From Lineus longissimus (Eukaryota > Nemertea > Pilidiophora > Heteronemertea > Lineidae), in contig NC_088319.1 of NCBI RefSeq assembly GCF_910592395.1, positions 620,001 through 684,000 of the forward strand: a stretch of 64,000 bases of DNA. The letters run 5' to 3'. Position 1 is the first letter of the stretch. Each line of letters opens with the position of its first letter. The position numbers were made by a program, and so were the translations under genes. Positions 1-64,000 of this stretch are shown one piece after another. The notes under the pieces are model-generated. The model saw only the letters and a program-made list of their open reading frames with translations, searched no databases and was not told the DNA's origin.

Positions 1-1341
1 GGAAATCAACAGAGAATGGTTTTGACGAACCAATCAAGTCATACGTCACGTGACGCGAGATCAGCCAAAGGCGAACTCTTTACAAGTTGAACTAATTCGC
101 CAACTTCCGTCATTTCTAAATAAAGCTAATTGCTACTGTGATCGCGGCAAAGAGAGGCTTCCGACGACTGAATTAGCTAATTTAGCGCCACCCCAGATGC
201 CACCACTCAGGCATTTCCTAATTCCGCGATTTAGATGCAACCAAAATGACTGCCACGCTACCAAAATACTTGCACGGGTACAATGTGAAATGCCGTTGGC
301 CTAGAAGTGGTTGGTGATGAAAATGCGCAGATGGTGAGGCATCTGGCTATTTTTATTGCAAAATAATTGGAGAAAAAAAACGTGAATAAAGTGTATGAGT
401 AACATTTTATACACTGTCATACTAATAAGAACTTAAAAACGAAAAAAAACCCACACTGAACTTTTGATGAGGAATAGTTATGTAGTACTGGCAATTTAAG
501 AAGGAGCTCCTGAGGCATTTGAAAGGTTAAATAGGCGACGCTTGTGAATTTGATGCTGAGACGTATATAATGATGTAAGAATAGAAACAATAGGTGCAAT
601 TATCGTTAAAACAATTTTCACGCCGTATAAAGTCTATCAGGTTATTCAGAAAAATATTTTGAACCGTGAGAGGGGACTGCGTGAATCCTATGTAACCCGT
701 CCTCAGAGAAAATACAGAGACAAGATAGTTGAAATGAGACGAAAGCAGTACTGAAAATGGTTGACACAAATTCATAATTGGCGAAAAACTATCAATGTTA
801 AAATGTTACGCCCAGCCTACACAGAGACGAAACGGAGTCAGATCTCAGACACATGAGGTGGCAAGCAGGAAGCGATACTCCACACTGTCGACGGAAACTG
901 AGCAATTTCTAACCCTTTTTTCTGCTCCTTTTCCCTGTCAAATGCAGCTTAATCCTTATCTGTTTAACTTGCCAATAGATCAAGCTGGCACTTTTCGAAA
1001 TCTTCCCCCAGATGTGGCTGACAATTCAATTTTCATTACACCTGATTCTAATTTGCAACCTTTTGATTGAAATTGACAATTACAATTTTCTCGGCGCGTT
1101 TTTAATTTGCAGTTAATTTTGTTCAGTTTAGGCATTAGAATTTTGAAAGACAAAAAGCACTGATTTCGAGAAATTTGAAAACTAGAAGGAATTGACAATG
1201 TACTGCAGTTTAAACAACATTTATACATTGTCTTTGTCGTTCTTCTAACTGTTGGAAGCAGAATGACATTTATTTATAGCGAAGTCGATATAACTTTTGC
1301 CCTTGCTAGTTTAGGTCTAAAGACCACAAAGAAAGCTGATT
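1..1341. other. AT-rich spacer, nothing recognised
   Basis: Short open frames of 60-91 codons occur on both strands, but none has splice context, a signal peptide, repeats or a family resemblance that I recognise. No repeat family of the window is seen here. Confidence 0.4.
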
Positions 1342-1483
1342 CGCGGGGGCCAACGTTATCGAGATATGCCCTGATAACCCTTTGATACAATGGTAGAACA
1401 ATGGAAATTTAGATCTAGGTGCGAGCAGGCTTTGTGTGGCTAGGCCTGAATTCTTTCAACTGCGAGGTAATGGGAATAAAACG
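1342..1483 (-). mobile_element. Family B dispersed repeat, copy 1
   Basis: In reverse orientation it carries the family's order: the aggcctagcc start, the aacaaagcccgct-like block, the caaagggttatcagggc block and a decayed GC-rich 3' block. It is diverged and its ends are approximate. Confidence 0.6.
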
Positions 1484-3150
1484 CAATGAATGCTGATGCC
1501 AACTGCTATACTATAGTAATGCTAATGTGTAAAGAAAACGTCTTTTACAAAATGAAATAGGAAATGTCAGTTCTACGTAGCGCTTTTTACTGTACATTTC
1601 TCAAAGCGCTTCCAAGGTAGAAAATGGCAATGAATATGGTTCTAAGTTGAGATCTGGAAAGTTCCGAAAATACTCTCGGTGACTTGCGTGCGCGTTTCAA
1701 GTTATCGTACACGTGAAATCGGACCGTGAGGACAATGCGCGCCATCAGTCTTCTCACGGGAAGTTGCGAGATCGGACGTGAACTACGGGTACATCAGTTC
1801 TCCAGTAAATTCGAATCCAGTGACCAGATTGGATTTCTAGTGTGATTGTAAAACCAACTGGGTGAATGAAAGTATTGTATGCGCCAGAATGAAACATCTG
1901 TTATGATTCTTTATCGAGGAATGAAGTTGAAACCTCTCCCAGGGATAGAACTTAACCTCACTATCTGCCAATATGTCTGGCCCAATTTCAACTTTCCGCT
2001 GAGTAGGACGACTAATCCCTTAGTAACGGCTATTTTTGTCAGGCTGGAACAAAGTGCCAGTGCACGTGATGTTTTTTTATTAGAAGAGGTACCAGGATAA
2101 TAGAAATTTACTTATGTTGCTTTTTGTCCGTCAGTTCATTCCTATACTGCACCAAAAGGAGACACTTTGTAAGCTTATCTTGGTTAGGGGGATAATCCAC
2201 AAGACCAGTTGTAAGCAAATGATATAGATATCACTGTGTCAAAAGGATGGCCTACTCTTAAGACCCTTGATTAACAATACCCGCAGAAAGCGTGGTGAAA
2301 GTAACTCTTTGATGCAACAATTTATGTATGAAATATGACACAACATTGGGGTATGCATTGCAAAGTCCCAGATTATGCGTAAACTAGCACGATATCCGCG
2401 TAGAATAAATACATCAACACGATATCGAACAATTTTTTCACAAATTTCAAGAGAATGCCACTCGATAACAATTGTGACGAGGTCATAGGTGGTGGTTTGG
2501 CTGAGAGAGTTTTCCGCAAATTTTCAATTTTTTTTTGTAGTTACAAAATTATTCGCGTTCTTCTTCATCATTATTACGAATGCTACTCAGCAATCTGCAT
2601 TCGGTTGCTTTTAAAGATGGCGTTTTTGAATTTAGTTCGTAAATAGAGAGCTCAGAAATATTTATATTTGCCGCCAATGACTTCACCAATGGCAGTTTTG
2701 ACCCGAGTTTTGGAACTCTCTAGGAATCGCCGTGAAGACGCGTCAAGGACATTAGAAGCATAGCTTTTGGTCTTGTTAAAATCATCACGGCTTCTTTCCT
2801 CCCTGCTGACACTGTATGTGGCTTCTTCTTCGAACGTGACAGCTTTACTAACATCACTTAGGATTCGGCTGTCTTGAATATATAACCATACAAGGCCAAT
2901 GAAGGTTGTTTTTTTGTTTAAGCGTGTCTATTTGAAAATTTGGTGGCTTGTTTTAGCTATATTTCAAATTGATTGTTGCCACAAGAATTAGTTTCACCAC
3001 GCTCTCAAACAACAAGAGTCAGTCACAAGAAAATGCTTACTTAAGATTTATTCAGTTCTGTATACATGCATTTTCATGTACAATATTTCCCAGATCATTA
3101 CGTTATTTTGCTCTTTAAAATCATTACGTTTCTTTACCTAGCATTTAATA
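1484..3150. other. Spacer, nothing recognised
   Basis: There are only short open frames and no recognised repeat or exon. Confidence 0.35.
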
Positions 3151-3291
3151 GAATTCAGGCCTAGGCCTATACACTGTTTATTGTCTTTAAACAAAGCCCG
3201 CTCGCACCTTGCCTAAATTATCTTTGTTCTACTGTATTATCAAAGGGTCATCACGGCATCGACCCCCACGAAACAGTTTCATGGGGGTCTC
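3151..3291 (+). mobile_element. Family B dispersed repeat, copy 2
   Basis: This copy is well preserved. It runs from aattcaggcctagg to a 3' hairpin made of gacccccacgaaac and gtttcatgggggtc, which fold on each other over about 12 bp. No target-site duplication is visible. Confidence 0.7.
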
Positions 3292-6210
3292 ATACAAGAT
3301 GCGCGTGAGATTCTTAGAGAAAATCATTACTGTCGAATCTTGCAGAAATGTTATCACGATTTTACATCTACGAGTATGCCAAAACTGAAAAGAGTCTTAC
3401 AAAAATATTATCAAAATTCCAAATCAACGTGTACATGTATAGGAAACTGAATAATATCTAAGGTTTTTATAAGACTCATATCGAGATTTTCTACCTCAAC
3501 AGGAAATAGGAGTATTTCATGACATTCACCCTCTGTGAGTAGTATGAAGATTGCTAAAGGAACATGCCAACCCTTAGCTACCCGTCATTACCATTTTCCC
3601 TCACGTACTCTCAGCAGGGTTTCACATTAGTACGCCATTAAATCTGACCGCACTCTTTGGTTAACTATGCGCTGAATAATTGGATCTCCATAACAATAAT
3701 TAGCTACGTTGTTGGGGTAAAGTATAGATGAGGTTAAGTGGTTGGCATGCAGATTATAGACAGGTTGCGCTCCCTGCCGACTTCCACTTCGATTTCCTCT
3801 CTGAGGTTGACTTACAGTTCATGTGACATTAATTTATGACCCTCTCTATTTCCGCTTCATTTCGGTCAATACATTGATTCTGTTAATCCTGTGTGGCCAT
3901 CGCAAAGCATCCGACAGTTGTGCAGTCCACTGGCTTATTGGAAATAGCCAAATCGCCAAATTAAGTTAAAATTGATTTTCGATTGACGGGTGTCATTTTA
4001 CTCTAATCTGCTGGGAACTGTCTGATCTGAAAATATAAGCGAGTCATCATCTTACCCCAATAGGCCAAGTTAAAAAAACATTCGTTTCTCGACTATCCCA
4101 AAATGCATTGTTTTCAGCTTTTCCTTTCTTGAGGGGTTCAACTTTTTTCTTTACCTGACAAGTTAATAAATGACAGTTTCTTTTAAGCCACAAATAACGC
4201 GTACATTTCTTAATATATGATGCTTTTTCTTTAGAAGAGTAATGCAACCCCAATTTTAGCTCCATAGTCTAAAAAAGTTGAAAATGTAAAAATGTATAGA
4301 AATAGCAAGTGGCACATTGTCACTTTCTTGTAGGCTTCGTGTGTTTTAGGAGTAAGAATGCAACCAAGCCAATTTATAGTGTTCGGGCACATTTGGTGAA
4401 AACATGACTCAAGGTACATTCATTTGAGAGAAGCGAAGGTTATGTGTTTGGTAATGAAAACTGATGTATAAGTCACTGACAACTCATGATCAAGGGACCT
4501 TGGCCACATTTCGTACGAAAGAGCTCGACACGACAGATTATGACAAACGACACAGGTGCGCCGTCGATACAACTCACATGAATTGGGCCGATGATTGCCA
4601 GCGTCTGGACCCATTTGTTTATCTGTCGCCTCACATCAATATCACCAAGGTGACGACAAGTTAATAGGCTTAGTGGCCACTTAATGAGGAATAAGCATCA
4701 GCTAAGCCTAATGAAAGACTGGCGTCTTTGATCCTTTGTTAGCAATGGTCTCTGCTAGGTCCGGTTCAAAGCATGAAGGCATGCGAGGTCAGATTAAAGT
4801 CAAGCTACTAGGTGTGTCATGATAAATCTGACACTTTTAATTTCTTTTCAGCACACGCCGTCAATATGATAAATGTTAGCAACTTTTATCTTGTCTTAGG
4901 AGACAGACGATGATTTTCCGATAAAAGGCCACTGAAAGCCATTCCGAAACATCGGTATCCATATTGCCGTAGAAAAATAACAATTCTGTTTTGTCAAAAT
5001 CTACCAAAAATCTTAAATAAGCCTTTTTTTCATACGATTTAATTTTATCACGCAATAAAACAAATTCAATTGCTGACTTCATCCTCTTCGGCAATTCTTA
5101 ATGCTATATTGAACGCACTGACAATTTGATTGACTTAAATCTTATAAATGGGTATTAATGAAGTCAGTTTCAGTAGTTACTGTCAAGTCGCCAGTGACGA
5201 AAACAGCGGGATTTCTGACTTTAATTGGATAATTAATCAAGATTTAATTGTAATCATCTAATTTAACTACCTCATTTACGGAAGAATACCCCTCTATGAC
5301 TGTTAATTTACATCCTGATAAACTGTTCATGCTGGAGTGTAAATTTAACAACATATTTTCTAAGAATTTTCCGATCCGCCTATCAAAACGAAAATTCTCG
5401 AATAAACAAGATAAAACGATTAAAAAAGGAGAAAGTGTAAATAGCAATTACAAAGACACTGTCAGGTGGATCCTCGTATAATTTTTTACTGCAAACTGTT
5501 TTCGCGAGCGGTTGAACATATTCGCGTGCAGCGAGAAAAACCTATCCTTAACAAGATCAAGACATGGTCAGTATACATTTCAAAGAGCCATGGAAAACGA
5601 TATCACAGATGAGTATTCTTGAATATTCATACCATCACCGCCGATAAACGTGAAAGATATCTGAGACATATTCACAGCCGATGATCGTGAAATGTATCTG
5701 AGACATGCTCATCCAAGCGACTGATTCAAGCGATCTCGTATGAGATACATCCTTGAACTCGTGGACGATTGCAATTGATATATATTTGAATTCCGCTTGA
5801 ATGAAATGAAGCATACTCGATATCTGTTTGAGCATCGCTAGGTAAACGCAAACGTATATGATTATTGATTAGTAGTTACTGCTTCACATGTCCACTGGCT
5901 GTCTTCTGCCATTTTTCCAGGGGGACATTTTCGACTGCGACACCGCTACTGTAACATTCTGGTTCGTCGCGTGATGCTCGACACACGCTAAGTTCAAATG
6001 CCGCTCTGCTTTCACTTGAAGCAAGAATTGTGTTCCAGACCTTTTTTTGTATTTTAAGTGGCTTCCTTTCTTCGAAGCAATTAAAAGTGTAAAACGTGTA
6101 AGGTAATATAGACGATGAGAATAGCGGGCGAGATTCGTATCGACGTGATGAACATGATAATGAACCCAAACATTTTGTGATGAAAGTCGAAATAAATCAT
6201 TAGGTTATTT
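3292..6210. other. Spacer with one short tandem duplication
   Basis: No exon is recognised. At about 5642-5715 a 37-bp unit containing cgtgaaa and tatctgagacat occurs twice in tandem. Confidence 0.35.
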
Positions 6211-6211
6211 T

Positions 6212-6370
6212 GCCGTGGAATTCTTTTAACTGCAGTTAAAAGAATTTAGGCCAAGCCCGGTTTATTGTCTTTCAACAAAGCCCGCTGGCACCTCGGCCTA
6301 ATTTACCATTCTTCTCTTGGGTCTTCTCAAAGGGTTATCAGGGCAAATCTTTATAACATCAACCCCTGCC
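6212..6370 (+). mobile_element. Family B dispersed repeat, copy 3, with palindromic start
   Basis: A family B copy whose left edge, the cagttaaaagaatt motif, is joined head to head with its own inverse. This gives a perfect 28-bp palindrome at 6219-6246. The 3' hairpin is decayed. Confidence 0.65.
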
Positions 6371-6575
6371 CATCGAGGACCTTGCCTGACTGGCTATGGT
6401 TTGCCGAGTTTGTTTGAAAAGATCCGAAGGAATTGTCGTATCTATAACTACTGTTGATGACTGAAATCACTGCGTCCTCAAAGGTATTCTCAACCCAATT
6501 GAACTGCTGTATCAAGTCTGACGTACGCCATGACAGTAACACAGTGATCAGGGTCCGGCCGTTCAAAACAGGCTT

Positions 6576-6672
6576 TGTCACTAACGCTGGCGTTGACATA
6601 ACTTGGCGTTAAGTCTAAGGGCTAAACTGAAGGAGATAACGCCAAGCTGAGATAACGCCAGCGTTAGTGACA
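6576..6672. mobile_element. Short palindromic MITE-like element (family C)
   Basis: The outer 19-bp inverted repeat tgtcactaacgctggcgtt (6576-6594) matches 6654-6672 perfectly. An inner 10-bp pair, cttggcgtta at 6602-6611 and 6637-6646, is also perfect. Diverged relatives sharing gcgttaagtc and ctgaaggagataac lie near 6785-6850, 11385-11510 and 19440-19520. A weaker one lies near 24620-24720. Confidence 0.6.
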
Positions 6673-6867
6673 GCATTTGTCTTGAATAACCGGGCAACTG
6701 GCATCAAATTAATGCAAAAAGAGAGGATGACAGCGAGAATCGATCAGATCCTGTCATCTGCCAAGGCCGGTTCTTCAAAGCATATTTTGTTATTAACTAT
6801 GGCGTTGACGTTAGGTCTATTGGACTTTGCTGAAGGAAACGTGGCCTGATCTCTGGTAAGGGTACAC

Positions 6868-6955
6868 TTTGTTTAAAGACAATATACCGTGTACTGGGCT
6901 AGGCCTGAAGTATTTTGACTGCGCGAGGTGAGGGACATTATAACGTAATGGGAAA
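6868..6955 (-). mobile_element. Family B dispersed repeat, copy 4 (5' part)
   Basis: The reverse strand shows aggcctagcccagtacacgg and the following tattgtctttaaacaaag block. The 3' hairpin half is missing. Confidence 0.55.
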
Positions 6956-8494
6956 CACATGTACATCCCCATGGCAAACATTTCTGAAAAATCTTTAATT
7001 CAGCACATGCGAACCAATTATACTTTTCCCAATATTGGCCCTCATTTCATTAACCCGAAGCTTTGAACACGAAATTTCCATATTGGATTCGGAGTATATC
7101 ACTTTGTTATCGAAATTGAACCAGTCTATAATGTAACCAACGAAACCTATAATTTGCCACATGATGCCCCCAACTCGGAGAGGCAGACCAATAAATTGGG
7201 AGTCGGTGTTTTCAAGGCCTGGATTTCATAGAGTTCATTTTGTCCGTTTTCACATGCCACAAAGTGATATGAAGAATGATCAACTCGCCTCGAAATAGCT
7301 AGCAACATAGGATTCACGATCCCTCAGTCACTTCAAATTCGTGTCGTACCATGTTTTCAAGCTAAAGTCAATAAACAAATATGCTCGTGACAAGTGACAT
7401 GTGACGCGTACACCGTGAAACTTGAATCCTATGCAAGCACAAGGTGGCAATGCTACACAATATGCAAAATGTACGAATGTCAGGCCGACATCATTCTGAC
7501 ATAATTCAGGCGAAGTTCAGGTTGATCGGCCTGACATTCGCGCACTTTGCCAGCAAACGCGTGCCGCCGCCAAACTGCGCGCTCAAAGACTATTGACGAG
7601 ACGATATTAGCCCGACGGCCAAACACTGGTAGCTTCTGATACCTGCTTTTTCGATGTTGAATATTGATAAAATTCGTCGGCTGAATCCGAAATACGGCGC
7701 AGTAATAATTCGCCGAGTTATGGTAATCCAAGTTATTCATACATAAGCTTGTTTTATTCTACAAGGTCAAAACACTGGCCTGGAATTATCCAGGATGATT
7801 TTCTCGATTCGTTCTCATTACCTACAGTAGGATTCGATGGGAACATCAAAGACTCTTAACAAGGTTTTCACCTTTAGATTGATAACATATTATATCATTT
7901 CGTATTGACATGTCTGTGTCTTATCTAATAAGTTCAGGTTGCATGTCTTTTTTCTCTCTAAGAAGTTTGGCAAACTGTTATAGTTTTGTTTGGACACGCG
8001 ACTTTCGACCCGCCTAACTGGTTTGTAAAACACCGACAGGTCCGTATTGGTACACGTCATATGCATCCAAATGGCCGCAAACCGATTATATCTTGGCCCT
8101 TAAGGGGTTAACCATCTCTTGTTGATGTTGGAATCCATACCCTTGATGTTGCAGGGCTTCAAAATCGTCTTATATTACTCAACCACTCTTGATATTGTTA
8201 GCGAATAGGGCTTCGCATGCCACTTTCGCTACCTTTCCGATTTCAAACCACTCGTATGATTAGTGTACTCCGTAACGTAACCTTGTCAACTCCCTTAACT
8301 ACAAATCGTACAGATTTTATCCTTGAGAGCAAAAATACGCGCTGTGGTGGAACAAAACTGTCTTCAAATCGTTATATTTTAGCCAATTTAAATAAAAAAG
8401 TACAGTCATCAGTTGACAAAATTTCTGGTTCCCAAAAGAATCGCAGCAGAATTTTTTCCTGAACTGGCAGGAGCAATTCTCCAGATACACAAAT
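6956..8494. other. Spacer, nothing recognised
   Basis: No exon or clear repeat copy is seen. A gtgacaagtgacatgtgacg motif near 7387 resembles the ends of the Harbinger-like element at 62318-62944, but no element can be delimited. Confidence 0.3.
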
Positions 8495-8566
8495 CAAAAG
8501 GGTAATCAGGGAACTCTTGATTAGAACGACCCCCATGAAGCACGATTCGTAGGGGTCGGGCAAAAA
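8495..8566 (+). mobile_element. Family B dispersed repeat, copy 5 (3' part)
   Basis: Only the 3' end remains: gggtaatcaggg, then cgacccccatgaa and its inverted partner ttcgtaggggtcg. Confidence 0.5.
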
Positions 8567-9344
8567 CAAACGTATGAGTGGAAAGAGTGGGCCATTAAAA
8601 TCTTCAGACTATCGACCGTATGTGTTTCAGTCTTATTTAGCGTGCCCTCAGATCTTACACCATGTCACACTATCTCGCGGAGTACTACCACATGTGATCA
8701 CATTCCTCCTCCTTCGAGCTCCGAAGGGACTTCATTCATCCGCCACCGGATCTCAACGACGTAACCTTAAGCCATTTATCTGTGAATGAGATATCTTGAT
8801 TCTGCGAAGGAAATATCTTGATTATGGGCTTGGCGGGAAAGAGTTCTCCAACAAAGGATTTGACCATTAGGCGTAACCGGAGCGAGCTGTTGCCTGGACA
8901 TTGTTTACGGGGACTCACATCTCCGGTGAGAGGAAGTGCGTGGCTGTCGATGTTGACGCCATAATGACCCTTGTCTCCCAGTGTTTACGTGTCTTCTTGA
9001 GACGGAAATGCGAGAGGAAGTTGATAGATACTTGGTGTATTTTCATTTGGCGATGCATGCAAGTATCTACTACCATTTCAGTTGAGGAGCCTTATATTCT
9101 CCCGTTTGTTTATTTCCGTCATCTCCTCACCTTCCATTACATTCTCCAACACCTCCGCAAAACTGTTAAAGGCAGTGGCAAGAAACCAGGTGACAATCTC
9201 TTATAGCGGGTCGCATACGTATGTGACAACTCACAACTAATGTTGAGGTTCAATCTAAGGCTCAGGTTTCTAAACTTATCAGTCGCGTTATGGGCCGCGG
9301 AGCTGAAGCCTCAAAAGCTTTCGGGAGTGCACGCTTTTGTTTCA

Positions 9345-9444
9345 TAGACTATGCCCTGTAATGCCATTCTTCTGTAGTCTTATCGAAGGGTCAACAGGGC
9401 ACATTTTGATAACATCGATGAAACTGATTTCATGGGGCCGATAG
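9345..9444 (+). mobile_element. Family B dispersed repeat, copy 6 (3' part)
   Basis: Carries gccattcttctgtagtctt, cgaagggtcaacagggc and the ttgataacatcgatgaaac block. It ends in catggggccgatagacc. Confidence 0.55.
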
Positions 9445-9942
9445 ACCTTCACAGGCACGGGCAAATAATCGTGATGTGCGTTATAAAAATAACGAATAAC
9501 GCGCTTTTCTACTTTCTGAAAGATGAAACAATGTCGGAAAAAAGAGACAAAAACTGTCAGAAAAATACTTTACTAATGAAACATGAGAAGAACAACAAGA
9601 TTGAAGTATTACTCCGCTTACTTCTTTATTGTTGTGAATGCATGACGCATGAAGCAGTTTCAGTTACTCAACGAAAGGAATCCTATTTCGTTATCGAATA
9701 GTCACCATTTTTTTAACCGCCAAACGTGTTGGCAAGAGCGTTTTGCGCTGCTCGCAACAAGTTGTTTTGCAAGGCTTCATTTACCCGGCTGTGGCACACT
9801 GAAAGCCATACATGTACAAATGCCGCATAAAACCTATAGCCCACTGTGCATTTCGTCACTATTATTATTTACTACGGTTTCCTCAGATCGCTGATATCAT
9901 TTTAGTGGCAGCGCCGTGACGCGTTTTTTATATCGCTATCAT

Positions 9943-10290
9943 AGTGTTTTTCAGATAGATCTGGCCATAGGTACTTGGCTGACCTCTTGTCACTAAACTG
10001 TAACAGTGTGATCACAAATAGTAATGTTACACAGCCCTGGGTAGCCGGTGTCATAGTTGACCAGCTTTAGCTGATATCGTGAAAGAGTATTGCTCTTAAG
10101 CATTGGTTAGGCCAACCCTGAGTATAATCTAGTGTTGAGCAACACCACTATCTTTTGGTAAATGTGATCTGGTCACATTCCTGAGTTCAACTAATATGAC
10201 TAAGCGCCTTTGGCCAGAAAACACTTGAGTGAGCTAGCATGGGGTGCCAATGAACTTTGTACCTTTGGCCAGAACGATATGAAAAATACT
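9943..10290 (-). mobile_element. Family A MITE-like element, copy 1 (both ends present)
   Basis: It starts agtgtttttcagatagatct and ends gatatgaaaaatact. The inner arms ggccataggtac and gtacctttggcc are inverted. The right end is partly duplicated: ctttggccag occurs at about 10207 and again at about 10262, making this copy longer than the others. It contains the family core tgtgatcacaaatagtaatg. Confidence 0.75.
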
Positions 10291-12984
10291 TTATCTAGGG
10301 GAAAATCTGGTGACGTCTATCAGGCATTGTCTTTAGAGATATTTGACCTGTAAGAAAAGCTCCATTTCCGTGTATAACGTTCTCGCGGGTTTACATTTTA
10401 ACGCGGATAAGCATGAATAGCGTATGAATACCATGCAGTGTAGGGACATTGGCACTTATCCAAGAAACAAAATCTTATCCTGATAATTATTCATGAGAAG
10501 ATGCAACCCAGCCGTATCGGTAGGAAAAACCTTTAAAAATTACACACCGACTCGTTGTATTTCATCGCAAATATAAATTTCAATGCCAAAAATCCAATTT
10601 CCATATGCGATGATTTTGAAAAAACCCATCATTAACCTGTCGGCACTCTTCTTCGTCTCCAACAATATCATTACTTTTTTCAAAATGTATAATCATTAGC
10701 GAACCGCGACAGTTACCTTAAAGAAAGCACAAATTTGCACAAACTGCGACAGAATATTAACATGATATAAGATTACCATTTGTAGAAAAAAAGACTTTCT
10801 TAGTGAAGGCTTGATTGCCTTCAATGAATTCAAATTACATGTTTACGCTTTTTCGGAACTGAATGTCAACATTTTTTTTGGCGACTGTGCGAAAACTACT
10901 GGGCGGATTTCTTCAAAGTTTGATTTTCTTAAATCAAACACTTAATACATAATCAAGCAGTGCCTATTTTATACTGAATCTGGGGAGAACCAGATAAATC
11001 CATGTAATACTATTCTTGATTAAGCTTGGTCCTCATAAACATGAATTGGGGGATCGACCAGATGACTTGCTTCTAAAAAACTGCAGACGGCTGTAGTGAA
11101 GACTTAAAAGACTCCGGCGTCGTAAATGATGCTTTACCTAGCTATTTTGGACTAGACGTGAATTAGACGAGGAAGATAATTGCAATCTCACCAAAGAACT
11201 TCACAAATACTTCGAAAGTACTTATGTTCAGATGAGAAGGTCATGGCGATTACGAGACTGTAACTCGATACGAACGCCGTGATTGAATTCTATATGTAGG
11301 GGGAAGATCCTAATCAATTTTCTAATTAAGTTGTTTGAAATAGACAACCGGGGCCCTGCGCTGATCCCTGATGACATCGGGCTGGGTTGTTCCCAACAAC
11401 ATTATTTTCAACGCTGTCGTTAAGTCTTAACGTGAACACATGGTTTTAATGGGTTTAACTGAAGGAGATAACGTCCTTAAGCATACTTAACGTGACCACT
11501 AGGGGTATAACTTCACGAGTTCTTTTCACTTCTACATATACAAAATAAGTTGTCGAAAGTTTGACGGTGATATTATTGACAAAATTCTTATAAGGCATTA
11601 GCCTTGAAGTGAACACACGTCCATATGGCCCCTATTAATAGCAGAGGCTAAAATGTCGGGCGTTGTTCCATCACGGCACTCCAGCGTCATCTAAAAACTG
11701 CAAGCTCAAAAACTATGTAACAGCAGGTCTACCAATAATTACCGAAATCTTTTTCAGTCGTGTTGATATGTGAGTTAACATTTTAGCTTCTCGGCAAAAT
11801 ATAAGAACATCGCACATGTGTTCTCAACAAAAAACTAGCGAAGGGTACTTTTTCAAATTTTATATTATTTCGATACTACCGATGTTCGTCCTCGAATTTC
11901 CGATAGTAAGTTAGCTGTATCAGCGCGCATTTATCATGATAACTAGATGGAGCGCTGAGTCAGTATCGATGGTACCTTACCCACCACATGTTGCCTCTCG
12001 CGTGTCTTATAAACATCTGTTATTTTTTATCTGTGTCACTGTGTATGTGTCGATAATCATCAAGACATAAAAAATAATATATTTGTCTACAATGAGGTCA
12101 TAGGGAACGACCAGGAATCAAGCCCAGATTGAAATTGAAATTGTGACAATTTTGCGATATTTTACTGGAAACTATTATTTCGGTATAAGATCGTTTACAG
12201 AACTTGTTAGAGTAGTACATGCGTGTTTATCAGCCAGAAATATCCGATATTCACCTAAATCTGGTGAATTGCGGTTCATTCTAAATCCAGGTATACATGT
12301 ATTTTAGAATATTCTAGTCCTAGAAGTGAGTGTTGGGTGCATCGTCAATGCTATCGATGTACCAAACGACCCTCACTAAATCTGACTAACTAAATATTTC
12401 GCCGCGTAATATGACTTATTTGGTTTCATCAGGTTGCATTGCATGCCGAACACCGCAGCCAAAAGTGGCAAATTGCCCGTACCTCTAAGCGGATATAGAA
12501 AAACCCGCTGCACAAACATGTCATTATTTGCTACCAGTTACCAAACAAACGCGCAACCTGCCTACATCCGCTTGAGTCCATCCTTGGTTATTAGCTTGTG
12601 GCGCGTTATTGGGCAAGAGCTCGGAACTTGTGACCAGTCTTGCTGACTAGATACCTCGCGGGCGTGCTCGCCGTCTCTTGGCATTAGCTTCCTTAGTATC
12701 CCGTGGCAATGCGGTGCAAAAGGCGCGTGGTGTTGGCAACTCCAAGCTTGTTAGTGCGTGTTATATTGTCTTTATTCTTTTTGTCTGTGATATGATCGGC
12801 GACGTGACCTGACAAGGGGTTGGTCAACTCTACTTTACCCTTAGCCCTTTATTAAGATTGGTAACAATCAAAATAATGTGACTTGTTTTCCGAGGCAAAG
12901 GCACATTTTGAGGCAGGATTTCATAATTGCCCTGCCTATACAGCTGGTGTAGATTGTTGCTGGAAACGTCTTAAAACGCTACCT
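10291..12984. other. Spacer with a diverged family C relative
   Basis: No exon is recognised. At 11385-11510 the order cgttaagtctt, ctgaaggagataacg and acttaacgtg resembles the palindromic element at 6576-6672. Confidence 0.35.
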
Positions 12985-13112
12985 TTAATTGCCTTGTCGG
13001 CTTAGCCCCATCGACCTCAATGAAGGGGGTTCACGGGAGTCGATGTTATTTAAAACATTTGCCCTGATAACCCTCGATAAGACAGTAGAACAATGGGAAT
13101 TTAGGCCTTATC
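12985..13112 (-). mobile_element. Family B dispersed repeat, copy 7
   Basis: The reverse-orientation 3' hairpin region (catcgacc and gggggtt) is followed by tttgccctgataaccctc, gacagtagaacaatgg and aatttaggcct. Confidence 0.65.
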
Positions 13113-13636
13113 AACTTGAAATGTAGGAAGATTATGTTTGCACCATGTAGCACCGGTTGGACTTATAAATACAAATATTTCCTTCACATGTTCATTGATC
13201 TAGTATAAGAAATGAATCAATGTTCCACTGATATTTCCCGAAGCACGCAGCAACATGAGAAGCAGTGTTTGAAGATTTCCCTTTGTTGGGCTTCCGTATG
13301 ACTTTCCAGGCCCCGAGTTATAATAACACCGATTGATAGGCATCCGTTTGGTGACGTCCCGCAACCCTATACCTTGGGGAAATGAGTAAACTGATCGCTT
13401 ATAGGAAGCCAGCTAAATTAATGAAATCACTCTCTATTGATACGCGCAAGTAATATTGTCAGCCTTTCCTTGGCTTTTATTTTGATTGGGAAACAAGGTA
13501 TTCTGGGTTGAAATCGATACTGTTCATTCTATAAACAGACTATTTCAAGTAACATGTAGTATGTGTTGAAGAGAAAACCTTAAAAAGTTCGCGGTGTGTT
13601 ATTTTAGCATATCTCGCGATGTGTTCAAAAATAATA

Positions 13637-13705
13637 GGCCATGTTTTGGGCTAGTAGTAAATGTTTAACTGTGAGGTAAGGGGCAAATAAATGTAATCAT
13701 CACGT
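13637..13705 (-). mobile_element. Family B dispersed repeat, copy 8 (5' part)
   Basis: A short remnant with ggccatgttttgggctagta and the flanking aactgtgaggtaaggg seen at other family B 5' ends. Confidence 0.4.
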
Positions 13706-14590
13706 TTACATGACCCTTAGAACCAAATGAGAGCAATTCAGGTCCTCCCAAGAATGGGGCTATTGTCCCGTGAGCCTAATCCTTCAACAGATAGTCGAGC
13801 ATTACAATGCGGACTCAGCTGTTACATCGATTCGCGGCCGAGATCGGGGCAAGTGGTAACGTGAGACAAGTTGTTATTTTCACCTGGGCAAGTTGCTGGA
13901 ATCGTATGTCGCGGCATCACGACGGTGTGACAAACCCAAAGCATTCAATGACGGTATGAAACCTCAGCACGTAGGTTTGGTGCTGTCGGGCAATGTTGCC
14001 TCGGTCCTGCTGCCACACCGTGGTCCTTATGGTACAGCCGACCACCTCGACCAGTGAACGGATTCAGTTCTCGAGTCGCCATCCTTAATCAAATATCTAC
14101 AATTTCGTTATCTATTTCAAAGGACTGAAAATGCGCCCAGAGAATTGAGTCACCATAGCTAACCTCATACAAATAAAATATTGCATCAAAGACATCATGC
14201 AAGCAAACAGAAACTAATCAGAGATATCAGAAAGAAGAATGTCTTATGATAATTTTACGACAGTGTAAGGGTTTGTTTCATGTTGCAATAGAAAAATGAT
14301 TCCCGCCAAGGGTGACAAATAAAAATGTCGCGACGAGAAAACACTGTGGACTAATGCGGCCGCGTTGGCCGAGGTGTGACATTTCCATCCGTGTCATTCC
14401 ATGGCGGGGGACATTTTCTATATCTTACTAAATATGTTTGAGTTCAGATAATGAGCTGAATATGAGTATTTCTTGAGGTTCTGCGTGAAGTTACTGAAAT
14501 TTCTCTTCGTTCCCACGTGAGGTTCTTTTCCAGACCTGGGGAGTACGTCTTCGTGAGGTTGGATCACGGTATACCGGTAGATCGTAATTT

Positions 14591-14926
14591 TAAAGGCCAC
14601 TTTGAAACTGAAAATGACACAATGGCACAAAAGACGCCAATCTGTCAAGCTTGTACGTGAAATGAAAAACTGAAAAATATGTTCATCTACAACAACGGCT
14701 TCATGGCATAGTGGGTAAGACGGCAAGGATCAAGTGGCGAAGGTTCCTAGTTCGAAGCAGCTCGAGGAATATTTTTTTCATTTTTTTTACACGAGAGCGT
14801 CTCTGTGACCTGTCTCGTCAATGAACTTGTTGTTAGTGCAGTCAAGTGAGACCAGTCGCTGGGTGTTTATCATGTTTCATGTGCATTTGATCGTTTGGCG
14901 GTCGGGCGTTTGTGTTTTCTAACTTG
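14591..14926 (+). repeat. Repeat with tRNA-like module, copy 1
   Basis: This region is collinear with 57864-58186. The shared blocks are taaaggccactttgaaactg, tcatggcatagtgggtaaga, the block from tacacgagagcgtctctgtg on, and tgtgttttctaacttg. The copies differ by a 13-bp indel and scattered substitutions. Inside is a tRNA-like stretch: an A-box-like tggcatagtggg at 14704 and a decayed B box near 14742-14758. It is probably a SINE or a tRNA-containing transposon segment and not a working tRNA gene. Confidence 0.65.
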
Positions 14927-15131
14927 AACTCATTCCCCGGTATTAGGTCTGCTCGTTCTGAACGCAGTCATACATAACTAACAACTGTAGATATTCTTTA
15001 TGTTTTATAGGTTCTAATCGAATATGGAATCATGGAAGGATCTCTAACTAATGCAACTCCATTTAGCTTTGAAAACGGAACTACGATAATTTAAAAAATG
15101 ATATGACATATCTTTCCTTTTTATCTTTTAG

Positions 15132-15314
15132 GGTACTCGCGGAGAAAGACTTCCACAACTCCTAAAAGAATGGCTTGATGACTCATACCTCCGACAGGTG
15201 GCAGCACAGCAAGAGCTAAAAAGGGACGAGGGTGTCAGCAAAAGACAGAAGTCAGTGGATCGGCAGTGCCTTGTCAACCTCGTCGCCTGCTACGGCAAGA
15301 GGAGGAGGAGGTAG
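15132..15314 (+). CDS. Last exon of an amidated somatostatin/allatostatin-C-type neuropeptide precursor
   Basis: The exon follows the acceptor ttatcttttag, starts in phase 0 and encodes 60 residues before TAG. Residues 1-38 are a charged, leucine-rich propeptide ending in Lys-Arg. Then comes QKSVDRQCLVNLVACY followed by Gly-Lys-Arg-Arg-Arg-Arg and stop. After dibasic cleavage the product would be a 16-residue peptide with pyroglutamate start, a Cys7-Cys14 bridge enclosing six residues, and a Tyr-amide end. The C-x6-C ring, the Asn at ring position 3, Val two residues before the second Cys, and a terminal aromatic are ASTC-family features. The arthropod triple-C peptide SYWKQCAFNAVSCF-amide is the closest form I know. 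The secreted hormone would act on a class A GPCR, by family knowledge inhibitory. I found no signal-peptide exon in 1-15131, so the gene is partial here. A paralogue lies at 27731-27922 on the other strand. Confidence 0.82.
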   Translation, partial: GTRGERLPQLLKEWLDDSYLRQVAAQQELKRDEGVSKRQKSVDRQCLVNLVACYGKRRRR

Positions 15315-15673
15315 AGGTCCTAACCTTCACCTTTGACCTTTTTTTTACAATGGATGAAAAAAACGTGAATGTTGTGCCGAATGATGCAAGTTCTGATCGC
15401 GTTCAAAGCCCTTTCTTACATATACGATATCCGCTTGGAAAGAGATAATTCGACGAAGGAAGTGTACGGACCGGAAATCTACCACTCGATGTTAACGTAC
15501 CGAAAGTATACGTTACATGTCAACACGTGCCGATAAACCGAGAGGAATGATGCAGGTCTAATAGGCTACATATAATGTAATTCATCAAACAGAAAACGCG
15601 GAAAACAAAATGCTGTGCACTGCTGACTTCCAACAACTAGAAGTAATGCGCTGTGGGTAGAGTACTACTCTTG

Positions 15674-15812
15674 CACGGTGTCACCTAAAGCCGGTCAACT
15701 ATGACACCGGCTGCCCAGGGCTGTGTGACATTACTATTTGTGATCACACTATTACAGTTTAGTGACAAGAGGTCAGCTAAGTACCTTTGGCCAGATCTGC
15801 CTGAAAAAAACT
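15674..15812 (+). mobile_element. Family A MITE-like element, copy 2 (5' truncated)
   Basis: Contains cacggtgtcacctaaagccg, the palindromic core gtcaactatgacaccggctg, tttgtgatcacactattaca and the right end gtacctttggccagatctg. The left end is missing. Confidence 0.7.
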
Positions 15813-15944
15813 ATCGACGTCGAATCGCCCTTTTTTTAAGGTATTTTGAAGCGACATGTGCCGGCTGATTCAAACCAAGGCGAAACTGAACTCTCGAACA
15901 GTGATATGACGTTATTTTGCCCCGTAAATGACAACGCAGTAGAA

Positions 15945-16105
15945 ATAATTCACCCCTAGCCCCAATACACGGTTTATTGTCTTTTAACAACGCCCGCTGG
16001 CACCTACCCTAAACTCTCATTGTCCTAGTGCAAGGGTCATCGGGGCAAGTCTTGATATCATCGACCCCCTTGAAACAGCTTTCACGGGGGTAGATAAACC
16101 GAACC
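15945..16105 (+). mobile_element. Family B dispersed repeat, copy 9
   Basis: Nearly full length: cctagccccaatacacgg, aacgcccgctggcacc, aagggtcatcggggc and the 3' hairpin pair cgacccccttgaaa and tttcacgggggt. Confidence 0.7.
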
Positions 16106-16258
16106 TGGCAAGGACAGAGAAACGTATTAGATCCTCATGTACATTAGCGTGCTTACTCAAAATTCACCAATCTAAGATCGTTGTGGAATATTCATGAAAC
16201 CGGCAATACCATACACATGGTTGGTTGATGCCATTTAACAAGTTCAATATGGCAAAAC

Positions 16259-16342
16259 AACTATCAATGGCTTGTCGACTCCAGAGTCTTTCAAATAAAT
16301 TTCATTTGAGAGACTCTGTCGACACAAAGTTTTTTGATAGTC
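16259..16342. repeat. Hairpin-forming inverted repeat
   Basis: Two GTCGAC sites (16274-16279 and 16318-16323) flank arms agagtctttcaaat and atttgagagactct, which pair over 14 bp with one mismatch. Outside them actatcaa (left) and ttgatagt (right) extend the inverted repeat. The size and form suit a tiny MITE; no target duplication is evident. Confidence 0.5.
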
Positions 16343-17482
16343 ATGACGTCATGTTATCACTTGACATTTGTCATCAAGGAGGTTGTCTTTGATCGGCGAA
16401 AGAGGAGTTTATGAACTGTTCATAAATGGTTTTGAGCATAATCAGTGCGAAAAAAAAGTAAACTTATTTCTAAAGTTTGCATCATTTGGACGGGATGTAA
16501 TTTTCATAAATGTAAATAAAAGGTGTTTAATGTTTATAAAAATAACACCGCGTTTCTGCTCTCCATTTTATTGAGTTGGCCGCTGCTTGAAGAAGCTTGC
16601 ATTAGAGTTTGACGGGTTTGATGACATTATTCGTCAATCGATCTTATGCAGTCTTATTCAGTCAAAGAAGTGGGACGAAAAAATCTACACTCTAGCGGTT
16701 AGCCTCATCGAATTCCCACGAAACATCAGTCGTGGTTCAATCGACACCTGCTCTCTGCGACATCCCGGGAAAACACAGAGCTGATTTACTTGCTAGAGGA
16801 GGGTTAAGCTAACGAGATGATGAATAAAGGGTGAAGTACCCGTCGCAGAGAAGCGGCAAAGACGCCCCGGAACAGGCCCAAATACACGCAGTAACAAGGG
16901 AACAAACTCTTTCCGCGAATATGGACACAAGAGAGGTGACTTCACCAAGCCCATCCTGGCATGTGCCGATATGGACGAAATATCTCCCATGTGAGTCGTG
17001 TCCAAAATAATGGTAGCTTTGATTCTTCACTCTCTGATTAATAATTCGTAGCTCCATTCCGATATGATTTACAACGGGTTTGTCTACGAAATTTACTTCA
17101 GATAGATTCTTTACGCTCAACGTGATGTATCAAAAACGCTGTATCTATGCGCTGTCGTTTATGAATAATATATCATTGGAGTTTTCGCACCCCTTCGTGA
17201 AAAACTTACGGCTACGTAGTGGATTTATGTGCACCAGTAACTGGTACACAACTTACAGTTCAGTCCCATCAAGTGAGAATGACAACATTCGAGTATCAGC
17301 CTTGCGGTATTGAGGTGGGTGATTGTGAAACAAAATCACTCTCGTCGTTGATTTTTGTAATATCTATGATTCTGGAGTGCAAACAGAGTTGATTAAAACA
17401 TAAATTATGCTTGATCTTTGTGAGGGGATAGGTGCTAAAATGATCAGATGGTGTGAATTTCCATCTGGTGTCACCTCGGCAG

Positions 17483-17657
17483 AAGTCGACCTTTGCTCTC
17501 CCAAGGCAAGCTATAAACTGAGGCCTCTCACTGCCCCTCATTTAGCATCTGAAGCTACGGATGAACCTCACGTTGTAGTTAGTTTTCATTTAAGTTCTCA
17601 CCGAAACACAACTGGAACGATGCCGGATGAGAGTCTCACCCTAACATGGGTGCGGAG
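17483..17657 (+). CDS. Possible upstream exon of the tandem-C2 gene
   Basis: An open stretch ends in tgcggag followed by gtatga, a usable 5' splice site, leaving a two-base (AG) split codon. The next exon (18230) starts with one base, C, which completes Ser. The phases therefore match and the join reads ...LTLTWVRSNVSESL.... A 3' splice site, ctggtgtcacctcggcag, ends at 17482. Alternatively translation could start at the ATG at 17620 (MPDESLTLTW). No domain is recognisable. Phase agreement by chance is about one in three, so this is a weak call. Confidence 0.35.
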
Positions 17658-18229
17658 GTATGATTTTCACTTGTCGTTATAACTTATAGCCCCCGTTCTT
17701 GTTCTACGCTACGCTCCCCTCTCTCAACCACGAATCTAGCGACATTTTTATTCATTTTGCCATCAGCCGACTGTCAAATGACACAGTACGTCCAGACCTG
17801 TATTAGAAGAGAAGTCCTGAGCAGCCCTATCGATCTCGACACCTGGAGTACGCCTGGGGCGACACTGGAAATGTCCAAAGGTCCCTTTATCAATGTACCT
17901 CCCCTGAGAAGTTGTTCCAACTTTGGACACGTCGATGGTACTTTTCAATCCATATGATATGCCTGAAACTCGCAGCGTCAAAGAGAAATCGACATTCGAT
18001 CACGCCCATCATGGACCTGGCGAAAAAGAGGGCAATTTTTAAGAATTCTCCAGCAAGGAAAGTTGGAAGATATGTTTACAAAAAACAACCTTGTATTTTG
18101 CTTTTTCACCTCTCTGACCCTCAAATGAATCAAAAACGGTTTTAGAAAAATAGCCGACAAAAGAGATGACAGTATAATGAACCATTTCGCAATTCTTACA
18201 ATCTGAAATGTTCGTCTTTCTTATTTTAG

Positions 18230-19367
18230 CAATGTTTCCGAAAGCCTCAACAAGTACAGATCCTGGTTCTTATCGCGTGGAAATGCAATGACAAAAGATA
18301 CGACTAGTCTGCAGCAATCTGGGGGGAGAAATTACTCTCCTATGATTGTCAAGACAGATGTCCCTCAGTTCACCATACCACAAAAACAGCGCAAAGATGA
18401 GCATTACATTTCTGAAGATGAGGTTCAAGTTGGAAGTCGGCATGATAGTACCAACTCCGACCCTTACGCAGCCGCAGCACTGTCTTTGCCTCACTTCAAG
18501 TCACAGACAGTCTCCGGCTTCGAGACACTCTCTCAGGCACCACATACCCGTCGAAAAGAGTCTTTATTCCATGACGGTGGATTGAGCCTCTTGCCCCTCC
18601 CAAGCAAACCTATAGGAGTCGAAAGTCAGGTGAACATCGGCTCTACTTCCCTAAATGTTGATATATCTACCGGGCGGAATAGAAAATTTTCGCGCAGTTC
18701 ATCAAAGCGGCGGCAGTTTGATACTCTTCCTGTTGTGTCGCCCTTAATTCCTGATAATTCAGGACTGGCTGTAAAGCGCTGCGCATCAAATGGAAGTGAT
18801 CCGTTCGCAATGACATTTGAAACTTGTCTGTTTGAAATGCGCCCCGAATCTTCCCCCGACAAAGAACAATATTTTTGCCCATCAACATTTCTCTCCGTGA
18901 CGAAAGATATCACCTTTATGGACCCGAAGAGGCCGCGTCCCATCGTAAACAGGCTATTCAGTGAAACCATAGAACATGGTAGTGTTGCTGTCTCCATCAA
19001 ATACACAAAAGAAGAAAGTACACTGACAGTCCAATTAATCAGAGCGAAGAACCTAACACTAAGAAAAGGCAGAGCTGGGCCTATCAACTCGTACGTTAAG
19101 GGATCTCTTATGCCGGGAAAGATCCAAACCCGAATATCAGGCGTTTTAAAAAATACAAGCGACCCTTTCTACTCTGAGGACTTCGTCTTCAGAGATGTTG
19201 CTTTTGAGGCACTACGGGATATGACTGTCCGCTTCAAGTTCTACAATAGGTGCCGTTTGGCCTGCCGCGACGAGGCTATAGGGGTGGTCGAGCTGCCTCT
19301 TGGGTTGGTTGACCTACAGCACGGGGGAAGACTTTGGAAGAATCTCGAACCCGTCAACAAGGAGAAG
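18230..19367 (+). CDS. Synaptotagmin-like tandem-C2 protein: linker and C2A exon
   Basis: The exon runs from acceptor ttcttattttag to donor gagaag/gtaagg and encodes 379 residues. The first 230 or so are a low-complexity Ser/Thr-rich linker (for example SRSSSKRRQFDTLP) with no transmembrane segment. From about residue 231, counted from the Met at 18288, a C2 domain follows: GSVAVSIKYTKEESTLTVQL, then NSYVKGSLMP, KIQTRISGVLKNTSDPFYSE and a late beta-strand segment MTVRFKFYN. The loop positions that bear Ca2+-binding aspartates in classical C2 domains are Asn/Ser or Arg here, so this C2A is probably Ca2+-independent. The layout resembles synaptotagmin-like proteins, Syt14/16 and TC2N, which bind membranes or vesicles; I cannot choose among them. 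The Met at 18288 may be internal, because the frame stays open to the acceptor. Confidence 0.8.
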
Positions 19368-19621
19368 GTAAGGAGGCACTAGTTGTCGTTCTTATCCATG
19401 GTTTTCTGATGGCCTCAGCGATTCAAAAGAAGATAGTCACTAAATTGGCGTTACCGCTAAATTTTGGGAACATTAGGATGCCTTATGCAGGGATAAGCAG
19501 AAGGAGATAACAGGCAGCTCGCGCTGGCACCCGCTAAGATTGATACTTAGTAAGCCTTACGGCTTGAGTCAGCCATTGAAATATTTTCCAAAGATAGCCA
19601 AATGTTTTTATCTTTCAACAG

Positions 19622-19733
19622 GAACTTGGATATATCAGGACAAGTCTGACTTTTGATCCAAAGTCTAAACGTTTGACAGTTACAGTCAGGGAAGCTTTAC
19701 GTCTGCCAATAACAAAGACCGGCGGCGTTCCGA
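19622..19733 (+). CDS. Synaptotagmin-like tandem-C2 protein: first C2B exon
   Basis: The acceptor atctttcaacag and donor ccga/gtaagt bound 112 bases in the phase left by the previous exon. They encode 37 residues (ELGYIRTSLTFDPKSKRLTV then TVREALRLPITKTGGVP) plus one base. The pattern (hydrophobic strand, D-P-K-S-K-R-L-T-V, then an R-L-P loop) is the start of a second C2 domain. The next exon continues it at Pro-Tyr-Val-Lys. Confidence 0.8.
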
Positions 19734-19804
19734 GTAAGTATCATTATGAATTACAATATATACAATTTGGCCTAAAATTGTGACCTTATATGGGGAAGAT
19801 AAAA

Positions 19805-20050
19805 AGTGGTTTTCACATATTCCGGCCAAAGGTACTTAGTTTAGTCAGGTATATGACCAGAACACATTTCGGAGAGGCCTAGCCATTGCTGAAAATAAAT
19901 GCTTTTTTCCGGTGTCAACTAAAGCCGGTCAGTATGATACCGGCTCCCCAGGGCTGTGTGTTACGTTACTACATGTATTTGTGATCACACTATTACTGTT
20001 TTGTTTCAAGACGTCCAAGCACCTTTGGCCAGATTGCTCTGAAAAAAAGT
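19805..20050 (+). mobile_element. Family A MITE-like element, copy 3 (inside the last C2-gene intron)
   Basis: Runs from agtggttttcacatattccg to ctctgaaaaaaagt. It has ggccaaaggtac near the left end and cacctttggccag near the right, plus the core tttgtgatcacactattact. The middle is more diverged than in other copies. Confidence 0.75.
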
Positions 20051-20525
20051 TTACATCAATACGAAAGCCTAGAAGGCCATCATGCGAGATGCGAATTACG
20101 AATTATGAGTAACGAAATGTGACTGAGTCGCAAATTGCGAGTTGCGTGTTACTTTCAATTGGTAGGTTACGCACTTAGCCAATCCCTGAACGACATGAGT
20201 TACCCCGGAAGACGTTTATCCTTTTGGCCGAGCTAATAGAGGACCATATTGAAGCCACAAATGACGAAATCGTTTCATCTCATCCGGGAGTCGGGGCAGG
20301 GAGGGGCAGGTGGTGGTAAATGAAGTCTCATGACCGGACATTTAATCGCCAGTTTACCCTTTGGCTCAAATAGGTCAAAACCATCGGACAAAACATGTAG
20401 GCAGGTTTACATGTTGACTTGTCAATATCTGATGTTATAGTAACCATAGATTTATAAACAATAAGATCCATTTGAAATAAAAACAGTAAGCAATTGATAA
20501 AAATTCTTATGCGGTGGGAGCGGCT

Positions 20526-20939
20526 CGGACCACGGGCTGAATAGCCCCACACTCGACTTACAACCACATCCCAACTGACAACACACGTACGGCACGGACC
20601 ACGGGCTGAATAGCCCCACACTCGACTTACAACCACATCCCAACTGACAACACACGTACGGCTCGGACCACAGGCTGAATAGCCCCACACTCGACTTACA
20701 ACCACATCCCAACTGACAACACACGTACGGCACGGACCACGGGCTGAATAGCCCCACACTCGACTTACAACCACATCCCAACTGACAACACACGTACGGC
20801 TCGGACCACAGGCTGAATAGCCCCACACTCGACTTACAACCACATCCCAACTGACAACACACGTACGGCACGGACCACGGGCTGAATAGCCCCACACTCG
20901 ACTTACAACCACATCCCAACTGACAACACACGTATGTGG
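20526..20939. repeat. 69-bp minisatellite, six units, with 138-bp dimer structure
   Basis: Units start at 20526, 20595, 20664, 20733, 20802 and 20871. Each contains cggaccac, ggctgaatagccccacactc, gacttacaaccacatcccaa and ctgacaacacacgta. Variants alternate between ctcgg and cacgg, and units 3 and 5 share accacaggc, so a two-unit repeat was amplified. As 69 is divisible by three, frames stay open across the array; the resulting 222-codon reverse frame is not a gene. It lies in the last intron of the tandem-C2 gene. Confidence 0.9.
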
Positions 20940-20968
20940 AATGTGTTTGTCAGTCAATTTGGGGACGT

Positions 20969-21053
20969 AAACAACCGCTCTGAAGAAAACGAGCAATCTG
21001 ACTTACGACACGACCTTTATCTTCGCTGTATCGCCAAGGATTCAGGCCATTAA
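20969..21053 (+). pseudogene. Partial duplicate of the C2B exon
   Basis: This is 85 bases collinear with exon positions 21199-21283, offset exactly 230, with about six substitutions and no gap by eye (about 93% identical). It spans the T-T-A-L-K-K-T-S-N to R-I-Q-D-I segment of C2B but has no splice sites of its own. It is followed by tagccccc and cactcgac, a degenerate piece of the adjacent 69-bp repeat unit. Confidence 0.85.
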
Positions 21054-21144
21054 TAGCCCCCCTCCCCCCCACTCGACCGACAAACACGTAGGTTGCATTA
21101 CCATTACTTGCCTGAAGTGTTTAACGTTTATTTTGCACTTTCAG

Positions 21145-21464
21145 ATCCTTATGTGAAAGTTGAGTTGAAACAACAAACTAGCAAGAAGGCACGGCAAAAA
21201 ACAACCGCTCTGAAGAAAACGAGCAATCCGACTTACGACAAGACCTTCACCTTCGCTGTATCGCCAAGGATTCAGGACATTAAATACACAGGCTTAAACT
21301 TCACTATCTATAGCAAAAATCTTATCCTATGCGATGGCGTCATTGGCCAGGTTAAACTCGGGTTCGGATCGACCGAGGAGAGCGAGTTACAACACTGGAA
21401 ACTGGTAGTACAGAACCCTGGACAGACATTCACAGAGGTTCACAAGATAATGGACTTTGATTGA
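21145..21464 (+). CDS. Synaptotagmin-like tandem-C2 protein: terminal C2B exon
   Basis: The acceptor attttgcactttcag gives the matching phase, joining A to AT to read G-V-P-N-P-Y-V-K-V-E-L. The exon encodes 105 more residues and TGA. Conserved C2 landmarks are NPYVK, KKTSNPTYDKTFTF, LNFTIYSKN, GVIGQVKLG and ELQHWKLVVQNPG. The H-W and N-P pair near the C-terminus is seen in synaptotagmin and TC2N C2B domains. The first-loop Asp is Asn, and the third loop (SKNLILCDG) lacks the usual Asp pair, so Ca2+ binding is unlikely. The protein ends HKIMDFD. An 85-bp copy of this exon lies 230 bp upstream. Confidence 0.85.
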
Positions 21465-21536
21465 GTCAGATCATTTATTACATTACGCTCATCACTCCCT
21501 TTGATCAGTTGATACAACCCAGCTCACCAACCTTTC

Positions 21537-21648
21537 TAAAGCTGGTCAACTATGACACCGGATGCCCAGGGCTGTGTAACATTACTATTTGTGATCACAC
21601 TATTACTGTTTAGTGACAAGAGGTCAGCCAAGTACCTTTGGCCAGACC
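21537..21648 (+). mobile_element. Family A MITE-like element, copy 4 (5' truncated)
   Basis: The right half of the family lies just 3' of the C2 gene stop: gctggtcaactatgacaccg, tttgtgatcacactattact and gtacctttggccagac. It may supply 3' untranslated sequence. Confidence 0.7.
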
Positions 21649-22139
21649 CTGCCAACTCGGGTCCCGATAGTGTATGAAGGCACTCAATGGACCGAACATG
21701 AATTAAATCTTGACAATTTCAAAGAGTCCATGTTTTCACTGATCTAAACTTTAGTGTTATACATGTACTTACGTATTCATGCAGTATGTCCACCTTGGAT
21801 CAGCGTAGGGAATTTTACGACGTGTATCGTCCCTTCGATCGGATGTCCTATGAGGTGTTATTTAGAGCTCGAATCGAAGTGCCATCACGCGAGTATTAAT
21901 AGAAGGATATCATGCACGACACAAACTCAAGAAGTCTTCGTGATGAATATGTATTACTCCGTTAACTGAATATACATGTATAGAACGGCAAATACAACTT
22001 CTAACAGAACGAGCACGGCCAAGAGAACGAACGCGCCTACCCGCGAACGACCAATGGTTCAACAATACATATCTATATAGGCCTACATGTACATGACAAT
22101 GGTCAAGACAGTATGGCGCCAATTTCTCGAATGAAACAA

Positions 22140-22254
22140 ATGCCTTTCTTTGCTTTCAAGGAAGAAACGGCAGGCTTTCTTTCATTTATGGGAAGAAACG
22201 ACTGCCATTCTTTGCCTTTTAGGAAGAAACGACAGGTTTCTCTCATTTCTCGAA
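22140..22254. repeat. Imperfect 31-bp tandem repeat, about three units
   Basis: The motif gaagaaacg recurs at 22161, 22192 and 22223 with similar cttt-rich flanks (gcaggctttctttcattt and relatives). Confidence 0.6.
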
Positions 22255-22341
22255 TGAAGGGCTTGCTTCAAGACGACCTTCGTGTTTTTCATATCGTTCA
22301 TATCAAAAGTACGTGTACTTAGTTTAGCTCAATAATGTGAT

Positions 22342-22838
22342 TTATCTGCATTTAAAACAGCATGGGACAATCTCTTTACAAACTTCTGCAGCATCTCGTC
22401 TGTATTTTGCCCCGCCTCCAATACAGTACAAGTAGAAGTTTATTGCGTAGTTAAACATCCACAGATTAAACACGAAGAACACCTGGACCAAATAGCGCAG
22501 GTTCCAATACTCATCGTTCATATCGTAAACGTCTCCAAGCTCTGGCATGTCCATCACGAGATAATACAAACGATAAGGAATTGACGTCACCATGTACGCC
22601 AAGCTAACAAAGATGAGCATGCGCGTCAGGTGCGTTTCCTCCTTCCGGTTCCCCTGACCTTGACCGGCGCTTATTTTTGCCCTTTTTGCCGAAGCAGTTC
22701 TGACCGTGATGATGATGATGATGTTGCATCCGAGGATGATGACGAACGGGATAACAGTCCCCAGGAGCAGTTGCGACAAACTGGCCAATATTTCAATCTC
22801 GATGTGTTCTGGCACCTGAAATACCAGTATTTCGGCTC
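22342..22838 (-). CDS. Class A GPCR, exon 3 (TM5-TM7 and C-tail)
   Basis: The acceptor ttgtattttctgcag (reverse strand) completes the Gly codon left by exon 2. The exon encodes 165 residues and stop. TM5 is LLLGTVIPFVIILGCNIIII, with the canonical Pro. TM6 is LIFVSLAYMVTSIPYRLYYL, lacking the usual C-W-x-P. TM7 ends FNYAINFYLYCIGGG, so the NPxxY Pro is absent. The short tail ends CCFKCR, a possible palmitoylation site. TM7 wording of the type N-x-A-I-N-F-x-L-Y-C occurs in peptide-receptor expansions of invertebrates (family knowledge). Confidence 0.85.
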
Positions 22839-22960
22839 CTGCAGAAAATACAAAACCACGGGCATTAAAGTCTTACATTTTTATAGATATTTTCGAAGTT
22901 GAGGACTCTTATTACTGTGGAGTTGAATGTGACTAGAAAGCCAGCAGCTTGGGCAAAAAA

Positions 22961-23219
22961 AGTGTTTTTCATATCGTTCTTGCCAAAGGTACTCAGTTGA
23001 GCTCAGGAATGTGACCAGATCACCTTTACAAAAGACAGTGGTGCTGCACAATAATAGATTATCCTAAGGGTAGGCCTTTCTGTGTCAACTAAGCCGGTCA
23101 ATTATGACATCGGCCGCCAAGGGCTGTGTAACATTACTATTTGTGATCAAACCACTACAGCTTAGTGACAAGAGGTCAGCCAAGTACCTTTGGCCAGATC
23201 TGTCTGCAGCAAAAACACT
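22961..23219 (+). mobile_element. Family A MITE-like element, copy 5 (inside GPCR intron 2)
   Basis: Both ends are present: agtgtttttcatatcgttct and gcaaaaacact, with inverted inner arms gccaaaggtac and gtacctttggcc. It sits 98 bp from the exon 2 splice donor, in antisense orientation to the receptor gene. Confidence 0.85.
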
Positions 23220-23323
23220 TTACGGCCTTGATAAAGCCATTGGTCGTTGCTTCAACTTTGCAGTTGCTTCTCTACTGATTAACAGGATTCCAATCCACTC
23301 CCCTGCTGTAGTCCTAGACTTAC

Positions 23324-23544
23324 CTGTGATGGGGTTCTTGTAATACACTACCACGAATGGTACATATAAATTGAAGATGACGACTAGGACAGTAGTGATG
23401 ACGACTGTCTTAATGGCCCTGGGTGTGGTACAGAGGCCCGGCGCGGCCAAGGGAAACCTCACGGCAATCAGGCGGTCAATACTCATCTGGGCGAGGAAGA
23501 AACCAGACAACATTGCAAACACAAACCCAAGATAATAATGATAT
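23324..23544 (-). CDS. Class A GPCR, exon 2 (TM3-TM4)
   Basis: Bounded on the reverse strand by the acceptor tttcttgtag and the donor acag/gtaagt, in phases matching exons 1 and 3. TM3 is LGFVFAMLSGFFLAQMSIDR, followed by LIAVRFPL, so the DRY motif is DRL. TM4 is KTVVITTVLVVIFNLYVPFV without the usual Trp. Neither the TM3 start (YKYHYYLG) nor the loop after TM4 contains the disulphide cysteine of typical class A receptors. Confidence 0.87.
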
Positions 23545-24075
23545 CTACAAGAAAGAACAAAAACTTGCTGAGGGTGATGTAACGACCTATCTTCTGTGGC
23601 AATATGTGTATGTAATCACTGAATATATGGATAATTACGACATAGTATCATTAAGAATACCATTAAGAACAACACCTTCAGAAAAAAAGCACCCCCAAGG
23701 TATTCACGCAGATCCAAGTCTCGATGGAAAAATTTTGATCAGACTAGTGCTGAGCGCCTATAGTTCACTTGTGGGGAACAATTGATTGCGGTCGCAAACA
23801 TACATTTGTAGACAGTTTGGATATTTTCCCGTCGAACTCCAGACTCGACTCTTGATACCGAATTGGTGGTTGGGAGGTTCTAGCAGATTGAAAACTACGT
23901 GAAATGATTATAAATTTTGGGTATAAGACGGCAACGAAATTCTTAGCGACTTATGGGCCAAATGATAAACATCTGGACGAGTTTCCGTCCGTTTTTGCGA
24001 AGGACAAAATTGACATTACACAAGAAAGGTATCAAAAACATCGAAACAAACTAACTCGAGCGCAAACCGATTTAC

Positions 24076-24407
24076 TTGTAAAATGCATCCCTCATGTGGA
24101 CAATGTTCTGGCCTGGCTCAGAGTACATTACAGTCAGGCCTAGGACATGCTCCAATAGTTCCAGCGTATCCGCCACGGCCATTGCCTTCATGTAGACACA
24201 CGGCGACAGCGCCCGATTGTGCTTCCTATTCGCCACCAGGATTGACAAGACATTACCAGGAACGCCCAGCACAACTGGAACAATCCAAATGTAGCGAGAA
24301 AGAATTGTGTAGAGTAGAAACAGAAGAGGATGTTCTGGTAACTCGTCGGCCTCGTTGTTGAAGGTCAAGGACGTATTCTTTGCCGCACTGTCGTCCATTG
24401 TGTCCAT
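24076..24407 (-). CDS. Class A GPCR, exon 1 (N-terminus, TM1-TM2)
   Basis: Translation most likely starts at the ATG with first base 24407 (MDTMDDSAAKNTSLTF, with an N-glycosylation site NTS). It lies just inside an acceptor-like site, ttatatttcag, at 24414-24415, implying a 5' untranslated exon further up. TM1 is IWIVPVVLGVPGNVLSILVA, with the conserved Gly-Asn. TM2 is CVYMKAMAVADTLELLEHVL, with the A-x-A-D motif. The donor ttacaa/gtaaat leaves two bases of a Lys codon completed by exon 2. The three exons sum to exactly 349 codons plus stop, so the gene is complete. It is a plasma-membrane receptor, probably for a peptide. The ligand is unknown. Confidence 0.85.
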
Positions 24408-24420
24408 TGTATTCTGAAAT

Positions 24421-24472
24421 ATAATGGAACCTCCCCTAGCGGACATTTCTCTAACCAATACACCCCTTTTTC
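24421..24472 (+). mobile_element. Fragment of pogo-like MITE next to the GPCR first coding exon
   Basis: aatggaacctcccctagcgg followed by acatttctctaa matches one end of the element at 56394-56593. It begins within about 8 bp of the exon 1 acceptor on the other strand, so transposon DNA abuts the receptor's splice region. Confidence 0.55.
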
Positions 24473-24917
24473 GTAGTTCTCCTTTTACTAAAGATAAAGA
24501 AGTATAGCTGTAAACCTTTGAATTTAAGGTTTTTATGCCCACCTAGTATGTCCCAAAAGTATTAATTCAGTATTTTATTGGGGAACATAAAACCTTAGCC
24601 TCGTTGCTCAAAACAAGTTATGTCATTAAACTTAGCGTTAACTTTAACTCGGCGCTTTCTCAATGACTGTACGCTAAGTTAAAAGTAAATGCCAAGTTGA
24701 GAAAATTGGTTTTAAACAACCGGGTTCTGGTTGTGAATCAGAGAACCCGGGAGTATAGCACCCGAAAAACAAAGACCTGGGGTTTAAAACCCGGAATTTC
24801 GGACCAGGGCAAATAGTTTAGGGATGACCCCCCCATCTATGACATCACACAAATATCACCTTGATCAAGACACGACATGCCATCCGTACAATAAAAAGAG
24901 ATAGACTCACCGTAAAT

Positions 24918-25434
24918 CGCCGCGCAATCAAGTGATTTTTTTCGTTGTGGCTTGCGATTATAATCGCGGGTACATGCGGTACAAAATCATATCTCGTCCG
25001 CGGGTAAAATCTGCAATCGCCGTATTTACATTGATCGTAGGCCGTAGTGATCGCCAATCTTTGTTCGAGACACCAGCAATTGTTCGAATTGGGCCTGTTC
25101 TTGGTCATAGACACCTGCGGTAACCACCGCAAACGAGCGATATTTGATGCATTCGATCACGACCACGATCGTCGATCGCACCGACATATATCTACCGCAA
25201 ACGAGCGATATTTGAAGCATTCGATCACGACAACGATCGCCGATCGCACCGATATATATCTACCGCAAACGAGCGATATTTGAAGCATTCGATCACGACA
25301 ACGATCGCCGATCGCACCGATATATATCTACCGCAAGCGAGCGATATTTGAAGCATTCAATCACGATCTCAATCGCAGATCGCACCTGCAAATATTTATC
25401 GTTTTTGTGGCGCTTGATCTCCGTCTGAAACTCG
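24918..25434. mobile_element. Harbinger-like MITE relative with expanded interior
   Basis: Outer parts (cgtaaatcgccgcgcaatca on the left; atcgtttttgtggcgcttga on the right) and internal ctgcggtaaccaccgcaaac resemble the element at 26261-26508. That one has tgcgatgaccatcacaaaca at the corresponding place. The right half is a 68-bp tandem array. The ends are approximate and no target duplication was found. Confidence 0.45.
25126..25397. repeat. 68-bp tandem repeat, about four units, rich in GATC/CGATCG
   Basis: Units start at 25126, 25194, 25262 and 25330 with accgcaa(a/g)cgagcgatat, followed by gcattcgatcacga, cgatcg and ccgatatatatct-like blocks. The last unit is the most diverged. Confidence 0.9.
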
Positions 25435-26260
25435 AGTCGCCGTATGAAATGCCTTGTGTGGACGTAAATGGCTTGCCGCCCGAAAAGTCCAATTCGAATT
25501 CTACATAGTATGCTTTTTAGGATGACTATACATGTCGGCAGCAGCTAGCTCCACCAAATCGAGTTGCACGAAGTCGCCAATAGATGTCTTTACCTCACTA
25601 ACAGTGCAATGTTCTGGTTTTAAACGCATAATATTCCCATAATTCCTGGAATTTTATATCTCGTCTTAATACCTTCACCAAACATGCTCGAGCCGAGGCG
25701 CCATGAATGATACCTTGCACCAGATGGACCACTAAATGAAAATACCCCGAGTAATATTTGTTATATGAAGCTATACTTTTCAATGGACTATACAAAAGGC
25801 GGGTAACCAATGGTTTCCCTGAAATAATATCTACTCATATTGCCGTCATGGTATTTTATATTACAATGCTAGAAGTCCTGTTCTTTTATTGTATTTCTGT
25901 CTAAAAAACGATGCTTGTTTTTGTGCTTTAGTCAGGTCTCTTGGTTTATGGTTGAATGTAACTTGACATCTCCGTGCGATGCAAACCCTACGCCAGCAAA
26001 CAATGGTTTACACGTAATATTGCATTTCAATGCACAGGGGCGTCACTAAGGAGGTGTCATATTCTCGATTTCTTCAAACATATAGATAACTAATACATTT
26101 CGTTCCGGGTTTCACACAAATTTACGTTCCTTTTTATAACTAACTTCTCCAGAAAGGGACGCAAAATACACTTCAATATATAAAACAAATTTATTCATAA
26201 AAATAATATACATCCAGGAATCCAATGTTCTTTATCGATTACACCACACTTAGTCAATAA

Positions 26261-26508
26261 AGCACCCGCAAATGAACGATTTTTTGTCGCAACGACCTAC
26301 ATCGTTTTTCACAGCGATGATCGAGCGATAAAATGATCGCCCGTCTGTAGGGAAAACCAGTAATCGCTGGCGTTGATATTGATTGCAGCTCGCGATCACC
26401 GGTTGTAGTCACATATTCCTGCGATGACCATCACAAACAAGCGATTTCTGTCGCATGTGATCATGGTTAGAGGTCGCAGCGACGATACTTGCTCGTTTGC
26501 GAGGCACT
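26261..26508. mobile_element. Harbinger-like MITE with TAA target duplication
   Basis: The ends agcacccgcaaatgaacgat and (inverse of the right end) agtgcctcgcaaacgagcaa are similar inverted repeats continuing to gtcgc and cgacc. Trinucleotide TAA flanks both sides (26258-26260 and 26509-26511), the target-site size of PIF/Harbinger elements. The element is 248 bp with no open frame. Confidence 0.65.
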
Positions 26509-26511
26509 TAA

Positions 26512-27730
26512 AGGGACAATATTCTAAATGTTATGACCCAAACCTGAACTTCAAATGTACATGTTATTTCTAACAGCAAGTTCTTGATAAGTTAGTCCTC
26601 CTAGAGAACACGGCATTAGTCACCATAAGATAAAATCGCACAACAGAATATTTTCATCCTGGACTTTCCTGCCATCGACCTATTCCTTTCACACCGGCGC
26701 TATAGCTTTTGTAGAACAGTCGCGGTGGCAGCGCAATAGTCGGCAATTTAGAGTTGCTATACCTTTCCCTTGCAATACATCACTGAAAGAGGCACTTGGA
26801 AAATATTAAATACACACTGGCCACCTATCGGAAACTTTAGAACTAAAATACGTCTTGACAGATTCATACATAAAATCATTCGTTTGATAAAATCTGCACA
26901 TCAGTCCACAATAATGTTCGAATTATTCAATTCATGAAGGATACAGACAACTTGTCCGAGTTATAAACATGAGTTTATAGAGAATTCATCAGTTCATCCG
27001 GAGGCAAAGATAGTGACACGCCAACGTCCTGTAAAAATCGCCAGGAAAAATCGCCTGCATTTCAAAACCATGCGATATCGCGTCAAGTCACATTCAGTGG
27101 AAACCTACCCTCAATGAGTGGTGTTGGGGAAAATATTGTCGGCCGTTGACCAACCAACCTGGACAATATCGACCACACACCGCGTGTTCTGAGTGGTATG
27201 AAAATGTCCGAGCTGAAACTTTATGTTGTCGTTGCACTCGATTCGCCCAACTCACTGGCGAAACATCTCCATGTGACGTGTATGTGTGGTTCATGTGAAA
27301 TTGTTGAGATGGAGTTACTGCATTCCATCAATTGTATAAAATGAGAGAAGAAACTACCAAATTGAATAAAACGAATGATTCCATTCTGCTAGCAGCAAGT
27401 AGGATTTACCTCCAAGAACGAGTTGTTTGTAGTGAAACAAACAGTTTAAGTTCGTCCTTGAAGTAGGCCCGTAATACCCACTCGTTCACAGGCTTGACTC
27501 GATAAGAAGGGTCGCTTGTAACATGCAATGATGGGGTGTCCTACGGCGGTACCTGCCCTTTAACGAGAATACAAGCAAGCAATGTATCATGATATTCTAT
27601 CGTCCTAGGAGGGAACGCCATCGTTAGGCCCCTCGTCTACCAAGAAAGAGTACTTCCACTGGCCGCCAGGTGGCGTAACGATTAAGATACTGGATTCCAT
27701 TTAAAGCTAACACATGGTGTCACTACAATG
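26512..27730. other. Spacer, nothing recognised
   Basis: No exon or repeat family is identified. The segment lies 3' of the reverse-strand neuropeptide exon, so its right end should hold that gene's 3' untranslated region. Confidence 0.35.
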
Positions 27731-27922
27731 CTAATAGTAGCAGGTTACCAGCAGCCAGTAGCAAGGCCGCGGTTTCCTGTATCGCTGCCGGCGCCCTGAC
27801 ATCTTCCCTCGCTTTCCGAATGTTCGTTTTGATTCGGAGCTTTGCCGCAAGAGGTCGTAATAGTTGTCCAGTTGCGCAATAACTCCTGCGTCCGGCGATG
27901 GGTCGGAATTACCTGGCTGGTT
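27731..27922 (-). CDS. Last exon of a non-amidated somatostatin/allatostatin-C-type neuropeptide precursor
   Basis: On the reverse strand the acceptor attttatacttccag is followed, in phase 0, by 63 codons and TAG. The propeptide (GVIAQLDNYYDLLRQSSES) is followed by basic sites Lys-Arg, Gly-Lys-Arg and Gly-Arg-Arg. The C-terminal peptide QRYRKPRPCYWLLVTCYY ends at the stop codon. After cleavage at Arg-Arg it would be 18 residues with pyroglutamate start, a Cys9-Cys16 bridge around six residues, and a free carboxyl end. C-x6-C with an aromatic after each Cys matches ASTC (QVRFRQCYFNPISCF). L-V-x-C-Y around the second Cys is shared with the amidated peptide at 15132. The whole 3' exon is G+C richer than its surroundings. 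Its likely first exon is 60637-60810. The frame also stays open upstream of the acceptor, but that part lacks precursor features. Confidence 0.8.
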   Translation of the reverse strand, partial: NQPGNSDPSPDAGVIAQLDNYYDLLRQSSESKRTFGKRGKMSGRRQRYRKPRPCYWLLVTCYY

Positions 27923-28176
27923 CTGGAAGTATAAAATTTTATGTCGGTTAATGTAATATCGAATTATTGCCTCATCACAATGTCGCATCACCCGCGGACG
28001 AGCCATACGATCTGCGCAGGAATACTAACAAGTCATGGGAAAGTTGAGAAGTGAGAAATTAATTGCAAGTTTTTTTATCGTGCATTACAGTATACATTAA
28101 AACAATACTACGAAGCAACCAGGGTGTTTTCGAATTGCAAATTAAGTCTTTGTTAGATTCGCTTCCCAACTGAACA

Positions 28177-28332
28177 GTTGCTGACAAGAGTTGCTGACAA
28201 GAGTTGCTGACAAGAGTTGCTGACAAGAGTTGCTGACAAGAGTTGCTGACAAGAGTTGCTGACAAGAGTTGCTGACAAGAGTTGCTGACAAGAGTTGCTG
28301 ACAAGAGTTGCTGACAAGAGTTGCTGACAAGA
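28177..28332. repeat. 13-bp minisatellite, 12 near-perfect units
   Basis: The unit gttgctgacaaga is repeated 12 times with no visible variation. Three units make 39 bases (13 codons), so all three reverse frames are open with a 13-residue period; these frames are not genes. The array lies about 250 bp upstream of the reverse-strand neuropeptide exon, within its proposed intron. Confidence 0.95.
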
Positions 28333-29290
28333 GTAGATATACGGTGTCACCATGATAAGAACCAATCACTAATAGTGGGCTTACGTCATTTATTCTCTAA
28401 GCCCTTCGAATATACTATCAATGCACAAATAGACGGCTTCACCAACTATTTTTTATCAAAAATGCGCATTCTTATGTCGTTTGTGATGTATTAAAGTCAT
28501 CCAACTCCTTTGCCGAATTATCTGCTATTCATATGGAAGAATTGTACTTATAACGTAATCGGAATATCTAAATTGAATATTCTTGGGTGAGCTTACCAAC
28601 GAACGTTGTTTGAATACATAATTAATTAACTGTATGAATAAGTATGATTTCTAATTCATATTGTTCCAAACGACGACAAAAGAATGGTTAATTGGCCATT
28701 ATCATGCGATAGATGTGAGGCAAAATCAATAATGGAGGCGGGTCGCTGATAAGAGACACTCTGTCTTGGCCAGAATAATGAACATTAGACTACCAAAATT
28801 GAAAAGCGTGGGTAGATTTGTACTTTTCCTATTCTGATTTAGTAAAGTAATTATTTCTGAAAATATATGAAGTTTTCCCAATTTTGTTTCAACTCATTCG
28901 GTATCAGACATTATACATGCAGCATTGCAAAAAGTAAAAACACATACTTTCTTACTCCCAGAAACTTTGATTCACAAGATGTCAGTAAACCCAATTAGTG
29001 ATTACTAGTTTTTAAGCTGCAGCTGGTAGCTGTCATGTTCGCCATTCCATATTCCAACAGAGGGGTCAGTAATATCCTGAGTGGACTGCTCACCACAATG
29101 GTAAGACGTCTATTGTGGTTGCTGTCCTTTCGCTAGGGCTTCCTGGGTACGTTCTAAATCAAGGTACCGAAAGGACACCATACCAGTATGTAAGAGACAA
29201 AAGTGGAAAACGAATGTTACATGTAGTACTGTAAAAAGGTGAATGTGTGTGCCCCTTTATTTCGACCCTCCCTAAAAACACCTAACACTT
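28333..29290. other. Spacer, nothing recognised
   Basis: AT-rich, with no exon or repeat family copy identified. Confidence 0.35.
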
Positions 29291-29362
29291 TACCACAGTA
29301 GGCCGTGTCTTGGGCTAGGCCTGAATTATTTTAACTGCTTTGTAAGAGGCAAAATGACGTAC
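29291..29362 (-). mobile_element. Family B dispersed repeat, copy 10 (5' part)
   Basis: The reverse strand carries aattcaggcctagcccaaga and cacggcctactg. The 3' hairpin half is absent. Confidence 0.45.
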
Positions 29363-29723
29363 TGCCTACGTAATCGCATTACGGTCGGTAACAAGGGTTT
29401 ATATCAAGCCATCCCATCGAACAATGGTAAGCTGCGTCAAAGTGATTGAAGTTTATTATGGTACAATAGGGCATCGCCTGACCGGTTGTTGTCGATGACT
29501 ATCAGTTTAAACAACGGAATGTATTGAAAACCTATAACCAATCATAGTCAGGAGCACAATAACAATGGTATTGACTCAGATTGAAGCAATGCATACGTTC
29601 GTGCATGATACATTGTGTTTGTTTGCGGAGCAAGTAATAGAATAGCACACTGACGCTGTGCATCAAACAGACACGTCAACATGATGACAATTGACCTATA
29701 ACAGTATATTTACAATGGTGTAT

Positions 29724-29954
29724 AGCGTTTTTTATATCGCTCTGGCCAAAAGTACATTGTCGAACTGAGGAATGGTACCAGGTCACATTTACCAAAAGAT
29801 AGTGGTGTCGCACAACACTAGATTATCCTTTGGAAGTCAACTATGACACCAGCTGCCGAGGGCTGTGTGACATTACTATTTGTGATCACACTATTGCAGT
29901 TAGGTGACAAGAGGTCAGCCAAGTACCTTTGGCCAGATCTATCTGAAAAACTCT
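29724..29954 (+). mobile_element. Family A MITE-like element, copy 6
   Basis: Runs from agcgttttttatatcgctct to atctatctgaaaaactct. Inner arms ggccaaaagtac and gtacctttggcc are inverted. It holds cgcacaacactagattatcc and tttgtgatcacactattgca. Confidence 0.8.
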
Positions 29955-30659
29955 ATCATGAACAGCAACAATGTTTGTATTAAATGATTATATGCACAAG
30001 GGGATGAAAAACGTAACGTATATTATACAATGCGTTTAGTTGATTCCACTGGATTCATCATAACAGATGGAAATACTTTCATTTTGGTACTAGTCGTATA
30101 ACTAGCTCATTTCTACGCTTAGCAGATGATAACTCGTCCCGGTAAGACCCATCCAAGCACATGCGTGTAGCTTATGACGCGGCAAGTGGATATGCACTTG
30201 ACACGGAATGTGAGAATACTGGTTAGCTTGATGTGTTCATCATGGTGCAGACATGACAGAAAGCGTTGGGAATAGCTGTCGTTTACTACTATCAGGACAT
30301 CGCAAATGTCTCGTCAAACACATCCAATGACAAAATAACGGAAATGTAAAGCTTGGCAAACATATGCCTCAAATAGTTTATAGTGATTGCGAGACTTCAG
30401 AGGACCTGATCCGCATTGCAGAGGACCGATCCCTATGGTGCCAAGTAGTCATGCATGCAGCGACGCCCCAGTGGCCTAACAGCTGCGGGACATGATGATG
30501 ATGAGACTTCCGAGATGAGTAAACACTAGATATGTGGATATAACAAGATGTCATATGATACTAGTATTCTGACAATCATGGTCAGTCTAGACAGCATTAT
30601 TAGGCCGGGCAAAAACAAAAACTGTTTACTCCTTCATATCTTTAGAACTCCGAATATGA

Positions 30660-30892
30660 TCTCAACAACTTGACAAAACTGAGTCTTTTATATAGCGCAA
30701 TTCCGTGACACTATAGTTCTCGCTCAAAGCGCTTTGGGATATCATATTATTACCCCGGTCTCCACAAAAATCAATCAGGGGTTTCAAGGAGCAACCACTT
30801 GAACTCGACCTAAGCAGTGACCCGGCCGGGAGTCGAACCCACGACCTCCTGATCATGAGGCCGACTCTCTTCCACTGCGCTACCGCTGCCCC
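30660..30892 (-). mobile_element. tRNA-derived SINE
   Basis: On the reverse strand it starts ggggcagcggtagcgcagtg, a good RNA polymerase III A box, followed at tRNA spacing by gtgggttcgactcccggcc, a near-consensus B box. The body ends in aaagcgctttgagcgagaac and a gcgctatataaaag tail. Such tails are widespread in SINEs of aquatic animals and mimic a partner LINE 3' end (family knowledge). The 95-codon reverse frame here is a by-product. Confidence 0.85.
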
Positions 30893-31724
30893 ATATCCAG
30901 AACCATGACTGTAAAACGATGAGGAAGTAAAAGTATGTAGACAGAACAAAAGCGCGGTGACGAAAGAGGGTGTGAACGAGTGTGGTGAACGAGGAGATCA
31001 GTGTGGATTAATCGCATTGTCATTGTCTCTTCAAAGACGTTATTGGAAGTCAATTTCTTGTTTTCTAGAACAACATAATGCGTGAACAATTGGTCGGAAA
31101 CAAGTAGAACGTCGTCAATTTCTCGCACCAAACGCATTATTTGGAGTCAATTCCTTGAGGTTCCTGATCAGGATTACTTATTTTCTATACTCCTTTTTAT
31201 ATGGTCCTTTATCTTTGACTTGCGTTTATGGTTAAGGTGGTCTACATCACAACTTTTTTTCCGAGCATGGCTGGTTCTTAATTGTCTGGCAACGAGCAGG
31301 ACCAGCACATTGTACCAGCCTGTACCCTATCCGTGGTAGATTTGGCCTCGAATCACTAGACCCGGTACACGTATCATTGAATGGCCTGGCAGAGGTTAAA
31401 TCTGAATTATCCTGATGCAATTCATCGCAAGTTTCAAAGAACCAGAACTTGGTTTTAATTAAATTTTACGATTGTGCGATCGATCACGTGCAAAGGCCAG
31501 TTATTGCAAATGGTCACGAACAGAAATAAAAAATTTCATCTGATTCTTGTTCAACGAATAGAAATTGTATTTCATAATTGAAAATGAAAATGGGGCGATA
31601 CATTGAATACGTGCGGGTGTATTGTGCGGCGGATTAATCAAACAAGATCTCCAATAAATGTGGGATAAATGTACAAAGGTAAACCACAAACTTTATTCGC
31701 AATCATTTGTAAGATATAATAAAA

Positions 31725-31964
31725 AGTGTTTTTCATATCGTTTTGGCCAAATTCATCTAGTTGAACGCAGGAATGTGACCAAATCACTATTACCAAAAGA
31801 AAGTGGAGTTGCACAACACTAGATTATCCTGATGGTAGGCCTATAATCAATGCTTGAAGAGGAATACTCGTTCACGGTGTCAACTAACGCCGGTCAACTA
31901 TGACACCGGCTACGCAGGGGTGCGCCACATTATTATTTGTGACCACATTATTACCAGTCTAGTG
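31725..31964 (+). mobile_element. Family A MITE-like element, copy 7 (3' truncated)
   Basis: Begins agtgtttttcatatcgtttt and contains gttgcacaacactagattat, gtcaactatgacaccggcta and a diverged tttgtgaccacattattacc. It breaks off before the ggccagatct end. Confidence 0.75.
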
Positions 31965-33188
31965 CCGGGGAGATCTACCTTAAAGCCACCCGATACCATG
32001 AAGATCCAACTGATACTTATTTTAAAATGCCAGGGTGAAGCAGTACTTGTATATTCCGAGGAAATATAACCAAGATATAAAAAGTGCCTACGGGACCACT
32101 TTATAAAATGCTAACTTTGAAAATAACAGTTTTCCGACATTTTTGTGGGAACCCAAAGTTCAGCAAATATCACCCGCCCTCATTAAATAGACAATTTTAT
32201 AGAATTTTGCCAGGGACGATTCGACAGCGAGTACATATAGTGGATACCTTTTTTCCATATTGGGTCTAGTCTTCCGAAGGTTTTGCAAACTAAGTGGTGT
32301 TACTGACATTTATCAGCAAATAACCAGACACGTGTCAGACACGTAACTGAGAATGCTTTTTTTGGAAAGATCAGTTTTCGCATTTTGGGGCCTGGTATGC
32401 TCATGGGACCATTTGGTAACTGAATAGACCATAATTGGGCTTGGTCTGAATTCTTTGTTTGCGATGTATGGTTTAAAAAGGGGATGTGTGGAGTTTTTCA
32501 AACGTGAAAAATATGGGGAACAAACAAATAATGGAATGGTAGTTATCAATAAACTTGAGTAAGGCTGCTAGAGGAAAAAAGAGTACAGAATATTACTCAA
32601 TATGTACATAGGATACATGTGTCCACCAGGTGAAATCTGTTTTATACCAACAAAATCCATCAAATTGCCAAATCTTTATTGTTTTTTCCGGCAAACCAAT
32701 TTGCCGAGTTACCCTCGCCGATAGGGATAACTCGTTCTCTAGGATGGTAATGTTATGCTAAATATGAAAGTTGATCATGCTCTTCCGGGGAGTTTACGTG
32801 TAATTTCCGAAAGAAACGATTAGTATAAATGTCACTTGAGATGTCATGACTTAGATAAATGCCTGACCGATGATTACAAGAATGAAATCTTAGTATAAAT
32901 AAACACTGACCAGCGTCATCGAAATTACATCAACTTGACATTTGAAAGCTTGATGTAACGGCAAAATTTTAAGCATCTGAACCAAACACTTAACACAGGC
33001 AGTTGAAACTGATGTTTTCACCACAAACATTCACTTGAATAGGATTGGACTCTGATTTTGACATTATTACATCAATTAGATTAGACATTGATTTTGCCAC
33101 AATATACCTAAATTGGTTGGCCATTTTGCTACCGTATATGACACCATTAAGACATGCAAAAGGACCGTTGGTCCATTTTGCAGCAACG
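31965..33188. other. Spacer, nothing recognised
   Basis: AT-rich, without exons or identified repeats. Confidence 0.35.
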
Positions 33189-33340
33189 CAATAGAACTTC
33201 CCTTAGCGGACACCTCTCTATTAATGACAACCTCTCGTTTACAATGTAACGACACTAGTTTCAATTTGACCTCTCTAATCAGGACACCTCTCTATCAAGG
33301 ACAGCACTTGTCAGTCCCGAGGAGAGGAGAGGTTCTACTG
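33189..33340 (-). mobile_element. Pogo-like MITE, copy (left end decayed)
   Basis: Ends caatagaacttcccttagcg and, inverted on the right, cagtagaacctctcctctcc match those of the 56394-56593 copy. TA follows the right end. The left TA is lost. The internal tctctaatcaggacacctct is shared. Confidence 0.6.
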
Positions 33341-33948
33341 TACTTTGCCATTGGACATGTTGGAGGCGTGAACACACATTGGCACTATGATAAACCAACG
33401 GCCGCTTTATATTAAGTTCGATACGGCACGTTAGCGACTTTATCACTGGACGGAAACTGATGACATGTCCATCTAGATCCCACGCGACATTCCCTTTGAA
33501 TCGGAAATTTATCATGAAAGAGCGAAAATAATCTGCGAGGAAGCGGATATAAAGCAAAAGCTAGTGTACAGCAGGAGGTTCGGGCAAATCTCAGATACCG
33601 AACACTATGCATTCTTAAAGAGAAAGTTTTTTAAAGATTTTGGAAATCAATTGAGGTATTTTCTGTAGCCCCAACCCAACGTCACCTAATACTGCTATCA
33701 CCAAAGCATATCAAAAAAGTTGTCAAAAGCAGGTCCCTTACATGACCAGCCAAAATCAAATGCCAGACTGTCTCTTCGAATGATTATTGATCTGGCACAT
33801 AACAATTGATTCTGCCGTAAAGACAAATACATGTAGGTCTACTTGTATTCATAGCCCCTGTTCCTAAGCCGACAATGACTATACCAGCACTTACTGTACC
33901 AACCTATCTGGAGTTCTAGCAAGCTGTTGTAATTGTTACTCCTCCTGT

Positions 33949-34185
33949 GACGTTTTTTCATATCGTTCTCAACAAAGGTACTCAGTTGAATTCGGGACTG
34001 TGACGAGATCACCTTTACCAAAAGATAGTGGTGTGCACAACACCAGATTGTCCTTGGTAAGGCCTTACCAGTGTTCACCACGGTGTCAAGTATAAAAAGC
34101 TGGTCAACTATGACACAGGATGCCCAGGCCTGTGTAACATTACTATTTGTGATCAAACTATTACAGTTTAGTGATAAGAGGTCAT
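33949..34185 (+). mobile_element. Family A MITE-like element, copy 8 (3' truncated)
   Basis: Starts gacgttttttcatatcgttc and holds gtgcacaacaccagattgtc, gtcaactatgacacaggatg and tttgtgatcaaactattaca. It ends abruptly after agtgataagaggtca. Confidence 0.75.
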
Positions 34186-37100
34186 CAGTGCAGCGGCTAT
34201 TTCAAAACACGCCGAATAGGCATTATAATTCTGCTTGATGTACACGAAGACGTTAATCAGTGCAAAACGTACGGAGAAAAGTAAAACCAAAAGTGGTAAT
34301 TTACATTTCCGAAAAAATACTATAGTAGCTTCCCCAGGGAGTAAACGAGAGAATTACAACAATCTTCGCATGAGCGGGCTAATTTTGGCGTAAAAGGCGG
34401 ATGTTGGCGAAATGGTAAATACCTCGTTACCGGCCTTGGTTCATGAATATGAATGCAACCCGCCTTTCCGTCAAATCGGCGCTACCCAATCGGTTGACTT
34501 GGCGAACACATTCGTAGCGGCTGGGCTATTTCATTCTTCGTCGCTTCACCCTAACCGAACCAACAAAAAGTTTTGCTTTGCGATGTCGTATGCGCTGGGC
34601 GATTCAAGCAACTACCGTCGTAATAGCGGGGTGACGTGACCTCGGATATCGGCGTGCACTCACGTGGCGGGAAACGTCTTTCGCGCCAGGAGTTGTGCGT
34701 ACTAAAAATGACGAATAACACTTTTTTTCTACAATCTATTTATAGAGCAGAAACAAAATTGGAAAAGCATCAAACACGTACAGAAAAATGGTTTACTGAT
34801 GAACCAGAAGAAAAAAACATACTGCAATAAAAAGCCACCCATTTCTTTAAACGAATGAATCTCAACGTTTTAGCACCAGATAACCTTGATTAGTTAAATT
34901 CTGATTTCAATAAATGCAGTGTTACTGCGAGTCAGTCAGTCCCTTCGGATTTATGAATATAGGCAATGATATTGACTGTACACAGATTTCTAGTTTATGA
35001 AAATAAAGCAATTTTGTGTGACCAATATTGCGTTTAGAATAGTCACCAATGGGATTTGGACCAATCTAATAGCGCTTTGTGTGGTTGATTAAGTTCGTGG
35101 GTATTCTGTTTAACAGTAAATCGACTTGTTTTCTGAAAGAATAGGTTTTTTTATATCAAAAACGCAGACTTCAAAACAGTGACCTATCACAGAACAGAAC
35201 CATGATAATTTTCACCAAGCGTGATTTCAACCTTATCACAAACAAAGAGTGATTGTGCTGTATGGACGGTGCTTCCATTTAGAACTTGGCTTTGGCAGCT
35301 CAATTAGTAACAAATTATCATTGTTTAAACACAACTAAAAATCAGTGATGTTTGTGTTTGTAACAAAAGGAGCTTCTAAATATTTTAGAGCAAAAAAGCG
35401 CGAGGTCTTTTTACGTATTGTCCTGAAACAAGTAAGTTGACATATACCATTTTGGATCTGATCATGACCCCTCAATCATCTTGTTAGCTTAAAGTAGAAT
35501 TCTGACCCTGAAGTGAAGGATCAGGCTCAAGTAACGACAAGGAACCATAAAAAGAACACACAACATCATCGCGCGCATCCGCCATAATTCGCTTCAAGTA
35601 TTAAAGAGATGAAAAAGCACTTTCTTTCAAAATAAAAGCTGATCGGTTGTCGTTTTGAAGGCTACTTCACCGGTTTCGAGACGTTAAAACCCATACACCG
35701 CGCTAAATTTAATCCATGATCACTCCTTTGATGTGAGCTTTAACAAATTGACTAATAAAAAGGCTTTCTTGGGAGCGGAGCGCTGGCAGAGTGGAAAAAA
35801 AAGTGCCTGGAAGTTCGTTGGTTCGCGGCTCGGCTGGTACTACCTACGAGTATGTTCTCGACTAGTCTACAACGGCCAAGTGTAACGCAGTGTGCGCGCG
35901 TCTAGGTTAAAACAAGAAGTTTCTTGGTCAGGCTAGGATATTCTCTCTAGTTTCGCCGATCTACGACCGATTTGTTAATTACTACGAAATCGACACGAAG
36001 ACTGGCCGATATATTACGTCATGATCATCGGAAAATGTTGGTGTTGCTACACATTCACTGTCTATCTATAGATATCTAACATATTGAAAGACATTACCTT
36101 TTTGGGCTCTGGTATGAAACAGTCTAAGATCGTAAAAACCAGAGTAACTGCAAATAGGATTTGAGAATGTGGAACACTTAAGTACTTACGTCAATGGTTC
36201 CGAGACGTTGAACCCATGAAATCAGATTCAACATTTAAAATCAGAGCTAAATTTAAACTCTATCGCTCTTTTGATGTACAACTTAGTTTCTCTTTTTAAA
36301 ATGATGACGTTGCTAAACGTGAGATTATTACTTTGCGGATCGCCGTAAATTTGTATGTTTTAATGTACCAACAACTCTCACTAGCAATGATTAACCCCTG
36401 ATCTGTAGAAAACAACAATGAGTACCAATATTTCTTGAAGTCATACGCTCGATTATTCTCGGCCGATGATTCAAGAAACGGGTAAAATATGCCCCAGGTC
36501 GTTTGAAACATTCCAAACGTTCAACTCGGATAGACGATGGGTTGGCGACACATAGTTTTCCTACGGTCTGACGTAATGTTCTAGCGAGGCCTTTGTGTCG
36601 ATTTCTCAGTAATGAATCAAGTGGTATTAGGTAGGTGAAGCAGTATACAAGGCCATTCAAGCGCACGCCTGTCTCATGAACTCAATTAGACAATGTTTCT
36701 GAGCAAAATTGGTCTCCATGATAGTTTAAGCTTACGTGATATGCGTGTTTCCGTCCTAAAGTGCGTTGAGTGCGCGGGTGGGATCCTATTCCTATTATGT
36801 GGTTTGAAGAATGTGACAAATGTCTATGTACGTAAATCTCTAACGTGATGTTATGTGCTAGCATAGAAATGTGCCAGAACGCTTTACTATATACATGTCA
36901 TAGTAAATTTTGCACAAGATAGCAAATTTTTATCCAGAATCAACTCATTTTCCCTCAAATCTGCTTTCCCCTCGACCGGGGCTATCCTTGAGAAGAAACA
37001 GGGAAGTCAACCTGGAACTTTACCGGTTGCTCGGCAGTTCGAACGGCCAATTTAACCAATATTGATAGCAATATACGCCACGTCATCTTAGAGAAAACGA

Positions 37101-38598
37101 AGAAAACAATCAAGTATTTCTTTCAGCACAATTAATATGAACTCAAATCGACAGTTGATTTGGTTAATCGTGGTATATGACTGGCTCGCAGTGAAACAAA
37201 CTACTCAAGAGTTGAGCAGAATAGGCCTATGTCACAGGACAGGCAGATACGTTCCACTCGCATTAAAGAGACAACAAAATACTGTACTGACAAGGTCTGT
37301 CACTAAAATGCGTCGCGCGAGAAATACTGCCACTAACGATGTTTAAAAAGCACTCAAACAGAAGGAATCTATCTGCCAGCAGTTAACCCACGCTGTCAAC
37401 TGATACAGGTACTTCACACTCAACACGCATGTGTACTCCCGTCCCATCCCACGACAAACGATTGAACGCCCCGTGTATCAAATGACAAAGAGCAAGACAT
37501 GCGGCAGAACTTGGTTTAAAGAATTGATACCAAAATGGTGGTCGTGTTTCCCTCACCAAAACACATCGAGGGTGAAGCTAAAATTCAGAACTGCGAAATG
37601 ACAGCCAGAGCGCTTTTTCGATCAGATAGTTCAGCACACTTGCACTTCTTCTCTCCCTTTTTCTCAGTCAATCCCAGCTTGTTACTTTCAAACTGACTTG
37701 TTGCTTGGGCGTTTTTGTAACTTGCAAATATGTATCGTTCTTTCGAATAATGATAAAGCATGCGACTTTCTTAAGGCAAAATAAACATTTGTGATTTAGT
37801 CGATTTCGTAAAAAAGGACGCGATTTATCGACTCCAGGGTCTATATAGCAAACAATATTGAGTGATATGAGGGCTTAGCAATAAGTTTAGAAAAGAGGGC
37901 GTTTATTTCTAAAGGGGTTATATTTGTTTTTGACAACATTTACTCCAAATATAAAGCCCTCTTTAGCTCATTATCTATGTAAAACTAATCCTGATACTCT
38001 TCTAAATGGCTGTGATCCATTCTACTTAATCCAGAAGACTTGTGCTATGGGGGGACACGTAAAAAGCAGGTCGGAGTCTAACACCTACACCACCTTCTGA
38101 TGAAGAAAAACTCCTTTGTAATAGTCCGATACCGGTATGTCAGTGACATGTCGAGAAGGGTTATTTAGCCATAGAAATGTTATGTTCTTACATGTCTCAT
38201 AGTGTTTTTGCGGAAAATAGGTGTGATCCATTGGAATTAATCCGAACCGCTTTGTTCTTGATAAAAACATGTAAATAAGAGGACAAAGTAGCACCCACAT
38301 CGCTTTTCAAACACGAGCAACTACCAATACTTGAACAACAACTGAGTACTGAAAAGCTACTACAGCAAGAGGAAATACAACGCATGGTCGTCAATACTTG
38401 ACACGAGTTTGTTCCCAGACGCACCAGCCGGTGTCCCTCGGGATCGTTTAGAATTCCGAAGTCTCGTCAAGGATTCGTGCTCCACCAAATTATTGAGTAA
38501 GCAAAGTTTGCATAAACATGTGCTGTCCGCTGATCCTGACCCGGGGTTTCAAGCAAACGAACACTGATAAAGATACACCCTTATACGGCTGATAAAAT
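34186..38598. other. Spacer with weak tRNA-like traces
   Basis: No exon is recognised. At about 35768-35840, ctggcagagtgg and gttggttcgcggctc are spaced like A and B boxes and may be a SINE head. At 34394-34640 a GC-richer patch follows a tggcgaaatgg motif and may be another decayed element. Confidence 0.3.
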
Positions 38599-38843
38599 AG
38601 TTTTTTTGGATAGATCTGGCCAAAGGTACTTGGCTGACCTCTTGTCACTAAACTGTAATAGTGTGATCACAAATAGTAATGTTACACAGCCCTGGGCAGC
38701 TGGTGTCATAGTTGACCGCTTTTGTCAACACCATGAAAGAGCATTGGTTGGGCCTGCCTTCTAAAGGTAACGTAGTGTTGTGCAACACCACTCTAATTTA
38801 GTAAATATGATCTTGTCACATTTCTGAGTTCAACAAAAACACT
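38599..38843 (-). mobile_element. Family A MITE-like element, copy 9
   Basis: Begins agtttttttggatagatctg with ggccaaaggtacttggctga and holds tgtgatcacaaatagtaatg and gtgttgtgcaacaccact. It ends near caaaaacact, with the ctttggccag arm lost. Confidence 0.75.
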
Positions 38844-41800
38844 TGTACACGAAGCCTCGGTTCCATTATGTATCATTAGAAAGGCGAACTAATTATTTAA
38901 GGGTTGAGTGCACTGCTCAATGACAAACAAAGTACTTGTAGCGACATTGTAATGTTTCAGAGTGTCAAACCCACTGCCTCTTGATTATGAGCCCAGTGCC
39001 GTAACCACTATGCCACTCATCACCCATGGCGATTTCTGTCTTCGGAATTTCGAGAAAGTGCGCTATTCTGAGGAAAACTGCTTTGGGGACGTGTTGAGGA
39101 AAAAACACTCAAAGCATAAGTAATCATGCTGGTTGAAAAGATCATGACGTATATATATAATACTGTGAAAACTCGAGCCGCTCCTAAGCAAATTCCCATA
39201 ACTAGCAGATCCTCTTAGGAAGAAGTGTCATTGTTTGTGATGCTTTTATCGAAATAAGAAAGTTGTCACACCCAGTAACTATACTTTAGAGTTTCTTCGA
39301 AGACCCTTTGTTTAGGTTAGTGCTATTCCCTTCCATAGGTTCATATGCTTTTATCTTAATTCGTTTCCAATATGTTTCCATTTGGCACTCTTGTGCATCG
39401 TATCCCCTGCCTTGAAGGAGGTACTAAATTTGATTTGGGGAATGAATAGATGAGATTCTAACCCTAATCCGGCTTTTACTCGACACATTTGCTCACAAAT
39501 TGGTTTTTGTTTATTTAGTTATTCAGCTTTTGGATAAAGACTGCTTTTGGCCCCTGAACTTGTTGACAAATATCTGGTCAGAATAGTACAGTTAAGTAGG
39601 TCAATATACACAGAACGTATTAGTTCGTTGTGTTAAATATTTAATACAAACCACCAGCTTTTTGCAAGCGCTATGTTTTGGCGAAATTCGCGAATAACCT
39701 TGATTCGAAAAAATCAAAAATCAAAAAAATTGTTTTTTCAGTCAAAAAATTGCAGGAAATTTGAAAAAATATGCAAAAATATAAACCGTGGAAATTTAGT
39801 TTTTTTCATATTTTTTTTGAGAAAAACGAAAATGGGAAAATAGTTAGCTAAGAGTTAGCCAACGGCGTTGACTACGACAAACTGTAACCGTCTTATTTAC
39901 AGTTCCAGTAAGAAAGTACAAAACGTAGTGTCTAGCTATAATCACGATATACTCGACGACGACACGTCGGCCTAGCAATAAGTCGGAGTGGGTGCCGTGA
40001 TTCGTAACATTAAAACAAATATCAAAAGTAGGGGGTGATTTTTATATTTCAAAGCTTTTAGCTAACAATGGACACAAACAAAATTATATATATCTAGTAA
40101 CCCGAGGACCCGCCTTTCGAGATCGACGTGGTATGTTTACCCTCACAGGGACAATGTTACCTACTCCTTCGCCTAAAGGCTGGTTCTTCAGGTCTCTGCC
40201 CTGGAAACTGTTTGAAATTTGTTCAAATACCAACCTGCATGCATGGTGCTTTGAAAAATGTTAAATGTAGCCTTGTAATGTCTGAGTAAACAGACATGGG
40301 AAACAAGATAAACAGCATTGCTAACGTAAATAACGTGGTTATTAATCTATAATGAGTGCAACTAAGCACACCGATACATTTACGTTTTCTGAATCACAGA
40401 ATCGGAAGAAAACAAAAAGTATTATCAAATGTTGCTAACCTATCTAAAAATGAACATACTGTTCTCATTACTTATTGACCAGCCCCTGCATGAACTGCGT
40501 CGGCGACAGGTCTCACACAATATTGTATCCGTTTATCACATCAGTCAACCAACCGCCAAATGCCAAATATCGGAGGCACACACGGAAGCCTAACACCTAC
40601 ACCGGGAAATGAATTGGGCAGGAAATACTACTCGGATAATAGCATTGCGCGAAGTTACTATTTATAGCTCACAAGGTCATTTGCATAAGATATTGATGAC
40701 GTGACAGTCGGACATCGACACTTATTTCTACGCATTTGAGCTTATTTCAAAGTCAATTATCTTTGACCCTGCATTGTTTTTAGCATGAATGATACCATAG
40801 AGTCAGAGAGAGAAATATTCAGAACAATTATGAAGTATTTCCAACACTCGGACATGTGGCAATCTAACTGCCCTAGTTAGAAAGCCTGAATCCATTACGA
40901 AACCGCATGTTTGTCCGACATTGCCTGTAATTCAGCGATGGGGAAATAGAGGGCAGCAGCTGCAGTGACGTCATCTTCGCGGAATGCTATACGAGGCCAG
41001 TGTTGCTACGATCTCTCTTATGGAGATCGGAAGAATGGTCTCAACAAGGGTGTTATTGTCTTAAGGAACAACCGAATGAAATTTTTAATATCATCTGTAT
41101 CTGCTTAGCAAATTTGCGATCATATCACCAATTGTCGGATGGACAGTTACACCGGAGACAGGTCAAAGGATCAACTGACTAATTGCTGCCTGCTATTTCT
41201 GTCCTCATTTCGTCTCTATCAAGGGACCTTTCTACGAGATTAAGTGTGATGGGTTGTGGGTGCTCGTTGGTTTGGTGGTTAAAGAAAAAGGAGTTGTGAC
41301 ATGCATATTCATTCCATATAATGTCTGTAACTGAAGTCACAGAATGCAATCTCAACATTTGTATGAGGCCTTACGTGTTATGCTGCCCTCTATTTTTCGA
41401 CTCCGAATTTTAAAGCTGTCGGCCTTGGTCATGAGCCAATTGACAACATCGACAGAGAGTGTCCAATAAATAAAACATTTGGAACCTTTTCAAACATGAA
41501 ATGTTTATGAGCCAGCTTCCCTTTAGAGTGATATATGTAACATGCTTCAAAGCCATTCCCTGCACACCACTGGAATAATAATCAATCTCTTCAGCAGTGA
41601 TGTAAGTCATGGGCCTCTTGCAATTAAGTGGGAATAAGTTGAACTAGTGCTACCTAGGAGGGACACTAAAACTGACAAATTGCAATAAGGCAAAACTGTT
41701 GGTTTTGTCATAACGCGGCCGAACACCATATATTTTGACACCCCCAGGGACGCACATTCTTCAACCCTGGTTAGAAGTGTTCTCCGTTCCCAGGAAACAA

Positions 41801-44096
41801 CAGATTCAGACCTGCGCTTCTCCACGGTGTTCGTGTGGCTCACATACGGGCTAAAACGATGATCATGTCAGCAAATTGGAAGTGACACGGCAAAACACAC
41901 TTTGCGTCCATGACCAAATCTCACTGTGGGAAGGGTAGGGATTGACTACGCCCGCAGGTGGGCCTAATGTGATAGAGACATGTCGCGTAGCATCAAGACC
42001 AATTAAGGAGCATTAGACCTCAGGGAGGTTACTATAGTTAGCTGTGATGTAGCGAAATACCATTAGTAAGCGGAAACGACGCAGATCATTAGAACACGTA
42101 TATAGATAAAGGCAAGAAATACTTTTTTCATTTAAATGATACAGCTCCAGCAAATGTCATTTTTGTGACATTTGTTGTATCTTAGGGGATTTCGCATTGT
42201 CTGTAAGAACTTAGAATGCATTTGTATCATTTAATTGCAGAATAGGCCTACAGCCCAGTGTTTTCCAGCGAAGTGAACATGCATTAGAAGATCCGGATGA
42301 TTGCCCGAATATGGCCTTCGATAAGCTGTACGCAGTTTTGACTTGAGAGAGAGCACAACATTAGATGTTCAACCAAAACTTGCTGGTATTCCGCGTACAC
42401 GTCTTTCGCCTTTTTGCACAAATGTCAATTTAACTAGAGTTGGCGCCAGCGAGGGAACTCAACCTGTGCTGCACCTGTGTTATATATAATTGCTTGGGGT
42501 CCTGGTTGAACACGCAATCCATATTAACTGTTTTGGCATTGCCTGGCTAGACATGCTTCATTGGCTGCGGTGTAAACATTCACACTAGTCACCGGCCAGG
42601 GTGATTTAGCGGAATCTGCGGCAACTGCTGGGCAAACAGCCTTAAAATAGTATCAGACAAGATATCAATAAAATGAGGATTACTTGTAATATTCCATAGT
42701 TATCAAAATTATTTAAACCGCGTTATTTAGCGAGCATTTTGAACAAAATGTCTGTTGTGGGAACATTTTGCACTGGAAGGATTTTCATTGACTCGTTCCG
42801 TATGTCACCTGGGCGAGGGTACTCAGCAGGTTATTGGCAGAGTCAACAAGCCAAGCACTTCACTGACGAGCGAGAAAGCCTTTGCCTCTTGCCCAATTGT
42901 TACTATCCATTTATTGTATTTTCTCTTGACAAGGTATTGAAAGAGGATAATGGTATATATCCTTATGAAAAGTAACAGCGTGACACTTATCAGTAGTTTA
43001 TGTACTGTTTTCCCGTCAATATATTGTTTTAAAATGCATTTGGTGTCTTCTTTGTCGTCCTCCCCGACGTTATGTTACATGTTTGGATTGTTAGCCTTTC
43101 TAAGTGTGACTTCTAATACCTGCCGCGCCACTTTTTCGCGTCAGTCCACAATGCGTCGTGATCAGACGATCTTGCATTTTCGGCCTTTCCTAATTTCCAC
43201 AGTACCTAGCTCATGACTGGCCATATAGCTCTTTTATTAATCGTGGTGTCGCTGATCACTTTTAGGGTATCTTCTGTACAATGAAAAATAATCCCGTAAT
43301 GGCAATTTGGTCAAACGTGGCAACAATAGTAATCAAAATAATGGGTAAACCGATATCTCTGTCCAAGGCCATCCTTGTTTTCTACATCAATGTACAATAG
43401 CTGCTTGTGCACGGATAACCTGATTCTATTACTAAAAGATAGTTTTTGCCTATCATTAGTCAAACGTGGCATTTATTCCAAGTATGGTGAAGAAAACGAC
43501 ACCTTCTTGACATTTTCGGGGAGAATTTTGGCAAGACGTGTGCCACGACGGCCGCACTTTTTGTAATGAAGGATCATCATATTTGTCCTTCTGTTCTTTG
43601 ACCATGCTCAGAGGCATTGTAACAGGCGCTTTTCTTCACACTTCTTAAACCACCAAGATATATTTGACATAATAAAGTATGACACCCATATCTTTGACAT
43701 GATCCACACACACTAAGCCATTAGTTTCAAACAGTCAACGCATTTCCGTAAGGTTGAAACCAAATTCGCTTCGTTTCTCGCGGCTACAACGTCAATTATG
43801 CCATGGATTGTCCATTCATGGGCTGACGGAGAAACCCATTTCTGTCATTGTATTCACCTAATCCTCATTTAAGTGATTACTCTTTGTAATCTGCTGAACC
43901 ATTTCATTTTTGGAAAGACTCATTGATTACATAACCAATTGATGCTCTATTGTATCTGTGACAAATGGTAAATTCTCTGAATGGATAATGTTGATTTGAT
44001 CGACAAAGATTCCAATTTCAACACATGAGTGATCGGCCACCTCCGAGGGAGTAGGTCAATGTAAAAGCTGTAGGAATCTTATATGGGTGTCTGTGA
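38844..44096. other. Spacer with a SINE-like head, an A/T-simple tract and an inverted repeat
   Basis: The SINE-like head is annotated separately. An A/T-simple tract (aaaaatcaaaaatcaaaaaa and relatives) spans about 39705-39845. At 42132-42234 tttaaatgatac and gtatcatttaa form an inverted repeat around a smaller aaatgtca/tgacattt hairpin. No exon is recognised. Confidence 0.35.
38958..39022 (-). mobile_element. tRNA-like SINE head
   Basis: The reverse strand reads atgagtggcatagtggttac (A box) and, 30-40 bases on, gcagtgggtttgacactctg (B-box-like). A tRNA-derived SINE remnant is more likely than a working tRNA gene, because the acceptor stem does not pair. Confidence 0.5.
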
Positions 44097-44368
44097 AGTG
44101 TTTTTCATCTCATAGATCTTGCCAAAGGTACTTGGCTGACCTCTTGTCACTAAACTGTAATAGTGAGATCACAAATAGTAATGTTACACAGCCCTGGGCA
44201 GCCGGTGTCATAGTTGACCGGCTTTAGTTGATACCGTGAAAGAGCATCGGTCAGGCCTACTCTGAGGATAATCTAGTGTCGTGCAACACCACTATCGTTT
44301 AGCAAATGTGGTCTGGTCACATTCGTGAGTTCAGCTGAGCACCTCTGGCTAGAAAAATATAAAACACA
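44097..44368 (-). mobile_element. Family A MITE-like element, copy 10
   Basis: Runs from agtgtttttcatctcataga to gaaaaatataaaacacac. It carries gccaaaggtacttggctgac, the core acaaatagtaatgttacaca and a decayed right arm cacctctggctag. Confidence 0.75.
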
Positions 44369-45744
44369 CCTAAGATCATGTCTTTTCTCCTCGTATCACT
44401 AAATCAGTGGTTTCAGAAGCGATTTACGAACTTTAAGAACCCCTCCGCTCTACAGACATGATGGCTCGCTTTTCAACTGATCCCGTAATTCGGACCGCGC
44501 TGTTAACAATGCCATCAGTCTTCTCACGGGAAGTAGCGAGATCGAATATGAACTCCATCAGTCGTGAAAAAGCGATCGTGGACAATGGTGAAACTGTTGC
44601 CAATCTCAGCCAGTAAATGCGAATTCAGTGATAAGATAATACTTCATCGTGCATGTTATCCCTACTTCAGTTCCGATCCTTGATTGAAAAAGCGAGCCTT
44701 TCTCTATTCTATTCATCTTGAGCACGCCTCAATGATATCCTTGAGTATAGTCAATTGAAAAGAAGGGCAGCCATAAATCTAACAACTGTGTCCTCCCGCT
44801 CGAATCAATGATCCTAAGTCCCAAGCCTGTTTTCTTCTTTGCTTTTTTCGGGGGATTGGGGGGCGGGGGGGGGGGGATAAACTTGTGAATCTGCATGTGG
44901 GCTAGATTGTTTGCCCGTCTCCTGCTGAAGATGTTTATCATTATTCTAAGCATCATCCGGTTTGTTTGTATTTCCTTACGGCTTCGATACTTCTCGACTT
45001 GTGCTAAAATATCATCTCGCAACAGCTGTCATAAAAAGCATGTCTTCTTGTGGTTTGTCTCATTCGTTTCGACTTAGTAGGATGATGTACTTCTCATTGC
45101 ACAAATAAAATCACCGTATTATACCATAATCAAGAGTGATCACAGTTTGATTAATTTATACTTTACACATGCGTTATATATTGGCTCCGGCACTTGGCAC
45201 AAAAGCCGAGTTGGCTCATACAGCGTATGCAGAATTAATATCCCAGGGCGAACAGATCTTCATCGCAGCTTCTGATGGATCCCCGAAGATCTCTATCTCC
45301 ATGCTTGCTATGCAAAGTATGAACACAAGAAGAATTAATCACAAACAGTCAAAGACTCAGATTTTGCTTAGATTACTCTGGGGCCATTACTATATCAAGT
45401 TATCACCATCAATATGGTCCTTCTGGATACTGGTATCCGACTAGACCAAACGAGATTCAGTAGGAGACACTCAAAGCTTTTATTCCCAAGATGGCCTTAG
45501 TTAGTGACCTTGACCGGGGATGACGTCACGTGTTGGAAGGATGTTGCCTCAGATTGTCTTAGAGGTTGTGGCGGCCACTGTCTTGGTTGTGGCCAGGGCG
45601 GGTAACTCTAATGTATATCGATTGTTTGACCACCATTGGTCAATTTTGTCTCTGGCCTCTTTAAAGTCATATGAGTCCTCCCTAGAAGTTGAAACAACAT
45701 CCTTGAGCCACGTAAGATTCCAACAAGCGAGAGTAACGAATCAT
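44369..45744. other. Spacer with a G-rich tract
   Basis: A run of 12 G preceded by two shorter G runs lies at 44850-44877. The adjoining open frames show no recognisable product. Sequence from about 45535 on adjoins the LINE fragment but does not read as reverse transcriptase. Confidence 0.35.
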
Positions 45745-46144
45745 TGTTCAAGGAGTGACTCTGCCAGGATGTTCTCGAGGAAGATGTTGCACAGGGTTGG
45801 TGAAAGAGAGTAACCTTGTCTTACTCCTACCGAGGTTGGGAAGCACTCGCTGAAGACCTCTCCTACCCGAACCATGCCCATCGATGCTGCGTACAGTGTC
45901 TCAATGGCCTTGATGATACCATGGCTGATGTTGTATTTCCTTAGAACTGTCCATAAACCTTCCTGCCAGATACGATCAAAACATTTCTTGTAGTCTATGA
46001 AGTTGTGGTACACTGGTTTGTCGAGCTGCCTAAACTTCTCGCACAATACACTGAGGTTGAATATCTGTTCTGTTGTGCACCTGCCTTTACGGAAACCGGC
46101 TTGTTCCTCGGATAGGATGGCCTCTGTTTCTGGTTGCAGGCAGG
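45745..46144 (-). pseudogene. LINE-type reverse transcriptase fragment
   Basis: The reverse strand translates to a run of non-LTR reverse-transcriptase motifs in order: EAILSEEQAGFRKGRCTTEQ, FIDYKKCFDRIWQEGLW, LYAASMGMVRVGEVFSE and SVGVRQGYSLSPTLCNIFLE. The fragment stops before the catalytic Y/F-A-D-D block, and no endonuclease is seen upstream. It is therefore a dead 5'- and 3'-truncated copy. The element clade is not assignable by eye; RTE- or CR1-like is possible. Confidence 0.85.
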
Positions 46145-46814
46145 ATATTGTGTAAATTCACTCTCATGACAATTCATATCATGATATCAAGCCCAAGTCC
46201 ATTAACTGGTAGTGAGCCGGTGCCAAGTGAAAACGTGACCTCAAGAGAAGGCCGCCCATGCCAGGTAAACTAAAAAAACCACACCAAATGCTTAATCAGA
46301 TACCCAAGTCAATTAGATAAACTCGCCTTGATCTAGAAATGAATGTGATTGTCTTAGTAATTAATCGAATTCAGATTCAAATGATATTTACAGTGCTAAA
46401 TGGTGCCTTATTTATTTCAACAGAAAAACTCACAATTTTTTAAAGCAAAATTGCAAAAAGAGATGTTAGGCCAGCTGCATATTTAGCGAAGTGGCTTCAA
46501 TTTGATTATGATGTTTACCCTTAAAGTGTAAAGGTTTTAGCTCGCATCACAAGTTACTGCAGCACTCACCGGTCACCGAAGCGCTCACGGAAAACCAATG
46601 TTTTCGCTTGCAGCACGTAATGGAGTGCGGATATGACAAATTCACCTGCCTACACCTCGGAGTAGAGAGGAATCGGCCTAATATAGCTTTGTTTTGCTAT
46701 TGGAAATTACTTAGAAAACAAAGGAACTAACAGACGTGTCCGTAATGTAGAGATGTTCGCCTGACAAAGGTTTCCGCGGGGAGGGGGGTGCTGTACATCC
46801 CTCTCTTCGCTGGA

Positions 46815-46986
46815 GTTCACGTTGTCACTTGTCATGTTTCACTGGTCACGAGTTAACTGAACACGATGTGAGGGTGAAAAGTGACCTCGTGAATCGTATG
46901 CAGCCCGCTCTGCGGAAATGGCTTGTTCGTTCTTCATGTTACGCAAGGAAAGTGAACAGTGACGCGTTACATGTGTTAACGTGAAC
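46815..46986. mobile_element. Short inverted-repeat element, possibly Harbinger-related
   Basis: The left arm gttcacgttgtcacttgtca and the inverse of the right arm gttcacgttaacacatgtaa agree at most positions over about 36 bp. gtcacttgtca is also found in the subterminal region of 62318-62944. No target duplication is evident. Confidence 0.4.
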
Positions 46987-48725
46987 TTTATCATGTTTAT
47001 ATAATCGCAGTCGAAGGAATAGAGTTCTCAACCACACCAACAGGATCTCCGTATTTTTACACACGGCGCTTAAATTTGCTTATCTCAGATTGTGTTTATT
47101 CATCTTTTGTCTAATGGACACAAGTCATGCAAACTGCAGCCTTGTATGTCCTGGAAAGCAAATACCTCGATGCCTTTGCTAACGGTCAATGTCCATTACT
47201 CTATTGATTCACAGACTGTAAAACTACTGATATGATACATATTTTTCATCTCAGGCAAATACCAGGAGCCATTATCATAAAAAGTTATTTGGATGTCACG
47301 ATGTTTGCAAGACAACAGTTTTTCGTTATTCTCCGTTGTTTCTAACTGCAAAGCCATAAATGTAACGTGTCCATAACATGCGTCCCATTTCGAAAACAAA
47401 CGGGCGGTCACTCGCTTAATTGAAAGCATTTTGTTTGAGATTCAATAGTTAGTGCTATGAACTATACTCACTCGAAAGGACACTTCAGAAATGGTACGTT
47501 TTACACAAGATGCATGTCCTGGTGCAGTATGCAAACAGCCAGTCATACGCTGAAGAGCTCCTTGTCAATACTTTGGAATGATGGATGACACTTTGGGAAT
47601 AGGTAAAGCAAGCATTAAGCTTCTTTTCGTTTGTGTCGACATATTGCTTTATATGTTCCAGTAACAAATCTGTTTCGGCAAGAGGAACTTAGCCAGAAGC
47701 GTACGTTATCAGCATTTGGCACACACTATCGACTTGAAAAAAATAACAAACAAAGGACACAGGATGAGAATAAAGCCCTGAACAATAGCACTGAGAAACC
47801 AACCAAGAAAGAAAACGTCAGAACTGCAGGAAATGCCGAAGCCATCGTTGGTAAAATAATACACGAGTAACAATAGGGCAGAGAAATGCCCCAAAGTTAT
47901 GTCTGCATCGAGAGGGTGAACTGGTGGAATGAATAGAAGTTAGAGACTGAGAGACTCTTCTCCTCAAGCAGTAAATAAATGTCGAAGCAAAGTTCGAGAT
48001 TTCCTTTGAAAAAGTGTTCGTGGGACAAAGGATAAGATCAGGCACTGATATCTCTGAGGTATCGAAGTACCTTTTTCCATTACCATTGTAGCGGGCCTTT
48101 CTCCCAGTGGGGAATTTTAGACTACGACACCGATAGATTGTTTTGCAATTTGCTTTGGGGCGTATCAACAAATTTTGTTTCTGTACGATGTCCACTTGTT
48201 TGGACTGTACTCGCTGAAATGTCAAGCACGAGGTGGGTGTTTGCATCCAAATAGGTACCGCCTTGAAAACAACAAGAACATAAGATGGGGAAACCTAGAA
48301 CAAGACGGTGTATGTATCAAGACACATGAGAAACAATGGGCGATAGATGAAAGAACAGGAAAGCCCCAAACCATATAATATGATCATGCAACACTGTGCC
48401 ACGAAAGACAAGTGCAGAATGCCCGCAACCAGATACAACAATGAAGTAACAATAGGTTCTGCATGTAAAAAGCCCGAACCGCAGTAAAGAAAAGACAATG
48501 AGAGGTAACAATGGGTTAAAATGGCTCCAATCAATTGGGGTATTCTCTGAATTTGTTAAGATTTGATCAGGTAGGCCTGAAGGAAATGGAAAGATGAATT
48601 CCTAAAATCGACAAGAAGGTATTAAAGGAGTATAAAATACCGAAAATATATCGTCTTATCTATTTTTATCGGGTCGCGAATAGACTTTTCTAAGCTGTTT
48701 GCCACAAAAACATTATTTTCATTCC
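46987..48725. other. Spacer, nothing recognised
   Basis: Several overlapping open frames occur on both strands (up to 142 codons), none with family features or splice context. Confidence 0.35.
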
Positions 48726-48870
48726 TTAGATCTGGCCAAAGGTGCTTGGACCTCTTGTCACTAAACTGTAATAGTGTGATCACAAATAGTAATGTTACAC
48801 AGCCCTGGGCAGCTGGTGTCATAGTTGACCAGCTTAGTTGACTCCGTGAAAGAGCATCGGTTTGGCCAAC
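48726..48870 (-). mobile_element. Family A MITE-like element, copy 11 (truncated)
   Basis: Left half only: agatctggccaaaggtgctt, tgtgatcacaaatagtaatg, gctggtgtcatagttgacca, then the sequence leaves the family. Confidence 0.7.
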
Positions 48871-50225
48871 ACTGTTTGTTTTACCAAATAAACTTTTTCG
48901 ATTTGACATGGTTGCCTCTTATGCGACGTCCGACCTTAATATTGCACCTGAGAAAAACGGGTTCGATTATTCTTGACCCTCTTCTCCACCTTTCTCCACC
49001 TTTCTCTTCGTTCTCTCCCCTGTATCAAGAGTAATGGGGGGCACTGGAGTCTGGTCTCCCTTAGTGTCTCACTGAAGAAGACGTGCTTCCTGCAGCCTTC
49101 CGCCTTCAATACTATTAACAAGATGATATTCTATACCAGCATTGTAATCTTCATCCCGACATATCCTGTTATTAGAGTTTTAATACGTCATGTATATAAT
49201 GTGGGCTTAATAACCATTGTTGGAAGAGCCTTAGCACATTCTAATTTGATCTTACAGCAGTACTGTTATCATGAATGCGACATTGTCCGTGTCTTGAGAT
49301 ATCGTTAAGAAGCTGATCGCCACACAAGATTCTCCATTCATCATGTTCACAGAGTCGTTGGACCTCAATTTCCCCGGATAATAGAGAGATTCAGATGTGC
49401 TCCGAGAACAAGAACGAAAGCAAGGTGAGGTCGTCGTCATCCTCGGAATTCAGAAAAACCCTTTTTTTGACGAAACGCGATGCTTTGAATAGAGCGAACA
49501 GTCGATTCGCTTTTATTCGACCAGTCAAACAGTCTCAAACAAAGGCTGGTATATTTGAAAGGGATGTGGCTCGGTATAAATATGACAAAATTACCTAAAA
49601 TATCGAAAGAGACACAAACGATACCTGTGATTCTGATCTTGTTGTGTCTTATTCAAAAGAAGAATATTTAGATCTCAACCCACCCGGCCCCCTCATAACC
49701 TTTGTCGCCTTATAGTTCTCTCATATTACTTGACCTTTATAATTGACTTACTTTAAAGTTTTGTATAGATGCATGACTTATAAATATAAACAAAAACGAC
49801 CTTTCCCCACAGTTTCAAATCGAGAATCTGAAGTCCTTTTCAGTTAAAACATATAGACTTAAAATGTCACTAAAGGATATTGCTACCAATTGCGGATTCG
49901 CCTGTCTTCCAATACGTCTTAAAAGTCGTGTTTAAGGCATAACACGATTACAAAGTACAACTTAGGTAAGACTATGAAACTCCAGAACATCTTTGATAAC
50001 ACGAAACTATAATGCGAAGTTAAAAAATTTAAATGAAAAAATTCCTGAAAACAAGAATGAAACAAGAATGCTTTATAACCTCGATAACTACATTGTAGTT
50101 CATCTTTCAGATAGATGGATCGTTGCAATGTTTTGAAATTATCCTTTTTTCGTTGGGAATTATTTGTTTTTGTAGTTAAAACCCCCAGAATCTTTTTTAT
50201 AAAAACAAGATTCTAAAAAAAGAAT
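48871..50225. other. Spacer, nothing recognised
   Basis: AT-rich, without exons or identified repeats. Confidence 0.35.
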
Positions 50226-50428
50226 AGCAAGGTTGAATTCTTCAGATCAAATGTAAACTATACAGGGCTGTTTGGAGGCAATGGTAAGATGTTAAAAGAT
50301 ATTTTCAATTGTTGTAACCTCACACATAGCAAGGTTAAATTTTTTAATATAAAATGTAAACCATACATGGCTGTTTGAAAGCAATGATAAGATGTTAAAA
50401 GATCTTTTCAATTGTAAACTCACACCTG
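50226..50428. repeat. 102-bp tandem duplication
   Basis: Two diverged units start with agcaaggtt at 50226 and 50328. Both carry aaatgtaaac, ggctgttt, aagatgttaaaagat and ttttcaattg, and end in ctcacac. Confidence 0.8.
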
Positions 50429-50737
50429 CTGTTCACGAGAGCTTATTTCATCCACTTACATCGATCTGGGGCAGCTACACTTATTACTAAGACATCGACA
50501 CAAAAGCTAAGCTGAATAACTGTGTGCCGGAACATGTCGACGTGACCATTGGACAGTTTGGCATCGCGAACCCATTGTCTATGAAAATTGCATGCTATGA
50601 ATGGGGTCGAACAGTCGAACAGTTTGGCATTTTGCATGATTAGCTCTCTGATAGTAAAGGCGTCTTTGCTGCAGCTGCTAATGCCTTACATATAGAAATC
50701 AGAGTAGGGGTTTTCGGAAAATTGCGTTTGATAAAAA

Positions 50738-50850
50738 AAATTGCCCTTTGATAAAAAAAGGAACAATGGAAATTTAGGCCTAGGTGTGAGCGGGTTTTGT
50801 TTAAAGACAAAATACCATGCTTAGGGCTAGCCCTGAATTCTTTTATCTGC
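50738..50850 (-). mobile_element. Family B dispersed repeat, copy 11
   Basis: On the reverse strand: aattcagggctagccctaag, tgtctttaaacaaaacccgc and ctaaatttccattgttcc. The 3' hairpin is missing. Confidence 0.6.
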
Positions 50851-51967
50851 CAAGGGCTCAAATATTGTTGTGAAAGGGTTTAAAAAATTAATTCTGCTAT
50901 TGAAAATGACATCGCTTGTGAGGTTTAGCATATTACTAAGTTCTTAGTCGTGGACAACACGATGTTATCCGGCAGTGTTCTCGTGGGTGTACCGATCACA
51001 GTGCATTATAGCTCGGTGCATCCGATACTCTTCGGTTTTCAAAGCAAATCAACGTACAGGGAATGTTTCTGTTAAGGGGATGAGTGATGCCCTATTGGAT
51101 TGAGTAAAGGTGGCTAACCTGAGTCGTTTGCCTAAGGAAGCATATGCCTATATGACAAAGACCTGGCGGCAGAAGGCTCTCTCATTATGGAAGTGGTTTG
51201 TAGTGGCTATCTCCTCTTATTGACATTCTTGGGGTTGGGGCCGTTTCGAAAATGCAAAGATTCCGTTCCAACCCAAACTCTGGCATCGACTTAGTTTTGC
51301 CACTGCCATTATTGGTAATAATTTGAACATACATGTACTTCAGTATTTCACCAATGGTCTAAAATGGGGAACATAGAACCGACACGTATAGCTGACCCCC
51401 GATAATCGACTATCACACATGTTCACGAAAAATGACACTGCAAAACACAAGCCAAAATTGGCTGGAGTTTTTTTCTTAAGTATTTTGATCTAAGTCCCGA
51501 TTTGTCTACTTCTGGCAAAGTAAGTATTTTGAGACACTTTTGACTTGGAAATTTCATATAAAATACGACAATCACATGCAAAATCATCCAAAATCGGTTG
51601 AGAGGGCCATTTTTCGTGAAATGTGCTGAACCCCATGCCAGTTGCACCCAACTCTTCCATAAATGACTTAGTTAACCAGCTGACTGGTCAAAATGGAGAA
51701 TGGTAAGAGATAAGTTGATCCGATTAGTTAATGTACTTCATTGCAGGCTATTCGTGGCTCGGAAAAGAAAAATCGAATACGTCTCGTAATTTGTAGCCAA
51801 TGGCTAAAAGGTGCATGAACGAGTATGCCTTATCCCGGCGGCAAGGGGAAAAGGTGACCTGCACTTTGATGATGAAAAGTGCTTTTATTCAGTAAATGTA
51901 TGCATGCTATGACCAGTCTTGACCTTTTACCTGTCAAAAAACATAATGGTTATTTTTCCTTCTTCAT

Positions 51968-52156
51968 CGCAGTTAAAAGAATTCAGGCCTAGCCCAATAC
52001 ACGGTCTATTGTCTATCAACAAGGCCCTCTTGCACCTCGTCCTATTCGCATTGTTCTCCTTTGTCTAATCGAAGGGGTCATCGTAGCAAAATCAGGACAA
52101 ATTTTGACAACACGGACCCCACAAAAAAGCTTTCAATGTGGTCGATAGGCCGGGGA
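51968..52156 (+). mobile_element. Family B dispersed repeat, copy 12 (longest)
   Basis: The most complete copy: cgcagttaaaagaattcagg, cctagcccaatacacggtct, aggccctcttgcacctcg, gaaggggtcatcgtagc and cggaccccacaaaaaagctt. It ends gtggtcgataggcc. Confidence 0.7.
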
Positions 52157-55100
52157 AAATAGACGCAATTACCTTAACTGGTTAGTTCTAAATGCTTGAA
52201 GTTGGCTTGTTCTAGATAGAATATACATAGCCCTCAAACAAAATGTACAGAGTCTTTCATTTGATGAGTTCAACGAAAACGGACTTGATGAAAAAAAACA
52301 CCTGTCGAGCCTAACAGATAAGTGTGTAAAAAAGCACTACAGGAATTGGACTTAAGACATTGATTTGAAAGTGTCGCACATTTTTGTGACAGGTGTCTGC
52401 GAACTGTCTGGGAAACTCCAAAAAGTAAAAGTACAACCTTGATACCCGTGAGTGAATAAAGTATATTTGCTTCAGTATGGCTTGATATGTGATAGATCTT
52501 GTGTCTCTACATTTTCAACCTTTGAGATTAACGAATACAAAGCCTTATCAACGATTTTTTTTTCACAAAGAGTAGTTGAAAATACGTACAGCATATGTCG
52601 AAATAAAAGTGACTACTTCAATTCTTATATAACATGGCTTTATATTGTACGACTATTGACAGACTTATTAGATACAGCGTTTTTCGCAAGTTTTTTTTAC
52701 GAATATCACAATTATTACGATTATTCTTTGCGGGAATTCATATTTATAGGGATTCGTCCCAATCCAAAACCTGCAACCTAATCAAGAAGATAGTTCACCA
52801 AGGTTGCTTTAAGAGCCTTTGACATGTTATCAAACTGTCTTTCTTCTCATGCACCCACCTCTTGATAAAAAGTAACACCAAGCTTTGTAAATAAATCAAA
52901 GTAACTTTTGTTTTTCACCTCATTACTACTCCGCGCCCAGGTGAGTGAATGTCTGATATCGTCAAAGAGTGACGTCTTGAAGAAAAGCTAAATATACATA
53001 AGTCAGCGGCTTAATTGATATCATTCTGGTCCAAGGGTTGGCTGGCCCCTGAAGAAGATTTGTATGGAAGGCCCAAAGCATACAAAATGATGTCGCAACA
53101 TTGTAGCAGTGCCACGTTTTCTTTGGCTGACTGATTGTTTTCTTATGGTATCCTCTATTTATTTATGCGGCCATGGGAGAAGTGGTAAGAGGAAAAGACG
53201 ATCATATTTGTTGCATGTTAAGTTAATTCTGAAGTTTTCAAGTTGAATGACATTTTGATAAAATGTTTCGTTTCAGAAAGTATTTTTGCAATGAAAAGTA
53301 GAAGTGATGTTAAAGTCATGTTGAATGTACTGGCTCAATTGAAACTGACCACAATGATAAGAACAATGGCCTAGTTACACTAAGAACAGTTCCTTGCGTT
53401 GTTTACCCCCGCGGCCAAAAGCACTTGCCCCAAACGGTCATTGCGTTAGTACTAGAACATTACCCGCTAGCGAAGTTGTTAGGAGCCAAGTAGGCCAAAA
53501 ATATCATGAAGAAACATTAAGAAACACCAACCTAACCAGTAGGGATTCTTTCATTAGCACCCGCTGGAAACAATTGCAATTTGCCGTGCCGGCGACTAAA
53601 AAGAGAAAATGACCCCAATGCAATCAGGCCTTAGAATCTGATTCATTAAACTAGATCCGGTGGTTTCTCCACAGTTGAGACCGTTTCACTTTATGATTTC
53701 TAACATTGTTGCGAAAACTTCCTTCACACAAAAATATTTTAATGATTGCCCAAAAAGCAGCAGTCGTTTCAAAGTGCTAGCAAATCATAAAGAAGGAAAA
53801 CCCGTTCCGTGGAAATTAAGGGCGTTTTTTCTACGTACATGTAACGTAACAGAAATACGACACGTTCCCTATGGTGTATGAAGATTTCATTGAATAGGTA
53901 ACATTAGAATACCTCATGTTTTCTTTGAAGCTGATCCTTGTATCTTGGGTAGGGTTATGAAAAGATTTTCAAAAATATTATCGGGGCGTTCTTGAGATTA
54001 ATGTGGTCTTTTGTGGGGGACTTGTCTTTTATGCCAAGGCTGTAATTAGAAACAAGGCGAAGGTAGAGGTTTTGGTGATATCTTTGTGTAAGTGCAGATA
54101 TAATGTTTAAAAGTAATCAGGGATTAGTCAAGCCGGAAAATGTTGTTTTTTGCTTTGTAAAATGTTTTAAGGGATTTTTCTTTCAAGCCAACACAGTAAC
54201 ATATATATATATATGACGAGGCGCCGGGAGCTGTTTTGGTCGAGAAGTAACATTTGGTGTATGATGTGTTTAAGAAACTAGTCTAATAATACCTCGCTGT
54301 CGAGTATCTCATATCTGTAATCGTAGCCGAAAGGATTGAGCTCAAGTCAACGCTCAAACTGGAGGCGCTTTGAAAAGAATGGTTATTGTTACATATTGCA
54401 ATCGAGGCATGTTAGAGTCAAAGGTAAATGAACAGTGAAGATGCCTGAGAAGACCGCGTAATCATGGTAATGGGACAAGGAACATGTTAAAATTATTTTG
54501 AAGCAAAAACCGAGCACTGTTCATGTGATTTCGGGTAAAAGGATTGCACTTGTACTAAAACATTTTATTAAGCGTATATTACATGGAAAATTAACTTATA
54601 CCACTGATCATGATGACAAAGACGAGAACTGATGCTCACAAGGTTGTTCAGTTACTCATTTGCTCTTTCGTGGCATTTAACGAGATCAATTTATCAACTT
54701 CTCACCACATATGCCATTCAACCAGCACGTGTGCTACACTGTTGCTCAGTTTTATGCTTTCAACCTTTATAAAGCATCCCAATGCATCCATATCACAAGA
54801 AAAATGAATTTATTTCGGTATTTTGCCTATTCATCGATGCCCACACAATCCCATTTAAATGATCACTTTTACGTGGAAACGGCTACAAAAAGCTGGTATT
54901 TTCTTCACATAACGTGATATTCCACTTTAAGTCAGTGATAACGGTGTCTGTTCGTGCGTAGCGCAGTTTAGTGCTGCATATTGCTTTTAGCAGGTGTCTG
55001 CTAGTTTTATCCCAGTGAAAAATAATCTGAAGAAATTGTTACGGTAACTCAGCGGTGTTTTGTGCTTTATCTTTGCTGGATTGAGGAAACCTCTAACAAT

Positions 55101-55190
55101 GTCGGTGAGGTGACTTAAGTTGTTTTCTGGTCTAAGTCTTTGGCACAGTCCAGCTGAAATTCTAGGATTCTTAGTCGAGAAAGTACCATC
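52157..55190. other. Spacer, nothing recognised apart from a TA dinucleotide run
   Basis: A short (AT)n run lies at about 54199-54214. No coding or repeat feature is recognised. Confidence 0.35.
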
Positions 55191-55459
55191 GTGTTTTTTC
55201 ATATCGTTCCCGCCAAAGGTACTTAGTTGAACTCAAAAATGTGACCAGATCACATCCAAAAGACAGTGGTGTTGCACAACACTAGATTATTTTTAGGGTT
55301 GGGCTTATCAGTGCTTATCACTGTGTCAAGTAAAGCTGGTCAACTATGACACCGGCTGCCTTGGGCTGTGTAACATTTCTATGTGTGATCACACTATTAA
55401 AGTTTAGTGAAAAGAGGTCAGCCAAGTACCTTTGAGCAGAGATCTATGTGAAAAACACT
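55191..55459 (+). mobile_element. Family A MITE-like element, copy 12 (both ends present)
   Basis: Runs from gtgttttttcatatcgttcc to tgtgaaaaacact, with gccaaaggtac and gtacctttgagcag as inverted inner arms, and gttgcacaacactagattat and gtcaactatgacaccggctg inside. Confidence 0.85.
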
Positions 55460-55633
55460 TTAGAGTCTGCGTACATGTATGCATTCGTGACAAGACTCTT
55501 CAAAAAGAATCTTTTAGCTTCAGATCCTAACTAAGATTCAAGAATCTTACAAGACTCTTGTAAAAGATCTGAACTAAGAATCTTACGAAAATACTATCTA
55601 GATTTTCGACCAGGGAGGTTTAGCTTAGTTAAA

Positions 55634-55753
55634 TTATTGGTCGCAGTCGTCACCTTGGCTCACGCAGTCGCCGTCCTCCTTCCCTGCGCAACAGACCAGC
55701 GACTTCGTCAGGTGCATACACAAATCCAAGGTTTTGAAGCAGGACACGTCAAA
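55634..55753 (-). other. Cysteine-patterned open frame, uncertain
   Basis: On the reverse strand 39 codons end in TAA and contain six cysteines spaced C6C8CC7C6C (start VSCFKTLDLC, end GDCVSQGDDCDQ). The segment is visibly G+C richer than its flanks. There is no AG acceptor between the upstream in-frame stop and the first Cys. An exon could begin only after ctgacgaag, leaving the four-Cys end (SLVCCAGKED onward) in phase 0. It lies inside the proposed intron of the reverse-strand neuropeptide gene. It may be chance, a micro-exon or a separate small secreted peptide. Confidence 0.25.
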
Positions 55754-56393
55754 TCACAGGCACTTTGCTATTCGCTCTCCCGTGATATCCTGAATAACTT
55801 ACATCTGCTCTGTAAGTGCCGCGATCGAGTGTTTAAATATGAAGACATCAGTGACTCTCAGCGTTGACATCAAGCTGAGTCAGTTTGCGAAGAATCGTTA
55901 AGTTTGTTTACTGATGCGCATTTCGGTTGGCTTCATGCCCTAACCTACCCATGGAAGCACTCTGAAGTACAAGTCCACTCGATATCAAGGAAAACAATGT
56001 AGCCGTGTTCAATTCTTGTGGTTCTAACTACTTTTGTGTCAACTTAAATTTCACTCATTTGCTCAACACATGCCAGGTCGGTGCACAGGCTGTGAAATGG
56101 CCTGTTGTAAAGTCGAAGTGAGCGCGACTGGCCCACAGAGCGCCAAACCAAAGGGCCATTCAGTGTGCAAGCTTTATTACTTTTTATAACGTTTTTCTGC
56201 CAGAGCACCACTTTACGCCACGCATGTCGCTCGAGTGCCAGCTATGCCAGTAGAGATGTAGAAAGGTCGCTTGTAATCGTATTTTCACGAAAGTTGATGC
56301 AATCACCTCCATCCATTTGGTCATTAAATAACACTACGGGCATAACCTAACTTGATAGGCGGCCCTGGTCAATCAACTAAAAGGATATATGTA

Positions 56394-56593
56394 CAGTAAA
56401 ACCTCTCTAATAAGGACACCCTCGGGACTGACAAGTGCTCAGTGTCCTTATTAGAGAGGTATCTTGATTAGAGAGGTCAAATTGTAAAGGAACCAATTTG
56501 GAACCAAAAGGAAACAACTTGTGACCAAAACTTGTGTCCTTAACAGAGAGGGTGTCCTTAATAGAGAGATGCTCGCTAAGGGAGGTTCCATTG
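56394..56593 (+). mobile_element. Pogo-like MITE with TA target duplication
   Basis: The ends cagtaaaacctctctaataa and (inverse of right end) caatggaacctcccttagcg are inverted repeats, flanked by TA at 56392-56393 and 56594-56595. The interior repeats gtccttattagagaggt and gtccttaatagagaga. At 200 bp it has no transposase. CA-start ends with TA duplication fit the Tc1/mariner-pogo group. Confidence 0.75.
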
Positions 56594-57430
56594 TACAACT
56601 TACAATAAAGAGAGATTCGCACGCCATTTCTGAAAAAAATTAATGCTGTATTTAAAAAAAACTTGAAATCGCCCCTACGAAAGTAGAAGTCACGGTTTGC
56701 CGGCTTTATGGTCACTTACACTTGGCAGTGTCAGCCAATAACTCACATCGACATTCATCAAGCGCCTCAGAAGGCCACGGGGATTCCCGTGAGCGAAGTG
56801 GAAACTGGCTTTAATGTCGAAAAATTTATAACCTTTGAACCATCCGATGCAATTTGGTCTAATGTCGTCCAGCAGCGCATAGTTTATTGGAAAGAGTAGG
56901 TTGTTATTTTATCAGGAGGTTTTCTCGAATGAGCGGAATAACCAGACAGCAATAATGGAGACTAAAGGTATCACTAAATGTATATGCACGTCTCGTTTCA
57001 GCCAAAAAAATGCAGTGAAGCCTTCCGAATCCCACACACCGTCGTCATATCCAATATTGAATTACAGCTATCAAGGGATATATGTATATTCGATTTAATT
57101 AAGTTAACGTAAGTTTTCTCATTGGTATTCCACCTACATCTTCAATGATATCTAAAATTCCAAATTTGACCTATGCAAGACGGGTCTAACGAAGACTTTC
57201 TCCAGGTTGTAGGCCATCAAAACCACTTGAAATGCTACTTCATAAGTTCCGCCTCATGCACAGGTCAGATCCGGAATTTAAAATAATATATTACTACGGA
57301 CACACAGATACTTTATCAATGTAAAAACGTTCGCCTGTTCATTCCAATCAAAATTGTCATAAAACGAATGTGAGTCACTCTCAAAATTGGATCGGAGTTT
57401 GAAATTCACTCAAAGGTGCTTTCTATCGAT

Positions 57431-58222
57431 CTTGAAGCTGACATGCATGCATAAAAACCCTAACAGCCGAGTTAGAAAACACTAACGCTCGTCCGCCATG
57501 TTTTGAACGACCGGTCAGCCATGTTTCAAAGGCCCTCAGATATGATAGACTACCAGCAGGCCGGAGTGGCGCTACCGAATTCACCAAAGGAACACTGGAT
57601 GTGGACCACAGATATGAGTATCAGTTCATAAGTGGCAATTGAGACCTCGCGCGACCATTCTTCGAAATCGAATGTCACCTCATGAGATAGTTCCTGAACA
57701 CTCGCATAGTTTTAATACTGACTAGCAAAGTGGGAAATTGTTTTGCATCTTAAAATCTCGAAAAATAGCTGCGAGCTCTTATAATCATCACAGGATGTCA
57801 TGTTCATCTTCTGATTATGTATCTTATGAATTCACTTTGCCAATATTGTAAAAGGGCAAACTTTAAAGGCCACTTTGAAACTGAAAATGAAAGACGCCAT
57901 TCTGTCAAGCTTGAACGTGAAAGACAAAACTGAAAAATACGTTTACTTTCAACAACGACTTCATGGCATAGTGGGTAAGACGGCAAGGATCAAGTGGCGA
58001 GGGTTCCGAGTTCGAATCCGCTCGAGAATTATTTTTTATTTTTTCTTTACACGAGAGCGTCTCTGTGACCTGTCTCGTCAATGAACTTGTTGTTTGTGCA
58101 GTCAAGTGAGACCAGTCGCTGCATGTTTATCATGTTTCAAGTGCAGTTGGTCGTTTGGTGGTCGGGCTTTTGTGTTTTCTAACTTGGCCGTTAGGGTTTT
58201 ATGCATGCATGTCAGCTTTAAG
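57431..58222. mobile_element. Foldback element with 52-bp terminal inverted repeats
   Basis: Left 57431-57482 (cttgaagctgacatgcatgc onward) and right 58171-58222 are inverted copies with only a few differences over about 52 bp. The 690-bp interior includes the tRNA-like repeat shared with 14591-14926, whose 3' end overlaps the right arm. No target duplication is seen and no transposase is present. Confidence 0.75.
57864..58186 (+). repeat. Repeat with tRNA-like module, copy 2
   Basis: Collinear with 14591-14926. This copy keeps better boxes: tggcatagtgggtaagacgg at 57964 and gggttccgagttcgaatccg near 58001, matching A and B boxes at tRNA spacing. The acceptor-stem ends do not pair, so a SINE or tRNA-derived module is more likely than a functional gene. 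Confidence 0.7.
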
Positions 58223-58680
58223 AGCAGCTCTCAGTTATAAAGTCGATAAAATCCTAAAGTATAATTTGATGTAAAACCTTATTATATTCAAGATGATTAA
58301 ACATAGTAGGATGGAAACACTTCGAAATCATGTAAAACAGCTTCTCTTTAAGACGTTCTATTTCATCATAGACGAAAAATATTTCTTCTCAGAAGTATCG
58401 ATGTCATTATTTTTTTCTGCACTTGTGTGCAAAAGGATTTCTAAACGAGTTGTAGTTTTTCGAAAAAATGAGAATTTGAAAAAGAAGCATCGATAATTTA
58501 TTGAGATATCAGATACGCCATACACTTTTTTATCGTCATTTACAAGCTGCCTGTGGAATATCTGGTTCCTTAAATATATGATGCATCGCGCTCAGAAGCA
58601 GATGGCACTACATTCATTCTCCAATATCTTGTGGCAAAAGGGCCAGCAGGAAAATTCAAACTTATAAGTCATTTTCCCCC

Positions 58681-58771
58681 TTACCTCACAGTAGAATTAA
58701 ATCAGGCCCGGCCCAATACACGGTCTGCTGTCTTCAAACAAAGCCGCTCGCACAAGTAGCTAGGCCTAGAT
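58681..58771 (+). mobile_element. Family B dispersed repeat, copy 13 (5' part)
   Basis: cagtagaattaaatcaggcc, cggcccaatacacggtctgc and aacaaagccgctcgcac are present. The 3' half is lost. Confidence 0.6.
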
Positions 58772-60021
58772 TTTCAGAAGTTCTGAATATTTTATGACGC
58801 TTTCAGAAGCTGGCCTCCTTTTCCTGTTGGGCTTTTGCACAGCATCCAGTGCACCCCAAGCCAACGCCTCTGAAATTACAGTTGACTGAAATGGCAACTG
58901 AGGAAGCAACTATGTTAGACGTACTTTTCAATGCAGCATTAGTTCAAATCGTTGCTCTCAAAGCAGCAGTCCAATGCTGTCCAAACTGATATCAATGCTA
59001 CTCTAATGGCTGACTGCACCATTATCAGGCAACGTGTCAAGTATGGGACAGCGGTGAACAAAACGGTAGAGGGAGGGAACCGTTGTGATGCACTTTACTG
59101 CAAATAATGTGGAATCGCCGTTTGTTAAATGTTCCGGTCGTTGCTGCTACAAAAAGACTGAAAAGACTGTCAACCTTCTTTATGATACTAATTCATTTCA
59201 AACTGGCTTTTTGTGGTAGTATTCGACTAACAATTTGACTGTAGGCCGCCATGTAATAATCACCGAATGATAGTTAATCCGTATTGTTTTTATTCGCAAT
59301 GATCGTATCTGGGAGAAATATCGCCCCGGTTCCGTGTTCGACTAATCTTTTAATGCCTTTTTGAAGAGATGAAATGAATGTAATTAACATTTGCGTGGTG
59401 CTAATCATGTGTGCGGATTGTCTTCCTCGTTGATGAGGACATCTCGCTTGTGCGTTCGCGATGGCTATCAGTTTTAATCAATCTTTTTAAATGACAAAGA
59501 ATAATAATTTATCTTCTTCCCAACGATGTATAAAAATTGCTTCACTGCTATTTCGCAATATTGCAATAAATGGAAGTGCATGCGAAAAAATACTTTTTAC
59601 GAGGTTTGAACAATACATTATTTGCATCAGAGACGTTTTGGAACTATTATTTTTGCCAGTTTCAACTACTATAATAATTCGTCTGGAATTTTCAGAATGC
59701 ATGTGGTTTGTCATGTGTATATTAGTGTATATAATGTATATACATGTATATAACGTACCATGTCTAAAGAGAAACGTGAAAGATGCTTCTGAACTCTCGT
59801 TATTTTTTTTCCAAGTATGCTCTTGGAATGGCAATGTTGGCTCTAAAATTCCTAACATACTTATTTGCACGGCGGAAAAACGAGGAATCGTCGATATGGT
59901 CAACGAATCCCCACGTCCCAAGTAGCGGTACGAATGCAACAGATGAGAAGAAAGAATATGTGCGTGGTAGCAGCCAATAAGACGTATAACTTGGCCGAAA
60001 AACCTTTTTTCGTGATGATGG
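58772..60021. other. Spacer with overlapping open frames on both strands
   Basis: Open frames of 144 codons (+) and 150 codons (-) overlap at 59487-59939 in AT-rich sequence. Neither has recognisable domains, splice sites or a signal peptide, and I judge them fortuitous. Confidence 0.35.
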
Positions 60022-60282
60022 TAGACAGATATGGCCGAAAATACCTGACAGACCGCTTGTCACTAAACTCTAACAGTTTGATCACAAATGGTAATTTCAC
60101 ACAGCACTGGACAGCCGGTGCCATGGTTGACCGGCTTTAGTAGACACCATGATAGAGCACTGCTTAGGCCTATTTTGATGATAATCTAGTGTTGTGCAAC
60201 ACCACTATCTTTTGGTAAATGTGATCTGGTCACATTCCTGAGTTCAATGAAGTACCTTTGGCCAGAACGATATGAAAAACAC
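60022..60282 (-). mobile_element. Family A MITE-like element, copy 13
   Basis: A diverged left end (gatatggccgaaaatacctg), then tttgatcacaaatggtaatt, gtgttgtgcaacaccactat, and a good right end gtacctttggccagaacgat followed by atgaaaaacac. Confidence 0.8.
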
Positions 60283-60636
60283 GATAGTACTTTCTTGATT
60301 AGAATTTTATTTTTCATTGAAAATGCATGGTCAAGGATAAAACTAGCAGACACATGCTAAAAGCTATTGGTACCATTGGCCAGAACGATATTTTCTTCAA
60401 AAATATTTATGTTTTTATAGATCGCTGAAAAATCGCTGGTTTCATTTTTTTGGGAGTATCTGTAAAAATTAACGCGTTCGTCACGATTACTTCAGCAATG
60501 ACAATGGTAGCGATAAGGCATATCTCCACAAAACGTTTTAATAGACGTATGGTGTTTTCACAGTGAATGTTCTTAGATAATTATAAAAAAGAAAGATACA
60601 ATATACAAAACAATAAAAAAAGGAAAGCCAACTTAC

Positions 60637-60810
60637 CGTATTCATGTCATCCATGTCATTCGACTGTGTTCCTGCCAGTTCTAAAAACACCCGATTTAAG
60701 TTTGGCAAATCCATCTCTGGGTCCACGGGCCGGCATTGGACCACATTCTGTGATACTAGTCCCAGGGCCACGAATGTTAGCAGGATTGAGCACAGTAACT
60801 GTTTAGACAT
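60637..60810 (-). CDS. Signal-peptide exon, probable first exon of the reverse-strand SS/ASTC-type precursor
   Basis: The reverse strand starts ATG at 60810 and encodes 58 residues to the strong donor aatacg/gtaagt, ending in phase 0. Residues 1-26 (MSKQLLCSILLTFVALGLVS then QNVVQC) form a typical secretory signal peptide. The rest (PVDPEMDLPNLNRVFLELAG onward) is an acidic propeptide with no dibasic site. The only matching 3' exon found downstream on this strand, in phase 0 and with peptide features, is 27731-27922. Joined, they give a 121-residue precursor, close to the size of vertebrate preprosomatostatin, whose gene also has a single intron in the pro-region. The 32.7-kb intron is inferred; a nearer unseen exon or an unrelated secreted protein are the alternatives. 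Confidence 0.7.
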
Positions 60811-61333
60811 TTTAAACTTGTGTAGAGGCAGTAACTTTTTCGAACTGTTTATCTTCAGGGTTGAGATCTAAAGTAGATTTTACAGGTGTATCCAGTGTTT
60901 ATGTTTTCACTCTGGACTTCTTTGGCAACTTTGAAAAAATAAGCTAAAATATACGTTAGGGAAGGATCGGAAATGCTTTAACGTGACAACTTTCTCACAA
61001 AGACATCGGCGTCAGTTCTCGAACAATATCAAAAAGGTCTCAAAATCCACAAAGGCGTCAAAATAGTTAGTTCTGGTGGAGAATCAGAGACGCGCTTAAA
61101 AAGGTATTTGGTACCCGGCCGATTGGAAAGTGATATTCATTGTCATATGGTTGCCGTTAGCGACTCGATGTTACAATAACGACTCATCCCAGCTTCCCTC
61201 TAAATAGCGGCAGCGTTCCCTGTTCGTGCGTTGGCGTCCTTGGCAGCGCACGTTGCCAAGGACGGTATTGCCTCAAGTGACGTGTCGCTACACCTCCGCC
61301 TGGCTTATGTAGCATGTTGTGCATGCTGGTTAA
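60811..61333. other. Upstream region of the signal-peptide exon
   Basis: It should hold the 5' untranslated region and promoter of the reverse-strand neuropeptide gene. I see no convincing TATA box or other promoter motif at a useful distance. Confidence 0.3.
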
Positions 61334-61629
61334 AGTCTTTTTCAGATAGATCTGGTCAAAGGTACTTGGCTGACCACTTGTCACTAAACTGTAATACTGT
61401 GATGGCAAAAAGTAATGTTACACAGTCCTGGGGAGCCATTGTCATAGTTGACCGACTTGAGTTGACATGGTGTAAGAGCACTGGTTAGGCCTATCCAAAG
61501 GATAATCTAGTGTTGCGCAACACCGCTTTCTTTTGGTGAATGTGATCTGCTCACATTCCTGAGTTCAACTAACTATTAAATACTAAGAGGTCAGCCAAGC
61601 ACCTTTGGCCAGACTTCTTTGAAAAACAC
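61334..61629 (-). mobile_element. Family A MITE-like element, copy 14
   Basis: Runs from agtctttttcagatagatct to tttgaaaaacacc, with ggtcaaaggtacttggctga and cacctttggccag as inner arms. The right side carries an extra aagaggtcagccaagcacct, normally a left-arm sequence, suggesting rearrangement. Confidence 0.8.
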
Positions 61630-62317
61630 CTAACATAGCGCTATTGACGAAATACAAAGTGGAGTCAGGAGCCGTTTGTGCAGCCACCGTTCGCAGGCAT
61701 GTCGTGTATCTCTATGTTAACATGGACTAAATGACCTGTTTGATTTATCGCCGCGCTGCGACATCGTAATCAGGTTCAACAGAATGCACAGATGCACAGG
61801 GGTTGGTCAGGTAAAATATCGCATCATTTCTGTGGACCAAGAAACCTCGAATGTATAATATTAACTTCCACCGCTGCGTATTGCAATGAAGACACCAAGG
61901 TGTCCAGAAAGGTTTAGATCCACATTGTTCCTGCTATAACTACAATAGATCGATGATGACACGTGGCAGCTAATCACCCCCGACAGTAAACAAGCTGCTA
62001 ATAAATACAGCGATATTTGCTCAACATACGCAATATGTATCGCGGACATTTGTTTCTATTAGCAGTGGCAGGCAGATTATTGTATCAGCGTCGTCACCGG
62101 CCTTGGAGAGAGGCAGGGACCTGTGAAAGGCTGTCAACTTGGGCAGACAAACAATGACACCTGCTTTTGAGTGACGAAATACACTTCTTTCGACGGACAT
62201 GAAAGTAAATTTTTTGGCGCAGTCAGTGATGATGAAATTGATGACTACGCGATTATACTTGAATGCACCATTACGCAACTTAGACATGTTTGCTGAGGTG
62301 GCGGTGAGGCGATATAA

Positions 62318-62944
62318 GGCTAATGTTACATAGGAATGAGCTACTCACGCCACATTTTTCATCGACTCACGGCCCATTTTCACGTGTCACTCCTCATTTG
62401 TCACGAGTGACCGCGGTGGTTTACAAACAGATCATTTTTCGCTCGTTCATTTGTCACTTGGATTTTCTCGGCGACGCACATGGACTCAGAAGAAGAAGAG
62501 ATGGCAGCCATGCTGCTCCTGATGGAGAATAGAAAACAAAAGCGGAGGCGACGGACGAGAACAATGTGGTACATAAAAGTGCTGCATTTTGCATTTTTTG
62601 TTTCTCATTTCCAATCGAAATTAGCCATTGTATTAATGTGTAAACTAATGAAAATGCCGAAAAGTAGCTATACTCACAGTTTCGAAGGCGATATCACTAC
62701 AAATGCACATGGACGTCCACTTTCTTTGCCAGCTCATTTCACAAAGAATGAACATGTCCATTCATCGCCTCACTCGTGAAATGACATGAAATGACGTGAG
62801 ACGACGAATGCGGGCAAAACTTCCAAAATTCACTTCAATGAGAACAGGTCAATAGGTTTTCCAATGTCCATTCATCAGGTCACGAATGACAAGTGACAAA
62901 TGAGTCGTGAGTCGATGAAACGTGAGGCCTATGTAACTTCAGCC
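62318..62944 (+). mobile_element. PIF/Harbinger-type element, non-autonomous, 627 bp
   Basis: The ends ggctaatgttacatagg and (inverse of right end) ggctgaagttacatagg are inverted repeats differing at two positions. They are flanked by the trinucleotide TAA at 62315-62317 and 62945-62947, the hallmark target duplication of PIF/Harbinger. Subterminal tttcatcgactcacg is also inverted. The interior retains a transposase-like first exon at 62480-62568 but no DDE catalytic part, so it is a deletion derivative. Confidence 0.85.
62480..62568 (+). pseudogene. First-exon remnant of a Harbinger nuclease-like (HARBI1/ALP1-like) gene
   Basis: Starts ATG (MDSEEEEMAAMLLLMENR) followed by KQKRRRRTRTMW and a possible donor tg/gtacat. 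An acidic start, a Leu/Met-rich stretch and an Arg cluster before Trp resemble the N-terminus of animal Harbinger nucleases, where R-R-x-W-V-x-P commonly follows. The reading frame continues after Trp without homology, and the catalytic domain is missing. Its position inside a TAA-flanked inverted-repeat element supports the call. Confidence 0.6.
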
Positions 62945-63181
62945 TAACGCGTTACCTAACTTCCAAAATGGCTTCCATTACGTTTTTCAACCCCTCAGCC
63001 ATAAAATCATTCAACACAAAGTCAGTTTGACTGTTTTATTGAAAGCTCATTCATGCGTGAGCCTAATCCGCTGTTCTAATGCGAGCTGTGTTGTGAAAAA
63101 ATGTACCGACCGCCCAAAAAACCAAATATGTGGTACAAAATGTTACATTGAGGACATGGACTAAATCGTTTGAAAGTGAAG

Positions 63182-63350
63182 CAGCCATTGTTATAGTTGA
63201 CCGGCTTTAGTTGACACCGTGAAAGAGCGTTGGTTGGGTCTACCAAAAGGATAATCTAGTGCTGTGCAACACCACTATCTTTTGGATGTGATGTGGTCAC
63301 ATTCTTGAGTTCAACTATTTTAGTACATTTGTCCACAACGACATGAAAAA
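63182..63350 (-). mobile_element. Family A MITE-like element, copy 15 (left end missing)
   Basis: Starts at attgttatagttgaccggct and includes gtgctgtgcaacaccactat. It ends with a decayed right arm gtacatttgtccacaacgac followed by atgaaaaa. Confidence 0.7.
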
Positions 63351-64000
63351 GGCTCAACTCATGTCTTTAAGCACTGAAGAACAGGGGCTTGATGGACTGT
63401 AGGTTTCGTACATGCTCATGGAAGGTTAATTCTGACTCCTGATTGAAATGGCTTTCCCAAATAAACGCGAAAATTAATTAGCTGACCCTTACATCATGAA
63501 ATTCGTGATCATTTACACTTAGTCATCGATGGTGGTGCTATATTTAGTGACCCTTCAGAATGAAAAGCGTGAAGCAGAAATTAGTTAAGTTCACTTAACA
63601 TAACCCAAAATGACTGGACGCAGAACTCGGCAGATGCAGTGGAAGGGTATATCTCCTTACTGCCTACGCCCCTGCTCGTGCGCTGTCATTAAAGTTAGGA
63701 AACTGCTCCAGGGGGGCACTCCTCTGGGCGCGCAGTACTCTAATATCTCAATGTTTTCGTAACCTCTGACTAGACACTGCTTCGGATTATCGGGCCATTA
63801 TCCAGACTTGGATGATAAAATGTATCTGAAATCCTCCGGGGGGCGCACGGCCATCATGACTTGCTTCACATACTTTTGTTGCGCTAATGTACTACCTGAT
63901 TGGCCGTACTCGAGGGGACCACTGGGCGCATGTTCAAGTAATTACCAGTGAAACCGTGGACAATAACAGCGGAGTATGAAATTGGTTTGGGCAGCTAAGT
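63351..64000. other. Spacer to window end, nothing recognised
   Basis: No exon or repeat family is identified. Two G-rich motifs (ccaggggggcactcct near 63709 and tccggggggcgc near 63836) are similar to each other and may be parts of an unidentified repeat. Confidence 0.3.

Follow-up and report, generated by a model that had tools for sequence, protein, structure and literature searches.

Results

We analysed a window of 64,000 nucleotides of Lineus longissimus (NC_088319.1, positions 620,001 to 684,000), which carries two exons that read as the last coding exons of allatostatin-C (AstC) precursor genes, one on the forward strand (gene 1, 15132..15314, stop included) and one on the reverse strand (gene 2, 27731..27922, stop included). 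Translation and the acceptors confirmed both exons where an earlier note on this DNA had placed them, and at the assigned acceptors both begin on a codon boundary, in keeping with the phase-0 acceptors that it had claimed. Its description of two linked, oppositely oriented genes of the SS/ASTC superfamily, one with a Gly-Lys-Arg amidation signal and one ending at a stop, also held.

The last exon of gene 1 lies behind a pyrimidine tract and has an open frame of 60 codons closed by TAG, translating to GTRGERLPQLLKEWLDDSYLRQVAAQQELKRDEGVSKR-QKSVDRQCLVNLVACY-GKRRRR-stop with TTTCCTTTTTATCTTTTAG directly upstream. The TAG of the acceptor itself closes the reading frame, so the acceptor side is forced by an in-frame stop. 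The predicted peptide, QKSVDRQCLVNLVACY with the amide-donor Gly (15246..15296, forward strand), has KR before it and GKRRRR after it, so that the Gly-Lys-Arg signal directly follows the C-x6-C peptide in the translation; a shorter predicted form, QCLVNLVACY, lies within it (15264-15293, forward strand). The exon of gene 2, read from 27922 down to 27731, translates to a product ending in SGRR-QRYRKPRPCYWLLVTCYY-stop, with TTTTATACTTCCAG directly upstream. The acceptor assigned to it is the likely one without being forced, since the frame stays open for 34 further codons upstream. The predicted peptide QRYRKPRPCYWLLVTCYY-OH (27734..27787, reverse strand) is preceded by GRR and followed immediately by the stop.

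For gene 2, a candidate first coding exon, MSKQLLCSILLTFVALGLVSQNVVQC-RPVDPEMDLPNLNRVFLELAGTQSNDMDDMNT, lies at 60637..60810 on the reverse strand and ends at a phase-0 donor (ACG|GTAAGT), ranking third of 146 rows on this strand of a 244-kb region and first among those with a hydrophobic stretch ahead of the donor. The intron would thus span 32.7 kb (27923..60636, reverse strand). The candidate signal-peptide exon of gene 1 lies 38 kb upstream of the window and 53 kb from the last exon, a distance at which it could belong to another gene. The best nearer candidate in the window, at 11816, was rejected since by eye it has no signal-peptide-like cleavage region. The signal-peptide candidates are strong for both genes and would be spliced to the last exons; a phase-0 intron is seen on the acceptor side in gene 1 and, at its likely acceptor, in gene 2, and on the donor side in the candidate exons alone. 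With these exons the two genes would be convergent and extend over about 99 kb in total, from 581,878 to 680,810 on chromosome 12, with the candidate first exon of gene 1 ending at 581,964, versus 13 kb for the span of both last exons alone.

We scanned 244 kb on both strands for a dibasic site, C-x6-C, an aromatic or aliphatic residue and a stop or Gly-dibasic end, all behind a pyrimidine-rich acceptor, and obtained exactly two matches, which are the two last exons. The mean was 0.05 matches in 40 order-2 Markov sequences, two of which had one match; the pattern was composed after both exons had been seen, and the true surprise is therefore somewhat less than 0.05 suggests. When each last exon was used as a query against the 391-Mb genome, only the self-match appeared at E<=10 among the best candidates, which alone were scored. 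As wholes, the two last exons resemble each other beyond chance (score reached by 2 of 2000 shuffles), whereas the linker without the peptide does not (132 of 2000). Two patterns were run genome-wide for a third AstC gene: the core pattern, on both strands, gave 528 matches versus 398 in the control and is not selective, and a CYW-like pattern gave 107 versus 74, with part of the match positions covered. A protein-database search returned no relative for the gene 1 exon or for either precursor, Pfam assigned no family to either last exon, no solved structure matched the last exon of gene 2 (best E 0.84), and Rfam gave nothing on the window or on 14600-14900. A text search with six fragments of both peptides had a single match, a scallop paper (PMC5996578).

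Between the two last exons lie two other genes. A synaptotagmin-like gene on the forward strand (18207..21464) has two C2-domain exons, 18207-19382 and 21057-21464 (PF00168, E 9.7e-14 and 2.5e-15), the first of which has synaptotagmin-7 as its top solved match (E 2.6e-17). A class-A GPCR gene on the reverse strand (22342..24542) has 7tm_1 exons at 22342-22872 and 23220-23615 (PF00001, E 7.4e-09 and 7.5e-08) and a third upstream frame, 24072-24542, which was assigned by eye and has no PF00001 match. The idea that this GPCR is the receptor of the peptides found no support: exon 22345-22872, tested alone, matched rhodopsin best among solved structures (E 0.004) and somatostatin receptors only at E of at least 0.036. 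The genome yielded one clear receptor gene of the somatostatin/AstC type (C1:26996263-26997018), with a 406-aa frame; somatostatin receptors account for all 18 of its top solved matches, from E 1.8e-80.

Discussion

A Tyr or Phe that follows the second Cys is described as separating AstC from somatostatin (PMC5996578), and FWK or IWK between the cysteines as a mark of the SS type, including echinoderm SS2 (PMC8851493). Both predicted peptides have Tyr after the second Cys (gene 1 has CY-Gly and gene 2 CYY), each precursor holds one C-terminal C-x6-C peptide, and the residues between the cysteines are LVNLVA and YWLLVT, with neither FWK nor IWK; judged by these residues, both peptides are AstC-type and do not make an SS/ASTC pair. 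In the lophotrochozoan AstC core, V, L or I is reported to replace the Pro of the arthropod FxP (PMC8851493), and both peptides have Leu at this place (CLVNLVACY, CYWLLVTCY), while the Phe itself is replaced by Val in gene 1 and by Trp in gene 2. Gene 1 reads as the conserved lophotrochozoan AstC and gene 2 as a divergent copy.

Spacing, the aromatic after the second Cys and the missing FWK/IWK speak against an SS1/SS2-type pair, which was rejected, and the starfish comparison that the earlier note had drawn is not supported. Starfish do have two superfamily genes within a single species, as here, but these are one of each type, SS1 (ASTC-type) and SS2 (SS-type), and are described as lying on different chromosomes, unlike the linked, all-AstC pair of L. 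longissimus (PMC8851493). SS/ASTC genes reportedly share a phase-0 intron that interrupts the N-terminal coding region (PMC7536072), and this intron, together with the C-terminal position of the peptide, is common to both branches of the superfamily; it would thus suit an ancient echinoderm-like pair whose linkage was kept in a protostome, a reading that we regard as scarcely credible given the peptides themselves.

The decapeptide QCLVNLVACY and its C-terminal amide recur in AstC of the scallop Patinopecten yessoensis, GHIQCLVNLVACYamide, so that the cores are identical at 9 of 9 residues, although other residues precede the decapeptide and a single AstC gene is described there (PMC5996578). 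The amidated Tyr of the scallop is described as unlike other bivalves (PMC5996578), and the amide shared with gene 1 may therefore be convergent. Aplysia AstC, SHYSSMCMFNVVACY, also has C-x6-C and agrees with gene 1 at 6 of 9 core residues; it activates an AstC-type GPCR and, unlike gene 1, is given without an amide (PMC8786951).

The existence of an AstC peptide pair in nemerteans is already known, since AstC and a second AstC paralog were reported from transcriptomes (Thiel et al. 2021, PMC8557429). In that report, mass spectrometry confirmed one or more peptides of the AstC2 precursor in L. longissimus larvae, and the C-x6-C peptide may have been among them; either of the two genes here may be the one that encodes AstC2. 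The genes here are very probably the nemertean AstC1 and AstC2 of PMC8557429, matched by family and species, not by letters. What is new is the genomic linkage of both genes and the identity of the ten-residue core of gene 1 with that of the scallop. We found no report of AstC gene linkage in the literature covered, which included few subscription papers, and the string 'synten' is absent from the main text of PMC8557429.

We consider it very likely that the locus holds two nemertean AstC precursor genes placed tail-to-tail on chromosome 12, gene 2 being an old inverted local duplicate. In each gene, exon 1 would encode the signal peptide, a phase-0 intron of tens of kb would follow, and the last exon would encode a single peptide at the C-terminus, similar to AST-CCC of the beetle Nicrophorus, in which the signal peptide and a few residues are described as one exon and the peptide as lying in the last coding exon (PMC6585902). 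Gene 2 would have arisen as a local duplicate that was then inverted and diverged. The earlier note had left the choice between a local inverted duplication and an ancient linked pair; a duplication with inversion is the most likely origin, and it should be old. We found no inverted duplication of DNA within 12000-32000, a range that takes in both last exons and, of the rest of the genes, the smaller part of the introns, and a very recent copy is therefore unlikely; the inverted pairs in this range number four, and each consists of 27-44-base copies of a dispersed repeat.

Veenstra reportedly described arthropod AST-C, AST-CC and AST-CCC in 2016 as a local gene triplication. In lobster, AST-C and AST-CC are acids and AST-CCC is amidated, so the arthropod genes, like the nemertean pair, are local paralogs with acid and amidated products, and gene 2 would give an acid with a Gln-x-Tyr-Arg start, gene 1 an amide. 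One could then imagine an ancestral protostome cluster in which gene 2 corresponds to AST-C/AST-CC and gene 1 to AST-CCC, and the triplication would have begun before arthropods and lophotrochozoans split, with one copy lost in most molluscs. We think this unlikely. The arthropod AST-C cores differ from the nemertean ones, with 3 or 4 of 9 residues identical, and anchored core scores pair neither gene: gene 1 ties at 29 with AST-CCC and AST-CC (AST-C 26), leaving orthology at the level of a candidate, and gene 2 scores 30 with AST-CC, 27 with AST-C and 21 with AST-CCC. In addition, a single AstC gene is reported in all but one of 27 mollusc species (PMC8514136), and the second paralog is reported for nemerteans and not for brachiopods, and AstC is described as not found in phoronid transcriptomes (PMC8557429). 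The available text of PMC13121700 does not name the ancestral linkage group of chromosome 12. Still less probable is that one exon is a non-expressed relic or a chance motif, with the second AstC gene of nemerteans located at another place. The unselective genome-wide core pattern leaves room for other AstC-like exons, but both frames are unbroken and have their acceptor, cleavage sites and stop, the expectation for such motifs in 244 kb is as low as given above, and the candidate first exon of gene 2 is very good.

For the preferred pair of old local duplicates, convertase cleavage of the gene 1 precursor would release a disulphide-looped QKSVDRQCLVNLVACY-NH2, amidated on Tyr, or, with a cut at the single Arg, pGlu-CLVNLVACY-NH2, and gene 2 would yield the free-acid 18-mer pGlu-RYRKPRPCYWLLVTCYY-OH. 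Both peptides would be neuropeptides acting on a receptor of the somatostatin/AstC type, for which the gene at C1:26.996 Mb is the candidate. In the crab Carcinus, amidated AST-CCC is reported to leave the AST-C receptor inactive, apart from a slight response when the dose is very high, and the receptor for AST-CCC itself is given as unknown (PMC11959706); under an ancestral cluster the scallop amide would fall on this AST-CCC side, for which crabs have no known receptor. The linkage is a landmark by which AstC duplications can be dated in lophotrochozoans and arthropods alike, and an amidated and a free-acid AstC, with one clear receptor so far, make a simple system for the role of the end-cap in receptor choice.

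The AstC gene pair

Both last coding exons claimed in the earlier note, (+)15132-15314 (gene 1) and (-)27922-27731 (gene 2), were found with intact reading frames. In translation, the gene 1 exon ends in ...SKR-QKSVDRQCLVNLVACY-GKRRRR-stop and the gene 2 exon in ...GRR-QRYRKPRPCYWLLVTCYY-stop, in keeping with one end predicted to be amidated and one not. An in-frame stop fixes the acceptor of gene 1. For gene 2 the acceptor is likely without being compelled, because the frame runs open for 34 further codons upstream. When the genome (391,118,348 bp in 30 contigs, including the 17,973,771 bp of C12, the contig holding both genes, on which the window is 620001-684000) was queried with each last exon at E <= 10, the sole match among the best candidates, those scored, was the query exon itself, and the two exons did not retrieve each other. 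A scan for this exon type in 244 kb, using a pattern defined only after both exons were known, gave exactly these two matches, with a mean of 0.05 in 40 simulated sequences.

Somatostatin (SS) and ASTC genes are described as sharing a phase-0 intron towards the N-terminal end of the coding region (PMC7536072), and a Tyr or Phe after the second Cys as setting ASTC peptides apart from somatostatin (PMC5996578); FWK/IWK is given as present in SS2 of echinoderms and in many SS peptides of chordates, and the arthropod Pro as replaced by V/L/I in lophotrochozoan ASTC (PMC8851493). The ASTC marks fit gene 1 and gene 2, and FWK/IWK occurs in neither. The two are a real AstC gene pair.

Judging from the sequence and the general pathway, the signal peptide would be removed, followed by convertase cleavage at basic sites and carboxypeptidase trimming; the gene 1 peptide would be amidated from its Gly, and each peptide would gain a pyroglutamate from its N-terminal Gln and a disulphide loop. 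A cut at the single Arg of gene 1 (VDR|Q), where a Lys stands four residues before the Arg, would yield a scallop-like decapeptide; for some L. longissimus peptides, cleavage at a single basic residue has been suggested, with another basic residue 3-6 positions before it (PMC8557429). The scallop peptide, GHIQCLVNLVACYamide, includes this decapeptide letter for letter, amide too, and its amidated Tyr is described as unlike other bivalves (PMC5996578). The amide could thus be an old feature that was frequently lost, or one that arose on two occasions. Judged by its core, gene 1 is the conserved copy. The gene 2 core, CYWLLVTCYY, is identical to gene 1 at 5/9 residues and shares 4/9 with Aplysia AstC and 3/9 or 4/9 with three lobster peptides.

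Candidate gene models

First exons were sought upstream of each last exon as an ATG, a hydrophobic stretch and a phase-0 donor. The gene 2 candidate, (-)60810-60637, reads MSKQLLCSILLTFVALGLVSQNVVQC... with donor ACG|GTAAGT and ranks third among 146 minus-strand rows of the 244 kb; the two ranked higher have one common donor, and their hydrophobic stretch lies beyond it. The gene 1 candidate, (+)C12:581,878-581,964 (1878-1964 of L016, a C12 stretch upstream of the window), reads MDSRRFTLAVVLILGMVCGSLGRAWLNDE with donor GAG|GTAGGG, heads 114 plus-strand rows and has TATAAA 95 bases 5' of its ATG; it lies outside the window, 53 kb from the gene 1 last exon. On these models, the predicted precursors of gene 1 and gene 2 would have 89 and 121 residues, and the two convergent genes would extend over about 99 kb in all.

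The stretch between the two last exons contains a synaptotagmin-like gene with C2 domains and a gene for a class-A GPCR. Six copies (97% alike) of a 69-bp tandem unit at 20521-20934, between the two C2-domain exons, give two long minus-strand open frames of 224 and 165 aa, which are likely repeat-made. Between the GPCR and gene 2 lies a further tandem repeat (25126-25386; 68-bp unit, 3.8 copies, 94% alike). Two features fall in the inferred intron of gene 2: a 13-bp minisatellite, AGTTGCTGACAAG (28176-28334; 12.2 copies, 100% match), about 250 bases upstream of the last exon, and a reverse transcriptase fragment (45741-46157, minus strand; PF00078, E 1.7e-17). The 24-base element GAGGTCAGCCAAGTACCTTTGGCC is a dispersed repeat with 10 copies in the window on both strands at <=3 mismatches (9963, 15769, 21620, 23172, 29911, 38618, 44120, 55414, 61354 and 61587; 0.00 expected by chance).

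Origin of the pair

Over 45 columns that take in LD..Y..LRQ, KR, RQ and C...LV.CY, the two last exons align with a score reached by 2 of 2000 shuffles; a longer pro-region alignment was equalled by 8/2000. The linker without the peptide gave a score reached by 132/2000, and the assignment of gene 1 and gene 2 as paralogs is therefore made by peptide and by family, support outside the peptide being weak. The earlier note had proposed a local duplication that inverted one copy, or an ancient pair of types kept linked. No inverted DNA duplication was found within 12000-32000 of the window, and we keep the first proposal, as an old event. Thiel et al. report a second AstC paralog in nemerteans, with peptide(s) of the AstC2 precursor detected by mass spectrometry in L. 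longissimus larvae (PMC8557429). Because all but one of 27 molluscs are listed with a single AstC gene (PMC8514136) and this second paralog is reported for nemerteans, the simplest account is that the pair arose on the nemertean side, by local duplication and inversion long ago. An AstC cluster already present in early protostomes is not favoured by the core scores, and we consider it improbable. Local events comparable to the proposed nemertean duplication are described for the arthropod AST-C family (Veenstra 2016) and for one bivalve with two AstC genes encoding identical peptides on the same fragment (PMC8514136, whose discussion gives another species for it than its results).

The peptides of gene 1 and gene 2 are very probably those previously reported for nemerteans, matched by family and species, not by letters; an SS/ASTC alignment also includes L. 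longissimus among its species (PMC8851493, 2022). In the literature searched we found no report of their linkage. Our additions are that the genes are linked tail to tail, that candidate models can be proposed for both, and that the amidated core of gene 1 is identical to the scallop one.

Receptors

A somatostatin-receptor-like query gave at least 25 genome matches with E <= 1e-10, of 607 candidates the 150 scored being covered. L021 (C1:26996263-26997018), the best of them, is an uninterrupted 406-aa frame whose top 18 solved-structure matches are all somatostatin receptors. No close paralog of it was found among 15 frames compared (best 170 bits vs 850 for L021 against itself), so that somatostatin/AstC-type receptors number at least one, counted on 15 of the 25 matches. 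AST-C and AST-CC of the crab Carcinus are reported to act on one shared receptor. Amidated AST-CCC failed to activate this receptor, apart from a slight effect at very high dose, and likewise failed with the other candidate receptors (PMC11959706). The amide/acid pair encoded by gene 1 and gene 2 is therefore worth a receptor assay.

Among the next-ranking matches of the query, L022 and L023 have galanin receptors as closest solved matches, and we take them to be of allatostatin-A type. L023 (C1:6455265-6456017) and L024 (C1:6451426-6452181) are galanin-receptor-like neighbours about 4 kb apart; together with other relatives, found on C20, C4 and C14, they form a small receptor expansion, probably also of allatostatin-A type.
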